DNA from: Chitinilyticum aquatile DSM 21506
GTDB taxonomy: Bacteria > Pseudomonadota > Gammaproteobacteria > Burkholderiales > Chitinibacteraceae
Direction of reading: 5' to 3'
NCBI RefSeq assembly: GCF_000430805.1
Contig: NZ_KE387259.1
Span: 310,001 to 374,000, forward strand
Length of the DNA stretch: 64,000 nt
In this document: positions 1-64,000 of the stretch, one piece after another
Layout: each line of letters starts with the position of its first letter
How positions within the stretch are numbered: the first letter of the stretch is position 1
The notes under the pieces: model-generated
What the model saw: the letters and a program-made list of their open reading frames with translations, nothing else
Told to the model about the DNA's origin: nothing
The model's database searches: none
Translations under genes and position numbers: made by a program

Positions 1-25
1 ACAACTCCCTGCCCCTTTTTTAAAT

Positions 26-44
26 GTTAATGTTTATCATTATC
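26..44. promoter_or_regulatory. Putative Fur box upstream of the heme operon
   Basis: The 19 bases match the classical Fur consensus (GATAATGATAATCATTATC) at 16 of 19 positions. They lie 15 bases before the ATG of the radical-SAM heme gene. The site would place the chuW-chuX-chuY genes under iron repression. This is a consensus match only. Confidence 0.7.
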
Positions 45-59
45 TAAAAGGACATTACC

Positions 60-1391
60 ATGGGTTCAAACCTGACGCGCCACCGGCTGCCACTTCCGCC
101 GGAAGACGTGCAGGCCGGCGCCTTTGCCCGGCGGCAGGCGCTGATGCCGATGTGGGGGGCGCAGCCGATTGCCGCAGCAGACTGGCCGGCCACCTGGCAG
201 TCGCGGCAATCCGTTCTCCCCGCAGCGGGCAGCCTCGCGTATATCCACATCCCCTTCTGCGCGAACCATTGCGTGTTCTGCGGTTTTTACCGCAATGGCT
301 GGCTGGAAAGCCAAGCCAGCCTGTTTGTCGAGCGCCTGATTGCCGAACTGGCGCATGAGGCCGTGTCGCGTCCGGCTGGCGGCCGGATTGACGCGGTGTA
401 TTTCGGCGGCGGCACGCCAACCCTGCTGCCGCCTGCCGATCTGGCGAAGCTGATTGCTGCCACGCGCCGCTATCTGCCACTGGCGGAACAGTGCGAGATC
501 ACCATCGAGGGCCGGCTGGATGCCCGCTCGGCCGAGCTGGTAGCGGCCTGCACAGAGGCCGGTGCGACCCGTTTTTCCTTTGGCGTGCAGACCTTTGCCA
601 CGGCCTTGCGCCGCCGGCTTGGCCGCAAGCACGATGGTGAACAGGTTGCGGGCTACTTGCGCAGCTTGCGCGGGCAAACCGACGCCACGCTGGTCGTTGA
701 CCTGATGTTCGGCTTGCCGGGCCAGGATGAATTTAGCCTGCTCGACGATCTGGCCATCGCCACAACACTGGGCATGGACGGGCTGGACCTCTACGCCTTC
801 AATGCCTATCCGGGGCTGCCCATGCTGCGCATGATCGAGAAAAAAGCACTCGACCCGCTGCCGGGCCTGCCGGAACAGGCGCTGCACTATGCGCTGGCCG
901 TCAATACCCTGCGCGACGCAGGCTGGCAGCAGCTCAGCAACAGCCACTTCGCCAGCGGCTGCAGGGAGCAGAACCGTTACAACGCGCTGATCAAGGCCGG
1001 CCGCGACTGCCTGGCATTCGGCGCGGGTGCAGGCGGCAAGCTGGGCGGGGTCAGCTATCAGGTGCAGAGCGATCTGGCCACTTACCTCGCCACACCGGCT
1101 ACAGAAAAACCGCTTTCACACATGGCGCTGCAAAGCCCGCAGCATGCCCTGATCGGCCAGCTGCAGGGAGCGCTGGATCAAGGCGAGCTGGACACCAATC
1201 TGCTGGCCAATCAGCCCGGGCTTCTTGCCCGCCTCGCAGAGTGGCAAGAGCAATCGCTGCTGCGCCTTGCAAACGGCAAGGCCAGCCTGACCACCGCCGG
1301 CCGCTTCTGGGGCCCGACCATTACCCGTGAGCTGGTCATGCTCGCGACATCCGCCACTACCACCCCCACCTCCGCAGGAGCATCACAATGA
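60..1391 (+). CDS. hutW: Anaerobic heme-degrading radical SAM methyltransferase (HutW/ChuW)
   Basis: 443 aa protein of the HemN-like radical SAM family that opens heme without oxygen (ChuW makes anaerobilin) in the cytoplasm. The cluster-binding motif CxxxCxxC is seen as PFCANHCVFCG around residues 70-80, after a YIHIPFC stretch, and a GGGTPTLLPP motif follows. It is the first gene of the heme locus, preceded by a Fur-like box and followed with a 4-base overlap by hutX. The hutW/hutX/reductase order matches E. coli O157 chuWXY. HemN itself is less likely because of this context. Confidence 0.9.
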   Translation: MGSNLTRHRLPLPPEDVQAGAFARRQALMPMWGAQPIAAADWPATWQSRQSVLPAAGSLAYIHIPFCANHCVFCGFYRNGWLESQASLFVERLIAELAHEAVSRPAGGRIDAVYFGGGTPTLLPPADLAKLIAATRRYLPLAEQCEITIEGRLDARSAELVAACTEAGATRFSFGVQTFATALRRRLGRKHDGEQVAGYLRSLRGQTDATLVVDLMFGLPGQDEFSLLDDLAIATTLGMDGLDLYAFNAYPGLPMLRMIEKKALDPLPGLPEQALHYALAVNTLRDAGWQQLSNSHFASGCREQNRYNALIKAGRDCLAFGAGAGGKLGGVSYQVQSDLATYLATPATEKPLSHMALQSPQHALIGQLQGALDQGELDTNLLANQPGLLARLAEWQEQSLLRLANGKASLTTAGRFWGPTITRELVMLATSATTTPTSAGASQ

Positions 1392-1933
1392 CATCTCCCA
1401 CTACAGTCAGCCGGCTGGACGAAAGCGCACGCCAGCAACTCACGACTCGCCTGGCGAACAACCCCGGCATCATTCTCGAACAGCTGGCCGCGACGCACGG
1501 CTGCAGCATCATGGAAGTAATCGAATGCCTGCCCGCTGGAATGTGGCAGCGCTTGCCCGGCACCAGCTTTGTGCCGCTGCTGCAGGAAATCCATGGCTGG
1601 CAGACGCCGGTAACACTGCTGGTACACAGCGACGATGCCATTCTGGAGTTCACCGGCCCGCTGCCACCCGGATCGCTCGGTCATGGCTTCTACAACCTGG
1701 AAAATGCCAGCGGCCTGCATGGTCATCTGCGCTACCAGCACTGCGCGGCCATCTATCTGGTCGAGCGCCCCTTCATGGGCAAACCCACCGTCAGCCTGCT
1801 GTTCTGCAATACAGCTGGCCAGGCCATGTTCAAGATTTTCGTGGGACGGGGCGAAACGGGTGAATTGCTGGAACAGCAGCACCAGGCTCTGCTGGATTTT
1901 GCCGAAGCCCATCGCTGCAAAGTGTGCGCATGA
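1388..1933 (+). CDS. hutX: Cytoplasmic heme carrier HutX/ChuX
   Basis: 181 aa protein of the HutX/ChuX heme-utilisation family, a cytosolic heme-binding protein that hands heme to the radical SAM degrader and limits free-heme toxicity. The family-like segment with GFYNLENASGLHGHLRY is visible at about residues 98-115. The ATG overlaps the hutW stop, and the TGA overlaps the ATG of the following reductase, so the three genes look translationally coupled. Length is normal for the family. Confidence 0.9.
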   Translation: MTSPTTVSRLDESARQQLTTRLANNPGIILEQLAATHGCSIMEVIECLPAGMWQRLPGTSFVPLLQEIHGWQTPVTLLVHSDDAILEFTGPLPPGSLGHGFYNLENASGLHGHLRYQHCAAIYLVERPFMGKPTVSLLFCNTAGQAMFKIFVGRGETGELLEQQHQALLDFAEAHRCKVCA

Positions 1934-2584
1934 AACCGGCGTGCGATCTGCTGATCTTCGGCGCCAGTGGCCAGACCGGCCGCTGGCTGGTGCAGCACGC
2001 CCGCGCACGCGGGCTGACTGTCGCCGCCATGCTGCACCCGGAGCGTGATTCGAGCGAACTGGCAAGGGCGGGAGTAGTGATCCTGCGCGGCGACGCACTG
2101 CACGCGGCAGACTGCCGCGCGGCCATCGGCAATGCCCGTCCCGGCACGGTGGTCAGCCTGCTGGGCGGCAAGGATGGTCAGGGGCGCCGCGTCGATGCCA
2201 CCGGCAACGGCCATGTCATCGCGGCCATGCAGGCTCTGCCGGATTGCAAACGGCTGCTGCTGGTTACTTCCTATGGCTGTGGCGAGCAGTTCGCTGAGCT
2301 GGGCGCGGGAGCACAACAGGCACTGGGGCGAGGCTCTGGCCGCCAAAACGCAGGCAGAGCAGGCTCTGCGGCAAAGCGGGCTGGCCTGGACCATCATCCG
2401 GCCCGGCGGCCTCAGCAATGCTGCGGGCTGCGGTCACTACACACTCAATCCGCCTCCGCAGGATCGGGCGCCGTCTTATCTCGCCCGCAGCGATGTGGCG
2501 CTGGCCATCTGCAACCTGCTGGCTGATCCCGATGCCATCGGCAAGACCATCACGGTATTCGGTCATCCGCAACAGGGCCGCTGA
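1930..2584 (+). pseudogene. chuY: ChuY-like NAD(P)H-dependent anaerobilin reductase, frameshifted
   Basis: The reading frame starts with a Rossmann signature (LLIFGASGQTG) and runs to about base 2325. After that, homology (GEALAAKTQAEQALRQSG, then TIIRPGGLSNAAG) continues in another frame to the stop at 2584. Removing one G from the run of four at 2325-2328 restores a single protein of about 217 aa, the size of ChuY. Position after chuW and chuX supports an anaerobilin reductase role. The shift could be a real mutation, a reversible slip or an assembly error; the sequence cannot tell these apart. Confidence 0.75.
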
Positions 2585-2625
2585 TCGGCAATCTTGCTTT
2601 CAATTCATTCCCACATCTTGATATC

Positions 2626-2644
2626 AAGAATCATTCTCGTTATT
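2626..2644. promoter_or_regulatory. Putative Fur box upstream of hemP
   Basis: An imperfect palindrome with core GAATCATTCTCGTTATT matches the Fur consensus at roughly 12 of 19 positions. It lies 11 bases before the hemP ATG. A second Fur site here suggests that hemP and the receptor have their own iron-repressed promoter. Confidence 0.55.
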
Positions 2645-2654
2645 ATCTTGACCC

Positions 2655-2816
2655 ATGAACAAGACGCCGATCATACCGCTGCCCGCTGCCGCTGCACTTA
2701 CCACACTGCATAGTCATCAGTTGCTCAACGGCCAGCGCCAGGTCGTGATTGAGCATCGCGGCGAGCGCTACATCCTGCGCGAAACCAGTCAGGGCAAGCT
2801 CATCCTGACCAAGTAG
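2655..2816 (+). CDS. hemP: Hemin uptake protein HemP
   Basis: 53 aa, beginning MNKTPIIPLPAAAA and ending YILRETSQGKLILTK. The C-terminal block IEHRGERYILRxTxxGKLILTK is the hallmark of the HemP/HmuP family, small proteins next to heme receptors that in some beta- and alphaproteobacteria activate receptor expression. It sits between a Fur-like site and the TonB receptor gene. A hairpin (2879-2896) separates it from the receptor and may attenuate transcription. Short but very typical. Confidence 0.88.
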   Translation: MNKTPIIPLPAAAALTTLHSHQLLNGQRQVVIEHRGERYILRETSQGKLILTK

Positions 2817-2878
2817 CCGCAAAACAAACCTGCAAGCCAGCCAGTCCCGCCTTCTTGGCGTGGTAGCCAGCCGCAACA

Positions 2879-2896
2879 TGTGCCCGCCCGGGCACA
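2879..2896 (+). other. Hairpin between hemP and the heme receptor gene
   Basis: A perfect 7-bp GC-rich inverted repeat (TGTGCCC/GGGCACA) with a 4-base loop and no T tract. It may be an attenuator or an mRNA stability hairpin between the small hemP and the long receptor gene. Function is inferred from position only. Confidence 0.35.
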
Positions 2897-2930
2897 GCAC
2901 CCGCTATCACTTTGCCAGAGAAGAACCGGA

Positions 2931-5090
2931 ATGAAAGCTGCCCCCCACTACCTAGCCCTCACCCTGCTCGCTGGCGCGATGCAGACACTTTATGCCAATG
3001 AAGCCGGGACACTGGCCACGGCCCAGACTCTGCCCACCGTGGTCGTCACCGCGACACGCAGCGAGGCGGAGATCGATACGCTGCCGCCCTCGGTATCGGC
3101 AGTCAGTCGCGAACAACTCGACGAGGGCTTCATCCGCGACTACACCGATCTCGCCAAGACCGAACCTGATCTGAGCATGAGCCGCCACCCGCGTTACGGC
3201 CTCTCCAGCGTGAACATCCGCGGCCTCGACGGCAACCGCGTACTGATGCTGGTCGACGGCATCCGTCTGCCCGATGCCTTCGCCTTCGGGCCCTACCAGA
3301 ACAGCGGTCGCGATCTGGTCGACTTCGACACGCTGAGCGCGATTGAAATCGTCCGCGGCCCGGCATCCACGCTGTACGGCTCGGATGCACTCGGCGGCGT
3401 GGTCGGCCTGCGCACACTCGAACCCGTCGAGTTGCTGCGTGGCCGCGGCAATTTTGCCGGCCAGGTCAGCGCCGATATCGACAGCAGCGACGACAGCGCC
3501 GGCACGCGCGCGACCGTCGCCGGAATGGCGGGCGATCACAATTTCTGGCTACTGCAGGCCGGCATCCGCAGTGGCCACGAGCTGGACAATATGGGCACCA
3601 ACGACAGCAAATCGTCCGCCCGCACCACGCCCAATCCGCAGGACTACAAAACCACCAGTGCACTGGCGAAGGTGCGCACACTGCTTGATGGCGGACATAC
3701 CCTCGGGGTGACCGCCGACTTTTTCCGGCGTGACACCGACTCCACCCTCTACACCGACCTCGGCAACCCGATGACGCCCTCGGTTCGCGCCAGCCGCGCC
3801 GAAGACCAGACCGAACGCTGGCGCATTTCCGGCGAATACGATTTCGCCGCCCCCGGTGCCGGAATCCTGATCGACAGCGCCAGCGTGCGCGTGTATGCGC
3901 AGCAGGAAGACACGGTGCAGAAAACGCTGCAGACCCGCACCACGGCAGCAAACTGGAGCCGTACCTCCGAGTACAGCCAGGACCAGCTCGGCTTCTCCGC
4001 CCAGGCAGGCAAGACGCTGCAAAGCGGCACGCTCAGCCATGCGCTGCTGATCGGCACCGAAATCCTGCGCTCGGACCTCACCCAGTTCCGCACCGGAACG
4101 CCGGCGAGCGCGGCGCTTGACGTGCGTGACGTACCCAAGACCAGCACCACGCAATGGGGCTTCTTCGCCCAGGATGAAATGCGCTTCGGCAACAGCGGCT
4201 TCACGCTGACGCCGGGCCTGCGCTACGACCGCTACGAGCTTGATCCGCAAACCGACGCAGCCTTCGACAAGCAGGGCGGCAGCGCCGTCGGCCTCTCGGA
4301 CGGCAAGCTCTCGCCCAAGCTGATGGCCAGCTGGCAGGCCAGCGAGGCACTGACGCTCTTCGCGCAGTACAGCCACGGTTTCCGCGCGCCCAATGCCATG
4401 GAACTCAACGGCAGCTACATCAACTACGCCATGGGTTACGGTGCCGTCGCCAACCCGGATCTCAAGCCCGAAACCAGCCGCGGCTACGAGCTTGGCGCAC
4501 GCTTTGGCAACCGGCTTGCCGGCGGCAGCGTGACGGTGTTCGACAACCGCTACAAGGATTTCATCGAGCAGGTTTCGATCAATTGCCCCGGCAGCCCGCT
4601 ATGCGTACCCGGTACGGCGCTGCTCTACCAGTCGCAGAACCAGGCGCGGGTTCGCATCTACGGCTCGGAAGCACGCGCGCACTGGGAGTTCAGCCCGGGC
4701 TGGCGCAGCTGGGCCAGCGTGGCCTACGCCGTCGGTAAAAACGAAAGCACTGGCCAGTGGCTCGACAGCGTAGCGCCGCTCAAGGGCGCACTGGGTCTGG
4801 AATACAGCCAGAGCAACTGGGGCAGTACCCTGACGCTCAGCGCAGCCGACAGCCACCACCGTGTTTCGGATGAAAGCTACTTCAAGGCGCCGGGCTACGG
4901 CGTGCTGGATCTCACCGCCTGGTGGGAGCCGGTGAAGGATGTCCGCCTGAATGCCGGCCTCTTCAACCTCGGCAACAAGAAATACTGGCTCGCCAGCGAC
5001 GTGGTCGGCGTCCCCGCCACCAGCAGCGTTGTCGACCGCTACAGCCAGCCGGGAACCAGCCTGCGCGCCAATGTGAACTGGAAGTTCTAA
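2931..5090 (+). CDS. TonB-dependent heme/hemoglobin receptor
   Basis: 719 aa outer-membrane receptor. The chosen ATG follows GAGAAGAA and gives a signal peptide (MKAAPHYLALTLLAGAMQTLYA). A TonB-box/plug start (LPTVVVTATRSE) follows, then the plug with NIRGLDGNRVLMLVDGIRLP and RGPASTLYGSDALGGVV. The barrel carries the FRAP box (HGFRAPNAMEL) and an NPDL motif, both typical of heme receptors, and ends in aromatic F. An upstream ATG at 2880 would only add 17 non-signal residues. Substrate heme is inferred from the FRAP/NPDL motifs and the surrounding heme genes. Confidence 0.9.
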   Translation: MKAAPHYLALTLLAGAMQTLYANEAGTLATAQTLPTVVVTATRSEAEIDTLPPSVSAVSREQLDEGFIRDYTDLAKTEPDLSMSRHPRYGLSSVNIRGLDGNRVLMLVDGIRLPDAFAFGPYQNSGRDLVDFDTLSAIEIVRGPASTLYGSDALGGVVGLRTLEPVELLRGRGNFAGQVSADIDSSDDSAGTRATVAGMAGDHNFWLLQAGIRSGHELDNMGTNDSKSSARTTPNPQDYKTTSALAKVRTLLDGGHTLGVTADFFRRDTDSTLYTDLGNPMTPSVRASRAEDQTERWRISGEYDFAAPGAGILIDSASVRVYAQQEDTVQKTLQTRTTAANWSRTSEYSQDQLGFSAQAGKTLQSGTLSHALLIGTEILRSDLTQFRTGTPASAALDVRDVPKTSTTQWGFFAQDEMRFGNSGFTLTPGLRYDRYELDPQTDAAFDKQGGSAVGLSDGKLSPKLMASWQASEALTLFAQYSHGFRAPNAMELNGSYINYAMGYGAVANPDLKPETSRGYELGARFGNRLAGGSVTVFDNRYKDFIEQVSINCPGSPLCVPGTALLYQSQNQARVRIYGSEARAHWEFSPGWRSWASVAYAVGKNESTGQWLDSVAPLKGALGLEYSQSNWGSTLTLSAADSHHRVSDESYFKAPGYGVLDLTAWWEPVKDVRLNAGLFNLGNKKYWLASDVVGVPATSSVVDRYSQPGTSLRANVNWKF

Positions 5091-5157
5091 ACCGCCGCGC
5101 CCGCCCGCCGGCGGGCGCTGGTCAGCCGGCAGGGCAAGAACGTCCTGCCCTTCTTCC

Positions 5158-5183
5158 TTTCCCGGTCAGGCCAGACCGGGAAA
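5158..5183. other. Strong hairpin between receptor gene and hemS
   Basis: A perfect 10-bp inverted repeat (TTTCCCGGTC/GACCGGGAAA) with a 6-base loop lies in the 143-base gap before hemS. There is no T run, so it is more likely an mRNA processing or stability hairpin than a full terminator. Confidence 0.4.
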
Positions 5184-5233
5184 GACCAACCAGGAGGCTG
5201 CCTACCGCAGCCCGCCAGCCGCAAGGAAACATC

Positions 5234-6310
5234 ATGAATGCCATCAATACCGCCGAGCTGCGCAGCACACTGCGCGCCAGCCATGCCGCCCTATGCGAAC
5301 AGGAACCGAAACTGCGCCTGCGCGACATTGCCCGTCGCCTGAACGCCAGCGAAGCCGAACTCGTGGCCGCCGGCTGTGGCGTTGACAGCGTCGCACTGGC
5401 CGGCACGCCGCAGGAACTGTTCCGTGACCTGCCCGGCTTCGGCCGCGTGATGGTGCTCACCCGCAACGACTGGTGCGTACATGAGCGCCACGGCGAGTAC
5501 GAAAAGGTCGAAGCCGAGAAAGCCATCGGCCTTGTGCTGGGCAGCGACATCGACCTGCGCATGTTCTTCAATTACTGGCAGTTCGCCTACGCCGTGACCG
5601 AAGGAGGCGGCGACAGCGGCAAGGACGTACGCCGCAGCATCCAGTTCTTTGCCGCCGACGGCGAAGCTGTCCACAAGGTATATCTCACCAGCCAAAGCAA
5701 TACGGACTACTGGGACAGATACCTTGAGACCCATAAGGCAGCGGAAACGACACTGCCGGCGGTCGTGCCCTATCCGCCGGAAAGTGCCGCCCGCCACGCC
5801 GCTGCACCGGCAGCTTTGCGCTCCGCATGGCTGGCACTCACCGACACGCACGGCTTTTTCCCCATGCTGCGCAAATTCGACATCCAGCGCCTGGGCGCGC
5901 TCGAGGCGGTCGGCCCCGATCTGGCACAGCAGGTCGCCAGCGATGCGGTGCAGACCATGCTGAACTCCGCTGCGGCTCAGGAGCTGCCCATCATGTGCTT
6001 CGTCGGCAGCCGCGGCATGGTGCAGATTCACTCCGGCCCGGTCAGGAAGCTCATGCGAACCGGCCCTTGGTTCAATGTGCTCGACCCGGATTTCAACCTG
6101 CACCTGAACACGACCGCCGTTGCCAGCAGCTGGGTGGTGAACAAGCCGACCAGCGATGGCTGGGTCACCTCGCTCGAGCTGTACTCGGAAACCGGCGAGC
6201 TGATCGTGCAGTTCTTCGGCGTGCGCAAGCCCGGCATCCCGGAAGACCGCGCCTGGCGGGCGCTGCTGGAGAGCCTGTGCAGCACGCCGCTGGCGGGACA
6301 GTCCGCATGA
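5234..6310 (+). CDS. hemS: Heme-degrading/heme-trafficking protein HemS (ChuS family)
   Basis: 358 aa cytoplasmic protein with the duplicated HemS/ChuS fold. It starts with the typical LRDIARRLNASEAELVA segment, and the first repeat has FGRVMVLTRNDWCVHERHGEY. The C-terminal repeat contains FNVLDPDFNLHLNTTAV and ELIVQFFGVRKPG. ChuS releases iron from heme with oxygen and a reductant, so it complements the anaerobic enzyme at the start of the locus. AGGA precedes the ATG, and the stop overlaps hmuT by four bases. Codons 148-163 carry a copy of the 47-bp element without changing protein length. Confidence 0.9.
   Translation: MNAINTAELRSTLRASHAALCEQEPKLRLRDIARRLNASEAELVAAGCGVDSVALAGTPQELFRDLPGFGRVMVLTRNDWCVHERHGEYEKVEAEKAIGLVLGSDIDLRMFFNYWQFAYAVTEGGGDSGKDVRRSIQFFAADGEAVHKVYLTSQSNTDYWDRYLETHKAAETTLPAVVPYPPESAARHAAAPAALRSAWLALTDTHGFFPMLRKFDIQRLGALEAVGPDLAQQVASDAVQTMLNSAAAQELPIMCFVGSRGMVQIHSGPVRKLMRTGPWFNVLDPDFNLHLNTTAVASSWVVNKPTSDGWVTSLELYSETGELIVQFFGVRKPGIPEDRAWRALLESLCSTPLAGQSA
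5677..5723. repeat. 47-bp GGTATA-ATACC element inside hemS
   Basis: Exact GGTAT left end and exact ATACC right end, 47 bp overall, with inner CCAGCC. It lies in a conserved part of hemS (HKVYLTSQSNTDYWD) with no indel relative to the usual protein. Confidence 0.7.
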
Positions 6311-7143
6311 AATCCCTTCTTCGTCTGATTTTCCTGCCCTTGCTGCTGCTGGCCGGTCAGGCACTCGCCGAAGCACCACAGCGCGTTGTCATTCTGGGCG
6401 GGTCGCTGACCGAAATCGCCTTCACGCTGGGCGCGGGCGATCGCGTGGTCGGCGTTGACCAGTCGAGCATCTACCCGGCTGCCGCCAAAGCCCTGCCCAA
6501 GGTCGGCTATTACCGCGCGTTCTCGCTCGAAGGCGTACTGGCGCTGAAGCCCGACCTGATTCTCGCCAGTGACCAGGCTGGCCCGCCCGCCGCCATCGAA
6601 CAGCTGCGCCGGCTCGGCAAACGCGTCATCGTGCTGCCGGCCGCCCCCACGCTGGCGGCACTGGAGCAGCGCATTTACGGCATTGCCGGCGCACTGCAGC
6701 TGCGCAACGACGGGCGGGAGCTGGTTACCCGCCTGCAGCGCGAAGTCGCCGCACAGCAACGGCTTCCCGCCAGCAGGCTGCGAACCCTGCTGCTGATCAG
6801 CCGCAGCGACCGCCCGGAAGGCGCCGGCCGCGACACGGCGGCGCACAGCACGCTGCAGCTCGCCGGGCTGCAGAATGTGCTCGCCGGACAAAAAGGCTAC
6901 AAACCGCTGGCCCAGGAGGGTATCGCCGCACTGCGCCCCGAGCTGATCGTCACCTCGACCATGTCGCTGCAGGCCGTCGGCGGCATCGACAAGCTGCTGG
7001 CCATGCCGGGCATTGCCCAGACCCCCGCCGCCCGCCAGCGGCGTGTCGTGGTGCTCGATGACCTGCTGCTGCTCGGCTTTGGCCCGCGACTGCCCGAGGC
7101 GTTACAGCAATTGCAGCAGGCTGCGGCAGGCAAGGCGCCATGA
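6307..7143 (+). CDS. hmuT: Heme ABC transporter periplasmic binding protein HmuT
   Basis: 278 aa with a clear signal peptide (MKSLLRLIFLPLLLLAGQALA). A helical-backbone binding domain of the FepB/BtuF/HmuT class follows: RVVILGGSLTEIAFTLGAGDRVVGVDQSS, then VGYYRAFSLEGVLALKPDLILAS, where the conserved Tyr of HmuT proteins is present. It would carry heme from the receptor to HmuUV. It overlaps hemS and hmuU by four bases on each side, so hemS-hmuTUV is one coupled operon. Confidence 0.92.
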   Translation: MKSLLRLIFLPLLLLAGQALAEAPQRVVILGGSLTEIAFTLGAGDRVVGVDQSSIYPAAAKALPKVGYYRAFSLEGVLALKPDLILASDQAGPPAAIEQLRRLGKRVIVLPAAPTLAALEQRIYGIAGALQLRNDGRELVTRLQREVAAQQRLPASRLRTLLLISRSDRPEGAGRDTAAHSTLQLAGLQNVLAGQKGYKPLAQEGIAALRPELIVTSTMSLQAVGGIDKLLAMPGIAQTPAARQRRVVVLDDLLLLGFGPRLPEALQQLQQAAAGKAP

Positions 7144-8174
7144 ACACCGCCACCCTCGCCATCGCCCCCTCCCGCCCATGGCGCAGCCCGGCCGGAATGC
7201 TCGGCCTGCTGGCGGCGCTGCTGATGCTGCTGGCACTGCTGTCGCTCAGCATCGGTGCGCTAGGTATACCGCTGCAAGCCATTATTCGCATAGGCTTTGG
7301 CGACATACCTGCAAATGATCCGGAAATGCAGCTCTGGCGTGACATCCTGTTCGACGTGCGCCTGCCGCGCGTGCTGTTCGGCGCACTGGCCGGCGCCGTG
7401 CTGGCGCTCAGCGGCGCGATGGCGCAGGCGCTCTTTCGCAACCCGCTGGCCGAACCCGGCCTGATCGGCATCTCTGCCGGCGGCGCGCTGGGCGCCGTGG
7501 CTGCCATCGTGCTGGGCAGCGGCAGCCTGCTGGTGCTGGGGCCGGCCGCTTTTGCCGGCAGCCTGGCGGCAACCGCCTGCGCCTATCATCTGGGCCGGCG
7601 CTACCCCGGCATGGCCGGACTGCTGCTGGCCGGGGTGGCGATCAACGCCATCTGCGGCAGCCTGATCGGGCTCTTTACCTATCTGGCCGATGACCAGCAG
7701 CTGCGCAGCCTGACCTTCTGGGGGATGGGCTCGCTGGCTGGCGCGAGCTGGCCGCAGCTTTCGCTTCTCGCACCCTGGCTCCTGCTGCTGTCGCTGCTGG
7801 CACTGCGCTACTGGCGCGCACTCAATGCCCTGCTGCTGGGCGAGCGCGAAGCCTGCCATCTCGGCTTTCCGATCAAGGCATTGCGCCGCACGCTGATCCT
7901 GCTGATGGCACTGCTGATCGGGCCACTGGTCGCCGCCACCGGCGGGATCGGCTTTGTCGGACTGGTCGTGCCGCACCTGATGCGCCTGCTGCTGGGGGCC
8001 GACCATCGCCTGCTGCTGCCCGCGGCGATGCTGGGCGGCGCCTGCGGGCTGGTCGCTGCCGACTGGCTGGCGCGCATTGCCGTCGTTCCGGCCGAGCTGC
8101 CGATCGGTATCGTCACCAGCCTGATCGGCGGGCCGTTTTTCCTCTACCTGCTGCTGAAAGGACGTGCCGCATGA
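7140..8174 (+). CDS. hmuU: Heme ABC transporter permease HmuU
   Basis: 344 aa FecCD-family permease with about ten hydrophobic segments and the family motif RLPRVLFGALAGAVLALSGAMAQALFRNPLAEPGLIG. The C-terminal part has GGIGFVGLVVPHLMRLLLG, also typical. It forms the inner-membrane channel for HmuT-delivered heme and pairs with HmuV. Codons 42-57 use several ATA, CTA and GGT codons that are unusual for this gene and coincide with a copy of the 47-bp element. Confidence 0.93.
   Translation: MNTATLAIAPSRPWRSPAGMLGLLAALLMLLALLSLSIGALGIPLQAIIRIGFGDIPANDPEMQLWRDILFDVRLPRVLFGALAGAVLALSGAMAQALFRNPLAEPGLIGISAGGALGAVAAIVLGSGSLLVLGPAAFAGSLAATACAYHLGRRYPGMAGLLLAGVAINAICGSLIGLFTYLADDQQLRSLTFWGMGSLAGASWPQLSLLAPWLLLLSLLALRYWRALNALLLGEREACHLGFPIKALRRTLILLMALLIGPLVAATGGIGFVGLVVPHLMRLLLGADHRLLLPAAMLGGACGLVAADWLARIAVVPAELPIGIVTSLIGGPFFLYLLLKGRAA
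7263..7309. repeat. 47-bp GGTATA-ATACC element inside hmuU
   Basis: Exact GGTATA and ATACC ends at 47 bp, with AAGCC/AGGCTT inner arms that can pair. The encoded segment (GIPLQAIIRIGFGDIP) is a normal permease loop, with three ATA codons in sixteen. Confidence 0.75.
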
Positions 8175-8989
8175 ACACTCCGTCCACTCCACCGGCCAGC
8201 GCTGCGCTCACGGGCCGGGCGCTGGCCTTCCACCGGCGCGGCAAGGCCATTCTCGACGGCATCGACTGCGCGGTTTTTCCTGGCGAAGTGCTTGGCATTC
8301 TCGGCGCCAACGGCGCCGGCAAATCGACGCTGCTGGCACTGCTCGCCGGTGACGAAATACCGGCCAGCGGCGAGATCGCCCTCAATGGCGTAGCGCTCGC
8401 CCGTCTCGACCAGATGGCACGGGCACGCCAGCGCGCCGTGCTGCCGCAGCAGGCCACGCTAGCCTTTGCCCTGCCGGTGCGCGACGTGGTGGCAATGGGT
8501 GCCTACCCCTTCCCCGAACTCAGCCCCGCCGGGCTGGACGTACTGGTGAGCCAGGCACTGCACGATGCCGGCATCGCCCATCTGGCCGCCCGCGCCTATC
8601 CGGAGCTGTCGGGTGGCGAACAGCAGCGCGTGCAGTTTGCCCGCGTGCTGGTGCAGGTGCGCGCCGGCCGCCAGCCCGGCGAAGCGCGCTACCTGCTGCT
8701 GGACGAACCCACCGCCAGCCTCGACCCGCGCTTCCAGCACAGCCTGCTGCAGGTAGCGAGCCTGCTGGCCGAACGCGAACACACCGGCGTGATCGTCGTG
8801 CTGCACGATGTCAATCTGGCGGCGCGCTGGTGCCACCGCATCGCGCTGCTCGCGCAGGGCCGGCTGGTCGCCAGCGGGCCGCCTGCCGACGTGCTGCAGG
8901 GCGCCGCGCTGGAACAAACCTATCAGCTATCCTGCACGGTAATGCCACACCCGCAGCAGCCGTCACGCCCGCTGGTGCTGTTTGCCTGA
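8171..8989 (+). CDS. hmuV: Heme ABC transporter ATP-binding protein HmuV
   Basis: 272 aa ATPase of the FepC/HmuV class. The Walker A is GANGAGKST, the signature is LSGGEQQRVQFARVL, the Walker B is YLLLDEPTAS, and the H-loop is VVLHDVN. It energises heme import with HmuU. The ATG overlaps the hmuU stop. Length is typical of the family. Confidence 0.94.
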   Translation: MNTPSTPPASAALTGRALAFHRRGKAILDGIDCAVFPGEVLGILGANGAGKSTLLALLAGDEIPASGEIALNGVALARLDQMARARQRAVLPQQATLAFALPVRDVVAMGAYPFPELSPAGLDVLVSQALHDAGIAHLAARAYPELSGGEQQRVQFARVLVQVRAGRQPGEARYLLLDEPTASLDPRFQHSLLQVASLLAEREHTGVIVVLHDVNLAARWCHRIALLAQGRLVASGPPADVLQGAALEQTYQLSCTVMPHPQQPSRPLVLFA

Positions 8990-9083
8990 GTTGCCGTGCA
9001 GAAATGGTCCCCGCAAAACGGGTCGACATGAACCGAGAACGGCTCAGACCCTCATTCAATCCATCCATTCATCCGGATACATC

Positions 9084-9890
9084 ATGCTGCACCGCTTCTT
9101 CCTGCTTGCCCTCACCGCCCTGCTCGCCGCCTGCGCCCAGCTGGCACCGCCCTCCGCCGCCGCGCCACGCTATCTGCTGCTGGGCGAAGTCCACGATAAC
9201 GCCGAAGGGCACCGCCTGCGCGTGGCCGAACTGGAAAAACGGCTGGCTGCCGGCTGGCGCCCGGCGCTGGCGCTGGAACAGTTCGACCTTGCCCAGCAGC
9301 CGCAACTGACGGTCGCACAAACCCGCTGCGGCAGCGATGCGCAGTGCATTGTCGACACCGCCGCCGGCAACGCCCGCTGGGACTGGCCGCTCTATCTGCC
9401 GCTGCTGGAACTGGCCCAGCGTTACCAGCTGCCGCTGCTGGCCGCCAATCTCTCCCGTGCGGACGCCGGCAAGATCGTGCGCGGCGGCTTTGCGGCGGCG
9501 CTGGATGAACGCATCATCGCGCGCTATCAGCTCGATGCGCTGCCAGCCGATGTGCTGGCCGGCCAGATCGATGCCGTCCGCCTCGGGCACTGCAACCAGC
9601 TGCCCGAAGCGTTGCTGCCCGGCATGGCGCGCGCACAGATTGCCCGCGACGTGATGATGGCCGAAACGCTGCAGAATGCCGGCCGCGATGCGGTGCTGAT
9701 TGCCGGCAATGGTCACGTCCGCCGCGATATCGGAGCTGTACGCTGGCTGCCAGCCGGGCAGGTCGAGACGATGGCCTGGCTGGAAAACGCGCAGCCTCCC
9801 GGTATTGTCGACCGGCAAATCCTGATTGCCGCCAGCCCGCGTGACGAGCCCTGCGCCGGCGTCCCCGCTGCGGCAGCTGCGGCAAAGTAG
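9084..9890 (+). CDS. ChaN-like heme-binding lipoprotein
   Basis: 268 aa. The ATG at 9084 gives a lipoprotein signal with the lipobox LAAC around residues 11-14. The mature protein has the ChaN/EreA-like motif YLLLGEVHDNAEGHRLR, an ALEQFD segment and a late GNGHVRRDIG motif. ChaN of Campylobacter binds heme at the outer membrane and is iron regulated. Its position downstream of hmuV fits a heme role. Upstream in-frame starts (8982) would bury the lipobox and are rejected. Confidence 0.8.
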   Translation: MLHRFFLLALTALLAACAQLAPPSAAAPRYLLLGEVHDNAEGHRLRVAELEKRLAAGWRPALALEQFDLAQQPQLTVAQTRCGSDAQCIVDTAAGNARWDWPLYLPLLELAQRYQLPLLAANLSRADAGKIVRGGFAAALDERIIARYQLDALPADVLAGQIDAVRLGHCNQLPEALLPGMARAQIARDVMMAETLQNAGRDAVLIAGNGHVRRDIGAVRWLPAGQVETMAWLENAQPPGIVDRQILIAASPRDEPCAGVPAAAAAAK

Positions 9891-9948
9891 CGGGAAGCGG
9901 CTGGCACGCCACTTCACCACCACTCTGGCGAGCAAATATAGGCAACAC

Positions 9949-9995
9949 GGTATATACCCATAGCCATTTACCCTGAATGGCTGTGGGCATATACC
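9949..9995. repeat. 47-bp GGTATA-ATACC element, near-perfect palindrome
   Basis: The best-formed copy. Two 20-base arms match at 18 positions (GGTATA, CCCA and AGCCATT pair with their complements) around a 7-base loop, so DNA could form a cruciform and RNA a long hairpin. It lies between the ChaN-like gene and the P-type ATPase gene. Confidence 0.85.
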
Positions 9996-10090
9996 CACTA
10001 GCAATACCATTCACCCCATCCAACATGGCTTCAGCACCCCGCCGTGACAGGGGCTGCCTATGCTGATAGAAACATTGCGGCAGCCTTCTC

Positions 10091-12769
10091 ATGCATGTCA
10101 CCCATCTTGCTGATGCCGAAGCGCTGGCCAGCCTTGGCAGTTCGGCCGACGGCCTCGATAGCGCCACCGCCCGGCTGCGCCTCACTGAATACGGCCCGAA
10201 CCGCGTCGAGGAGGTCGCCGGCGTGCCGCTGTGGCGACGGCTGGCGCAGGAATTCAGCCATTTCTTTGCGCTGATCCTCTGGCTGGCAGCCGCCCTGGCC
10301 TTTTTCGCCGAATGGCGTGCGCCCGGTGAAGGCATGTGGCAGCTCGGGCTTGCCATCGTGCTGGTCATCATCATCAATGGCATCTTTTCCTTCTGGCAGG
10401 AATATCGCGCCGAGCAGGCACTGGCCGCACTGCGCGAGCTGCTGCCGCTGCAGGTCAAGGTGTTCCGCGACGGCGTACGGCTGACGCTGCCGGCCGCGGC
10501 GCTGGTACCGGGCGATCTGATCGAGCTGGAAGAAGGCGACCAGGTGCCGGCCGACTGCCGGCTGATCGAAGCCAGCGCCGTGCGCGTGAATCTGTCCACC
10601 CTCACCGGCGAAGCCGAGGCGCAGGGCCGCAGCACCGGCAGCGACCAGCCCGGCCATGTACTGGACGCGAGCAACCTGCTGTTTGCCGGCACCTCGCTCG
10701 TTGCCGGCCAGTGCCGCGCCATCGTGTTTGCCACCGGGATGCGCACCGAATTCGGCCGCATCGCCCACCTGACCCAGACCGCCGGGGAAACCAGCTCGCC
10801 ACTGCAGCGTGAAATCCGGCGCCTCTCGAAACTGGTTGCGCTGTTTGCGCTGACGCTGGGCGTGGTCTTTTTCGGCATCGGCACACTGATGGGGCTGCCG
10901 TTCTGGACCAATCTGATGTTCGCCATCGGCATCATCGTGGCGAACGTTCCCGAAGGTTTGCTGCCCACCGTGACGCTATCGCTGGCGATGGCGACGCAGC
11001 GCATGGCCAGACGCAATGCGCTGGTGCGCCACCTCCCGGCGGTGGAAACGCTGGGCTCGACCACCGTCATCTGCAGTGACAAGACCGGCACGCTGACGCA
11101 GAACCGCATGCAGGTGCGCCAGCTCTACGCCGGTGGCCACCTGCTGACAACGGATGGCGCGACAGCCAGCGGCCTTGTCCGGCTCGCGACCAACGCGCAC
11201 TACTGCCATCAGCTCAAGCTCGTCGTGCAGGAAGGCCAGCCGCGCTGGCTGGGCGACCCGATGGAAATCGCGCTGGTCGAATTTGCCACCAGCGCGCCCG
11301 TCCCATCGGCCGAAGTGCGCGATGAAATCCCGTTTACCGGCGAGCGCCGCCGCATGTCGGTGATCCTGCGGCATGACGCAGCCGACTGGCTGTACTGCAA
11401 GGGCGCGCCGGAAAGCGTGCTGGCGCTCTGCAGCGCCCACGACACCGCCGCGGGCACGCAGCCGCTGGATGATGCCGCACGCCAGCGGATCATCGCGGCA
11501 CAGGAAGCCATGGCCGCACAGGGCTTGCGGGTACTGGCCCTTGCCTGGCGGCGCTTGAATGATGAGGCTGATCGCGCCGAGGAAGAGCTGGTGTTTTCCG
11601 GCCTGATCGGCCTGCATGACCCGCCGCGCCCGGAAGTGCCAGCCGCGATTGCGCGCTGCCATAGCGCCGGCATCAAGGTCATCATGGTCACCGGCGACCA
11701 TCCGCACACGGCCACGGCGATTGCCCGGGAAATCGGCCTGGTCCGTGGCGATACCCCCGTGGTGATGCTGGGCGATGCACTGCGGCTGATGACGCCGGCA
11801 CAGCTGCAGATTGCCCTTGAGGCGCCGGAAATCGTGTTTGCCCGCATCAGCGCCGAACAGAAGATGCTGGTGGTCGAGGCGCTCAAGCGCAAGGGCGAAA
11901 TCGTGGCCGTCACCGGGGACGGTGTCAACGATGCGCCGGCGCTGAAGGCCGCGCACATCGGAATCGCCATGGGGCTGGGCGGCACCGATGTGGCCAAGGG
12001 CGCAGCCGACCTGATCCTGCTCGACGACAATTTTGCCAGCATCGTCAACGCCGTCGAGGAAGGGCGCGCGGTGTTCGAGAACATCCGCAAATTCCTCACC
12101 TACATCCTCACCTCCAACATCCCCGAGTTGCTGCCCTATCTGGGCTTTGTGCTGCTGGATATTCCCTTGCCGCTGACCATCATCCAGATTCTTGCCGTTG
12201 ATCTGGGCACTGACATGCTGCCGGCGCTGGCGCTGGGTGCGGAAAAACCGCAGCACGCGCTGATGCGCCAGCCGCCCCGCGCGCGCGACGAGCGCCTGTT
12301 GTCGTGGCCGCTGCTGGCGCGCGCCTATCTGTGGCTGGGACCGCTGGAAGCCGCCGCATCGCTCACGGTCTTCTTTGCCGTGCTGCAACTGGGCGGCTGG
12401 CAGTACGGCAGCGAGCTGGCCCGGTTCAACCCGCTCTATTTGCAGGCCACCACGGCCTGCCTCGCCACCATCGTGATCGCGCAGGTGGTAAATGTCTTCG
12501 TCTGCCGCCACCCGCAGCGCGCGGCCTGGCAGTTCGGCCTGGCCAGCAACCCGCTGCTGCTGGCCGGCATCGCCTTCGAACTGCTGCTCTTGCTGGCGAT
12601 TGTCTACCTGCCCGCCGGCCAGGCGCTGTTTGCCACGGCCCCCTTCACACCCGGCTTCTGGCTGCTGATGCTGGGCTTCGCTGTCCTGATGGGGATTCTG
12701 GAAGAAGGCCGCAAGGCATTCGTGCGGCGCGGCGTACGCAAGTCACACGCGCTTGACCCGGCGCAGTAG
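10091..12769 (+). CDS. Na,K-ATPase-like (P2-type) cation-transporting ATPase
   Basis: 892 aa P-type ATPase. The actuator domain has NLSTLTGEAEA and the phosphorylation site is ICSDKTGTLTQN; the hinge TGDGVNDAPALK is present. Transmembrane helix 4 reads VANVPEGLLPT, helix 5 ILTSNIPELLPYL and helix 6 ILAVDLGTDMLPALALGAE. These resemble animal Na,K-/H,K-ATPases more than Ca or Mg pumps. Substrate is probably Na+ or another cation, but this is inferred. It appears monocistronic. The ATG lacks a strong ribosome site; no better start was seen. Confidence 0.88.
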   Translation: MHVTHLADAEALASLGSSADGLDSATARLRLTEYGPNRVEEVAGVPLWRRLAQEFSHFFALILWLAAALAFFAEWRAPGEGMWQLGLAIVLVIIINGIFSFWQEYRAEQALAALRELLPLQVKVFRDGVRLTLPAAALVPGDLIELEEGDQVPADCRLIEASAVRVNLSTLTGEAEAQGRSTGSDQPGHVLDASNLLFAGTSLVAGQCRAIVFATGMRTEFGRIAHLTQTAGETSSPLQREIRRLSKLVALFALTLGVVFFGIGTLMGLPFWTNLMFAIGIIVANVPEGLLPTVTLSLAMATQRMARRNALVRHLPAVETLGSTTVICSDKTGTLTQNRMQVRQLYAGGHLLTTDGATASGLVRLATNAHYCHQLKLVVQEGQPRWLGDPMEIALVEFATSAPVPSAEVRDEIPFTGERRRMSVILRHDAADWLYCKGAPESVLALCSAHDTAAGTQPLDDAARQRIIAAQEAMAAQGLRVLALAWRRLNDEADRAEEELVFSGLIGLHDPPRPEVPAAIARCHSAGIKVIMVTGDHPHTATAIAREIGLVRGDTPVVMLGDALRLMTPAQLQIALEAPEIVFARISAEQKMLVVEALKRKGEIVAVTGDGVNDAPALKAAHIGIAMGLGGTDVAKGAADLILLDDNFASIVNAVEEGRAVFENIRKFLTYILTSNIPELLPYLGFVLLDIPLPLTIIQILAVDLGTDMLPALALGAEKPQHALMRQPPRARDERLLSWPLLARAYLWLGPLEAAASLTVFFAVLQLGGWQYGSELARFNPLYLQATTACLATIVIAQVVNVFVCRHPQRAAWQFGLASNPLLLAGIAFELLLLLAIVYLPAGQALFATAPFTPGFWLLMLGFAVLMGILEEGRKAFVRRGVRKSHALDPAQ

Positions 12770-12844
12770 TCATTGCGGCCAGCTCTTGCCCGGCGCGTTT
12801 TTCTGGAATAATCGCCCTTAATCCCGCACCAGCCAGCGACTGCC

Positions 12845-13636
12845 ATGACGTTCTGCCCCACCCGTACCGCCGATGTCGACCTTGATGATGACAGCCTGCT
12901 GCGCTACAGCCGGCATATCCTGCTCGACGAGCTGGGCGTGGAAGGCCAGCAGCGCATCTGCGCCGGCCACGTGCTGATCATCGGCGCGGGCGGCCTGGGT
13001 TCCCCGGCGAGCCTCTATCTGGCGAGCGCCGGCGTGGGGACTCTGACCATCGTCGACGATGACCATGTCGACCTGACCAATCTGCAGCGCCAGATCGTGC
13101 ACACCGAAGATCGTGTCGGCGTGAACAAGGCCGAGTCGGCCAAGGCCACGCTCGCGGCACTCAATCCGCATATCACCATCAACGCCATTACTACGCGCGC
13201 CACTGCAGCGGAACTCGCCGCGCTGGTTGCCAGCGCCGACGTGGTGCTCGACTGCTGCGACAACTTCGCCACTCGCCATGCGGTGAACCGTGCGTGCGTG
13301 GCCGCAAAGGTGCCGCTGGTGTCCGGCGCGGCGGTGCGTTTCGACGGGCAGCTCACCGTATTCGACCCACGCCAGAACGATGCGCCGTGCTACCACTGCC
13401 TGTTCGGCGAAGATGGCGACGCCAGCGACAGCCCGTGCGCGACCTTCGGTGTATTTGCACCGCTGGTGGGCATCATCGGCGCCGCACAGGCTGCCGAGGC
13501 ACTCAAGATATTGTCCGGCTGTGGCACTCCGCTGACTGGCCGCCTGCAATTGCTCGATGCGCGCGAGATGCGCTGGCGCGAAATGAAATACAAACGCGAT
13601 CCGGCCTGCCCGGTGTGCGGAGGCCGGCATGGCTAA
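12845..13636 (+). CDS. moeB: Molybdopterin-synthase adenylyltransferase MoeB (ThiF/MoeB family)
   Basis: 263 aa E1-like enzyme that adenylates the C-terminal glycine of MoaD or ThiS. The nucleotide loop GAGGLGSPASLYLASAGVG is followed by DDDHVDLTNLQRQIVH and NVAF-like DCCDNFATRHAVN. Zinc ligands are seen as CYHCLF (about residue 183) and a C-terminal CPVCGG. It overlaps the next gene by eight bases. ThiF is an alternative; the lack of thi genes nearby favours MoeB only weakly. Confidence 0.85.
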   Translation: MTFCPTRTADVDLDDDSLLRYSRHILLDELGVEGQQRICAGHVLIIGAGGLGSPASLYLASAGVGTLTIVDDDHVDLTNLQRQIVHTEDRVGVNKAESAKATLAALNPHITINAITTRATAAELAALVASADVVLDCCDNFATRHAVNRACVAAKVPLVSGAAVRFDGQLTVFDPRQNDAPCYHCLFGEDGDASDSPCATFGVFAPLVGIIGAAQAAEALKILSGCGTPLTGRLQLLDAREMRWREMKYKRDPACPVCGGRHG

Positions 13637-14675
13637 GGGCAGCAGCAGCGGCGACAGGCCGCGCCGCCCCACACTGCAGGACGTGGCCGACCGTGTCGGC
13701 ACATCAAAAATGACCATCAGCCGCTACCTGCGCGACCCGCAGCAGGTGGCCGAAGCCACGCGCGAGCAGATCGCGGCGGTGATGGCCGAGCTGGGCTACA
13801 TCCCCAGCCGTGTTCCCGACATGCTCGCCAATGCCAAAAGCCGCGCCATCGGCGTGCTGCTGCCGTCGATGTCGAACCAGGTTTTTGCCAGCGTGGTGCG
13901 CGGCATCGAAAGCATCACGCAGCCGGCCGGCTATCACTGCCTGTATGCCCACTACGGCTACGACGCGCTGCGCGAGGAAGAACAGATCCGCCAGCTGCTG
14001 TCGTTCCACATCGACGGGCTGATCCTCTCGGAAACGGTGCACACCGACACCACGCTGCGCATGCTGGACGTCGCCGGAATTCCGGTGGTGGAAGTGATGG
14101 AGCTGCCGGCGCGCCCCATTGACCAGGCGGTGGGAATGGATCACGAAGCCGCCGCCACGGCGATGGTGAATGCGATGCTGACCTGCGGCAAACGTCATAT
14201 TGCCTATCTGGCCGCACGACTGGACCGCCGCACGCTGCTGCGCGAAGCGGGTTACCGCGCCGCGATGACCGCCGCCGGGCTTGTCCCTTGCGTGATTGCC
14301 AGCGAAGCGTCGTCGAGCTTTTCGCTCGGCGGCGAGCTGCTGCAGCAGGCACGGCAGGCACTGTCTGATCTCGACGGCGTGTTCTGCACCAATGACGACA
14401 TCGCCGCCGGTGCCCTGCTCGCCGCGCAGGCGCACGGCTTGCGGGTACCGGAGGATCTGGCTGTGGCCGGCAGCAACGCGCTCGACATCGGCCGCGCACT
14501 CAGCCCGCAGCTCGCCAGCATCGTCACGCCCCGCGAGCAGATCGGCCGGCTGGCGGCCGAACGCTTGCTGGCACGCATCAACGGCGAGCATTTCGCCACG
14601 CCGGTCATTGATGCCGGCTTTACGCTCTTCCACGGTGGCAGCCTGGGCACGGCAAGCCAGCAGGAAAATACATAG
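13629..14675 (+). CDS. LacI-family repressor, GntR (gluconate)-like
   Basis: 348 aa. An N-terminal helix-turn-helix (TLQDVADRVGTSKMTISRYLRDP) is followed by a periplasmic-binding-like sensor with AIGVLLPSMSNQVFASVVRGIE, the pattern seen in E. coli GntR. Gluconate genes are not adjacent, so the regulated pathway is unknown. It overlaps moeB by eight bases, and a copy of the 47-bp element begins four bases after its stop. Confidence 0.85.
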   Translation: MAKGSSSGDRPRRPTLQDVADRVGTSKMTISRYLRDPQQVAEATREQIAAVMAELGYIPSRVPDMLANAKSRAIGVLLPSMSNQVFASVVRGIESITQPAGYHCLYAHYGYDALREEEQIRQLLSFHIDGLILSETVHTDTTLRMLDVAGIPVVEVMELPARPIDQAVGMDHEAAATAMVNAMLTCGKRHIAYLAARLDRRTLLREAGYRAAMTAAGLVPCVIASEASSSFSLGGELLQQARQALSDLDGVFCTNDDIAAGALLAAQAHGLRVPEDLAVAGSNALDIGRALSPQLASIVTPREQIGRLAAERLLARINGEHFATPVIDAGFTLFHGGSLGTASQQENT

Positions 14676-14678
14676 CAA

Positions 14679-14725
14679 TGTATATGCGCACAACCCTTTA
14701 ATAAAAAGGGCCATTGCCATATACC
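14679..14725. repeat. 47-bp TGTATA-ATACC element after the GntR-like gene
   Basis: 47 bp from TGTATATG to ATATACC. The inner CCCTTT/AAAGGG arms enclose AATAA. It starts four bases after a stop codon. Confidence 0.75.
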
Positions 14726-14956
14726 CATCAAAGCAACATGCCATCATCATAATGGCACCTGCGGAGGCAAGTCCGCGTTACCCCGATGCCTCACGATGGC
14801 GCACAAGACTACCCAAACCCTGACGAGTCAATTACAGTAGCACTGTACTGGCACTGGCCTGCCATTGTCTTTTCCGGCCGGCCGCAGCCAGCGTGACGCG
14901 CAAGCGATCCAGTATGTTTGCCAGATGCCGGAACAACCGGCGAGGGAGTCATCGTC

Positions 14957-15388
14957 ATGTCCCTGCTTGCCTGGTGGCTGATTGCCGCCCTTCTTCTTGC
15001 CGGTCTTGAAATGGCCACCGGCACCTTCTACCTGCTGGCACTGTCTGTCGGCCTGCTCCCGGCAGCGCTGACCGCCTGGCTGCAGGGCGACCTGACCAGC
15101 CAGCTCATTGCCGGTGCGCTCGGCTGTCTGGTCAGCCTCGCCGTCATCCGCAAATGGAAAACCCGCCTGATTCCATTGCGCCCCGAGCGCAATGAAGACA
15201 CCGGCCAGCGTGTGCAGATCGAAAGCTGGCTGGACGAGCGCCATGCGCGCATCCATTACCGCGGCACACAATGGGATGCGGAGCTGGCCGCCAACGAGGC
15301 GCGCGATGATGCACTACCGCACTACTACATTGCCGGCCGCGACGGCGTGCACTTCACCATCAGCCGCGAACCGCCAGTACCGAACTAA
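14957..15388 (+). CDS. Short NfeD-like membrane protein
   Basis: 143 aa with two to three hydrophobic helices (SLLAWWLIAALLLAGLEMATGTFYLLALSVG...) followed by a small OB-fold-like domain (VQIESWLDERHARIHYRGTQWDAEL). This is the short NfeD1b form that pairs with SPFH proteins. The GAGGGAG before the ATG at 14957 decides the start. The next gene is an SPFH protein, the classic partner, although a 114-base spacer with a 47-bp element separates them. Confidence 0.85.
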   Translation: MSLLAWWLIAALLLAGLEMATGTFYLLALSVGLLPAALTAWLQGDLTSQLIAGALGCLVSLAVIRKWKTRLIPLRPERNEDTGQRVQIESWLDERHARIHYRGTQWDAELAANEARDDALPHYYIAGRDGVHFTISREPPVPN

Positions 15389-15399
15389 ATACATAGCAC

Positions 15400-15446
15400 C
15401 CCATCAGCTTGCAGCCATTGATAATAAAAACATCCAGAGACATACC
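15400..15446. repeat. 47-bp element (degenerate left end) between nfeD-like and SPFH genes
   Basis: The right end ACATACC and inner GCAGCCATT are intact at the expected spacing. The left end has decayed to CCCATC. It lies 12 bases after the nfeD-like stop. Confidence 0.55.
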
Positions 15447-15502
15447 CATCAATAATCCAGGCCGGCACCGCATTGCTCCTGCCGGCAGCAAGGAGGTTTC
15501 CG

Positions 15503-16450
15503 ATGTACGCCTTTCCGATTGCCCTGTTTCTGCTGGTCGTCATATTCGTCGCCAAAACGTTCAAGATCGTTCCGCAACAGAGCGCCTGGGTGGTCGAGCG
15601 CCTGGGCCGCTTTCATGCCGTGCTGCAGCCGGGCCTGAATCTGGTGATTCCCTTCATTGATCGCGTGGCCTACAAGCACTCGCTGAAGGAAGTACCCCTC
15701 GATGTGCCCAGCCAGATCTGCATCACGCGCGACAACACGCAATTGCAGGTGGACGGCATTCTCTACTACCAGGTCATGCAGCCGGAGCTGGCTTCTTACG
15801 GCACCAGCGATTACGTGCTGGCGATTACCCAGCTGGCACAGACGACGCTGCGCTCGGTGGTCGGCAAGCTGGAGCTGGACAAGACGTTTGAAGAGCGCGA
15901 CGAGATCAACCGCGCAGTGGTCTCGGCACTGGACGAAGCCGCCACCAGCTGGGGCGTGAAGGTCCTGCGCTATGAAATCAAGGACTTGACCCCGCCGAAG
16001 GAAATCCTGCACGCCATGCAGCAGCAGATCACTGCCGAACGCGAAAAGCGCGCGCGCATCGCGCAATCGGAAGGGGTGCGCCAGGAGCAGATCAACCTCG
16101 CCAATGGCCAGCGCGAGGCGGCCATCCAGCGCTCGCAGGGCGACATGCAGGCGGCCATCAACGAATCCGAAGGTGAAAAGCAGGCGGCGATCAATCGCGC
16201 AACCGGCGAGGCCGAAGCCATTCGCCTGATGGCGACGGCCAATGCGGAGGCGATTGCCCGCATTGCAGCGGCCATCGGGCATCAGGGCGGCATCGAAGCG
16301 GTCAACCTGAAGGTGGCCGAGCAGTATGTCGCCGCATTTGCCAACCTCGCCAAACAGGGCAATACCATCCTGCTGCCGCAGAATGTCGGCGATGTGGCAG
16401 GCCTCGTCGCCACCGCAATGAACGTGGTGAAGTCGGCAAAAACCGGCTAA
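15503..16450 (+). CDS. SPFH/Band 7 (stomatin-like) membrane protein
   Basis: 315 aa with one N-terminal membrane helix (YAFPIALFLLVVIFVA). A Band 7 domain follows (KIVPQQSAWVVERLGRFHAVLQPGLNLVIPFIDRVAYK), then an Ala/Glu-rich coiled coil (QREAAIQRSQGDMQAAINESEGEKQAA). It matches the stomatin/QmcA group that scaffolds membrane microdomains with NfeD proteins. AAGGAGG precedes the ATG at 15503. Confidence 0.92.
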   Translation: MYAFPIALFLLVVIFVAKTFKIVPQQSAWVVERLGRFHAVLQPGLNLVIPFIDRVAYKHSLKEVPLDVPSQICITRDNTQLQVDGILYYQVMQPELASYGTSDYVLAITQLAQTTLRSVVGKLELDKTFEERDEINRAVVSALDEAATSWGVKVLRYEIKDLTPPKEILHAMQQQITAEREKRARIAQSEGVRQEQINLANGQREAAIQRSQGDMQAAINESEGEKQAAINRATGEAEAIRLMATANAEAIARIAAAIGHQGGIEAVNLKVAEQYVAAFANLAKQGNTILLPQNVGDVAGLVATAMNVVKSAKTG

Positions 16451-16499
16451 AACAAAACCTGATCGAACAAGGGCAGCGATTTCAGAAAGGGAGAAAGGC

Positions 16500-17432
16500 A
16501 TGGCAGAACAGAAATACCGGCTGGTCACGCGCAGCGACTTCGATGGTCTGGTGTGCGCGGTGCTGCTGAACGAACTGGAGCTGATCGACGACATCCTGTT
16601 CGTGCATCCGAAGGACATGCAGGATGGCAAGATCGCCATCTCCGACCGCGACATCACGACCAACCTGCCCTATGTGGCCGGCGCACATCTGGCATTCGAC
16701 CATCACCTGTCGGAAACCATCCGCAACACCGGTGAGCGCAACAACCACATCATCGATCCGGATGCGCCGTCGGCCGCCCGCGTGGTGTATGACTATTACG
16801 GCGGCGCGGAGCGCTTCCCGAACATCAGCACCGACATGATGGAAGCGGTCGACAAGGGCGACTCGGCCAATTTCACCCGCGAGGAAATCCTCAACCCGGA
16901 AGGCTGGGTGCTGCTGAATTACCTGATGGATGCCCGCACGGGGCTGGGGCGTTTCCGCGAGTTCCGCATCAGCAACTACACGCTGATGATGGATCTGATC
17001 AAATACTGCCGCGACCATGGCATCGAGGACATCCTGGCGCTGCCGGATGTGAAGGAACGCGTCGAGCTGTATTTCGAGCACGCTGCCGCCGCCAAGGAGC
17101 AACTGCAGCGCTGCAGCCGCATTTACGACAATCTGGTCGTGCTTGACCTGCGCGAAGAAGAAACCATCTACGCCACCAACCGCTTCATGGTTTACGCACT
17201 CTTCCCGCAGTGCAATATCTCGATCCACGTGCTGTGGGGCGTGCAGAAACAGAACACCGTGTTCGCCACCGGCAAGTCGATCCTGAATCGCTCGTCCCAG
17301 ACCAATATCGGCGAGCTGATGCTGAAATACGGCGGCGGCGGACATGAAAATGCCGGCACCTGCCAGGTCAGCAACGAAGAAGCATCCGACAGGCTGCGCG
17401 AGCTGATCCTGCAGATCACCGCCGATGGCTGA
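16500..17432 (+). CDS. DHH-family phosphoesterase
   Basis: 310 aa. The DHH superfamily metal motifs are present: TRSDFDGLVCAVL near the N-terminus and LAFDHHLSET at about residues 62-71. A C-terminal DHHA1-like GGGGHENAGTCQ segment is also seen. Such proteins are phosphodiesterases or exopolyphosphatases (RecJ, NrnA, PPX1 relatives); the exact substrate cannot be given. A GC-rich hairpin follows the stop. Confidence 0.85.
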   Translation: MAEQKYRLVTRSDFDGLVCAVLLNELELIDDILFVHPKDMQDGKIAISDRDITTNLPYVAGAHLAFDHHLSETIRNTGERNNHIIDPDAPSAARVVYDYYGGAERFPNISTDMMEAVDKGDSANFTREEILNPEGWVLLNYLMDARTGLGRFREFRISNYTLMMDLIKYCRDHGIEDILALPDVKERVELYFEHAAAAKEQLQRCSRIYDNLVVLDLREEETIYATNRFMVYALFPQCNISIHVLWGVQKQNTVFATGKSILNRSSQTNIGELMLKYGGGGHENAGTCQVSNEEASDRLRELILQITADG

Positions 17433-17459
17433 ACACCCCGGTCAGCCCGGTTGATGCAA

Positions 17460-17483
17460 CAAGCGCCGCGATTGCGGCGCTTG
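17460..17483. terminator. Hairpin terminator between convergent genes
   Basis: A perfect 10-bp stem (CAAGCGCCGC/GCGGCGCTTG) with a 4-base loop lies just after the DHH gene and before the end of the convergent deacetylase-like gene. The T tract is weak (TGCATTT), so termination may be partial. Confidence 0.6.
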
Positions 17484-17500
17484 TGCATTTCGGATTCTGC

Positions 17501-18361
17501 TCAGGGGAAAAGCGGCCCTTGCTGATCGCCCGCCGCACCCTGCGCCCAGGCAACAGAGTGATAATGCACCTGCGTAATCGGCCAGCTTTCCGCCAGTGCC
17601 CTGACCCCGACCAGACTGTGCCCCTGCGCTAGCCAGGCTTGCAGGAGGCCGCGCAGCACATCCAGCGCCCCGGGGCAAAGCAGCGACTCGGCACGCAGCA
17701 TCAGCAAGGCATAATCATTTTCCTGCCAGCCTGCGCTTTGCTGCAGTAGTGAATCGCGCAACTGGGCAGATTCCCGCAGCAAATCGAACGCTGGCAGGCT
17801 GACCGGCATGGCCAGGCACTGCGCCAGCTCCGCGTTGGCCACGGGCCAGAATGGCCCGGAGCCTTCCGTGGCCGAAACACAGTAGAAACCATGCCGCTGC
17901 AGCAGACGGTACGCCATGCGGTTCATGCGGTTGCCCGGTGCAGCAAAGAGTGCGGGAGCCTCGCCAAAAATCTGCCGGTAAGCATCGATGACCTGCAGGA
18001 TTTCAGCCTCGAAATCGCTCTCCGGTATATAAGCCCCCTGCAGAAGACGCAGCCAGTCAACACTTGATGGTGGCATGACGCCGCATTCGAAGCCGAGATC
18101 CCTGACCTGCCGAATCACGCCACTGCAGCGACGGGCAAGGACGGGAGCCGGCCAGAAACGCCCGTAGGCCAGCGCGGCACGGCCAAGCTCCCGGCGCCGC
18201 AACCAGCTATCCCGCCAGGCCAGGCCTGAACGGTCAGCACCAAGACTGAAGAAAAAACTGCCCGAACACTCCAGCTCTTGCAGCAGGGACAGGGCAGCGG
18301 GGACGGCACGTTCGGCACCGGCCAGATGGCTTACATCGATTCTCAGGGCAATAGCGGTCAT
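17501..18361 (-). CDS. ArnD-like polysaccharide deacetylase homologue, probably inactive
   Basis: 286 aa. The start ALRIDVSHLAGAERAVPAALSLL and SFFFSLGADRSG resemble ArnD (deformylase of 4-formamido-arabinose-undecaprenyl phosphate). However, the segment that in ArnD is EVGLHAWDHHAW reads ECGVMPPSSVDW, so the metal-binding histidines are gone. The late YTIHAE-like strand reads LLMLRAES, also without His. No other arn genes are nearby. It may be a binding or structural pseudo-enzyme. Family call is by fold-level similarity. Confidence 0.6.
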   Translation of the reverse strand: MTAIALRIDVSHLAGAERAVPAALSLLQELECSGSFFFSLGADRSGLAWRDSWLRRRELGRAALAYGRFWPAPVLARRCSGVIRQVRDLGFECGVMPPSSVDWLRLLQGAYIPESDFEAEILQVIDAYRQIFGEAPALFAAPGNRMNRMAYRLLQRHGFYCVSATEGSGPFWPVANAELAQCLAMPVSLPAFDLLRESAQLRDSLLQQSAGWQENDYALLMLRAESLLCPGALDVLRGLLQAWLAQGHSLVGVRALAESWPITQVHYHSVAWAQGAAGDQQGPLFP

Positions 18362-18454
18362 GGGCGCAGATGAAAAGGCGAATCACAAACCGGCACGGTC
18401 ACGCCGGGGCCGCTAGCTTATCATGTCCGGGCCAGACTCGCCGGAGCCAGCCCT

Positions 18455-18784
18455 TCAGCGCAACACCGTGACGATGGACAGGCCGAGCTCGTACATCTCC
18501 TTCTGCTGCAAGGCATGGCAGCGCATGACCCTGACATGCAGCGCCATAGGCTCCCTTGGCGACCCCGGGGCTGATGGAGGCATTACATAGACCTCGAATT
18601 CTTCCTGCGGACGCGGCACATAATTGGTTTTAACCGTCAGCCCCTGCACACTCAGATCGGTGCATTCACCGTAATAAGACATCCCCAGATCCGGCAGGCG
18701 CAGTTTTACCTTGCAGCTTACCGGCACGCGCAGTGCCGAGCGCTGGTCCTGCGGTGACATGCCGGGAGAATTCCTGCGCTTCAT
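18455..18784 (-). CDS. PilZ-domain c-di-GMP receptor protein
   Basis: 109 aa made of essentially one PilZ domain. The c-di-GMP motif RxxxR appears as QRSALRVPV near residue 18, and the second motif DLSVQGLTV (D/NxSxxG) near residue 43. Single-domain PilZ proteins often control type IV pili or motility. It is divergent from a small ORF and separate from the other c-di-GMP genes at 27-37 kb. Confidence 0.85.
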   Translation of the reverse strand: MKRRNSPGMSPQDQRSALRVPVSCKVKLRLPDLGMSYYGECTDLSVQGLTVKTNYVPRPQEEFEVYVMPPSAPGSPREPMALHVRVMRCHALQQKEMYELGLSIVTVLR

Positions 18785-18888
18785 CGGTTTCCAGCTCCAT
18801 CCATGACCGCAGAATCATATAATGGAGGACGGCCTGCGTACATAAGCCGATACTGATTTTCACCCTTCGCTCGACCAACGGGGGCGCC

Positions 18889-19107
18889 ATGAGCAACATC
18901 AGCAGCATCCGCGCATTCAGCGCACAAATGTCCCAGACCCTGGTTCAGGGCGCGCAGCAAACCATGGGCGAAGTTCTGCAAAATGCAGAACGCCTCGACC
19001 GCAAGAAAGGCAATATCGCCGAAGCGGGACTGGAACGTGTCCAGCAAAGCAACGCGATTGCCGAGAAAAATGCCGAGCAGCGCCAGCGTATCGATATTTT
19101 TGTCTGA
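18889..19107 (+). CDS. Small hypothetical protein
   Basis: 72 aa, MSNISSIRAFSAQMSQTLVQG..., mostly hydrophilic, Gln-rich and predicted helical, with no signal peptide or membrane segment. It has a weak ribosome site (GGGGGCGCC) and stands alone between a divergent PilZ gene and the tRNA cluster. No family is recognised. Coding is plausible from composition but not proven. Confidence 0.5.
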   Translation: MSNISSIRAFSAQMSQTLVQGAQQTMGEVLQNAERLDRKKGNIAEAGLERVQQSNAIAEKNAEQRQRIDIFV

Positions 19108-19193
19108 ATCGCAAATACGCAGCACAAACAGCAACTTAATCCCAAACAGCGTGACCACGGCCGTAAAGCCGGATGTTTTTTGGCTTTCAGGGC

Positions 19194-19222
19194 TTGACGC
19201 TCACAAGGACGCATGATTAAAT
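19194..19222 (+). promoter_or_regulatory. Promoter of the tRNA cluster
   Basis: TTGACG (-35) and TTAAAT (-10) are separated by 17 bases and followed by a GC-rich discriminator (GCGCCCC), about 20 bases before the first tRNA-Val. This is the layout of a stringently controlled stable-RNA promoter. Confidence 0.65.
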
Positions 19223-19241
19223 GCGCCCCTCTTCAGACGAA

Positions 19242-19317
19242 GGGTTGTTAGCTCAGTTGGTAGAGCGTCTGCCTTACAAGCAGAATGTCGGCGGTTCGAT
19301 CCCGTCACAACCCACCA
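19242..19317 (+). tRNA. tRNA-Val (TAC), copy 1
   Basis: 76 nt including encoded CCA. The acceptor stem is GGGTTGT/ACAACCC, the anticodon loop CTTACAA gives TAC, and the T arm is GGTTCGATCC. It is identical to copies 2 and 3. Confidence 0.97.
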
Positions 19318-19324
19318 CCCCTTT

Positions 19325-19401
19325 GAAGCAGACGTTTGGTTGGTTGTAATTCCGGCCTGTCACGCCGGGGGTCGCGGGTTCGAGCCCCGTCCGCTCCGCC
19401 A
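19325..19401 (+). pseudogene. Decayed tRNA-Asp, copy 1
   Basis: The 3' half, including the GTC anticodon loop, T arm and CCA, is identical to the intact tRNA-Asp copies. The first 27 bases carry nine substitutions. These put A-C mismatches at acceptor positions 2 and 6, lose the invariant T8 and A14, and break the D stem. Divergence begins right after the tRNA-Val CCA. It is probably non-functional. Confidence 0.8.
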
Positions 19402-19435
19402 GCACTACAGCAGTAAATCAGCAGTACCTCAATAT

Positions 19436-19511
19436 GGGTTGTTAGCTCAGTTGGTAGAGCGTCTGCCTTACAAGCAGAATGTCGGCGGTTCGATCCCGTC
19501 ACAACCCACCA
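19436..19511 (+). tRNA. tRNA-Val (TAC), copy 2
   Basis: 76 nt, identical to copy 1 and starting exactly 194 bases later. Anticodon TAC; CCA is encoded. Confidence 0.97.
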
Positions 19512-19518
19512 CCGCTGC

Positions 19519-19595
19519 GGAGCGGTAGTTCAGTTGGTTAGAATACCGGCCTGTCACGCCGGGGGTCGCGGGTTCGAGCCCCGTCCGCTCCGCCA
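19519..19595 (+). tRNA. tRNA-Asp (GTC), copy 2
   Basis: 77 nt with acceptor GGAGCGG/CCGCTCC, anticodon loop CTGTCAC and encoded CCA. It is intact. Confidence 0.97.
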
Positions 19596-19629
19596 GCACT
19601 ACAGCAGTAAATCAGCAGTACCTCAATAT

Positions 19630-19705
19630 GGGTTGTTAGCTCAGTTGGTAGAGCGTCTGCCTTACAAGCAGAATGTCGGCGGTTCGATCCCGTCACAACC
19701 CACCA
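19630..19705 (+). tRNA. tRNA-Val (TAC), copy 3
   Basis: 76 nt, identical to copies 1 and 2, in the third 194-bp unit. Confidence 0.97.
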
Positions 19706-19712
19706 CCGCTGC

Positions 19713-19789
19713 GGAGCGGTAGTTCAGTTGGTTAGAATACCGGCCTGTCACGCCGGGGGTCGCGGGTTCGAGCCCCGTCCGCTCCGCCA
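19713..19789 (+). tRNA. tRNA-Asp (GTC), copy 3
   Basis: 77 nt, identical to copy 2, with encoded CCA. It is the last gene of the cluster. Confidence 0.97.
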
Positions 19790-19923
19790 CCCCCCTTGTC
19801 ACACCCAACCTGTTGCAGCATGACCACGCAGCAAGCCCTGCAAACCACTCACTGGTCTGCTTTGCGGTTACACTTGCATTCCAGTTTTCTGCGACTTGGT
19901 CCAAAAACGACAGGAATTCGACA

Positions 19924-21180
19924 ATGGCCGAAAGGGCAACGACAACACAGCCCCCCTCTCCCTGGTATAGACGCCCGCCCTGTCTGTGCAATATGGCCGC
20001 CACGGCACTACTCGCCGCCGCCCTCATCAGCCTGCTTGCCAGCGCCCTGCCACTAGCCACCCTGCTTCTCGCTGCAGCACTGATCAGCAACCTTTCCTCG
20101 CTCGAACTGGAACGCCGCCGTCGCAGCAAGCCTGCCCGCCTGTCCGCCGCTCCGACGACCATAATCCATCGCCCGCCTCCGAGTCACGGCGAATTGCTGG
20201 CAGACATTCCCGACCTGCTCTGGCTGATCGAAGGCAGCAATCGCATAATCACACCGCTGAATGCCAGCAAACTTGGCAACCACCCGAGTGGCAACGGAGA
20301 AAAGGATCGCCTCAGCGCCATTCTGCCCAGCCGGGCCGCCCGGCTATACCTGGAGGCATTGATTGCCCTGCACAGCGACAACACGCCTCAGCGCTTCGAA
20401 TACCAGCTGGGCCAGAATGATGGGGAGCAGAGCACCTTCGAAGCGCGACTGATCCCGCTGGCCAACAACCGCTGCCTCGCGCTCATCCGCGATATCAGCC
20501 ACATCAAGGCCATGGAAGAGGCTCTCTTCCACCAGCAATTGTTCGTACATCAGATCATCGACGCCAGCCCCGCACTGGTATTCGTGCGCGACCGTCACGG
20601 CCGCTTCCTGCTGGTCAATCGCGCCACCCAGAATTCACTGGGACATGAACTACTGGTGCAATCGCACATGGCCTGGATGGATCCTGACCGCCCGTTTGCC
20701 ACCGGCGATGACGAAGTTCTGGAAGAGCAGCGCACCATCCGCCTGCTGGATCAGTGGACGCTGCCGAACGGGCAGGTGCACTGGTTCGACGTCACCAAGC
20801 AGCCACTGGTGCGTGACGATGAAACCTACATCCTGAACATCGCCATCGACATCACCCACCTCAAGGCCGCCGAAACGGCACTCGCCAGCGGCGATAGCCT
20901 CTTGCATGCCGTGGCCGATGCACTGCCTCACCCCTTCCTGCTGATCGAGGAAGGCATGGTCGAGTTCGCCAACTACGCGGCCTGCGATCTGCTGGGAATG
21001 ACGCCGAACGAACTGATCGGCGAACCGCTTGACCGGCTGGCCAGCAACGCAGACCGGCTGATCAGCGGCGAGACCGGGGCGGCCAGCCTCGAACGCAGCA
21101 ACGCTCCCAGCATCCCCTGCGCAATTCATCCGGTCGAGCGCGCTTCGCGCCCGGCCCACCTGATCGTCCTCGGCGGCTAG
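19924..21180 (+). CDS. Membrane-anchored PAS-domain sensor protein without output domain
   Basis: 418 aa. The start MAERATTTQPPS follows AGGAATT. Two adjoining hydrophobic helices (about residues 20-60) are followed by PAS-like segments. The clearest runs from HQIIDASPALVFVRDRHGRFLLVNRAT to WFDVTKQPLVRDDETYILNIAIDITHLK, and a third ends the protein (LLHAVADALPHPFLLIEEGMVEFANYAACDLLGM). No kinase, GGDEF or EAL domain follows; a stop and then hrpA come next. It may signal through a partner or be a truncated sensor. Confidence 0.75.
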   Translation: MAERATTTQPPSPWYRRPPCLCNMAATALLAAALISLLASALPLATLLLAAALISNLSSLELERRRRSKPARLSAAPTTIIHRPPPSHGELLADIPDLLWLIEGSNRIITPLNASKLGNHPSGNGEKDRLSAILPSRAARLYLEALIALHSDNTPQRFEYQLGQNDGEQSTFEARLIPLANNRCLALIRDISHIKAMEEALFHQQLFVHQIIDASPALVFVRDRHGRFLLVNRATQNSLGHELLVQSHMAWMDPDRPFATGDDEVLEEQRTIRLLDQWTLPNGQVHWFDVTKQPLVRDDETYILNIAIDITHLKAAETALASGDSLLHAVADALPHPFLLIEEGMVEFANYAACDLLGMTPNELIGEPLDRLASNADRLISGETGAASLERSNAPSIPCAIHPVERASRPAHLIVLGG

Positions 21181-21237
21181 CCCTTCCGGCGTGTTAAAAT
21201 CCGCGGCTTGCTCCTCCATGCGACAAGCCCACACCTG

Positions 21238-25125
<3,888 letters not shown>

Positions 25126-25129
25126 ACAG

Positions 25130-25176
25130 GGTATAGCCACGCAGCCATTTAAGTAAAAAGGCTGCACAGGCATACA
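25130..25176. repeat. 47-bp GGTATA-ATACA element after hrpA
   Basis: Starts five bases after the hrpA stop. The inner arms GCAGCC and GGCTGC pair perfectly around TTTAAGTAAAAA-type loop sequence. The right end is ATACA instead of ATACC. Confidence 0.8.
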
Positions 25177-25320
25177 TGGCAATGTATTAAACAAGCACCG
25201 GTAGCCGGCCCGCATCTGGCCGGGCGAGTCTGGGCAAGCAGCGTTTGCTGCACACGATGATTGATCCGGCCCTCTGACATCTGAAACAGCAGAAGGCTGG
25301 ATTAATCACACCGCGCACAC

Positions 25321-25351
25321 CTTGCTCGCCCCCCATTACGGCCGCATAATC
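25321..25351 (+). promoter_or_regulatory. Putative promoter of yciB
   Basis: TTGCTC and CATAAT hexamers with a 17-base spacer lie about 26 bases before the yciB ATG. The call is a moderate sigma-70 consensus match only. Confidence 0.45.
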
Positions 25352-25376
25352 TGCGCTCCCTCTTCAGGCGACCTTC

Positions 25377-25952
25377 ATGAAGTTTCTGTTTGATCTGTTT
25401 CCGATTCTGCTGTTTTTCGGTGTCTACAAATTCAGCGGCGACATCTACTGGGCAACCGGCGGTGCGATCGCTGCGACCGTGCTGCAGGTAGTCTACTGCC
25501 TGATCCGGCACCGCAAGGTCGAAACGATGCTGTGGGTGAATCTGGTGCTCATCACCTTGCTGGGTGGCGCAACAATCTACCTGCACAACGACGCCTTCAT
25601 CTTCTGGAAACCAACCGCGCTCTATCTGTTCATGGCACTGGCGCTCTTGGCCGGCTGGTATCTGAAGCAGACCAATCTGATCAGAAAACTGATGGGCGAG
25701 CAGATCACGCTGCCCGATCCGGTCTGGCTGCAAATGCTATGGGGCTGGGCGCTGTTTTTCGCCGCCATGGCCGCCGTCAACACCCTGGTAATCGCGCTCA
25801 ACTGTTTCGGCTTCGACCAGTCCATGCGGGTCAACCTGAAAATCTGGGGCAATATCGCCCTGCCCTTCGCCTTTGTCATCGCCCAGAGCATTTATCTGGC
25901 CAGGCACATCGAGCCGGAAACGGCGACGGCAGGCAAGGCAGAATCTGAATAA
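25377..25952 (+). CDS. yciB: Inner-membrane septation protein YciB/IspZ
   Basis: 191 aa polytopic protein of the IspZ/YciB family. It starts with MKFLFDLFPILLFFGVYKFSGDIYWATG, has the typical WKPTALYLFMALALL and LNVALNCF-like regions, and carries about five helices. YciB takes part in cell-envelope synthesis and septation. It heads a yciB-yciI-bolA-parvulin run that is common in betaproteobacteria. Confidence 0.93.
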   Translation: MKFLFDLFPILLFFGVYKFSGDIYWATGGAIAATVLQVVYCLIRHRKVETMLWVNLVLITLLGGATIYLHNDAFIFWKPTALYLFMALALLAGWYLKQTNLIRKLMGEQITLPDPVWLQMLWGWALFFAAMAAVNTLVIALNCFGFDQSMRVNLKIWGNIALPFAFVIAQSIYLARHIEPETATAGKAESE

Positions 25953-25970
25953 TCGTTAAGGGACAGCACC

Positions 25971-26273
25971 ATGCCGCTCTACAGTATCATCGGCACCGAC
26001 GTTCCCGATTCGCTGGAACGCCGGCTCGCCAACCGCCCGCCGCACCTCGAACGCCTCAAGGCGCTGCAGGAAGCCGGCCGGCTGGTCCTTGCCGGCCCGT
26101 TTCCGGCCATTGACAGCGTCGACCCCGGCCCGGCCGGTTTCTCCGGCAGCCTGATCGTCGCCGAATTCGCTTCGCTCGACGAAGCCCGCACCTGGGCGGC
26201 GGCCGATCCGTATCAAACTGGCGGCGTCTACCAGGATGTCGTCATCAAACCCTTCAAACAGGTACTGCCATAA
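25971..26273 (+). CDS. YciI-like protein
   Basis: 100 aa ferredoxin-like alpha/beta protein of the YciI family: RPPHLERLKALQEAGRLVLAGPFPAID near the start and EFASLDEARTWAAADPYQTGGVYQDVVIKPFKQVLP at the end. The conserved His (in PPHLERL) and Asp (in ADPY) are present. It lies 18 bases after yciB and is probably co-transcribed with it. Function in vivo is not established. Confidence 0.9.
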   Translation: MPLYSIIGTDVPDSLERRLANRPPHLERLKALQEAGRLVLAGPFPAIDSVDPGPAGFSGSLIVAEFASLDEARTWAAADPYQTGGVYQDVVIKPFKQVLP

Positions 26274-26282
26274 TTGTCTGGT

Positions 26283-26546
26283 ATGATTGATCTCGACGCA
26301 GAAATCCGCTCCCGCCTGGCCCCACTGCAGCCCGAAACCCTGCAACTGGACGACGAGAGTGCTGCCCACGCCGGCCATGCCGGCAGTGGCGGTGGAGGCC
26401 ATTTCAACCTCCTGATCATTTCGCCGCAGTTTGCTGGCAAACGCCTGCTTGACCGGCATCGCATGGTCAAGGATCTGCTGAAAGATCTGATGCCGCACGC
26501 GATTCACGCACTCAGCATCCGCGCACTCAGCCCGGACGAGTTATAA
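26283..26546 (+). CDS. BolA-family protein
   Basis: 87 aa starting MIDLDAEIRSRLAPLQPETLQL, with the BolA signature HFNLLIISPQFAGKRLLDRHRMV. The conserved histidines are H in AHAGHAG and H in DRHR. BolA proteins partner monothiol glutaredoxins in iron-sulfur handling. An in-frame TTG at 26274 is possible but less likely. The gene lies between yciI and the parvulin gene. Confidence 0.92.
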   Translation: MIDLDAEIRSRLAPLQPETLQLDDESAAHAGHAGSGGGGHFNLLIISPQFAGKRLLDRHRMVKDLLKDLMPHAIHALSIRALSPDEL

Positions 26547-26587
26547 CCCGCCCGGCTGCTGCCGGGTGCAATACAGAAGGAAACTGC

Positions 26588-27394
26588 ATGTTCAAGCCCA
26601 ACCGCATTACTCTCGCCATCGCCGGCAGCATGCTGGCCCTGAGCGTTACCTCCATCACTGCAAGTGCTGCCGTTGCCACTGTAAATGGTGTTGCCATTCC
26701 GGACAGCCGCATGAACGCGGTCGTGAAGCAAGTCACCCAGCGTGGCCAGAAAGACACCCCGGAACTGCGCGCCCGCATCAAGGAAAAACTGATTCAGGAC
26801 GAAATCCTGGCGCAGGAAGCCGTGAAACGCGGTCTGGACAAGACTGCCGACTACCAGGCTGGCCTCGACATGGCCAAGCAGCAGCTGCTGATCGGCGCGC
26901 TGGGCAATGACCTGATGAGCAAGGCCCAGGTTTCCGATGCCGATGTGAAGAAAGAATATGACCTGATCAAGGCCAATATGAGCCCGAAGAAGTACAAGGC
27001 TCGCCACATCCTCGTCAAGACCGAAGCTGAAGCCGATGCCATCCTGGCCGACCTGAAGAAGGGCAAGAAGTTCGAAGAACTGGCCAAGACCAAGTCGCTG
27101 GACAAGGGCAGCGCCGTACAGGGTGGTTCGCTGGGTGGCCCGCAAGGCGAATGGGTTGATCCGAAGCAGTTCGTTCCGCCGTTCGCCGATGCACTGAACG
27201 CGCTGGCCAAGGGCCAGATCAGCAAGGCACCGGTGAAGACCGAATTCGGCTTCCACATCATCAAGGCCGATGACGTGCAGGAGAACAAGGTTCCGGAATT
27301 CAAGGACGTGAAGGAACAGCTGACCCAGTCGATGCAGCAGAAAGCAGCGCAGAAGCAGGTCGAAGAGCTGACCAAGAAAGCCGACGTCAAGTAA
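26588..27394 (+). CDS. Periplasmic parvulin-type peptidyl-prolyl isomerase (PpiC/PrsA-like)
   Basis: 268 aa with a signal peptide (ITLAIAGSMLALSVTSITASA). An N-terminal SurA-like helical part is followed by the parvulin domain from about residue 137: KYKARHILVKTEAEADAIL, GGSLGGPQGEWV and TEFGFHIIKADD. The catalytic His pair (RHIL and FHII) is present. It folds outer-membrane or secreted proteins. AAGGAAA precedes the ATG and a strong terminator follows. Confidence 0.94.
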   Translation: MFKPNRITLAIAGSMLALSVTSITASAAVATVNGVAIPDSRMNAVVKQVTQRGQKDTPELRARIKEKLIQDEILAQEAVKRGLDKTADYQAGLDMAKQQLLIGALGNDLMSKAQVSDADVKKEYDLIKANMSPKKYKARHILVKTEAEADAILADLKKGKKFEELAKTKSLDKGSAVQGGSLGGPQGEWVDPKQFVPPFADALNALAKGQISKAPVKTEFGFHIIKADDVQENKVPEFKDVKEQLTQSMQQKAAQKQVEELTKKADVK

Positions 27395-27414
27395 TACGCT
27401 GCGTCGACAGCCCG

Positions 27415-27443
27415 AAACCCGCTTGCCTGCAAGCGGGTTTTTT
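27415..27443 (+). terminator. Rho-independent terminator of the parvulin gene
   Basis: A 12-bp stem AAACCCGCTTGC/GCAAGCGGGTTT with a 2-base apex is followed by TTT. It lies 20 bases after the parvulin stop. Confidence 0.9.
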
Positions 27444-27496
27444 CATGCCTGCTATCCACAGGCCAGCCGGGCGTCAACGCGCATCTGCCTGAATTC

Positions 27497-28750
27497 CTAT
27501 GCGACAAGCGCCGTTTTCCGCACCCCCACCGCAGCCAGGTCAACGGCCCCCAGATGGCGTTCGATCTGCTCGAACAGGCCCGAATCGAGCAAGTGCCGGT
27601 CAGCCCGGGCACGCAGGAGCCGCAGGATGGCATCCGGCGACATGGCATTGCGGTAAGGGCGGTTCTGCGCCAATGCCTGATACATGTCGGCCACATGGAT
27701 GATGCGGGCCTCTGGCGGCATCTGCGCATCCTGCAGATGGAAGGGATAACCGCGTCCATCCAGCGTTTCATGGTGCCAGGCGGCCCAGCGCGCCATGTCG
27801 TCTATGCCACGCAGGCGTTTTAGCACCATATAGGTGGCAAAACTGTGCGCGCGCATGACACCGGCATCGTGCTCATTCAGTCCGCACGGGCTATCCAGAA
27901 TATCGTCGGGAATCTGCAGCTTGCCGATGTCATGCAACAGGCCGGCAACTTCGACCATTTCGCAGCGCTCGTCATCAAGCCCGCCCAGCGCCGCCAGATA
28001 GCGTGAAACACGTGCCACGCCCAGCGAATGCTCGGCAGTAAAGGGGGATTTGGCGTCAATCACGTCGGCCAGCAGGTAGGCGCCCTGCTTGAAATCCGCC
28101 CAGCTCATGATCTCGTTGCCCGCTTGCGCGCGCATTTCATTCTGGTAATCAAGCACGCATTCGCTGTCGAGCATCAGCCAGAACGATTCGCATCGCGATG
28201 CTTCGGCAAATACCCCGATCCAGTACGGTGAAAACAGTGTCCCCGACAGGGCCAGCAGCTGATCGCGCAGCATGTTCGAGATGGCCAGCGTGCTGCGGTC
28301 AGCGTAGCTCGCGCGGGAGAGCGTATCGATGCGGTCGGCCAGAAACACCAGCGCGGCTTCTGTACGCACCGTATCCGGCAAGTCCAGTGTCTGCAAGGTT
28401 TCCCAGCGCGTGTGGTGATGACGGACAACTGGCGCCAGATCGGCCAGCGGCGCGCAGCGCGCCAGCAATGCCTCGCCGCGGATGCAGTGCGCCTCGGCTC
28501 CCTGCCATTCCAGCTCCATCGCGATGGCACGATGCTGCACCGTCGAGGAAACACCACAGTCATGCAGCAGGCCAAGCCGGTAGGCGCGCTGCCGTGCCGG
28601 CCAGTCGGCGCCAGCGGCCAGCGCCAGCTCGGCAGCCAGCAAGCCGACCCGGCGGCCATGCCAGGCGTCGTCCAGCCCGACCAGATCGATCGCGTGGGCG
28701 AAGGTGAAAATGAAGTCTTCCAGCTGAACCGAAGGGAGAATGGTGCTCAT
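27497..28750 (-). CDS. Tandem HD/HD-GYP domain protein (c-di-GMP phosphodiesterase)
   Basis: 417 aa. The first half is an HD-like domain (LGLLHDCG, VVRHHHTRW). The second half is an HD-GYP domain (EHSLGVARVSRYLAAL, LLHDIGKLQIPDDIL, WHHETLDGRGYPF), the signature of c-di-GMP phosphodiesterases. No sensor or receiver domain is attached. The ATG at 28750 is preferred over an upstream TTG. It follows rep on the same strand with a gap holding a 47-bp element. Confidence 0.88.
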   Translation of the reverse strand: MSTILPSVQLEDFIFTFAHAIDLVGLDDAWHGRRVGLLAAELALAAGADWPARQRAYRLGLLHDCGVSSTVQHRAIAMELEWQGAEAHCIRGEALLARCAPLADLAPVVRHHHTRWETLQTLDLPDTVRTEAALVFLADRIDTLSRASYADRSTLAISNMLRDQLLALSGTLFSPYWIGVFAEASRCESFWLMLDSECVLDYQNEMRAQAGNEIMSWADFKQGAYLLADVIDAKSPFTAEHSLGVARVSRYLAALGGLDDERCEMVEVAGLLHDIGKLQIPDDILDSPCGLNEHDAGVMRAHSFATYMVLKRLRGIDDMARWAAWHHETLDGRGYPFHLQDAQMPPEARIIHVADMYQALAQNRPYRNAMSPDAILRLLRARADRHLLDSGLFEQIERHLGAVDLAAVGVRKTALVA

Positions 28751-28842
28751 GGCCAAATCCTGACGTTAAGCTGATTCAAGTCTAGATTAACCTCGACAGA
28801 AATTCAGCCCGGCCTTACCAGCGGCACCCGGACAAAAGCATG

Positions 28843-28889
28843 GGTATATACACCTACCCTTTTGAAATAAATGGCCAAACAAACATACC
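28843..28889. repeat. 47-bp GGTATA-ATACC element between rep and the HD-GYP gene
   Basis: Exact GGTATATA and ACATACC ends at 47 bp, with an inner AATGGCC and an A-rich loop. It lies about 90 bases before the HD-GYP start. Confidence 0.85.
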
Positions 28890-28969
28890 CTACACCCTAT
28901 ATGGAGAAGCCGGATAGAATGTCCGTTTTGCAGAAGCCAGCCCGCTCCAGCCGCAGGCAGCAGACGGCA

Positions 28970-30964
28970 TCAGCCCAGACGTGCCAGAATGCTGGCCGCC
29001 ATGCCGCGCGCTTCCTGCTTGGTGATCGCCGGGGTGTTCTTGTCGGGAGCCAGGCGCCCCGAGAAACGCACATCCTCAACCGGCATTTCCCTGAGGAAAC
29101 GGCTGGGCTGCGTAATTTGCCATTCGCCGGCGCGGCGGCGCTTGCCGCACCAGGTGATGGTCAGCGTGCGCTGTGCCCGGGTGATGCCGACGTACATCAG
29201 CCGGCGCTCTTCCTCGACGGTGCCGGCCTCGATGGAATTCTGGTGTGGCAGGATTTCTTCCTCGCAGCCAACCAGAAACACATGCGGGTATTCCAGGCCT
29301 TTCGACGCGTGCAGCGTGGTCATTTTCACCGCATCGACCTCTTCCTCGTCGCGCCCTTCGAGCATGGTGATCAGCGCAATCGTCTGGGTAAGTTCAAGCA
29401 GGTCCTTGCCGTCGCGCTCGCCCTTCTTGGCGATCCAGTCGACGAAATCCATCACCGTGTTCCACTTGGTTTCGGCCGGGCGCGCTTCCTCGCTGTCGTA
29501 CAGCCAGGTTTCGTAGTCGATGGCCTTGAGCATTTCCATCAACAGAGGACCAGCCGGCTCGCGTGGCGCGCGGAACTGCATGCGGCCGATGAAATCGGCA
29601 AAATCTTTCAGTGGCGTGTACTGCGCAGCCTGCACCTGATGAATGAACCCTTCCTCGTATACCGCTGCATACAGCGATATATTTCGCTGCTGGGCATATA
29701 CCCCTAGCTTCTCCAGCGTGACATTGCCGACACCGCGTTTGGGCGTCGTCACCGCGCGAATGAAGGCCGGGTCGTCCTTGTCGTTCACCAAGAGGCGCAG
29801 GTAGGCGAGGATGTCCTTGATTTCAGCCTTGTCGAAAAACGACTGCCCGCCGGAAATCTGGTAGGGAATCCGGTGCTCGCGCAGCGCCTGCTCGATGATG
29901 CGCGCCTGGAAGTTGCTGCGATACAGGATGGCGTAATCCTTGAAGTCGGTCTGCGCTTCGAACTTGTGCGCCAGCAGCTTCATCGCGATCAGCTCGGCCT
30001 CGTGCTCCTCGTTCTTGGTTTCGACCACCTGGATCGGATCGCCCACGCCCAGTTCGCTCCACAGGGTTTTCTCGAACAGCTTGGGATTGTTGGCGATCAC
30101 CGCATTCGCACAGCGCAGGATTCGCGCCACCGAGCGGTAATTCTGCTCGAGCTTGATCACGCGCAGCTGCGGGAAATCGTCCTGCAGCGTGCGCAGGTTT
30201 TCCATGTTCGCGCCGCGCCAGGCGTAAATCGACTGGTCGTCGTCACCCACGGCGGTGAACTGGCCCGAAACATTGCACAAGAGCTTCACCAGATCGTACT
30301 GCGTGGTATTGGTATCCTGGCACTCGTCGATCAGCAGGTATCGGAGCCGCGAACGCCATTTCTGCAGGATTTCGTCATTGCGCTCCAGCAGATCGACCGG
30401 CAGGCGGATCAAATCGTCAAAATCCACCGCCTGATAGGCCGTGAGCGTGTCCTGATACTGGCGGTAGAGTCGCGCCAGATGCATTTCACCGTCGCTGGCG
30501 GCATTGCGGATGGCGTCGTCCGGGCCGATGCGGTCATTTTTCAGCAGCGAAATCTGGCTGACCGTCTGGCGGATCAACCCCTTGTCGGTGGTCTGCAGGA
30601 TGTCGGAGAGGATTTTCCAGCTGTCGGCCGAGTCCAGAATCGAGAATTGCGGCTTGTAGCCCAGATGTTTCGCCTCTTCACGCAGGAAACGCATGCCGAG
30701 GCTGTGAAAGGTTGAGACAGTCAGGCCGCGCAACATGGGCGCGGGCAGCAAGGTGGAAACCCGCTCCTGCATTTCGCGCGCCGCCTTGTTGGTAAAGGTG
30801 ATCGCGGCGATATTGCGCGCGTCCATGCCGGCCTGTTCGATCAGGTAGGCGATTTTCTGCGTGATTACCCGCGTCTTGCCGGAACCGGCGCCGGCGAGCA
30901 CCAGGCAGGGCCCGTTCAGGTATTGCACGGCGGCGCGTTGCGCGGGGTTGAGCAGATGCAGCAT
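28970..30964 (-). CDS. rep: ATP-dependent DNA helicase Rep (UvrD family)
   Basis: 664 aa superfamily 1 helicase. The Q motif is LNPAQRAAVQYLNGPCLVLAGAGSGKT with Walker A, Ia is ITFTNKAAREM, II is YLLIDECQDTN, III is VGDDDQSIYAWRGA and VI is RRLMYVGITRAQ. Length and the conserved 1B/2B regions match Rep, which clears protein-DNA roadblocks before forks. Codons 421-437 use many rare codons (CTA, GGG, GTA, CGA, ATA) over an antisense copy of the 47-bp element. Confidence 0.93.
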   Translation of the reverse strand: MLHLLNPAQRAAVQYLNGPCLVLAGAGSGKTRVITQKIAYLIEQAGMDARNIAAITFTNKAAREMQERVSTLLPAPMLRGLTVSTFHSLGMRFLREEAKHLGYKPQFSILDSADSWKILSDILQTTDKGLIRQTVSQISLLKNDRIGPDDAIRNAASDGEMHLARLYRQYQDTLTAYQAVDFDDLIRLPVDLLERNDEILQKWRSRLRYLLIDECQDTNTTQYDLVKLLCNVSGQFTAVGDDDQSIYAWRGANMENLRTLQDDFPQLRVIKLEQNYRSVARILRCANAVIANNPKLFEKTLWSELGVGDPIQVVETKNEEHEAELIAMKLLAHKFEAQTDFKDYAILYRSNFQARIIEQALREHRIPYQISGGQSFFDKAEIKDILAYLRLLVNDKDDPAFIRAVTTPKRGVGNVTLEKLGVYAQQRNISLYAAVYEEGFIHQVQAAQYTPLKDFADFIGRMQFRAPREPAGPLLMEMLKAIDYETWLYDSEEARPAETKWNTVMDFVDWIAKKGERDGKDLLELTQTIALITMLEGRDEEEVDAVKMTTLHASKGLEYPHVFLVGCEEEILPHQNSIEAGTVEEERRLMYVGITRAQRTLTITWCGKRRRAGEWQITQPSRFLREMPVEDVRFSGRLAPDKNTPAITKQEARGMAASILARLG
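29656..29702. repeat. 47-bp element inside rep, antisense to the gene
   Basis: CGTATA left end and ATATACC right end at 47 bp, with inner CAGCGA/TCGCTG arms. The right flank TGGGCATATACCC-CTAGC is shared with the copy at 9949-9995. The Rep protein here has normal length. Confidence 0.75.
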
Positions 30965-31103
30965 GGATGAAAAGCCCGATAGATCAGTGTCTTGCGAGGG
31001 CGCGATTCTAGCACGTGCACAGTGGCAGCGTCCGGTGATTGGCAGGACCGGAAAAGTAGATTACAAATGCAAGCATTAACGACTGCTAATAGAACGGCTC
31101 CCG

Positions 31104-32042
31104 ATGCCCGAGGACGATCTCTTACCGCTGCGCAAACAGGATCTGCAGGTCGGTGCTGCCCTGCCCTATCCTGTCTACGACCGTCAGCGCAAGCTGCTGA
31201 TCGCCGCCGGTGACGTGATCCAGAACGAAAAACAGATCGAAACGCTCACCGCCATCGGCTTTTTCTGCAATCCGCAGTGGAACGCCCCTCGCGCCGCAGC
31301 TCCAGCAGGCGGCGCGCGCGTGCATCGCCCGGCGCCCCCGCCCGAGCCCGAAGCCCCGGACAACGAAGCGCGGGGCGAACGCACGCAGGTACAGAAAACC
31401 CTGGCACAGACCAAGCTGCAGCCTGGCATGGTGGTCTACCTGCAATCGGCCGGCGATGCGCTCAAGCCCAAGGCAGCGGTCAAACTCATCGGCTGGCTGG
31501 AGAAAACGGCGATTCTGGTCAGCGCCGTCGGTGCCAACGGCGCGGTACTGCCGTTTCGCGACGATGAAGTCGTGCAGTTCAAGGCGATTGCCGGCAAGGA
31601 CATCATTTCCTTTTTCGCCCGCGTGGTGAAAATGAGCTACACGCCCTACCCGCTGCTGCATCTGGCCTGGCCGGAACAGCTGCAGATCCACCAGCTGCGC
31701 AAGAGCCTGCGCGTGAATACCCGCCTGATCGCCAGCGCCAGCCGGGCGGCGCCCGCGCAGCCCGGCAATTTTTCAGCGCGTGTGGTCAATCTCTCCGCCG
31801 GTGGTGCAATGCTGGAAAGCGCCGACCCACTGGGCAGCAAGGGCGACGGCTTGCAGCTGGGCATGCGCATCCCCGCGGCGGGTGAATCGCACACCATCAG
31901 CATTCACGCGGTCATCCGCAATATCCATGATCCGGAAATCAATCCGGACGCGCGCGGCTGGGGCGTTGAATTTGTCGATCTGCCAATGGCCGAGCGGCTG
32001 ATCCTCGAACACTACATCTACCAGATGCTGCTGGAAAATTGA
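31104..32042 (+). CDS. PilZ-domain protein with N-terminal extension
   Basis: 312 aa. The N-terminal 60 residues (LRKQDLQVGAALPYPVYDRQRKLLIAAGDVI) recall regions found in HD-GYP companions. A Pro/Ala-rich linker leads to a YcgR-N-like domain, and a C-terminal PilZ domain starts at about residue 205 (QLRKSLRVNTRLIA, then VVNLSAGGAML). It likely changes flagellar or surface behaviour on c-di-GMP binding. It is divergent from rep. Confidence 0.82.
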   Translation: MPEDDLLPLRKQDLQVGAALPYPVYDRQRKLLIAAGDVIQNEKQIETLTAIGFFCNPQWNAPRAAAPAGGARVHRPAPPPEPEAPDNEARGERTQVQKTLAQTKLQPGMVVYLQSAGDALKPKAAVKLIGWLEKTAILVSAVGANGAVLPFRDDEVVQFKAIAGKDIISFFARVVKMSYTPYPLLHLAWPEQLQIHQLRKSLRVNTRLIASASRAAPAQPGNFSARVVNLSAGGAMLESADPLGSKGDGLQLGMRIPAAGESHTISIHAVIRNIHDPEINPDARGWGVEFVDLPMAERLILEHYIYQMLLEN

Positions 32043-32077
32043 GCCAAACCCAGCGCACACCACACCATACCCTGCGG

Positions 32078-32124
32078 CATATAGCGCCACAGCCAAACAA
32101 ATAAAAATCGCTCAAGAACATACC
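32078..32124. repeat. 47-bp element at the convergent end of the PilZ and pxpC genes
   Basis: TATA left core, exact inner CCACAGCCA and ACATACC right end at 47 bp. It overlaps the last 13 bases of pxpC. Confidence 0.65.
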
Positions 32125-33044
32125 CCAAGCGATTTCTGCAAACGGGCCAGCCATTCACGCTGCAGCCGCAAGGCGGTCAGCGCCTCGGCCTGATCGACCC
32201 TGACAAAATGCACGCTCTGTCCGGCACGCCACTGGCCACAGCGCCAGACATCCGCCGCGATCACCTGGGCAATCAGCGGATAACCACCGGTGAGCTGCGC
32301 GTCGGCCAGCAGCACAATGGGCTGCCCGGCAGGCGGCAGCTGCACGCTGCCGGGCAGGACCGGATGCGAGAACAGGCTTTCATCCGTGAACCGCTCCAGG
32401 GCCGCCCCCTGCAAACGAGCCCCCATGCGGTTGCTGGCCGAGTCAATTTGCCAGGCTGTCTGCAGGAAGGTGTGGCGCGCAACGTCGTCTAGCCACGGCC
32501 ATTGCGGCCCCGGCAGGATGCGCACCCAGTCGGCCAGTGCCGGCATGCGGATGGCCCGTCCGGCCGCGCTACGCCCTCCCGGCGCAACCGGCAGCTCGTC
32601 ACCGGGCCGTAGCGCACGCCCCTGCCAGCCACCGCATGCGGCCTGCAGACGGGTACTGCGGCTACCCATGAATTCATCAGCATCAAGCCCGCCGGCAACC
32701 GCCAGATAACTGCGCAGCCCGGCATGTGGCGCAGCAATGTGCAGCTCCTCGCCCTTGTGCAGCACAAACGCCGTCGCCATGGTTCTTGGCCTGCCATTCA
32801 CCCGCATGCTGCACGGCGCACCGGTCAGCGCCAGCCAGTGATCCTGCCCGGCGCGGATGCGCACATTGCCCAGCGTGATTTCCAGCACGGCGGCTGAGCC
32901 CGGATTACCCACCAGCCAGTTGGCCAGCCGGCACGACAGGGGGTCAGCGGCACCGCCAGCGGCAATCCCGGCCTGCATCGCGCAAGGCGAGCCGAGATCC
33001 TGTACCGTGGTCTGGATGCCGGATTTCAGAACGATCAGCGACAT
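32112..33044 (-). CDS. pxpC: 5-oxoprolinase subunit PxpC (biotin-dependent carboxylase-like)
   Basis: 310 aa. The start MSLIVLKSGIQTTVQDLGSPCAMQAGIAAGGAADPLS is diagnostic for the PxpC/KipA family, as are LLADAQLTGGYPLIAQVIAADVW near the end and VPVLPGSVQ-like segments. With PxpA and PxpB it hydrolyses 5-oxoproline to glutamate using ATP. It overlaps pxpB by ten bases. No pxpA is adjacent, so that subunit must be encoded elsewhere. Confidence 0.93.
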   Translation of the reverse strand: MSLIVLKSGIQTTVQDLGSPCAMQAGIAAGGAADPLSCRLANWLVGNPGSAAVLEITLGNVRIRAGQDHWLALTGAPCSMRVNGRPRTMATAFVLHKGEELHIAAPHAGLRSYLAVAGGLDADEFMGSRSTRLQAACGGWQGRALRPGDELPVAPGGRSAAGRAIRMPALADWVRILPGPQWPWLDDVARHTFLQTAWQIDSASNRMGARLQGAALERFTDESLFSHPVLPGSVQLPPAGQPIVLLADAQLTGGYPLIAQVIAADVWRCGQWRAGQSVHFVRVDQAEALTALRLQREWLARLQKSLGVCS

Positions 33045-33745
33045 GATGCCTGCTCCGGCACGAAACGCACGCGGTCCCCGGGTTGCAACAGTGCAACCGG
33101 GTCCCGGGCGGGGTTGAACAGACGGCTGCTGCTGCGGCCGATCAGCTGCCAGCCGCCCGGCGCAGCTTGCGGGTAGATGCCGGTCTGGCCACCGCCGATT
33201 CCCACACTGCCGGCCGGTACGCACAGACGGGGCTCGGCGCGGCGCGGCGTTGCCAGCAACGGATCCATGCCGCCCAGATAGGGAAAACCGGGCAGGAAGC
33301 CGAGGCAATACACCTGGTACTCGGCTGCCGCATGGCGCTCGATCACTTCCGCCGGCGACAGGCCACAGCATTCGGCCACGACATCCAGGTCGGGGCCATG
33401 CGCCCCGCCATACGTCACCGGCAGCAGATGCAGCACGGCACTGGCACGTTCCACCGCTTCCGCCTGCTGCCAGCCCGCCAGCAACAGCTCGCTTGCCTCG
33501 TCCGCCGGGCAAACCAAGGGATCAAACGACAGGCCAAGGTGATACACCCCCAGAACAGGCTGCCAGCCGCTTGCCCGCAGGGCATCCGCCAGCTGCCACA
33601 AGCGCTGCTGGCACTGCAATTGCGGCGGAGTCTGCAGCACCAGCATGCCTTCGCCCACGGGGAACACGATCACGCCGGTGCAGTCCGGCACTGCGGTGTC
33701 TTCCACTATTCGGAATCTCCTGAAAAATGACGACGAAGCATCCAT
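33035..33745 (-). CDS. pxpB: 5-oxoprolinase subunit PxpB (KipI family)
   Basis: 236 aa KipI-like protein. The core YQVYCLGFLPGFPYLGGMDPLLATPRR and VPAGSVGIGGGQTGIYPQAAPGGWQLIGR is almost family consensus. It partners PxpC in 5-oxoprolinase. It is divergent from the HD-GYP gene, and its start region overlaps any upstream start of that gene. Confidence 0.94.
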   Translation of the reverse strand: MDASSSFFRRFRIVEDTAVPDCTGVIVFPVGEGMLVLQTPPQLQCQQRLWQLADALRASGWQPVLGVYHLGLSFDPLVCPADEASELLLAGWQQAEAVERASAVLHLLPVTYGGAHGPDLDVVAECCGLSPAEVIERHAAAEYQVYCLGFLPGFPYLGGMDPLLATPRRAEPRLCVPAGSVGIGGGQTGIYPQAAPGGWQLIGRSSSRLFNPARDPVALLQPGDRVRFVPEQASCR

Positions 33746-33789
33746 ACTGGTTGCTGAGCGCAGCTGACCAGCAAACTACAAAAAACGTC

Positions 33790-35073
33790 ATGATCCTACA
33801 AAGCCAACCCGCTGAAGCCCATTATCTGCACCCTGACCAATTGCAGGTCGGGATTTACATCCATCTTGACCTGGGCTGGATGGATCACCCCTTTGCACTG
33901 GGGAGCTTCAAGATCAAATCGCCGGCGCAGATTGCCACGATCAGGCAGCTCGGCCTGCAGCGCATCCGCTATTCGCCCGAGCAGAGCGACTGCCCGCCCC
34001 TTTCCGAACCAGCCAGCGATGCCGGTCCCGCGCCGCCTCCGCCGACAGAGCCCGACCCCGAGCTGCAGGCAAGACTGGCGGCCAAACGCGAGGCCCAGGC
34101 AAAGGCCGCGCGCCGGCAAGCGCTGCTGCAGGCCTGCGAGCGGGATTTCACCCAGGCCGCGCAAGTCGTCCGCCAGATCAACAAGCAAATCTACTCGCGT
34201 CCGGAAGAAACCGCAGCACAGGCCGACCGTCTGCTCGGCCACATGCTGGATTCGCTGCTGGTGGAAAGCGATATCGCGCTGCAGCTGATGAATGACAAGG
34301 GTGGCAGCGACGAGCTGTATTTCCACTCGCTGAATGTGTCCGTGCTGGCCCTGCTGCTTGGCAAGGCACTGGGCCTGCCGCGCGACGACATCCACCAGCT
34401 CGGGCTGGCCACCCTGCTGCACGACGTAGGCAAAACGCGGATTCCCGATCGCGTGCTGCTGAAAACCGACACGCTCACTCTGGCCGAACGCAAGCTGCTG
34501 GCCCAGCATTGCGAATGGAGCATGGAGGCGGCAAAGGCGGCCGGCCTGTCCGAGCAGATCCAGCGCATCATCCTGCAGCATCACGAGCTGGCCGATGGCA
34601 GCGGCTATCCGCAGCAGCACAAGCTGGCCGATATCGACCCGCTGGCGCGCGTGCTGGTGGTGGTGAACTATTACGACAACCTCTGCAACCGCATCAACCC
34701 GATGGAATCGCTGACGCCGCACGAAGCTCTCGCGCAGATGTTTGCCCAGCACCGCAGCCAGTTTGACAGCCAGATTCTCGGCACTTTCGTACGCAGCATG
34801 GGGGTATATCCACCAGGCTCTTGCATCCAGTTATCAAGCGGGCAATACGCCATAGTGGTATCCGTCAATGCCAGCCGGCCGCTGAAACCCTCGGTGCTGG
34901 TGTACGACCCCGAGCTGCCGCGCGACATTGCCAACATCATCAATCTCGAGCAGGACGACTCGCTCAACATCAGCAAATCGGTCAAGCCCGTGCAACTGCC
35001 GCGTACGGCCGCCGATTACCTGAGCCCGCGCAAGCGCACGACCTACTACTTCCGTCCGAACGAGGAAGGCTGA
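33790..35073 (+). CDS. HD-GYP c-di-GMP phosphodiesterase with DUF3391
   Basis: 427 aa from the ATG at 33790. An upstream ATG at 33727 would overlap pxpB and add 21 residues. The N-terminal DUF3391 reads LQVGIYIHLDLGWMDHPFALGSFKI. A charged helix is followed by the HD-GYP domain: LLHDVGKTRIPD, QHHELADGSGYP, and the late motif GVYPPGS. It lies three bases before a hybrid kinase gene. Codons 338-353 carry a 47-bp element. Confidence 0.9.
   Translation: MILQSQPAEAHYLHPDQLQVGIYIHLDLGWMDHPFALGSFKIKSPAQIATIRQLGLQRIRYSPEQSDCPPLSEPASDAGPAPPPPTEPDPELQARLAAKREAQAKAARRQALLQACERDFTQAAQVVRQINKQIYSRPEETAAQADRLLGHMLDSLLVESDIALQLMNDKGGSDELYFHSLNVSVLALLLGKALGLPRDDIHQLGLATLLHDVGKTRIPDRVLLKTDTLTLAERKLLAQHCEWSMEAAKAAGLSEQIQRIILQHHELADGSGYPQQHKLADIDPLARVLVVVNYYDNLCNRINPMESLTPHEALAQMFAQHRSQFDSQILGTFVRSMGVYPPGSCIQLSSGQYAIVVSVNASRPLKPSVLVYDPELPRDIANIINLEQDDSLNISKSVKPVQLPRTAADYLSPRKRTTYYFRPNEEG
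34803..34849. repeat. 47-bp GGTATA-ATACG element inside the HD-GYP gene
   Basis: Exact GGTATAT left end and AATACG right end at 47 bp. The codons are GTA TAT CCA CCA, TTA TCA and ATA, all unusual for this gene, although the peptide GVYPPGS is family consensus. Confidence 0.65.
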
Positions 35074-35076
35074 AGC

Positions 35077-36999
<1,923 letters not shown>

Positions 37000-37012
37000 A
37001 GCATTCCGGGGA

Positions 37013-38089
37013 TCAGCCCAAGTCAGTCCGGCCGGCATGCTGCGCCAGCGCCCAGGTCACATGCTCGCGCACCAGCTCGCTCGCATCGTCAGCGCGCGCC
37101 TGCAGCGCTGCCATCACGGCCGCACTGCGCGGCGCATTGCCCAGCCCCACGGCCAGATTGCGCAGCCACTGCTCGTAACCGATGCGGTAAATCGGGCTGC
37201 CCGCCATGCGGGCCAGAAAATCGGCTTCGCTCCATGCGAACAGCTCCACCAGCGTGGCCGCATCCAGCCCGTGCCGCACCTGAAAATCGGCCTCCTCCGT
37301 TGTGACCGCAAAGCGGTTCCACGGACAGACCAGCTGGCAGTCATCGCAGCCATACACGCGATTACCGAGCATGGGCCGGAATTCGACCGGAATACTGCCC
37401 TTCAGCTCGATGGTCAGGTAGGAAATGCAGCGACGGGCATCAACCTGATACGGCGCAACGATCGCCTGCGTCGGACAGACATCAATGCAGCGGGTGCAGC
37501 GCCCGCAATGCTCATCGGGCATGGGCGCATCGGCGGGCAGCGGCAGATCGGTAAACAGCTCGCCCAGAAAAAAGAAGGAACCATATTCGCGGTTCAGCAG
37601 CAGCGTGTGCTTGCCACGCCAGCCCTGCCCGGCATTCACTGCCAGCGCCACTTCCAGCACCGGTGCCGAATCGACGAACACGCGATGACCAAAGGGCCCG
37701 ATGCGCGCCGCCAGCCGCTCGGCCAGTTGCTGCAGACGATTGCGCAGCACTTTGTGATAATCGCGCCCCAGCGCATAGCGCGACAGATAGGCGCGCTCGG
37801 CATCGGCGAGGTTTTCTTCCGCAGCGGCGGCGCCGGGCGGCAAATAGGGCAGGAAAACGCTGATCACCGATAGCGTGCCCGGCACCAGCTCGGCCGGGCG
37901 GGCGCGCTTGAGTCCGTGGCGTGCCATATAATCCATCTCGCCGTGGTAACCTGCCGCCAGCCAGTCGAGCAGCCCCTGTTCAGCGTGCGCAAGGTCAACG
38001 CCGGAAATCGCCGCACGCGCAAAGCCAAGCTCGACCGCCCAGTCCTTTACCGTTTTCGCCAGTTCAACATAATCGAGTTCTGCATGCAT
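37013..38089 (-). CDS. queG: Epoxyqueuosine reductase QueG
   Basis: 358 aa, very close in pattern to E. coli QueG: YHGEMDYMARHGLKRARPAELVPGT near the start, and two [4Fe-4S] motifs (CGRCTRCIDVCPTQAI and CDDCQLVCPWNRFA). It makes queuosine in tRNA in a cobalamin-dependent step. Its ATG and that of tsaE on the other strand form one ATGCAT sequence, so the two genes overlap by six bases head to head. Confidence 0.95.
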   Translation of the reverse strand: MHAELDYVELAKTVKDWAVELGFARAAISGVDLAHAEQGLLDWLAAGYHGEMDYMARHGLKRARPAELVPGTLSVISVFLPYLPPGAAAAEENLADAERAYLSRYALGRDYHKVLRNRLQQLAERLAARIGPFGHRVFVDSAPVLEVALAVNAGQGWRGKHTLLLNREYGSFFFLGELFTDLPLPADAPMPDEHCGRCTRCIDVCPTQAIVAPYQVDARRCISYLTIELKGSIPVEFRPMLGNRVYGCDDCQLVCPWNRFAVTTEEADFQVRHGLDAATLVELFAWSEADFLARMAGSPIYRIGYEQWLRNLAVGLGNAPRSAAVMAALQARADDASELVREHVTWALAQHAGRTDLG

Positions 38090-38581
38090 AAGCCCGATGA
38101 TACCGCCTTCAGCCAGGAATTCCTCCTTGCCGACGAGAGCGCCACGCTCGCGCTGGGTGCGGCGCTCGCCACCGCCCTCGCGCCAGGTTTGGTCATCGAG
38201 CTGGAGGGCGATCTCGGCGCCGGCAAAACCACGCTCACCCGTGGCATCCTGCGCGGCCTCGGCTTTGCCGGCCGTGTGAAAAGCCCCACGTATACGCTGG
38301 TTGAACCTTATACAATTTCTAACTTATACTTATATCACTTTGATTTATATCGGTTTAACGACCCGGAAGAATGGGAAGACGCCGGCTTCCGGGAACATTT
38401 CAATCCGGACAGCGTCTGCCTGATCGAATGGGCCGACAAGGCCGCCGGCCTGCTGCCGCAACCCGACTGGCGCATCACGCTGGTTCCGGAAGGCACAGGC
38501 CGCAGAGCACGACTCGACGTTTTCAGCGAACAAGGCAAGGCATGCGCAACAAGGGTATCACTCCACAGCCCAATGAATTGA
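38084..38581 (+). CDS. tsaE: tRNA t6A ATPase TsaE
   Basis: 165 aa. Walker A is GDLGAGKTTLTRGILRGLG, and the family block SPTYTLVEPY...LYHFDLYRF is followed by LIEWADKAAGLLP. It supports TsaBCD in tRNA t6A synthesis. The strongly conserved block (bases 38290-38361) switches to AT-rich codons with three TTA leucines in ten codons, unlike the rest of the gene. It overlaps amiC by 40 bases and queG by six. Confidence 0.94.
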   Translation: MHKPDDTAFSQEFLLADESATLALGAALATALAPGLVIELEGDLGAGKTTLTRGILRGLGFAGRVKSPTYTLVEPYTISNLYLYHFDLYRFNDPEEWEDAGFREHFNPDSVCLIEWADKAAGLLPQPDWRITLVPEGTGRRARLDVFSEQGKACATRVSLHSPMN

Positions 38582-39930
38582 AAGCCCCTGAGCACATACC
38601 CTCAAGGCGCTGGATACTGCAGGCGGCTGCCGCCTCCTTCCTGCTCAGCGTGGTCCCACGCGGCATGGCTGCGGATGGCACACCCAGCGTTGTCGCTGTC
38701 CGCGTCTGGCCTTCCATGGCCTACACCCGCGTCACCATCGAATCCACCGCGCCGCTCACCTTCAAGCAGTTTGCCCTGAAAGACCCCGAGCGCCTGGTCG
38801 TCGACCTCGAAGGCATCGACATCAACAGCCAGCTGCAAAGCCTGGCCGGCAAGGTACTGCCAGACGACCCGTACATCCAGCAGCTGCGCGCGGGCCGCAA
38901 CAAGCCGGGCGTGGTGCGTCTGGTGCTCGACATGAAAACCGAGACCAAGCCGCAGGTCTTCACCCTGCCGCCGGTGGCTGAATACCAGCACCGGCTGGTG
39001 ATCGACCTCTACCCGGCACATCAGGATGACCCGCTGCTGGCTTTCCTCAGCGACCAGGACAAGCGCGACACGCCAGCGCTGACCAAATCCGAAACGCTGG
39101 CACAGAACGACGCCTCCGCCGCAAAGCCCGCAGAGAAACCCAAAGCTGCGGAACGGCCGCAGGCGGAAAAGCAGGCCCAGCCTGACGCGGTTGATCGCAA
39201 TACGCTGAAAGTGGACCGCCTGATTACCGTGGTGCTCGACCCCGGCCACGGCGGCGAAGACCCCGGCGCGGTCGGTCCGGGCGGCACCTATGAGAAAACC
39301 GTGGTACTGGCCATTGCCCGCCGCCTGAAAACCCTGCTGGAAGAAGACCCCAACGTGCGCGTGGTGCTCACGCGCGACGGCGATTATTTCGTGCCGCTGG
39401 GCACGCGCGTCAAGAAAGCGCGAGCCGTGCAGGCCGACCTCTTCATGTCGATCCATGCCGACGCGGCCCTGCGGCAGGATGCCAACGGTTCATCGGTGTT
39501 TGCGCTGTCTGATAAGAGCGCCACCAGCGTGCAGGCGCGGATGCTGGCGCAAAGCCAGAACGCGGCCGACCTGATCGGCGGCGTAAAAATCGACAACAAG
39601 AACCCGGAGCTCGCCCGCGTCCTGATGGACCTGACGATGACCTCGACCATCAACGACAGTCTGAAGCTCGGCAAGGTGATGCTCGGAGAGCTGTCGGACA
39701 TCAACCGCCTGCACAAGCCGCATGTCGAGCAGGCCGGCTTTGCCGTGCTGAAAGCGCCCGACATCCCTTCCGTGCTGGTGGAAACCGCCTTCATTTCCAA
39801 TCCGGCCGAAGAACAGAAGCTCGTCACCGAGGAATACCAGCAGAAAATGGCGCAGGCCTTGCAGCGCGGCATCCGCAAGTATTTCGCCAAATACCCGCCG
39901 CAACCGCGCACGAAACTGGCCAGCAATTAG
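38542..39930 (+). CDS. amiC: N-acetylmuramoyl-L-alanine amidase AmiC (Tat-exported)
   Basis: 462 aa. A twin-arginine signal (IPSRRWILQAAAASFLLSVV) is followed by an AMIN domain (VRVWPSMAYTRVTIESTAPL). After a Lys/Ala/Pro linker comes an Amidase_3 domain: VVLDPGHGGEDPGAVGPGG, SIHADAA and VLVETAFISN with the zinc ligands and catalytic Glu. It splits septal peptidoglycan. The first 20 codons overlap tsaE and carry a 47-bp element. A terminator follows. Confidence 0.93.
   Translation: MRNKGITPQPNELKAPEHIPSRRWILQAAAASFLLSVVPRGMAADGTPSVVAVRVWPSMAYTRVTIESTAPLTFKQFALKDPERLVVDLEGIDINSQLQSLAGKVLPDDPYIQQLRAGRNKPGVVRLVLDMKTETKPQVFTLPPVAEYQHRLVIDLYPAHQDDPLLAFLSDQDKRDTPALTKSETLAQNDASAAKPAEKPKAAERPQAEKQAQPDAVDRNTLKVDRLITVVLDPGHGGEDPGAVGPGGTYEKTVVLAIARRLKTLLEEDPNVRVVLTRDGDYFVPLGTRVKKARAVQADLFMSIHADAALRQDANGSSVFALSDKSATSVQARMLAQSQNAADLIGGVKIDNKNPELARVLMDLTMTSTINDSLKLGKVMLGELSDINRLHKPHVEQAGFAVLKAPDIPSVLVETAFISNPAEEQKLVTEEYQQKMAQALQRGIRKYFAKYPPQPRTKLASN
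38554..38600. repeat. 47-bp GGTAT-ATACC element over the tsaE/amiC overlap
   Basis: Exact GGTAT and ACATACC ends at 47 bp with inner CCACAGCCC. It covers the tsaE stop and codons 5-20 of amiC. It is alignable base for base with the mutL copy, in the same reading phase. Confidence 0.75.
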
Positions 39931-39952
39931 GACGCCCCCTCCATGCAGCATG

Positions 39953-39984
39953 AAAAAACCCGCAGGCACGCGCTGCGGGTTTTT
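39953..39984. terminator. Bidirectional terminator between amiC and the CheY-like gene
   Basis: A 7-bp CCCGCAG/CTGCGGG stem is flanked by AAAAAA on the left and TTTTT on the right. It can stop both convergent genes. Confidence 0.9.
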
Positions 39985-40004
39985 CGTTATCTGCCCGGGC
40001 AAAC

Positions 40005-40382
40005 TCAGCCATCGAGCTCCAGCGCATGCCCCACCGCAGCCAGCAGCTTGGCCGGCGTGAAGGGTTTGACGACAAACCCGGCAGCCCCCTTGCCCAGCGC
40101 ACCGCGCACCCGCTCAACTGTGGCCTCGGCCGTGACCATCACCACTTTCGGCGCCGGTTGCTGCTTCAGGATTTCAGGCAGCAGATCCAGGCCGTTGGCC
40201 TCGGGCAGGTTGATATCCAGCAGCACCAGTTGCGGGTGATGCTGCTTGACCAGATCGAGCACGTTGTCGGCGTGCGCCGATTCGGCCAGCACTTCGAAAT
40301 CCACGCTGCGCAGGATGGAAGACATCAGGCTGCGCAGCACACTGTCGTCATCAACCAGGATGCAGGTCTGTTTGCGGGGCAT
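40005..40382 (-). CDS. CheY-like single-domain response regulator
   Basis: 125 aa receiver domain: ILVDDDSVLR (acid pair), LVLLDINLPEANG (phospho-acceptor Asp), VVMVTAEA (Thr) and GFVVKPFTPAKL (Lys). No output domain is present. The ATG at 40382 follows GAGGTGA; an in-frame GTG at 40394 is less likely. It sits antisense between amiC and mutL, interrupting an otherwise standard gene order. Confidence 0.9.
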   Translation of the reverse strand: MPRKQTCILVDDDSVLRSLMSSILRSVDFEVLAESAHADNVLDLVKQHHPQLVLLDINLPEANGLDLLPEILKQQPAPKVVMVTAEATVERVRGALGKGAAGFVVKPFTPAKLLAAVGHALELDG

Positions 40383-40482
40383 GTTGAAGGTCACCTCAGG
40401 GCAGTTCCGGACGGGCAGGCTGATATACTGTTTGCAGCACGGCCCAAGACATTTCTTTCAATACTAGTTCATCAAGACCGAC

Positions 40483-42471
40483 ATGCCACGTATCCAGGTT
40501 CTTCCCGACCAGCTCGTCAACCAGATCGCCGCCGGCGAAGTGGTCGAGCGCCCGGCCAATGCACTCAAGGAGATGCTGGAAAACAGCCTGGATGCCGGCA
40601 GCAGCAATCTGCACATCGAGCTGCTCAATGGCGGCACCAAGCTGATCAGGATCACCGACGACGGCTGCGGCATTGCCCGCGACGACCTGCCACTTGCGCT
40701 GCACCGCCACGCCACCAGCAAGATCGCCAGCTTCGACGATCTGCAGCGTGTCGCCACGCTGGGCTTTCGCGGCGAAGGGCTGGCGTCGATTGCGTCCGTT
40801 TCGCGGCTCACGCTCACCAGCCGCTATCAGGATGACAGCCACGCCTGGCGTGTCGAGGCCGATCACGGCAATCTGGGCGAGATCGAGCCCGCCGCACTCA
40901 GCCACGGCACGACCATCGAAGTGCACGAGCTCTATCACCAGCTGCCGGCACGCCGCAAATTCCTCAAATCGGACGCCACCGAATTCGCGCACTGCGCCGA
41001 GATGGTCAAGCGCCTGGCGCTCGCCAATCCGGACAAGCAGTTCACGCTGCTGCACAACGGCCGCGCCGCCTTGCGCCTCGTTGCCGGCGATCTGGCGCGC
41101 CGCGCGGGCGAGCTGCTGGGCGAAGAATTCGTCACATCGGGAGTCCATGTCGATGAAGGCTTCGGCCCGCTGCGCCTTTACGGCATCACAGGCAGCCCGA
41201 CGCTGGGCAAGGCCAGCCGCGATGCACAGTATTTCTTCGTCAATGGCCGTTTCGTGCGCGACAAGGTCATCCAGCACGCGCTGCGCGAAGCCTACCGCGA
41301 CGTGCTGCATCACGACCGCCATGCGGCCTACTGCCTCTTCCTCGAACTCGACCCGGAAACGGTGGACGTCAACGTGCACCCGACCAAGATCGAGGTGCGT
41401 TTCCGCGAAAGCCAGGCCGTCTACCGCTTCCTGCTCACCAGCCTGACCAAGGCACTGGCCGGCACCCGTGCGGGCGCCGGCAACGGGCAGGTGCAGCCAG
41501 AACAGACAACCGTGCCAGCAGGCATCGACCCGGACACCGGCGAAGTGCTCGCGCGCCCGACACCACAGCCAGCCTCCACTGCAGCGGCAGCGCCGGCAAG
41601 CGCGCCGCGCGCGCCGACTTACGCCGAGCTCGCCGCGCGCCAGCAAGCCATCCCGCTCGCCAGCGCCCGCGAAGGACTGGGCTTCTACGACAAGCTGATT
41701 GGTGATCTGCGCCGTGATACGGGCACTGGTAGTACCCCACAACCCAATAAATCAGAAGACTCCAGCCCAATACCCTCAAGTTTGCCCTGGCAGCCATTGG
41801 GTGAACCGGTAGCGGCAACGCGGCCGGAAACCGCCGCCCCCCAGCCAGCGCCTGCGGCCAGCATGCCTGCCGATGACGCACCACTGATTCCGCCACTGGG
41901 CTTTGCGCTGGGCCAGCTGCACGGCGTCTACATCCTCAGCCAGGCGCCCGATGGCCTGATCGTCGTCGACATGCACGCCGCGCACGAGCGCATCGTCTAT
42001 GAAAAGCTGAAAACCGCGCTCGACCTGCGCCAGATGCCGACCCAGCCCTTGCTGATTCCGCACGTCTTCGCCGCTGATCGCCTTGATGTCGCCACCGTGG
42101 AAGATCACGGCGCGGAACTCGCGCAGCTCGGGCTTGAGCTGTCAGTGATGTCGCCGACGCAGCTTGCGGTGCGTGCGGTGCCGCTGCTGCTGAAAGACGC
42201 CGATGTGGTCGAGCTGGCGCGCGCGATGCTCGCCGACGTGCGAACGGTCGGCATCAGCCAGATGCTGGCCGGCCGCAGGAACGAGCTGCTCGCCACCATG
42301 GCCTGCCACGGTGCAGTGCGCGCCAACCGCCAGCTCACCCTGCCGGAAATGAATGCGCTGCTGCGCGACATGGAAGCAACCGAGCGCAGCGGCCAGTGCA
42401 ATCACGGCCGTCCGACGTGGTTCCGGCTGACGATGAAAGACCTCGACGGCCTGTTCATGAGGGGGCAATGA
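40483..42471 (+). CDS. mutL: DNA mismatch repair protein MutL
   Basis: 662 aa. GHKL ATPase motifs are seen: LPDQLVNQIAAGEVVERPANALKE, DDGCGI and TLGFRGEGLASIASVS. A variable linker (about residues 330-470) precedes the C-terminal dimerisation domain with VVDMHAAHERIVYEKLK and ACHGAVRANRQLT. The endonuclease motif DQHAxxER appears as DMHAAHER, not as the metal-binding endonuclease form. A TATACT promoter-like hexamer lies near 40425. The linker carries a 47-bp element at codons 416-431. Confidence 0.95.
   Translation: MPRIQVLPDQLVNQIAAGEVVERPANALKEMLENSLDAGSSNLHIELLNGGTKLIRITDDGCGIARDDLPLALHRHATSKIASFDDLQRVATLGFRGEGLASIASVSRLTLTSRYQDDSHAWRVEADHGNLGEIEPAALSHGTTIEVHELYHQLPARRKFLKSDATEFAHCAEMVKRLALANPDKQFTLLHNGRAALRLVAGDLARRAGELLGEEFVTSGVHVDEGFGPLRLYGITGSPTLGKASRDAQYFFVNGRFVRDKVIQHALREAYRDVLHHDRHAAYCLFLELDPETVDVNVHPTKIEVRFRESQAVYRFLLTSLTKALAGTRAGAGNGQVQPEQTTVPAGIDPDTGEVLARPTPQPASTAAAAPASAPRAPTYAELAARQQAIPLASAREGLGFYDKLIGDLRRDTGTGSTPQPNKSEDSSPIPSSLPWQPLGEPVAATRPETAAPQPAPAASMPADDAPLIPPLGFALGQLHGVYILSQAPDGLIVVDMHAAHERIVYEKLKTALDLRQMPTQPLLIPHVFAADRLDVATVEDHGAELAQLGLELSVMSPTQLAVRAVPLLLKDADVVELARAMLADVRTVGISQMLAGRRNELLATMACHGAVRANRQLTLPEMNALLRDMEATERSGQCNHGRPTWFRLTMKDLDGLFMRGQ
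41728..41774. repeat. 47-bp element in the mutL linker
   Basis: GGTAG left end and CAATACC(C) right end at 47 bp with inner CCACAACCC. With flanks it matches the amiC copy at about 37 of 54 bases and encodes a similar TPQPN...IPS peptide. Confidence 0.75.
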
Positions 42472-42472
42472 C

Positions 42473-44386
42473 ATGACGACCCTCCGCGTGCTATCGCTCA
42501 TCCCGCCGATGACACAGCTCAATACCCCCTACCCATCCACCGCCTACATCACCGGCTTCTTGCGCTTGCGAAGCATACCCTCGGAACAGGAAGACCTGGC
42601 GCTGGCGCTGGTGCTGCGGCTGCTGTCAAAGGACGGCCTTGCGCGCGTGCTCGACGCGGTGCTCGACATTCCGAAGAAGCAGCGCAGCCCGGCACTGCGC
42701 TTCTTCATCCACCATTACGAACACTACCAGCGCACCATCGCGCCGGTGATCGCCTTCCTGCAAGGGCGCGATACCACACTGGCGCACCGCATCGTCAGCC
42801 GGACCTTCCTGCCCGAAGGCCCGCGCTTCGCAGCGGTGGACGCCTACACCATTGACGACAGCAACGATCCGCTGGCCTGGGCCTTCGGTGCGCTGGGCAC
42901 GCATGACCGTGCCCGTCATCTGGCGACGCTGTATCTGAACGATCTCGCCGATGTGCTGCGCGATGGCATCGATGAACGCTTCGAGTTCGTGCGCTACGCC
43001 GATTCGCTGGCGATCAGCCAGCCGACCTTCGAGCCGCTGGCACAAGCACTCGCTGCGCCGCCCAATCTGATCGACCGCGAACTGGCGGAACTGACGCTCG
43101 CAACGATTACGCGCCACCAGCCCGATCTGGTCCTGCTCTCGGTGCCCTTTCCCGGCGCGGTGTACGCCGCGTTTCGCATCGCGCAGACAATCAGGGCAAA
43201 CCATCCGCAGATCAGGATCGCGCTGGGTGGCGGCTTTGCCAATACCGAGCTGCGCGAGCTGAAAGAAGCCCGCGTCTTCGATTATTTCGACTTCGTCACG
43301 CTGGATTCGGGCGAACGCCCGCTGCTGGCACTGATCGACCATCTGCAAGGCAAACGCTCGGCCGAGCGGCTGGTTCGCACGTTTGTTCGAGAGAACGGCA
43401 AGGTCCGCTACATCAACTTCCCCGAGCCCGACGTTCCCTTCGAGGAATGGGGTGCGCCAACCTGGGATGGGCTGCCGATTCACGACTACCTGTCACTGCT
43501 GGACATGCTCAACCCCATGCACCGTCTGTGGAGCGACGGGCGCTGGAACAAGCTGACCGTCGCGCACGGCTGCTACTGGAAAAAATGCAGCTTCTGTGAC
43601 ATCACGCTCGACTACATTTCACGCTACGAAACCGCGTCGGCCGAAATTCTGGTCGACCGCATCGAAGCCATCATCGCCGAGACGGGGCAAACCGGTTTTC
43701 ACTTCGTCGATGAAGCCGCACCGCCGAAAATGCTCAAGGCGCTGGCCGAAGAACTGCTGCGCCGTGGCGTGACGATTTCGTGGTGGGGCAACATCCGCTT
43801 CGAAAAATCGTTCACGCCCGAGCTGTGCCAGTTGCTGGCTGACAGCGGCTGCATCGCCATTTCCGGCGGACTGGAAGTCGCCAGTGACCGCTTGCTTACG
43901 CTGATGAAAAAAGGCGTGTCCGTCGAACAGGTCGCGCGCGTCACCGCCGGCTTCTCGCAGGCCGGCATTCTGGTGCACGCCTACCTGATGTACGGCTTTC
44001 CGACGCAAACGCTGCACGATACCGTCGATGCGCTCGAATACGTACGCCAACTGTTTTCTGAAGGCTGCATCCAGTCCGGCTTTTTCCACCGCTTTGCCTG
44101 TACCGTGCATTCGCCGGTCGGCAAGAATCCGGAAGAATACGGTGTGCAGCTGATTCCGCTGCCGGAAATCACCTTCGCCACCAACGACGTCGGCTTTATC
44201 GATCCGACCGGCGTTGATCACGATGCGCTCGGTCGCGCGCTCAACAAGGCGCTCTACAATTACATGCACGGGCTGTGTCTGGATGACGACGTGCGCGGCT
44301 GGTTTGCCGAATTTGTCGACAGCCACATTCCGAAACCGCGTGTGTCACGCAACTTCATCGCCCGCGCACTTGCCCCCCCACGCTAG
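42473..44386 (+). CDS. B12-binding domain radical SAM protein of unknown function
   Basis: 637 aa. An N-terminal cobalamin-type domain (VLLSVPFPGAVYAAFRIAQTIRANHPQIRIALGGGFANTEL) is followed by a radical SAM core with the cluster motif CYWKKCSFCDI (CX4CX2C). The start LIPPMTQLNTPYPSTAYITGFL is characteristic of this uncharacterised group. It starts one base after the mutL stop. Substrate is unknown; BchE-like methylation or ring chemistry would be guesses. Confidence 0.75.
   Translation: MTTLRVLSLIPPMTQLNTPYPSTAYITGFLRLRSIPSEQEDLALALVLRLLSKDGLARVLDAVLDIPKKQRSPALRFFIHHYEHYQRTIAPVIAFLQGRDTTLAHRIVSRTFLPEGPRFAAVDAYTIDDSNDPLAWAFGALGTHDRARHLATLYLNDLADVLRDGIDERFEFVRYADSLAISQPTFEPLAQALAAPPNLIDRELAELTLATITRHQPDLVLLSVPFPGAVYAAFRIAQTIRANHPQIRIALGGGFANTELRELKEARVFDYFDFVTLDSGERPLLALIDHLQGKRSAERLVRTFVRENGKVRYINFPEPDVPFEEWGAPTWDGLPIHDYLSLLDMLNPMHRLWSDGRWNKLTVAHGCYWKKCSFCDITLDYISRYETASAEILVDRIEAIIAETGQTGFHFVDEAAPPKMLKALAEELLRRGVTISWWGNIRFEKSFTPELCQLLADSGCIAISGGLEVASDRLLTLMKKGVSVEQVARVTAGFSQAGILVHAYLMYGFPTQTLHDTVDALEYVRQLFSEGCIQSGFFHRFACTVHSPVGKNPEEYGVQLIPLPEITFATNDVGFIDPTGVDHDALGRALNKALYNYMHGLCLDDDVRGWFAEFVDSHIPKPRVSRNFIARALAPPR
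42533..42579. repeat. Possible 47-bp element in the radical SAM gene
   Basis: The right end GCATACC(C) is present and encodes IPS, as in amiC and mutL, but the left end is CCATCC and the inner arms are poor. Weak member. Confidence 0.3.
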
Positions 44387-44585
44387 GCTCCCGCTGGAAA
44401 CAGCGGTGTGACCCGCTCTTCGTCAGACCTGAAAGATGCACAAGACAACAAGACATTGATTTGCAATGACAAAATCGCAATGAATTTTGCCTGGCGCGTG
44501 ATTTTGGTAAAAGTACCACGCCCCCTCCCTGCAAGTTTGCGGCAATGCAACATCAAACCGGTACAGGCAAGGCATACTGCGCGGC
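44387..44585. other. Gap with no recognised gene before the 156-aa unknown
   Basis: 199 bases that are more AT-rich than their surroundings. Short in-frame stretches do not look coding. Presumably it holds the promoter for the following gene; no clear hexamers, terminator or 47-bp element were found. Confidence 0.4.
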
Positions 44586-45056
44586 ATGAACAAGATCAGT
44601 ACCCGCAACCATAGCGGCGGCAGCCGCTTCGCTCCGCACGGCCACGTCGAAATCTGGGCCGAAGGGCAATTGCTGCGCTATCAGGCCACCGGCCCCTTCA
44701 ATCTCGAACTGCTGCAGGCACTCGATGCGGCCGACCGCGGCCTGATGGCCGCCACTGCCGCGCAGGGCCCGTTTGCCATCCTCGCCGAATTTGCCGGCAG
44801 CATCGCAGCCACACCGGATGCGCTGGCGGCGCTCGAAGCCTCGCTCGCGGCACAGAATGCCGCCGGGCTGGCCAGCGCCGCCGTGGCCTTCGTTGTCGAC
44901 CCTGATGCGGAAGGCGCCGTGTTGATGCGCAGCATCATTGCGGACATCTATGCCCGACAGGGGCTGCCGTTTGGCTGGTTCGGCACGCTGGACGACGCGC
45001 GCGGCTGGCTGGCTGCCCAGATGGCAGCTGCCACCACGCTGGTGACATCGCCGTAA
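44586..45056 (+). CDS. Hypothetical protein
   Basis: 156 aa, MNKISTRNHSGGSRFAPHGHVEIWAEGQLLRYQATGPFNLELLQAL.... Alternating strands and Ala-rich helices suggest a small alpha/beta domain, perhaps STAS/SpoIIAA-like, but no motif is diagnostic. There is no signal peptide or membrane helix. Codon use fits the genome. It lies between the radical SAM gene and miaA, both on the same strand. Confidence 0.7.
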   Translation: MNKISTRNHSGGSRFAPHGHVEIWAEGQLLRYQATGPFNLELLQALDAADRGLMAATAAQGPFAILAEFAGSIAATPDALAALEASLAAQNAAGLASAAVAFVVDPDAEGAVLMRSIIADIYARQGLPFGWFGTLDDARGWLAAQMAAATTLVTSP

Positions 45057-45132
45057 GTACGGCAGGCCGCTATACTTGCCGCCTTACGAGCGGCAGACCG
45101 CCGCCCGCTTCTGCGTTTCGCCGGATTGAACC

Positions 45133-46068
45133 ATGCTCCCACTGCCGCCCGCCGTCTTCCTGATGGGCCCGACCGCTTCAGGCAAAACTGCCGCCGCCAT
45201 TCACCTGATCGAATCCGGCCTGCCCGTCGAGCTGATTTCGGTCGATTCCGCTCTGGTGTTCCGCGACATGAACGTCGGCACGGCCAAGCCGACGCCGGAT
45301 GAACTGGCGCGTGCGCCGCATCAGCTCATCGACATCATCAGTCCCGAGGAAAGCTATTCGGCTGGCCAGTTCCGCGACGATGCACTGAGCTTGATGGCGG
45401 AAATCACCGCACGCGGCAAGATTCCGGTGCTGGTCGGCGGCACCATGCTCTACTACAACACGCTGCAGCACGGCATCCACGATCTGCCGCAGGGTGATGC
45501 CGCCTTGCGTGCGGAGCTGGAAGCCGAGGCAGCCCGCTTCGGCTGGCCGCATCTGCATGCCAGACTGGCCACGCTCGACCCGGAAACCGCTGCGCGGCTC
45601 AAACCGACCGATTCGCAGCGCATCGAGCGCGCCATCGAAATCTGCCTGCTGGCCGGCCGGCCAATGTCGGCAATTCTGGCCGAACCCGGCGCAGCGCCGC
45701 TCCCCTACCACTTGCTGAAAATCGCACTGGAGCCATCGGACCGCGCGGTGCTGCATGATCGCATTGCGTTGCGCTTCGATGCGATGCTGCTGAACGGACT
45801 GCTGGACGAAGTCAGTGCCTTGCGCCAGAAATACACGCTGTCGCTCGATCTGCCGTCGATGCGCTGCGTCGGCTACCGGCAAGCGTGGGAGCATCTGGAT
45901 GGCACGTACGACCATGCTGAAATGCGCTATCGTGGCATCGTCGCGACACGCCAGCTCTGCAAGCGCCAGCTCACCTGGCTGCGCGGCATGGATGATGTCG
46001 AGCGCATTGATTGTCTGCAGTCCGGCGTTCCCGCTGCGATTGCCGCACGCATCATGGCCCTGTGCTGA
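45133..46068 (+). CDS. miaA: tRNA dimethylallyltransferase MiaA
   Basis: 311 aa. P-loop [16 protein letters not shown], then [57 protein letters not shown] and the C-terminal [13 protein letters not shown], all typical of MiaA. It isopentenylates A37 of tRNAs reading UNN codons. The distance from mutL (two genes between) is larger than in enterobacteria, and hfq does not follow. Confidence 0.95.
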
Positions 46069-46078
46069 TACATACCAA

Positions 46079-46125
46079 TCTACCGGCCTGTATCCCTTTC
46101 GCATGAATGGATACAAGGCAATACC
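46079..46125. repeat. 47-bp element (degenerate left end) after miaA
   Basis: The right end CAATACC(C) lies at the proper spacing. The inner arms are GTATCC/GGATAC, and the left end is TCTACC. It starts 11 bases after the miaA stop. Confidence 0.5.
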
Positions 46126-46382
46126 CTGGCAAAGCCAACTGGACCAGGCTGACTTGTCCGGCCATGGTGAACCGGAGTCAGTGGCTTGCCGCGTATTCGG
46201 CGGCAAACCACAGCAGAATTTGCCGGCAACTCAGCCAGCTCTTGGATTCGGGTTTGAACATGGGCTTCTCCGCAAAGGATCGATGAAGCCCTAGTCTAGG
46301 CCGCCGTCCGGTCTGGCAAAAATCAAACAAATCAAGCGTAGCGATTGCCTGAAACTATGAAATCAGGACACGCTGGCCTGCC
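46126..46382. other. Intergenic region between convergent miaA and marC
   Basis: No convincing ORF or RNA gene was seen. A TTGCCGC/GCGGCAA hairpin lies near 46183-46203, without a T tract. Otherwise nothing is recognised. Confidence 0.4.
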
Positions 46383-47069
46383 TCAATGACTGGCGGCTAC
46401 CCGCTGCGGCATGAAGGTCGGGTCGTGCAGCAGATTGCTCACGCCGTTGATGAAAAACTGCACGCCGATACAGATCAGGAAAAAACCCATGATGCGCACG
46501 ACCGCACTGATGCCGTTTTCCCCCAGTACGCGGTAGAGCGGCGCCGCTGCACGCAGCGTGAGCCAGGATATCCAAGCCGTCAGCGCGATGCCGGCAACCA
46601 CGCTGGCATACCCCAGCAGCAGCGGCATGTCGTGCTGCGCGTGCAGACCGGAGGACATCGAGATCACCACAGCAATCGAGCCGGGGCCTGACAGAAAGGG
46701 CATCGCCAGCGGCGTGAAGGAAATGTCGTCCTTGTTGTGCGCTTCTTCTTCGGCCGCATTGCTGAGGCCTGCCGGGCGCTCGGCCGGAAACAGCATGCGA
46801 AAGCCGATGAAGCTGACGATCATCCCGCCGGCAATGCGCAGGCCGGGAATGGAGATGCTGAAGAAATCCATGATCAGCGCGCCAGCCAGCAGGAAGGTCG
46901 TGAGGATGCCGGCCATGTAGCAGCACGCACGCTTCACCTGGCGGGCGCGCTCGGCTTCGCTCAGATGCGCGGTCAGGCCAGGCAGCACGCCGACAGAAAT
47001 CAGTGGATTACAGATCGGCAGCAGTGCCATCAGGGTGCCGAAAATGGTGGTGAATATCGCGAACAGCAT
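46383..47069 (-). CDS. MarC/SnatA-family membrane protein
   Basis: 228 aa with six hydrophobic helices. The start MLFAIFTTIFGTLMALLPICNPLISVGVLPGLTAHLSEAER and the PLAMPFLSGPGSIAVVI motif are typical of the MarC (UPF0056) family, some members of which move neutral amino acids. The ATG at 47069 is preferred; the frame stays open upstream, but those residues are not family-like. Confidence 0.9.
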   Translation of the reverse strand: MLFAIFTTIFGTLMALLPICNPLISVGVLPGLTAHLSEAERARQVKRACCYMAGILTTFLLAGALIMDFFSISIPGLRIAGGMIVSFIGFRMLFPAERPAGLSNAAEEEAHNKDDISFTPLAMPFLSGPGSIAVVISMSSGLHAQHDMPLLLGYASVVAGIALTAWISWLTLRAAAPLYRVLGENGISAVVRIMGFFLICIGVQFFINGVSNLLHDPTFMPQRVAASH

Positions 47070-47148
47070 GGTCACAGCCCGGAGCAGATGGAATGAACAG
47101 GCGATATTGTGCGCCGCTGCGCCAGCCAACTCCAGGTAAATTCCGGAC

Positions 47149-47174
47149 AAAAAAAGACCACCGCGCGGGTGGCC
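47149..47174 (-). terminator. Rho-independent terminator on the minus strand
   Basis: Read on the minus strand, a GGCCACC/GGTGGTC stem with a short loop is followed by seven T. It lies 80 bases upstream of the marC start, so it ends whatever is transcribed toward marC. Confidence 0.8.
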
Positions 47175-47325
47175 TCAAGATCAATCTAGGAGAGATAGCA
47201 AGAAAGCAGCGTGTTCTGCGTGCTTGCCATGGAAACCATTATCCGGACATGCCCTCACCGCGTCGCGGCAGAAAGTCACACCGCGGAAGGCAAAATTACC
47301 ATGCCCCCTGATGGCCGCCGCCTTA
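47149..47325 (-). ncRNA. Candidate small RNA ended by the terminator at 47149-47174
   Basis: The 320-base gap between the hydrolase stop and marC has no ORF. On the minus strand a TATAAG hexamer near 47325, with TTGAGG 15 bases before it, could start a transcript. A strong terminator ends it about 170 nt later. A segment resembling GGTGAG-GCATG-TC-GG recalls the 6S RNA core, but the full fold is not evident. It could instead be an attenuated marC leader. Confidence 0.3.
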
Positions 47326-47335
47326 TACGCGCCAT

Positions 47336-47382
47336 TGTATTACCTCAAAGCCTTTATTTTTCAATGGCTCCAGGCCAATACC
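47336..47382. repeat. 47-bp TGTATT-ATACC element after the hydrolase gene
   Basis: 47 bp from TGTATTACC to CCAATACC, with inner AAAGCC and AATGGCT. It lies 11 bases downstream of the hydrolase stop (minus strand). Confidence 0.75.
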
Positions 47383-47392
47383 CATACCATGA

Positions 47393-48127
47393 TCATTCAG
47401 CGGCATGGAGTTCAACCCATTGCGCCAAGCGGTCGGCCAGACGCATGCGCCACGGCCGGCGCGAAAAGGTGTGGTCGACGCCCGGCCATTCTTCGCGCAG
47501 GGCATGCGGTATCGCTGCCTGCAGCGGCAGGGTTTCCTGCGGCGGCACGGCCGCATCGGCCCCGCCATGCACGATCAGCACCGGCAGGCGAAGGGTATGC
47601 AGGCCGGCGAGCGGATCAAGCTGGGTCAGCTCGTTGACCAGCGCCAGCCCGATTTCCATGCCGAGAAAATCACTGCGGCCATCCGGCAGGCTCTCGCCCT
47701 GCGCGGCCGCCTGGGCCACCACGCTGGCCAGATTGAGGGCCGGCGCAGCAAGGCTGAGCGAGCGCAGCGGCACCGGCAGCTCCTGCGCCGCCAGCATTGC
47801 AGCTCGTCCGCCCATGCTGAACCCGAACAGATGCCAGCCCAGCTGCGGGTAGCGTGCCGCCAGCTCGCGCAGCAGAAAACGCGTCACCAGCGCCTGCTGC
47901 GCCAGCGTGATGTCGGCAAATTCGCCGTCGCTTTCGCCACAGCCCGGAAAGTCGAAGCGGAAGGTGGCAATGCCGCGCTCGGCCAGCCGGCGCGACAGCT
48001 CGACAAAAAAGTAGGTGAACTCAAGCCGGTTCCCGGTAAACCCGTGCAACAGCAGCAGGCCCTGGGTTGCGCCTGCCGGTACGTCGATACTGCCGGCGAG
48101 GGTTTTGCCCTGCCAGTCAAGCTGCAT
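47393..48127 (-). CDS. Alpha/beta hydrolase
   Basis: 244 aa from MQLDWQGKTLAGSIDVPAG. The oxyanion region is LLHGFTGNRLEF, the nucleophile elbow is GFSMGG, the acid is in VLIVHGGADAAVPP and the catalytic His is in GVDHTF. It resembles small serine hydrolases or esterases of the DUF-type YqiA/EstA groups. Substrate is unknown. It is divergent from the antiporter gene. Confidence 0.85.
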   Translation of the reverse strand: MQLDWQGKTLAGSIDVPAGATQGLLLLHGFTGNRLEFTYFFVELSRRLAERGIATFRFDFPGCGESDGEFADITLAQQALVTRFLLRELAARYPQLGWHLFGFSMGGRAAMLAAQELPVPLRSLSLAAPALNLASVVAQAAAQGESLPDGRSDFLGMEIGLALVNELTQLDPLAGLHTLRLPVLIVHGGADAAVPPQETLPLQAAIPHALREEWPGVDHTFSRRPWRMRLADRLAQWVELHAAE

Positions 48128-48298
48128 GAAATCCACGTGTAGCCTCCATGTATGCCAATTGCATTGCCGTATCTTGCCAGATTTGTTGCAGTGCAAGGAA
48201 ACGGCACAGCGGCACTGTGGTTACGGAAATCACCGATGCCGGCCAGCGCAATACCCCGTAGAGTGCAGGGTACTCCATCAACCATCCGGATTGCCGTC

Positions 48299-49612
48299 GT
48301 GAATTCCGTCCTGCTTGCCGTCGCACTGATGCTCGGCCTCTCGCTACTGCGTGTCAATGTTGTGATCAGCCTGATTGTCAGTGCTGTTGTCGGCGGCATT
48401 GCCGGCGGGCTGACCATCGGCGCAACGCTCACCGCCTTCCAGAACGGCTTGGGCGGCGGTGCCGGCGTTGCGCTCTCGTATGCCCTGCTGGGCGCGTTCG
48501 CGATGGCACTGGCCGAATCCGGCCTGCCACATGCACTGGCTGACAAACTGGCGGCACTCGTCAAGCGCCAGGGTGCCGGCGCCCGCGTGAAATGGGGCAT
48601 CCTGCTGGCGGTGCTCGCCATGGCAATTGCCTCGCAGAACCTGCTGCCGATCCACATTGCCTTCATCCCGCTGATGCTGCCGCCGCTCTTGTACACGCTG
48701 ACGCTGTTCAAGGTCGATCGCCGCATGATCGCGTGCATCCTGACTTTCGGCCTGATCACGCCCTATATGTGGCTGCCCTTCGGCTTTGGCGAAATCTTTC
48801 TGAAGCAGATCCTGCTGGGCAATATCGAGAAAGCGGGGCTGCAGGTCGCCGGTGTCGATGTGATGCACGCCATGCTGATCCCGGCGCTGGGCATGCTGGT
48901 CGGCCTGCTGCTGGCCGTGTTTGTGGGCTACCGCAAGCCGCGGGACTATGACCTGGGCAAACTCGCTGAAGTCGAGCAGGAAGAGCGTCGTTACACACCA
49001 CGTTCGCTGGCGGTGGCCGGTGCTGCGGTCGTTGCCACCTTTGCGGTGCAGCTGTGGCTGGATTCGATGCTGCTTGGTGCGCTGGCCGGCTTCATCCTGT
49101 GTGTGGCCGGCGGCGCAGTGAACTGGCGCAATGCCGACACCACGTTCACCAGCGGCATGAAGCTGATGGCTACCATCGGCCTGATCATGATTGCCGCCTC
49201 GGGCTTTGCCGAGGTGATGAAGGCGACCGGCGACGTGCAACGGCTGGTGGCGCATTCGGTCGAATTCGTTGGCGGCAGCAAGGGGCTGGGTGCATTCCTG
49301 ATGCTGCTGGTCGGCCTGATCGTCACGCTGGGCATCGGCTCGTCCTTTTCCACCGTCCCCATCATTGCCACGCTCTTCGTTCCACTGGCAATGCAGCTGG
49401 GTTTCTCACCCGTCGCCATCGTCTGCCTCGTCGGCGTTGCCGGCGCACTGGGTGATGCCGGTTCGCCGGCATCCGATTCGACGCTGGGTCCGACTTCCGG
49501 CCTGAATGTCGACGGCCAGCATGACCACATGTGGGATACCGTGGTGCCAACCTTTATCTACTACAACATCCCGCTGCTGGTGTTCGGCTGGATTGCGGCC
49601 ATGATTTTGTAG
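48299..49612 (+). CDS. Na+/H+ antiporter family protein (NhaC type)
   Basis: 437 aa with about eleven helices. The GTG start gives the family N-terminus (VNSVLLAVALMLGLSLLRVNVVISLIVSAVVGG). Conserved GIGSSFSTVPIIATLFVPL and GDAGSPASDSTLGPTSGLN motifs match the NhaC/Arg-Orn antiporter superfamily. An ATG at 48152 would add about 49 residues without family character. Real cargo (Na+, dicarboxylate or amino acid) cannot be told from sequence. Confidence 0.82.
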   Translation: MNSVLLAVALMLGLSLLRVNVVISLIVSAVVGGIAGGLTIGATLTAFQNGLGGGAGVALSYALLGAFAMALAESGLPHALADKLAALVKRQGAGARVKWGILLAVLAMAIASQNLLPIHIAFIPLMLPPLLYTLTLFKVDRRMIACILTFGLITPYMWLPFGFGEIFLKQILLGNIEKAGLQVAGVDVMHAMLIPALGMLVGLLLAVFVGYRKPRDYDLGKLAEVEQEERRYTPRSLAVAGAAVVATFAVQLWLDSMLLGALAGFILCVAGGAVNWRNADTTFTSGMKLMATIGLIMIAASGFAEVMKATGDVQRLVAHSVEFVGGSKGLGAFLMLLVGLIVTLGIGSSFSTVPIIATLFVPLAMQLGFSPVAIVCLVGVAGALGDAGSPASDSTLGPTSGLNVDGQHDHMWDTVVPTFIYYNIPLLVFGWIAAMIL

Positions 49613-49614
49613 CA

Positions 49615-49661
49615 ATTGTAACGTCTGCAACCGTTTAACGAGAATGGCTGGAACCAATACA
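49615..49661. repeat. 47-bp element after the antiporter gene
   Basis: Inner GCAACCGTTTAA and AATGGCTG with a right end CAATACA; the left end has decayed (ATTGTA). It starts three bases after the stop. Confidence 0.6.
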
Positions 49662-49760
49662 TGCATGAAACATGCGCGAAAGCCGCTCCATAATTGTGAG
49701 ATAGATGTTTTCTTCGCGAGAAGCATACTATGCGGAGAAATGGAGGGTGTCTTGGTTTTG

Positions 49761-50286
49761 GGCTGCGTTACACAAATCAAATCAGGGCCAGACTTCCCCT
49801 AGCCCCAGATGGAATTATCCTACGCGCACCGTTTCCGGTATCCCGAGCTGCGTAAAACGGTTCAGCAGTACCGCTCGGCCTTGCAACTCGGCAACCTGAC
49901 GATAAAAAGTCGCGCGACATCACGCGTTCGCCCAGCAGTTTGAAGCACCGCATCTTGGTTTCGACCAAAGTACGTCGATGGTAGCCGCTCCAGTTCTTCC
50001 AGAGAGCGCGCCAGAGATATTTCGTCGCCCGTAATGCCTCATTGCGAACCAATGCGCCGGCGGTGTTTTCTTTCCAGGGCTTACCATTCTTGCGCACAAG
50101 CATGATGGCTTCGGCCTCGCGGCTGGCAATCGCGGCATAGCAGCCCTTAGTGTCATAGGCGCCGTCGCCAACAACAGAAACCAGCATCTCATCGCTCGGA
50201 ATTTGTGCCAGCAGATCAGGCAAGACGAATTGGGCGGCGATGTGGTCAGATCAAGCAGGATGCGTGCCGATTTGTGCAACAAAGCC
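49761..50286 (-). mobile_element. Internally deleted IS5-family (IS1031-like) remnant
   Basis: Both ends carry an IS5-type terminal inverted repeat: GGCTTTGTTGCACAAATC (minus strand, 50269-50286) and GGCTGCGTTACACAAATC (plus strand, 49761-49778). Only 526 bp remain. The transposase N-terminal half is deleted close to the 50286 end. No target duplication is evident. It has inserted into the third gene of the chitinase operon. Confidence 0.85.
49815..50240 (-). pseudogene. IS5-family transposase, C-terminal fragment with frameshift
   Basis: The frame contains VLPDLLAQIPSDEML, GDGAYDTKGCYAAIASR, KNGKPWKENTAGALVRNE and WSGYHRRTLVETKMRCFKLLGERV, the DDE-domain end of IS5 transposases. Near 49903 an extra T in a T run shifts the frame, and the true C-terminus (YRQVAELQGRAVLLNRFTQLG) continues in another frame to a TAA at 49815. 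It cannot make active transposase. Confidence 0.88.
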
Positions 50287-50333
50287 GGCCTCAGGCTCAT
50301 GTCAATCCGCAGGGTAAGCTCGTACTTCTTCAT
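50287..50333 (-). pseudogene. N-terminal stub of a third chitinase-operon gene cut by the IS
   Basis: An ATG at 50333 overlaps the stop of the preceding gene and encodes MKKYELTLRIDMSLRP before the IS end. The remaining gene is not visible on the far side of the IS (49662-49760), so it was probably lost. Product unknown. Confidence 0.55.
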
Positions 50334-50668
50334 GATGATTTCTGACCTTTGCGCAGCAGTGTGACTTGCCCAAGCTTCAACTCCAACAGGCTCAGGCGCT
50401 CCGCTTCAGCAAGCCCGCCCTTTCCTGCGAACTCCACGCGAAAGCACGTATCAGGCAAATCCTCTTCCCGGATCGAGCCCTTGAGCTGGAGCTGCACGTC
50501 ACCAAGCCGCGCGCTCCAGCCAAAGTCGTAATCCTGATTCGCAAGCGGGCGAAAGAAATAGCCGGCCTCTTGCGCACCAAGCATGCCAAACACGGCCAAG
50601 GCGGCATCCTTGAGGCACAAGCCGGGCGCCGGCAAGATCAATTCAACCGTGTGCGCGAGCATCTTCAT
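50330..50668 (-). CDS. Hypothetical protein in the chitinase operon
   Basis: 112 aa, MKMLAHTVELILPAPGLCLKDAALAVFGMLGAQEAGYFFRP.... It is soluble, with alternating strands, and no family is recognised. Its ATG overlaps the chitinase TGA (ATGA), and its own stop overlaps the next ATG, so the three genes were translationally coupled. It may be an accessory or immunity-like partner of the chitinase, but that is speculation. Confidence 0.7.
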   Translation of the reverse strand: MKMLAHTVELILPAPGLCLKDAALAVFGMLGAQEAGYFFRPLANQDYDFGWSARLGDVQLQLKGSIREEDLPDTCFRVEFAGKGGLAEAERLSLLELKLGQVTLLRKGQKSS

Positions 50669-51735
50669 CCTTGGCCGGCCATCCCCTTAACCAGCGTATC
50701 CAGCAACTCGCCGGTAGCGTCCTCCATCAGCTCCCAGAAAAACACGCCAGCCAGCCCTCGTGCATGGGCGTAGCGGCATTTCCAGACCAGTGATTCGGGG
50801 TCGTCGTAGGTGATGTAATGCTCGCCGTCGAACAGCCACGGCGCCTTGGCGTTGTCATCCCAGTAGCGGGTATAACGACCGGAGGGAATAAGTTCGGAGG
50901 CTATCGAGGTATACGAGTGGGTGGTATTGGATTTGGGCGTGCCCGGCTGGCCGTGCCCGCCGTTGACATTGACTACCCCGTGCAGGCCTCGACCGTAAAA
51001 GGCGGCTCCCAGTACCATCTTTTCGACCGGCACGCCGGCTCTGGCAAACAATTCGATGCCGTCTGCCGCACACCAGCCCTTGGGGTCGCGCGGTGTGGCG
51101 AAGAGCGCGGTGTGATGGCCGGCCTTCACGGCCCAGCCGTTGTAGAGGTCGTAGCTCATCATGTTGACGAGATCGAGCTCCGCCGCCACGGCGGCCATTT
51201 CCACGCCATCGAGATAGAACTGCTCGATACCCACTGCGGCGGTCAGCAGATACGGCTCTGTACGCCCTTCGCGCACGGCGAGCGCCTGCATTTCGCTGCG
51301 CACGGCGCGCAGCATCAGCGTGAAATTCTGCTTGTCTTCCGGGCGGGCCTTGATGCTGGCCATGTCGTTGGACGGGTATTCCCAGTCCATGTCGATGCCG
51401 TCGAAACCACGTTCATGCATGAATGCCACCGCCGATCTGGCGAAGCGGGCGCGGCTTTCATCGGTCAGGGCGGCGTCGGAAAAGCCGTCTGCACTCCAGC
51501 CGCCCACCGAGATCAGCGTTTTCAGTGCCCGATTGCGTGCCTTGAGCTGGGGCAGTTCGGCACAGAGGGCGTTGCGGCGGGCCACATCGCCCGGCTCGTG
51601 CTCGGCAAACACCACATCTCCATCCTGTACCTGCGCAAAGGCAAAGCAGAGATGAGTCAGTTTTTCAGCGGGAATGTCGGCGACATTCCCGATGCGGTTG
51701 CTGGCGACATACGCCAGCAGGATGGGCTTGCTCAT
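50665..51735 (-). CDS. GH18 chitinase-like glycoside hydrolase
   Basis: 356 aa single GH18 barrel. The catalytic motif DGIDMDWEYP (DxxDxDxE) is complete, SVGGWS is present in strand 3, and MSYDLYNGW and WDDNAKAPW lie later in the barrel. No signal peptide or chitin-binding domain is visible, which is unusual for a secreted chitinase. It is the first gene of a coupled three-gene operon whose last gene is destroyed by an IS remnant. Codons 274-289 carry an antisense 47-bp element. Confidence 0.9.
   Translation of the reverse strand: MSKPILLAYVASNRIGNVADIPAEKLTHLCFAFAQVQDGDVVFAEHEPGDVARRNALCAELPQLKARNRALKTLISVGGWSADGFSDAALTDESRARFARSAVAFMHERGFDGIDMDWEYPSNDMASIKARPEDKQNFTLMLRAVRSEMQALAVREGRTEPYLLTAAVGIEQFYLDGVEMAAVAAELDLVNMMSYDLYNGWAVKAGHHTALFATPRDPKGWCAADGIELFARAGVPVEKMVLGAAFYGRGLHGVVNVNGGHGQPGTPKSNTTHSYTSIASELIPSGRYTRYWDDNAKAPWLFDGEHYITYDDPESLVWKCRYAHARGLAGVFFWELMEDATGELLDTLVKGMAGQG
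50869..50915. repeat. 47-bp GGTATA-ATACG element inside the chitinase gene
   Basis: GGTATAA left end, GTATACG right end at 47 bp. Codons include ATA, CTT, ATT and CGT. The protein segment ending GRYTRYWDD is conserved, with no indel. Confidence 0.6.
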
Positions 51736-51841
51736 GCCATTTCCTTCGGTGCGGGCAAAAGCTCATGCTAATCGCTGCCCTGCCGGGAGCAAAGCAGCTT
51801 TTTCACACCGGGAACAATCGAGCAAGCGCGGAAAAGTTTTC

Positions 51842-52192
51842 TTACAGCGCCGCCACAACCGTCATTTCGACCTTGTAGCGCGGGTCGGCCAGCCTGGCCT
51901 CGACGGTGGCACGAGCCGGTGGATGGCCATGCGCCACCCATTCAGCCCAGACTTCGTTCATGGCGTCGTAGTCAGCCATGTCTGCCAGGTAGATGGTCGT
52001 AGTGAGAATCTTGCTCTTGTCCGAGCCAACCTGGTGCAGCAGGCGGTCGATAAAGCCCAGGACTTCACGAGTCTGCTGCCGGGCATCTCCGCTGAGATCT
52101 TCGGCGATCTGGCCGGCCAGGTAGACAGTGTTGTTGTGGACGACGATTTCACACAGGCGCGGGCCGACGTGGTAACGCTGGATCGAGGACAT
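51842..52192 (-). CDS. RidA-family protein
   Basis: 116 aa of the YjgF/YER057c/UK114 family: VHNNTVYLAGQIAED, LGFIDRLLHQVGSDKSKILTTTIYLADMADYDAMNEVWAEWV, and the catalytic Arg in PARATVEARLADP. RidA hydrolyses reactive imines and enamines. It stands alone with short gaps to both neighbours. Confidence 0.92.
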   Translation of the reverse strand: MSSIQRYHVGPRLCEIVVHNNTVYLAGQIAEDLSGDARQQTREVLGFIDRLLHQVGSDKSKILTTTIYLADMADYDAMNEVWAEWVAHGHPPARATVEARLADPRYKVEMTVVAAL

Positions 52193-52278
52193 GAACGCTC
52201 TCCGGATGAATGGAATGACAGAAACCTGAACGACAGAAGCGGGCCGCAGCCCGCTTCTGCACCGATGTATTCAGTGTA

Positions 52279-53475
52279 TCAAACGGCAGCAATGCTACGC
52301 AGCCGATGTGCAAATTCCTGCAGGGCCTGGATACCGCTGGCTTCGGCGCGCGTGCACCAGTCCTGCAAGTGCTGCACCAGTTCCTTGCGGCTAAGACTGG
52401 AACGCTCCCACAGGCGGCACAGCTCCTGCCGCATCGTATACACCTGTGCCAGCACCTGCGACTGCGCCAGCAATGCGGCCAGCCGGTCGCGTTCGGCAGG
52501 CGGGGTATCCTTCGCGTCCTGTTTCAGCCAGACCTTCATGCTGCGCCAGTTCCATTGCGGCAGCCGCGCCGTTCCACCGAGGCGCTCCAGCTCGGCCTCG
52601 ACCGTGGCACGCACGCTGCGGGCATAATTGGCGGCGATGGCGTAGCGGTTGGCGACAATGGCGGCCAGTGCCTGCTCGTCAAGCTGTACCCGTGTTTCAG
52701 CCAGCCTGAGCTGCGGTGAAACACGGCGCACCTTTGCCAGATGCAGCATTTCCATGATGCGGATATACATCCAGCCGATATCGAACTCGAACCACTTGTA
52801 GGACAGGCGTGCGGATGTACCGAAGGTGTGATGGTTGTTGTGCAGCTCTTCCCCGCCGATCAGGATGCCCCAGGGGACGAGATTGGTGGCGGCATCTTCG
52901 TTCTCGAAATTGCGGTAACCCCAGTAATGTCCGACACCATTGATGACGCCGGCGGCAAAAAAGGGAATCCACACCATCTGCACGGCCCAGATCCAGATGC
53001 CGTTGGTCCCGAACAGCGCGAAGTCGATCAGGAACATCAGAGTCGGCCCCCAGCTGCTGTGCGGGGTGTACAGATGCCGTTCGATCCAGTCAGCGGGAGT
53101 GCCGTGACCGTACTTTTCCAGGGTCTCGGCATTCTTCGACTCAGTACGGTATAGCTCTGCTCCCTGCCACAGCACTTTCTTCAGCCCCAATACCTGGGGA
53201 GAGTGCGGGTCTTCGGCCGTCTCGCAGCGCGCATGATGCTTGCGATGGATGGCAGCCCATTCCTTCGTGACCATACCGGTGGTCAGCCACAGCCAGAACC
53301 GGAAAAAATGACTGACAAGCGGGTGGAGATCCAGCGCGCGGTGCGCCTGGTGCCGGTGCAGGAAAATCGTGACGCCGGCAATGGTGATGTGGGTTAGCGT
53401 CAGCGCGACCAGCACATAACCCCACCAGGGCAGATCGACGGCCCCCGTCAGAATGGCAAGCAGAACCTCTTCCAT
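52279..53475 (-). CDS. Membrane fatty-acid (acyl-CoA/acyl-lipid) desaturase
   Basis: 398 aa. The three histidine boxes of the delta-9 type are present: HRHQAHR, HRKHH and HNNHH, with DPHSPQVLGLKKVLWQGAEL between them and four hydrophobic helices. The C-terminal 150 residues are helical and charged, longer than usual. The ATG at 53475 gives the membrane start MEEVLLAILTGAVDLPWWGYVLV. Codons 94-110 carry an antisense 47-bp element. Confidence 0.9.
   Translation of the reverse strand: MEEVLLAILTGAVDLPWWGYVLVALTLTHITIAGVTIFLHRHQAHRALDLHPLVSHFFRFWLWLTTGMVTKEWAAIHRKHHARCETAEDPHSPQVLGLKKVLWQGAELYRTESKNAETLEKYGHGTPADWIERHLYTPHSSWGPTLMFLIDFALFGTNGIWIWAVQMVWIPFFAAGVINGVGHYWGYRNFENEDAATNLVPWGILIGGEELHNNHHTFGTSARLSYKWFEFDIGWMYIRIMEMLHLAKVRRVSPQLRLAETRVQLDEQALAAIVANRYAIAANYARSVRATVEAELERLGGTARLPQWNWRSMKVWLKQDAKDTPPAERDRLAALLAQSQVLAQVYTMRQELCRLWERSSLSRKELVQHLQDWCTRAEASGIQALQEFAHRLRSIAAV
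53148..53194. repeat. 47-bp GGTATA-ATACC element inside the desaturase gene
   Basis: Exact GGTATAG and CAATACC ends at 47 bp with inner CCACAGC. The gene strand reads GTA TTG GGG ... GGA GCA GAG CTA TAC, a rare-codon run in a conserved region. Confidence 0.65.
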
Positions 53476-53569
53476 CGCAAAACACCTCCACTGCAGCAAC
53501 AGCCGGCCCACCCCGAATAGGCGGACTGAAATGTAAGTCTAAATCGCAGGGGCCTTGCGCGTACGCTTA

Positions 53570-54886
53570 TTACGCTTGGGGCGCCTCCCGTACATCGGAT
53601 GCCTGGTGCACGTACACATCGCGGCGCGGATATGGAATTTCGATGCCGTGTTCGGCAAACGCTTTCCAGATCGCCATGTTCAGATCGTGCTTGAGTCCCA
53701 GTTGCCCGTTTTCGGGGTCACGCAGGAAGAAACCCAGCGTGAGATTGATGCCGCTGTCGGCAAACGCCGCGACAAAGCCGCCCGGTGCCGGTGTATCGCA
53801 TACGCGAGGATGGGCACTGGCAATATCGGCCAGCAGCTTCGTTGCCAACTCGAGATCGGTGCCATAAGCCACCTGCACCGGCAAGCCTACCCAGATTGAC
53901 TTGTCCGAATACGACTGGTTCACCACCGTCGATGTCACCAGTGTTTCATTCGGAATGAGCGCCTCGGTGCCGTCGGCCGAGCGCAGCACCACGTAGCGCG
54001 AGGTCAGTCCCCGGATAATGCCGGTACGGTTATCCACCTGGATCATGTCACCCAGCTTGACCGAACGGTCCAGCAGGATGATGAAGCCCGACACATAGTT
54101 CGACGCGATTTTCTGCAGGCCAAAACCCAGACCGATACCGATGGCGCCACCGAACACCGACAGCACGGTGAGATCGATTCCCACCAGCGGCAGCGCAACA
54201 ATCACGGCCAGCACCACCAGCGCCGACTGGATGATCTTCACCAGCACCACGCGGACATTCATGTCCAGCGTTTCGCTCTTCATCAGGCGGCGCTCGGTTT
54301 CGCGCCCGATCCACATTGCCACCAGCATGGTCATCGCCACCGAGAACAGGCCGTACAGGATGGTCAGCAGCGAAATGTGCGTCTTGCCCACATTGAAGGC
54401 GAGGCTGTCGAGGTATTCGGTAATTTCCGGCAGGATGCCGACGATGTGCAGCGCGTACAGGCACCAGATCATCAGCGCAATGCGGCGCTCCCAGCGCCGC
54501 ACCCAGAGCGCGTTGTTGAACACATGGCGCAGCACATAGACCAGTACGCGGATATTGGCCATTGCCATCAGCAGGACACTGGCCATGGCCAGTGGCTTGA
54601 ACGGCCCGCTGAGCCATTGCTGCAGCAGCAGTTGCCCCACCTTTACCAGCAAAAAGGCATTGAGCGGAAACCAGACGCGCGCCAGTCCTTCGCGGCCAAA
54701 GCGCAGCGCCGACGAGCCGGTTTCCCCTTGCGCGGCGATCTTGCGCCGCACCTGCCGGCTGATCAGCCAGGCCACCAGCAGCGCCACCGCAATCACGGCA
54801 ACCTGCCACCAGAACAGGGCACTGTTCAGGCCGTGCTGGTGAATATCCGAAATCAGTTCGGCAAGAAGATTGTGCTTTTCGATCAT
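53570..54886 (-). CDS. Mechanosensitive channel of the MscS family
   Basis: 438 aa with five or more N-terminal helices. The pore helix and beta domain read LTVLSVFGGAIGIGLGFGLQKIASNYVSGFIILLDRSVKLGDMIQVDNRTGIIRGLTSRYVVLRSADGTEALIPN, which is MscS-type, and a C-terminal alpha/beta domain follows. It protects against hypo-osmotic shock or moves small osmolytes. Its ATG overlaps the stop of hldE by four bases. Confidence 0.93.
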   Translation of the reverse strand: MIEKHNLLAELISDIHQHGLNSALFWWQVAVIAVALLVAWLISRQVRRKIAAQGETGSSALRFGREGLARVWFPLNAFLLVKVGQLLLQQWLSGPFKPLAMASVLLMAMANIRVLVYVLRHVFNNALWVRRWERRIALMIWCLYALHIVGILPEITEYLDSLAFNVGKTHISLLTILYGLFSVAMTMLVAMWIGRETERRLMKSETLDMNVRVVLVKIIQSALVVLAVIVALPLVGIDLTVLSVFGGAIGIGLGFGLQKIASNYVSGFIILLDRSVKLGDMIQVDNRTGIIRGLTSRYVVLRSADGTEALIPNETLVTSTVVNQSYSDKSIWVGLPVQVAYGTDLELATKLLADIASAHPRVCDTPAPGGFVAAFADSGINLTLGFFLRDPENGQLGLKHDLNMAIWKAFAEHGIEIPYPRRDVYVHQASDVREAPQA

Positions 54887-55377
54887 GAGCTTGTACGGAT
54901 CTTGTTCAGGGTTTGCGTGGTTGAAGTCTGATGCAGGAAAGGAATCGAATGAACTTGCCCGCCCCAGCCCAGCACCTCGCTGCTGCCGACAATACGGTCG
55001 ATTGTCCAGTCACCGCCTTTCACCAGAATGTCAGGTTTGATCTGCATGATCAGCTCATACGGCGTGTCCTCGTCAAACCAGGTCACCAGATCGACCGAAG
55101 CCAGCGCGGCCAGAACTGCCGCGCGCATTTCGGTGCTGTTGATCGGGCGGTCATCGCCCTTGCCCAGCCGGCGCACCGACGCATCGGTATTGATCGCCAG
55201 AATCATCGCCGCACCCAGTTCGCGCGCCTGCGCCAGATAGCTGACATGGCCACGGTGCAGGATGTCGAAACAGCCGTTGGTGAACACCAGCGGCCGCGGC
55301 AGGCTGGCGATCCGGCCGGCCAGTTCGGCAGGCGGGCAGATCTTGTTTTCGAAAGCGGGCGCAGGATAGATCATCAT
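54883..55377 (-). CDS. rfaE2: D-glycero-beta-D-manno-heptose 1-phosphate adenylyltransferase (RfaE2)
   Basis: 164 aa nucleotidyltransferase equal to the HldE C-terminal domain. The HxGH motif lies in FTNGCFDILHRGHVSYLAQARELG, with NTDASVRRLGKG, RPINS and PDILVKGGDW. It makes ADP-heptose for lipopolysaccharide, which shows an LPS-bearing organism. The kinase domain (RfaE1) is separate and not in this window. The ATG at 55377 is preferred over an in-frame TTG at 55383. Confidence 0.94.
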   Translation of the reverse strand: MMIYPAPAFENKICPPAELAGRIASLPRPLVFTNGCFDILHRGHVSYLAQARELGAAMILAINTDASVRRLGKGDDRPINSTEMRAAVLAALASVDLVTWFDEDTPYELIMQIKPDILVKGGDWTIDRIVGSSEVLGWGGQVHSIPFLHQTSTTQTLNKIRTSS

Positions 55378-55501
55378 TCTCAACCAGTGGAATCAACAAA
55401 GCCGGAGCTCCATTGTACGGATGTTCCGGCTTATCATTACAGCGGAATTAGACCGGCAGCCCCGGCACTTTGCAACCCGCAATAATCACGGACACACCAC
55501 C

Positions 55502-56260
55502 ATGGCCCGTTTCCAGCTTCTCATCATCGGTGATGAAATCCTCAGCGGCCGACGCAGCGACCGGCACTTCGCTGCCGCGCAGTCGCGCCTTCACCAGCAC
55601 GGCCACACCATCGCCAGCGCACACTACCTGCCAGACCAGCCGCAGGAACTGATCGCCACCTTCCGCCGCACGCTGGCGGCGAACGCCAATGTCATTTCCT
55701 TCGGCGGCATCGGCGCCACGCCGGACGACCACACCAGGCAGGCGCTGGCCATGGCAGCCGACGTGCCGCTGGAGCAGCACGGGGAGGCTGCACGACTGAT
55801 CCATGAGCGCTTCGGCGCGGCGGCCCTGCCCTATCGCATCCACATGGCTGACTTTCCGGCCGGCAGCAGCCTGATTCCCAACCCGGTGAACCAGGTTGCC
55901 GGCGCCTTCTTCCGCAATCACGCCCTCCTGCCAGGCTTTCCGGAAATGGCCTGGCCGATGCTGGACTGGGTGCTGGAGCAGCATTATGAAGACGGCGTGC
56001 GTGACACCGTACTGTCGCTTATCGTCCCGGATGCCCGCGAAGGCGAACTCGTCGGCCTGATGGACGAGGTGGTGCTGCGCAATCCCGGCATCGCCTTCAG
56101 CAGCCTGCCAAGCTACGGCAACGAACGCCACCCCGGCCCGCACATCGAATTCAGCGTAACAGGCAGCCCGGAAGCTGCCGCCAAGGCCATGAATGAACTG
56201 CAGGAGGGTTTAGCCAGGCTGCAGCACGTCTGGCAGACCTCGTCGCCGCCCGCCGATTGA
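55502..56260 (+). CDS. MoaB/CinA-like molybdopterin-binding domain protein
   Basis: 252 aa. It starts MARFQLLIIGDEILSGRRSDRH and has the family motif ISFGGIGATPDDHTRQAL and NPVNQVAGAFFRNHALLPGFPEM. This is the stand-alone MoCF/CinA N-terminal family (YfaY-like), not a full CinA because the nicotinamide deamidase domain is missing. It is divergent from rfaE2, and a bidirectional terminator lies behind it. Confidence 0.88.
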   Translation: MARFQLLIIGDEILSGRRSDRHFAAAQSRLHQHGHTIASAHYLPDQPQELIATFRRTLAANANVISFGGIGATPDDHTRQALAMAADVPLEQHGEAARLIHERFGAAALPYRIHMADFPAGSSLIPNPVNQVAGAFFRNHALLPGFPEMAWPMLDWVLEQHYEDGVRDTVLSLIVPDAREGELVGLMDEVVLRNPGIAFSSLPSYGNERHPGPHIEFSVTGSPEAAAKAMNELQEGLARLQHVWQTSSPPAD

Positions 56261-56282
56261 TTGCGGGCGCAACGCGCAAGAA

Positions 56283-56310
56283 AAAAGCCAGACCGCGAGG
56301 TCTGGCTTTT
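56283..56310. terminator. Bidirectional terminator between the MoaB-like gene and tRNA-Gly
   Basis: A 12-bp stem AAAAGCCAGACC/GGTCTGGCTTTT with a GCGA loop. It serves both the plus-strand gene and the minus-strand tRNA. Confidence 0.92.
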
Positions 56311-56316
56311 GCATTC

Positions 56317-56390
56317 TGGAGCGGGCGATGGGAATCGAACCCACGGCATCAGCTTGGGAAGCTGAGGTATTACCATTATACGACGCCCGC
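56317..56390 (-). tRNA. tRNA-Gly (CCC)
   Basis: 74 nt with encoded CCA. The acceptor stem is GCGGGCG/CGCCCGC, the anticodon loop TTCCCAA gives CCC, and the T arm is GTGGGTTCGATTCCCAT. Single copy in the window. Confidence 0.95.
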
Positions 56391-56476
56391 AGAGGCAGCG
56401 ATTCTAACACAGGAATGCCGGGAATGCGCAAGGCCGGCATGGCAAATGCACGCGCCCTCAGCCAGATACACCTTAA

Positions 56477-56523
56477 CCCATATCGTCATAGCCCTTATTT
56501 ATCAATGGTTTTCAGCCCATACC
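56477..56523. repeat. 47-bp element between tRNA-Gly and the alcohol dehydrogenase gene
   Basis: Inner CATAGCCCTT and AATGGTT with right end CCATACC(C). The left end CCCATATC keeps only the ATAT core. Confidence 0.6.
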
Positions 56524-56541
56524 CCGACACAATCCGGGCAA

Positions 56542-57702
56542 CTACACTGACATCCGCACAATGGCGGCGCAGTCGGCGGCGGTGAGCTTGCCGTGCTCGC
56601 CCACCGGCTGCGGCTTGTGGCGCGGCAGATTGGCTTCGACACGGGTAGCCGCCTCTGCCGCATCGATACCTGCTTCAGCCAGCGTCACCGGCAGCCCCAT
56701 GCGGACAAAGAAATCACGCGTGGCGGCAATGGCGCCGTCGATGATGGTACCGTCGCTACCGGAAAGCCCCCAGACACGTTCGCCGTACTGCCTGAGCTTG
56801 GCGGCCTTGTCCATGCGGCAATACCGCAGCAGCGCCGGCACCACAACAGAGAGTGAGCGAGCATGATCCAGCCCGTAGAGTGCGGTCAGCTCGTGGCCGA
56901 TGGCGTGGCTGGACCAGTCCTGCGGCTGACCCGCGCCAATCAGGCCGAACAGCGCCTGGTTGGCGGCCCACATGTAATTGGCACGGGCATCGTAGTTGTC
57001 GGGCTCGGCCAGCGTTTGCGGGCCGACTTCGACCAGCGTCTGCAGGATGCCTTCGGCCATCCGGTCCTGCACGCGGGCATCGACCGGATAGGTGAGGTAT
57101 TGCTCCAGCGTATGCACAAAGGCATCGACGACGCCGTTGCCGACCTGGCGCGGTGGCAGGCTGAAGGTGAAACAGGGGTCGAGGATGGCGAAGCGCGGAA
57201 ACACATGCTCACTGCGGAAGGATTGCTTGTCCTGTGTTTCGCGGCGTGAAATCACGCCGACATGGTTGCTCTCGGCGCCGGTAGCCGGCAGCGTCAGCAC
57301 CACGCCCAGCGGCACGGCACGCTGCACCGGTGTGCGGTTGCCCACCAGCAGCCAGGGATCGATGCCTTCATCGAGGCAGAGTGCGGCGGCAATCCATTTG
57401 CTGCCGTCGATCACCGAGCCGCCGCCGACGGCCAGCACCCAGTCCACCGCCTCGCGACGGCCCAGTTCGGCGGCACGCTTGAGGGTTTCGTATTCGGGAT
57501 TGGGCTCGATGCCGGCAAATTCGATCACGGTGCAGTGCTCCAGTTGCGCCAGCACCGCATCCAGCACGCCATTGTTGCGGATACTGTTGCCGCCTGCTGT
57601 CAGCAGCACCTTGCTGCCGGCAGGAATCTCGCGCGCCAGCTGGCTGACCTGGCCACGGCCAAAATGGATGCGGGTCGGGGCATGGAAGGAAAAATTCAGC
57701 AT
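56542..57702 (-). CDS. Iron-containing alcohol dehydrogenase (YqhD/BdhA-like)
   Basis: 386 aa. The NAD(P) region has AVGGGSVIDGSKWIAAAL. The metal-binding part includes VGNGVVDAFVHTLEQYLTYP and SSHAIGHELTALYGLDHARSLSVVVPAL with the ligand histidines. It reduces aldehydes to alcohols, as YqhD and butanol dehydrogenases do. GGAG six bases before the ATG at 57702 decides between three possible starts. Confidence 0.92.
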   Translation of the reverse strand: MLNFSFHAPTRIHFGRGQVSQLAREIPAGSKVLLTAGGNSIRNNGVLDAVLAQLEHCTVIEFAGIEPNPEYETLKRAAELGRREAVDWVLAVGGGSVIDGSKWIAAALCLDEGIDPWLLVGNRTPVQRAVPLGVVLTLPATGAESNHVGVISRRETQDKQSFRSEHVFPRFAILDPCFTFSLPPRQVGNGVVDAFVHTLEQYLTYPVDARVQDRMAEGILQTLVEVGPQTLAEPDNYDARANYMWAANQALFGLIGAGQPQDWSSHAIGHELTALYGLDHARSLSVVVPALLRYCRMDKAAKLRQYGERVWGLSGSDGTIIDGAIAATRDFFVRMGLPVTLAEAGIDAAEAATRVEANLPRHKPQPVGEHGKLTAADCAAIVRMSV

Positions 57703-57876
57703 GAGCATCTCCGGGCAAGAGGGCAAACAGTGACTTTAACAAATGCGCCACGCCCGGTCATTGCCGGAATATCATGGCCACCGCCTGTCAGCTTGCCGTC
57801 GCGCACCATTGCAAGGCAGCCAATACTGACAGCACATCAGTACCAGACCTCACCCGTTTACTGCCGGAGCATCACC

Positions 57877-58824
57877 ATGAACCCCTTTCTTGTACTGGCA
57901 ACACTGCTAATCGCCAGCATGGCGGGAGGCACCTTTGCCGCTGACAAGCCCAGGCCGGAACACATCGGCGTGAGCATTTCCAGCATAGCCAACCCCTACT
58001 TTGTCGCCCTGACGCGCGGCGCACAGGAGCGCGCCCGGCAACTGAACCCACAGGTAAAACTGACGGCGCGCTCGGCCGAATACGACGTCCCCCGCCAGAT
58101 CGCCCAGATCAGGGAGCTGATGGGTCTCAACATCGATCTGCTGATTGTCAGCGCTTCGACGGAAGACGGGCTCGCGGCAATCTTGCAGGAAGCGCGCAAG
58201 AAAGGCATCGTGGTGATCGGCGCCGATGTGCGGGCCAAAGGCGCAAGCCAGACCGTGCTGACCGACAATCTGCAGGCTGGACAAAAAGTCTGCGACTACC
58301 TCGCCAGAGCCATCAACGGCAAAGGCACATTCCTGATCCAGAATGGCCCGCAGGTTTCTTCCGTGCTGGACCGGGTCAGCGGCTGCAAACAGGCGCTGGC
58401 GGCCTATCCGGGAATCCGGCTGCTCAGCGACAAGGAAGATGGCAAGGCATCCGTCTGGGGCGGGCATGCCTCACTGCAGGAATCGCTCAAGCACTACCCG
58501 CAGATCGATGCACTGTTCACCATCAACGACCGGCAGGCGCTCGGCAGCCTGCAGGCCCTGCGTGAAGCGGGGCAGACCCACACCCTGATCGGCTCCGTTG
58601 ATGGCTCGGCGGCGGCCGTGAAGGAAATCGCTGCTGGTGGGCAAATCGTCGTTTCCGCCAGCCAGTCCCCCGAAACCATGGGACGCCGCGCAATCGAAAT
58701 GGGCGTCGCCCTTCTCAAAGGCGCCAGGCCGGAAGCCGAACTCGAATTGCTCGGCACCACGCTGGTTACCCGTGACAATGCCGCAACCTTCATCGCCTGG
58801 GACGCCAGCAAGCCGGGGCACTGA
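57877..58824 (+). CDS. Periplasmic sugar-binding protein, no transporter partner nearby
   Basis: 315 aa with a signal peptide (MNPFLVLATLLIASMAGGTFA). A ribose-binding-type domain follows: HIGVSISSIANPYFVALTRGAQERARQL, IDLLIVSASTEDGL, DALFTINDRQALGSLQAL and GSVDGSAAAVKEIA. There are no ABC permease or ATPase genes beside it, so it may serve a distant transporter or a chemoreceptor. It is divergent from the dehydrogenase, and a terminator follows. Confidence 0.88.
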   Translation: MNPFLVLATLLIASMAGGTFAADKPRPEHIGVSISSIANPYFVALTRGAQERARQLNPQVKLTARSAEYDVPRQIAQIRELMGLNIDLLIVSASTEDGLAAILQEARKKGIVVIGADVRAKGASQTVLTDNLQAGQKVCDYLARAINGKGTFLIQNGPQVSSVLDRVSGCKQALAAYPGIRLLSDKEDGKASVWGGHASLQESLKHYPQIDALFTINDRQALGSLQALREAGQTHTLIGSVDGSAAAVKEIAAGGQIVVSASQSPETMGRRAIEMGVALLKGARPEAELELLGTTLVTRDNAATFIAWDASKPGH

Positions 58825-58847
58825 GCGGCGCCGGCGCCAGAAACAAC

Positions 58848-58873
58848 AAAGCCCTGATTGCTCAGGGCTTTTT
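58848..58873. terminator. Bidirectional terminator between the sugar-binding gene and ssb
   Basis: An AAAGCCCTGA/TCAGGGCTTT stem with a TTGC loop and T tail lies between two convergent genes. Confidence 0.92.
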
Positions 58874-58910
58874 GCCGCCGGTTACAGGCAGTAAATCGTA
58901 CTGCGGTCGA

Positions 58911-59429
58911 TCAGAACGGAATATCATCCTCGAAATCGTCAAAGCTGCGTGCCGGCTTGGCGGCAGGAGCCGGAGCAGCCTGGCGCGGCGCGGCGGCCTG
59001 CTGCGGTGCGGCCGGTGCGCTGTATTCCTGGTTGTACTCGTTGCCACCGCTGTAGCCGCCACCCTGACCGCCACCCATGCCACCGCCGTCACCACGGCCA
59101 CCGAGCATCTTCATTTCATCGGCCACGATTTCGGTGGTGTAGCGGTCAGCGCCGGTCTGCTTGTCCTGCCACTTGCGCGTCTGCAGACGGCCTTCGATGT
59201 AGACCGAGCTGCCCTTCTTCAGGTACTGGCCGGCGATTTCGGCCAGACGGCCGTACATGGTGATGTTGTGCCACTCGGTCTTTTCCTGCTTCTGGCCGGT
59301 GGCCTTGTCTTTCCAGGATTCCGTCGTGGCAATCGAGAAATTGCACACCGCACCGCCCGAAGGCAGGAAGCGGGTTTCCGGGTCGCGCCCGAGGTTGCCG
59401 ATCAGCAGCACTTTGTTCAACGATGCCAT
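58911..59429 (-). CDS. ssb: Single-stranded DNA-binding protein SSB
   Basis: 172 aa. The OB fold starts [37 protein letters not shown] and includes [39 protein letters not shown] Gly-rich linker leads to the protein-interaction tail DFEDDIPF. Its ATG directly abuts the stop of the MFS gene, an order common in betaproteobacteria. Confidence 0.97.
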
Positions 59430-60812
59430 TCAGTTTGTCTCCGCAATAAGCTGTTCTGCCGCCGCCTCGTCCCAGCCATCCTGCAGGACCTTGAGCAAGG
59501 CAACGCGCTCGTCAATCAGTACAACGGCCTCTTTCACGCCGTCAATGGCGGAGAGTTTAGCAGAGAGCAGTGCTGCATCGCCCTGCCATTTTTCGCCGAT
59601 ATGGAACATTTGTGTCCGCACCGGCAGCGGTGGCCGCATACCCCAGGACACCAGCAACCATAGCCCCATCAGGAGCGCGCACAGCGCGAATACCGGCTCC
59701 GGCCTGCCGTAATGCTGGTAGAGCCAGCCCGCCAGCACCGAGCCCAGAAACATGCTGGCCGACTGGCAGGTGTTGTAAACCCCCATCGCCGTGCCCTTGG
59801 CCGCAGTCGGCGCAATCTTGGAAATCAGGCTGGGCTGCGTGGCTTCCAGAATGTTGAAGGCGATGAAATACAGGCCCAGCCACAGCACGATGGCCATCAG
59901 ATTCGGCAGCCATAGCGTCATGCCCAGCTGCGCGATCAGCATCAGCGCAATCGCAAACAGGAAGACGCGCTTGAGCTGCCGCTTTTTCTCGCCATAAATG
60001 ATCGCAGGCACCATCAGCACAAAGGCCACCAGCACCACCGGCAGGTACACCCACCAGTGATGCGCAACCTCCAGCCCGCCCACACTGGTCAGAACCAGCG
60101 GCATCACGGTAAACATCGCCATCTGCGCGGCATGCAACGCAAATACACCGTAATTCAGGCGCAGCAGCTGGCCATCGCGCAGCACCATCGGCAACCGGCT
60201 GCGGCTGGTTTCCGCATCCGAATGAAAACGCGTCACGGCAGGATTCGGAATGATGCGCCACACACCGATCAGACCGGCCAGCGCCAGCACGGCCGTCAGC
60301 AGGAAAATCCCCGGCAGGCCGATCCATGCGGCCAGCTTCGGCGCGGCGACTAGCGAAATCGCGAAGGTCGAGGCAATGCTGGCACCGATCATCGCCATCG
60401 CCTTGGTGCGATGCTCTTCACGCGTCAGATCGGCCAGCAAGGCGGTGATCGCCGCCGAAATCGCCCCGGCGCCCTGCACCGCCCGACCGACAATCAGCCA
60501 CACGATATGCTCGGACAGCGCGCAGATCAGGCTACCGATGACGAACAGCGCCAACCCGATATAGATCACCCGCTTGCGACCGATGCGATCACTCCACATG
60601 CCGAACGGCAATTGCAGCAGCGCCTGCGTGAGGCCATATGCACCGAAGGCCAGCCCCACCAGTGCATGATTGTCCCCGCCCGGCAACTGGCCGGCATACA
60701 CGGCAAACACCGGCAGAATCAGGAACATGCCCAGCATGCGCAAGGCATACAGACCGGAGAGGCCCAGCGTGGCGCGCATTTCCAGGGCAGACAGACGGGG
60801 AGCAGCAGACAT
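59430..60812 (-). CDS. MFS transporter, YajR-like with a C-terminal extra domain
   Basis: 460 aa, twelve helices. Motif A reads FGMWSDRIGRKRVIYIGLALF. After helix 12 about 65 residues form a small alpha/beta domain (LSAIDGVKEAVVLIDERVALLKVLQ) as in YajR. It is a probable proton-driven drug or metabolite exporter; no substrate can be named. ssb follows with no gap. Confidence 0.9.
   Translation of the reverse strand: MSAAPRLSALEMRATLGLSGLYALRMLGMFLILPVFAVYAGQLPGGDNHALVGLAFGAYGLTQALLQLPFGMWSDRIGRKRVIYIGLALFVIGSLICALSEHIVWLIVGRAVQGAGAISAAITALLADLTREEHRTKAMAMIGASIASTFAISLVAAPKLAAWIGLPGIFLLTAVLALAGLIGVWRIIPNPAVTRFHSDAETSRSRLPMVLRDGQLLRLNYGVFALHAAQMAMFTVMPLVLTSVGGLEVAHHWWVYLPVVLVAFVLMVPAIIYGEKKRQLKRVFLFAIALMLIAQLGMTLWLPNLMAIVLWLGLYFIAFNILEATQPSLISKIAPTAAKGTAMGVYNTCQSASMFLGSVLAGWLYQHYGRPEPVFALCALLMGLWLLVSWGMRPPLPVRTQMFHIGEKWQGDAALLSAKLSAIDGVKEAVVLIDERVALLKVLQDGWDEAAAEQLIAETN
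59596..59642. repeat. Possible 47-bp element in the MFS gene
   Basis: A GATAT-like left core and GCATACC(C) right end at 47 bp, but the inner arms do not match. Weak member. Confidence 0.25.
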
Positions 60813-60901
60813 TTACTTGAGAGATATTCGCAAAGACGCGATGGTAACAGCTTGCGCCATCGTCATGTCGGCAGCAAACGCACCCATAAAATACACCGAC
60901 A

Positions 60902-60948
60902 CGTATATCGCCACAGCCATTCATACTAAATGGCCATCAACAGATACC
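60902..60948. repeat. 47-bp CGTATA-ATACC element upstream of the secreted unknown
   Basis: CGTATATC left end, inner CCACAGCCATT/AATGGCC and AGATACC(C) right end at 47 bp. It lies in the divergent spacer between the MFS gene and the 214-aa secreted protein. Confidence 0.85.
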
Positions 60949-61057
60949 CTATATTCAACAGGCAAAGCTTAAGCCGGTGCGCCACATTGTAGGCCCCTTC
61001 ACAGCACCGCCCGCCCACGCCGCCGTACACTGGCCGTTTCGTCTCCGCGAACCAGCC

Positions 61058-61702
61058 ATGTCCAGACTGCCAGGCTCCGCCGCCCTCGCCCTGATTCTGC
61101 TGCTGGGCAGCCAGGGCACCCTCCATGCCGCCGATGCTGCAAGCGCGTTGCCCGCCGCACCCTCCGCAACAGCCGCAGGCGATCCGCCCGATGATGGCTA
61201 CCCACCCGACTACCTGCGTGCCCGCGATCTGCCCAGCCATGCCCCTGCCTTTACCGACTATGCCGTGCCCGTGTATCAAGGCAAGCTGGCCGCGCCGGAC
61301 GTGCGCACGCACCCGCGCTCACGGCTGTTTCGCACCATGATCCGCCAGGGCGCCAAGGCCGGGCCGAATTTTGCCGGGCATTACACCCTGGTCTTCTGGG
61401 GTTGCGGCACCAATTGCCTAGGGCTGGCAATCGTCGATGCAATAAGCGGCCAGGTGTTTCACCCGGAGAACCTGCAGGCGGTCGACAACCTCAACGTCGC
61501 GTTCGAGGACTTCGACTTTCTCCCGCCTGCGGACAGCTTCGCCATGGTGAAATACCGCCCGGACAGCCGCTTGCTGCTGGTGATCGGCGGCATCAACGAA
61601 GACGAACGCCTGCGCGGCATTTCGTATTTCGTCTGGAATGGCAAGGCGCTGCAGCGCAGCCTGTTTGTGCCCCGACCGCTCAATCTTGAGAGAGAGTCCT
61701 GA
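61058..61702 (+). CDS. Secreted protein of unknown function
   Basis: 214 aa. The ATG at 61058 gives a signal peptide (MSRLPGSAALALILLLGSQGTLHAADA). The mature protein has a conserved-looking centre (GPNFAGHYTLVFWGCGTNCLGLAIVDAISGQVFHPENL) with two cysteines that could form a disulphide, and a beta-rich end. Similar sequences occur as hypothetical periplasmic proteins in proteobacteria; I know of no function. The upstream ATG at 60977 would hide the signal peptide. Confidence 0.75.
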   Translation: MSRLPGSAALALILLLGSQGTLHAADAASALPAAPSATAAGDPPDDGYPPDYLRARDLPSHAPAFTDYAVPVYQGKLAAPDVRTHPRSRLFRTMIRQGAKAGPNFAGHYTLVFWGCGTNCLGLAIVDAISGQVFHPENLQAVDNLNVAFEDFDFLPPADSFAMVKYRPDSRLLLVIGGINEDERLRGISYFVWNGKALQRSLFVPRPLNLERES

Positions 61703-61728
61703 ACTGAGACCTAAGCAAAACCCGACTG

Positions 61729-61775
61729 GGTATGTGTCGGGATTCATTTCATTCCACTCAATCTAAGTGTATACA
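61729..61775. repeat. 47-bp GGTAT-ATACA element after the secreted unknown
   Basis: GGTATG left end and GTATACA right end at 47 bp; the inner arms are weak. It lies 27 bases after the stop. Confidence 0.55.
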
Positions 61776-61975
61776 GTTGCCAAGCAGCGCATGCACGCAA
61801 ATTCACCCAATGCGGCTAGCGAACGGATCCTTATGACTTATGGCAATGTGCCCGCCACTCACCCCCGCCTGGCAACCGCTTAAATCCTCCTGCAACCGCT
61901 CACTAGCATCCCGCATCTCTTGCGGTCGGCAGCTCGCTAGCATTACCCCGTCATTAATCCCTTACGAGGTTTGCC
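61776..61975. other. Leader region of cstA
   Basis: About 200 bases without an ORF. It contains three CTAGC-like sites (near 61818, 61902 and 61936). ACGAGG lies before the cstA ATG. A promoter is likely but not clearly placed. Confidence 0.4.
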
Positions 61976-64000
61976 ATGAACCCGATCAAGCAATGGGGCG
62001 TGTGGCTGGTGATCGCACTGGTGGGTGCGTTCTCCTTTGCCATGCTGGCACTGTCACGCGGCGAGCATGTAAATGCCGTGTGGCTGGTGCTTGCCGCCGT
62101 GTCCTGCTACAGCATTGCCTACCGCTTCTATTCCAAATTCATCGCCGAAAAGGTGTTCGAGCTGGACGACAAGCGGCAAACGCCTGCCGTGCGGCGCAAT
62201 GATGGTCTGGACTATGTTCCGACCAACAAGTGGGTGCTGTTCGGCCACCACTTCGCTGCAATTGCCGGTGCCGGCCCGCTGGTCGGGCCGATTCTGGCTG
62301 CGCAGATGGGTTTCCTGCCGGGAACGATCTGGATTCTGATCGGTGTGATGCTGGCCGGCGCGGTGCAGGATTTCCTGATCCTGTTCATCTCCAGCCGCCG
62401 CGATGGTCGCTCGCTCGGGGAAATGGCCAAGCAGGAACTCGGGCCGGTTGCCGGCGTGATCGTGATGGTGGGCGCGCTGGGCGTGATGGTGATCATCCTG
62501 TCCGCACTGGCACTGGTGGTGGTGAAGGCGCTGGCCGAAAGCCCGTGGGGCGTATTCTCGATTGCCGCGACGATTCCGATCGCGCTGTTCATGGGCATCT
62601 ACATGCGCTATATCCGCCCGGGCCGCATCGGTGAAATTTCGATTATCGGTTTCGTGCTGATGATGCTCGCCATCGTCTACGGCGAAGACATCGCCGCCAG
62701 CCCGACCTGGGGGCCGTTCTTCACCATGACCGGCCCGCAGCTGACCATTGCGCTGGTGATCTACGGTTTCATCGCGTCCGTGCTGCCGGTGTGGCTGCTG
62801 CTGGCGCCGCGTGACTATCTGTCGACCTTCCTGAAGATCGGCGTGATTGCCGGTCTGGCCGTCGGCATTGTGTTTGCCGCGCCGGAAATGAAGATGCCGG
62901 CCATCACCAAGTTCATCGACGGTTCCGGCCCGGTGTTCTCGGGTTCGCTGTTCCCCTTCCTGTTCATCACCATTGCCTGCGGCGCGATTTCGGGCTTCCA
63001 CGCGCTGGTGTCCTCCGGCACCACGCCGAAGCTGGTCGAGAAGGAAAGCCACATGCGCGCGATTGGCTACGGCTCGATGCTGTGCGAATCCTTCGTCGCC
63101 ATCATGGCGCTGATCTGCGCATCGGTGCTTGATCCGGGTGTGTACTTCGCGATGAACTCGCCGGCCGCCGTGATCGGCAAGACCGTCGAGAGCGCCTCGC
63201 AGGTCATCAATGGCTGGGGCTTTGTGGTGACGCCGGACATGCTCAGCCAGATGGCCAAGGACGTCGGCGAGCATTCCATCCTGTCGCGTGCCGGTGGCGC
63301 ACCGACCTTTGCGGTGGGCATGTCGCACATCATCAGCGACATCTTCAACAGCAAGGCGATGATGGGCTTCTGGTATCACTTCGCCATCCTGTTCGAAGCA
63401 CTGTTCATCCTCACTGCGGTCGATGCTGGCACGCGTGCCTGCCGCTTCATGGTGCAGGACACCGTTGGCGTGGTGATCCCGGGCGTGGCCAAGAGCCACT
63501 CCTGGACCGGCAACCTGATCGGCACCGCTGTGGCGGTCTCTGGCTGGGGCTTCTTTGTGTACCAGGGCGTCACGGATCCGCTGGGCGGCATCAACACGCT
63601 GTGGCCGCTGTTCGGCATCGGCAACCAGATGCTCGCCGCGATGGCGCTGCTCCTGGGTACCGTGGTGCTGTTCAAGATGAAGAAGGAGCGCTATGCCTGG
63701 GTAACGCTGCTGCCGACCGCCTGGCTGTTCATCACGTCGATGACGGCCGGCTGGCAGAAGATTTTCCATGAAAACCCGAAGATCGGCTTCCTCGCACAGG
63801 CCAAACGCTTCAGCAATGCCATCACTGACGGCACGCTGCTGGCACCGGCAAAGAGCATCGCTGACATGGAACGCATTGTGTTCAACAACCAGATCAACGC
63901 GGTGCTGTGCGGTTTCTTCATGCTGGTGGCATTTACCATGCTGATCGCCACCATCATTCACATCCGGAAGGCGCTGGCCCACGCCCATCCAACCGTGAAT
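61976..64000 (+). CDS. cstA: Carbon starvation protein CstA / pyruvate transporter, partial at the window end
   Basis: 675 residues without a stop at the window edge. A full CstA is about 690-720 aa, so only the tail is missing. Family features are NDGLDYVPTNKWVLFGHHFAAIAGAGPLVGPILAAQMGFLPG near residue 75, FHALVSSGTTPKLVEKESH, and LWPLFGIGNQMLAAMALLLGTVVLFKMKK. About 16-18 helices. CstA/BtsT proteins import pyruvate or peptides under nutrient limitation. Confidence 0.95.
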   Translation, partial: MNPIKQWGVWLVIALVGAFSFAMLALSRGEHVNAVWLVLAAVSCYSIAYRFYSKFIAEKVFELDDKRQTPAVRRNDGLDYVPTNKWVLFGHHFAAIAGAGPLVGPILAAQMGFLPGTIWILIGVMLAGAVQDFLILFISSRRDGRSLGEMAKQELGPVAGVIVMVGALGVMVIILSALALVVVKALAESPWGVFSIAATIPIALFMGIYMRYIRPGRIGEISIIGFVLMMLAIVYGEDIAASPTWGPFFTMTGPQLTIALVIYGFIASVLPVWLLLAPRDYLSTFLKIGVIAGLAVGIVFAAPEMKMPAITKFIDGSGPVFSGSLFPFLFITIACGAISGFHALVSSGTTPKLVEKESHMRAIGYGSMLCESFVAIMALICASVLDPGVYFAMNSPAAVIGKTVESASQVINGWGFVVTPDMLSQMAKDVGEHSILSRAGGAPTFAVGMSHIISDIFNSKAMMGFWYHFAILFEALFILTAVDAGTRACRFMVQDTVGVVIPGVAKSHSWTGNLIGTAVAVSGWGFFVYQGVTDPLGGINTLWPLFGIGNQMLAAMALLLGTVVLFKMKKERYAWVTLLPTAWLFITSMTAGWQKIFHENPKIGFLAQAKRFSNAITDGTLLAPAKSIADMERIVFNNQINAVLCGFFMLVAFTMLIATIIHIRKALAHAHPTVN

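Follow-up and report, generated by a model that had tools for sequence, protein, structure and literature searches.

A 45-bp composite DNA site written across the chromosomes of three genera of Chitinibacteraceae, conserved in position and evolved in place in the coding copies examined

RESULTS

Genes and Dyad Sites of the Window

The window, as we call the entire 64,000-nt stretch of Chitinilyticum aquatile DSM 21506 that was analyzed, carries within the rep gene one of many copies of a palindromic element. A preliminary description of this DNA had given the element a length of 47 bp; we define it as a 45-bp dyad, GTAT-N37-ATAC, to which the longer version adds one flanking base per side. Fifteen exact copies and four with one mismatch are present in the window, and seven of the exact copies lie inside genes. 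Genes were called with a purpose-made codon-usage caller and named from Pfam and NCBIfam. At the family level, the six gene names of the preliminary description fit, hmuU only in the sense of a FecCD permease gene and the HD-GYP gene as a combination of HD_5 and DUF3391; a seventh gene, that of a HemS/ChuX-domain protein, had been absent from it. The strands that it had assigned agree with our gene calls as well: rep, chitinase and desaturase are on the minus strand and the remaining named genes on the plus strand. The sites are listed below, and a strand is assigned to a site only where it possesses a third box.

5678-5722: exact GTATN37ATAC site in the HemS/ChuX-domain gene (5234-6310, plus strand; Pfam)
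7264-7308: exact site in the FecCD permease gene (7140-8174, plus strand), overlapping the deepest rare-codon island of this gene
9950-9994: near-consensus intergenic site (exact/one-mismatch search; 50.6 bits by matrix)
14680-14724, minus strand: intergenic site directly 3' of a stop codon; left-hand third box (ATAC at 14668-14671)
15401-15445: degenerate intergenic site (29.9 bits by matrix); exact site at the same place in C. piscinae
22629-22673: site in hrpA (21238-25125, plus strand); C. piscinae 40/45, boxes 8/8
25131-25175, plus strand: intergenic site 3' of hrpA; third box on the right, GTAT at 25184-25187; degenerate site in the same C. piscinae gap
28844-28888: intergenic site; degenerate site in the same C. 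piscinae gap
29657-29701: the site in rep (28970-30964, minus strand) from which the analysis started; C. piscinae 44/45; one-mismatch site at the same codons in 6/6 g4 genomes
32079-32123: one-mismatch site at a gene end; exact C. piscinae site no more than about 25 bp away
34804-34848: site in the HD_5/DUF3391 gene (33790-35073, plus strand); C. piscinae 33/45, both boxes kept
38555-38599: site between divergent genes; C. piscinae 33/45, both boxes kept
41729-41773: one-mismatch site in mutL (40483-42471, plus strand); exact in C. piscinae
46080-46124: degenerate intergenic site (31.9 bits by matrix); exact site in the same C. piscinae gap
47337-47381, minus strand: intergenic site; third box on the left, ATAC at 47325-47328; no counterpart seen in C. 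piscinae
50870-50914: exact site in the GH18 chitinase gene (50665-51735, minus strand; Pfam)
53149-53193: exact site in the DesA desaturase gene (52279-53475, minus strand; NCBIfam/Pfam)
56478-56522: degenerate site (33.1 bits by matrix)
60903-60947, minus strand: site in the intergenic gap of a divergent gene pair; left-hand third box (ATAC at 60891-60894)
61730-61774: intergenic site directly 3' of a stop codon (exact/one-mismatch search and gene calls)

Two further features of the window deserve mention in their own right. A tandem array at 19242-19823 consists of three 194-bp direct repeats, the second and third being 94% and 82% identical to the first, with two tRNA genes each (six Rfam tRNA matches in all). 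The C-terminal part of the DesA-family desaturase (52279-53475) matches an ISL3 transposase-like tail domain, and the deepest rare-codon island of its gene (segments starting at codons 242-260) adjoins this part.

Excess of the Dyad Over Chance

Exact and one-mismatch copies taken together reached a mean of 3.69 in dinucleotide shuffles of the window (n = 100), and 0 of the 100 shuffles attained the 19 copies found. The length of 45 bp is specific: the 15 exact copies of the window compare with a mean of 0.17 at 99 other lengths (20-119 bp), and 400 kb of the host genome contain 67 copies at 45 bp vs 1.9 at other lengths. Genome-wide, there are 606 exact copies in the Chitinilyticum host and nine matches to the reversed pattern. 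When a site-trained matrix was applied at 12 bits, 94, 105, 48 and 53 matches were obtained, and the reversed matrix gave 0 in each case. Coding copies exceed chance in each of five stretches from the host, C. piscinae (G011) and the genomes G007 and G021, with 121 seen in total vs about 6.4 expected from box frequencies by frame. On the matrix of their own genome, four of the seven exact coding sites of the window score below 12; coding copies are therefore weaker inside.

At 12 bits, solitary half-sites outnumber those of a reversed-matrix control in G007 (17 and 24 vs 4) and in G021 (12 and 15 vs 5), as if sites were decaying or forming there, and the excess is weak in G000 (13 and 17 vs 10) and G011 (4 and 11 vs 6). 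Searches of the open-licence literature on Chitinibacteraceae genomes, palindromic repeats, uptake sequences and nucleoid proteins brought up no title or beginning of an abstract that describes the element.

Rare Codons at the Coding Copies

The coincidence of coding copies with rare codons, the central claim of the preliminary description, was borne out. Over the seven 15-codon segments that contain the element, the mean ln w is -0.91 vs -0.35 in the other segments of the window's genes, and the proposed check of codon adaptation along each gene places all seven among the worst 5.4% of their own gene. In 4/7 genes, no segment away from the element is as bad as that at the element, and segments at a lone GTAT or ATAC stay near the background (mean ln w -0.37, n = 128). 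Corresponding values in the four other stretches are -0.77 vs -0.41 (n = 22), -0.80 vs -0.41 (n = 14), -0.64 vs -0.38 (n = 44) and -0.55 vs -0.35 (n = 34); in the G000C1 stretch the scoring took in 22 of the 23 coding copies. Between 88 and 95% of the element segments in these four stretches fall below the median; the remaining 5-12% are therefore not rare-codon stretches. According to the preliminary description, comparable islands scattered through the genes away from the element would refute its claim. The claim withstands this test only in part: the element overlaps the deepest island in five of the seven genes, but islands free of the element do exist, and those in the HemS and DesA genes are deeper.

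Origin in Place and Conservation of Position

Alignment of rep from 30 genomes of the family, 28 of which lack a full site, is gapless across the element, and 16/16 coding comparisons between carriers, rep included and three sites counted in both directions, are likewise free of insertions and deletions. The coding copies examined, on which insertion was assessed, were therefore built by substitution in place, as the preliminary description had held when it preferred selection on the DNA to insertion; an inserted or mobile repeat is refuted for them by these gapless alignments. That description had located the cost of this selection in codon choice. Rare codons are indeed found at the sites, but in rep, where amino-acid changes were studied, the protein has been altered too: the element encodes V at a position occupied by A, S, N, G or T in relatives, and Y at one where the majority of them carry F. 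Among 15 carrier genomes, a full site in rep is confined to the two Chitinilyticum genomes; six g4 genomes carry a one-mismatch site at the same codons, as read from the codons, and seven g7 genomes have none.

Positions are conserved within Chitinilyticum. C. piscinae, the aligned parts of which are about 80% identical to the host, has kept GTAT and ATAC at all three alignable exact coding sites of the window. Window positions 14942-47555, compared place by place with a C. piscinae contig, contain eleven sites, of which seven are exact, two have one mismatch and two were found by matrix. For ten of them C. piscinae has a site at that place or within the corresponding gap (eight exact, two degenerate), with three of the six intergenic sites no longer aligning. 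Two C. piscinae sites in this syntenic stretch are without a counterpart in the host; this count leaves aside about 23 kb of extra DNA in C. piscinae (window 27395-27575 vs G011:C24 12615-35527), which contains four matrix-scored sites of its own. A cruder test, which considers exact copies only whereas the place-by-place comparison also counts degenerate sites, asked for exact sites 3' of orthologous genes. It gave 4/12 vs 4/39 for G000 and G007 (Fisher P 0.08) and no shared exact site for G000 and C. piscinae (3 and 6 unshared, 21 with neither). For one g4 site, the host genome offers a counterpart with a single mismatch and the third box still in place, which suggests some common ancestry of site positions. 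The element is a genome-wide composite DNA site of conserved position, the examined coding copies of which evolved in place.

Placement, Spacing and Orientation

The five stretches contain 263 exact copies, 122 of them in genes, where random placement would put 82-86%, 119 between genes and 22 at a border. Tandem intergenic copies tend to follow stop codons closely (center at most 60 bp from the upstream stop codon in 62/88), and convergent gaps are favored in four of the five stretches. Gaps between divergent genes are under-used in G000C1 (3 vs 10.2 expected), G007 (3 vs 13.6) and G011 (3 vs 11.9), whereas the window (2 vs 1.9) and G021 (3 vs 2.4) show no such deficit; it is by this under-use in three of five stretches that the sites differ from ordinary operators. 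As judged by eye from protein starts, the largest site-poor gaps coincide in G007 with a T6SS and an accessory transport cluster, and in the host with clpPX-lon, rpsB-tsf-bamA and similar conserved operons.

Each of the 100 blocks of 20 kb that were sampled contains at least one copy. Mean spacing amounts to 3.0-4.5 kb when degenerate sites are included and to about 3.8-6.2 kb for exact copies only, according to genome counts. It is more even than random, most clearly so in Chitinilyticum. Against uniform placement, the coefficient of variation (CV) takes the following values: G000, 0.676 vs 0.985; G011, 0.614 vs 0.967; G007, 1.05 vs 0.98; G021, 0.83 vs 0.97. Under a gene-slot null, the spacing CV of G000C1 is 0.72 vs 0.92 (P 0.0045), and the corresponding P values are 0.004 for the window and 0.0055 and 0.052 for C. 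piscinae contigs C1 and C24; G021 is marginal (P 0.044) and G007 not significant (P 0.11). The variance-to-mean ratio of block counts (G000 0.61, G011 0.52, G007 0.55, G021 0.79) departs significantly from chance in G007 only (P 0.0097).

Sampled sites are spread over the chromosome, and no origin-terminus gradient was seen by eye. The third box lies with vs against the local GC skew in 41 vs 28 cases in G007, 5 vs 4 in G021, 24 vs 12 in the G000 stretches and 8 vs 9 in G011; with a looser third box, the first 400 kb of G007 gave 36 vs 15 (P 0.0046). Its polarity is thus at most a weak excess.

Anatomy of the Site and Search for Its Reader

The symmetric half of the site has the consensus gGGTATntncctgnAGCCaTTT in the host and GGGTATagccctgnAggccat in G007, and is weaker in C. 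piscinae and G021; the inner consensus varies between genera and is weak in G021. Information content reaches 37.6 bits in the host, 29.6 in G007, 25.4 in C. piscinae and 24.2 in G021; about 12 bits would be required to find the sites. ATAC is followed by a third GTAT box, at a distance of 8 bp in the host and C. piscinae and of 8-9 bp in G007; this box is hardly present in G021 (9/147 sites). Of 449 sites, 129 have it on a single side and none on both, where 12.2 such cases were expected (P 5e-6). Matches to the three-box pattern in G007 number 166 on one strand and 165 on the other, vs 1 and 0 for the control. Judged from the consensus, the boxes would be spaced by about one helical turn. 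Covariation of the outer arms is weak (z 3.7 in G000, 2.4 in G007, -1.5 in C. piscinae and 0.6 in G021), and we therefore read the element as a probable composite site for a multimeric DNA-binding protein; symmetry and information content, together with the lack of clear evidence for pairing, point to such a protein reader.

Searches of the 43 family genomes for this putative reader provided no candidate that follows the carriers: ParB_N and H-NS occur in 43/43 genomes, KfrA_N in 16/43, and DUF3375, which we take to be JetA/MksF, in 5/43, two of them carriers. Inspection by eye of the genes that flank promoter-placed sites revealed no common autoregulated candidate. Two observations on individual assemblies emerged from these searches. 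In G013:C1 (approximately 1187839-1301112), ParB_N matches recur with identical scores 67.4 kb apart, which suggests a duplicated stretch, and three equally scored KfrA_N matches lie at intervals of about 13.5 kb on the single contig G005:C2 (5236-32621), which might represent an assembly of a multimeric plasmid.

Host Range

Among 43 Chitinibacteraceae genomes from 11 genera, all 15 genomes of three genera (g1, which is Chitinilyticum, g4 and g7) carry 580-975 copies, and the number is 6-48 in the 28 genomes of the other eight genera, where the reversed pattern has 0-55 matches. The genera g4 and g7 may be Deefgea and Chitinibacter. In 19 of the 28 non-carriers the dyad is somewhat commoner than the reversed pattern (18 vs 0 or 30 vs 9, for instance), which could reflect composition or relics of a lost system. 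No comparable dyad dialect was found in 80 kb from each of five non-carriers; their AAAA/TTTT signals were mostly terminator-like, and TATG-N28-CATA in G027 looked like chance. The extended pattern GGGTAT-N37-ATACCC occurs 154 times in the host genome, and the maximum among 368 further genomes of the class is two copies. A 22-base pattern matched in 3/399 genomes of the order, all within the family, a count that says little because g4 carriers in the sample were also missed. In a rep tree, g1 stands apart from g4 and g7, and a single clade of carriers is not rejected (p-AU 0.128).

Viral contigs searched with two strict site patterns returned 6 and 22 stretches, that is, 28 loci with one or two GTATN37ATAC each. 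Matrix scoring of six of these loci and of one Chitinimonas locus gave low values for most sites. Locus L256 has one site that scores 15.7-21.6 on three matrices and 0.8 on that of the host, and L265 and L258 have single sites of 17.9 and 16.2 on the C. piscinae matrix.

DISCUSSION

Comparison With Known Genomic Words

To the preliminary description, the data reported here add the genome-wide scale of the element, its even spacing, its third box and its restriction to three genera. DNA uptake words of the USS and DUS type have a length of about 10-32 bp. As described in three articles, the USS of Pasteurellaceae and the DUS of Neisseriaceae resemble our element in their hundreds of copies, fairly even spacing, non-coding excess, copies within ORFs and dialects (PMC1939737, PMC7811141, PMC3630211). 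Their copy numbers, hundreds to thousands, are matched by the carriers in all 15 genomes, and their placement is matched as well, although even spacing is clear in Chitinilyticum, marginal in G021 and not significant in G007. In contrast to these short, non-palindromic words, the element has symmetric arms that form a dyad of 45 bp, or 57 bp with the third box, and it occurs once per 3-6 kb, compared with about one USS or DUS per kb. The highly iterated palindrome HIP1 (GCGATCGC) of cyanobacteria, the function of which is described as uncertain in PMC4390886, is likewise a palindromic word iterated through the genome. Whereas HIP1 has 8 bp and is linked to methyltransferase recognition, the element holds 24-38 bits over 49 bp in several boxes, and its different and far longer consensus sets it apart from words of the GCGATCGC type. 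REP/BIME, Correia-type and Rickettsia palindromic elements are long multi-copy palindromes that were inserted, some of them into genes; at the sites studied here no insertion is seen, and copies differ inside. Protein-read chromosomal addresses such as parS, matS and KOPS are shorter words of regional or polar distribution. Sampled copies of the element, by comparison, are distributed over the chromosome and not near the origin as parS/ParB centromeres are, and PF02195 is present in 43/43 genomes regardless of carrier status. Of the replichore orientation typical of KOPS and Chi, the third box shows at most a weak excess, next to its balanced strands in G007.

Possible Functions of the Site

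Our preferred reading, which we put forward tentatively and from sequence data, is that the site most likely anchors or wraps the chromosome at regular intervals as part of a nucleoid-organizing grid, and that a sequence-specific multimeric protein would read it. The main candidate besides it, which we regard as possible though somewhat doubtful, is a signal of the uptake type, akin to USS and DUS but with a longer word of its own, that marks self DNA for natural transformation and is spread by molecular drive, site-bearing fragments being more often taken up and recombined. Nucleoid organization and an uptake signal each predict most of the observations. The genome statistics of known uptake words are similar, down to copies in genes that cost codons, and both the drive-like character of these statistics and the known biology of Neisseriaceae lean toward uptake, as do the inner parts that differ between genera and the long copy-poor stretch over the T6SS and accessory genes in G007. 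ComEC is encoded in 43/43 family genomes, but this includes the 28 non-carriers. A three-box dyad of 45-57 bp, moreover, fits poorly with uptake words, which are non-palindromic according to PMC1939737, and one copy per 3-6 kb with the density of about one per kb in H. influenzae. On the side of uptake, paired DUS copies arranged as dyads are described for Simonsiella in PMC3630211, where they are said to be a possible indication of dimer-based recognition. Karlin, as PMC1939737 relates, interpreted the evenness of uptake words as pointing to a function in replication, repair or compaction, while the author of that article finds that compaction would demand a more even distribution than they have, so that spacing by itself does not settle the choice. 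It is the long three-box dyad and its low density that lead us to favor the nucleoid grid over the uptake signal.

Other readings appear less probable. A nuclease, translocase or restriction-like system might spare, or stop at, DNA that bears the site; its presence in every sampled 20-kb block would mark any long fragment as self, and the viral contigs offered just the few stretches noted above, with one or two copies each. Yet no tracking system was found, one SMC-like family that was tested, DUF3375, being present in 5/43 genomes with two carriers among them, and the third box of G007, with its 41 vs 28 cases, shows no strong polarity as in Chi or KOPS, so that we consider such self-recognition or protection unlikely. 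Very unlikely, in our estimation, is a hairpin that acts as RNA or single-stranded DNA, be it a terminator, an RNase site or a REP/RAYT-like substrate. The palindrome itself, the closeness of most tandem copies to an upstream stop, the preference for convergent gaps and some arm covariation in G000 and G007 would suit it, but outer-arm covariation is absent in C. piscinae and slight in G021, about half of the copies lie inside genes, the third box falls outside any stem, and tRNA is the only Rfam family with a match in the window at gathering thresholds. High copy number and inverted ends are what a mobile or formerly mobile repeat of the MITE, REP or Rickettsia-palindrome type, inserted into genes, would display; in view of the missing gaps in 30 rep sequences and 16 coding comparisons and of an inner sequence that varies from copy to copy, we give it hardly any credence.

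The nucleoid-organizing grid lends itself to the following model. Two inverted GGGTAT arms with their centers about 41 bp apart would form the core of a composite binding site, weaker CTGnAG-like boxes would lie about one helical turn inward of the arms, and many copies have, on a single side, an additional GTAT box roughly one turn farther outward. The reader of this arrangement may be a multimeric protein that binds DNA sequence-specifically. Sites would have arisen by point substitution where few changes sufficed, often 3' of stop codons, in convergent gaps and at tolerant codons, and would since have been held at a fairly even spacing of about 3-6 kb. We cautiously propose, without attaching firm confidence to it, that in three genera of one family only a dedicated protein complex binds a three-box 57-bp address once per roughly 3-6 kb, and that selection, by keeping such an address in every interval, overrides the choice of codons and even of amino acids.

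To our knowledge, few bacterial signals are written across the whole chromosome, genes included, and those that we know of are short. The element described here, a long composite site with fairly even spacing, conserved positions and a clear division of genera into carriers and non-carriers, opens a test of a regularly spaced, sequence-addressed nucleoid scaffold in bacteria, or of uptake words in the form of long dyads. Its coding copies also show, as experiments of nature, to what extent a DNA signal can prevail over the choice of codons and of protein sequence.
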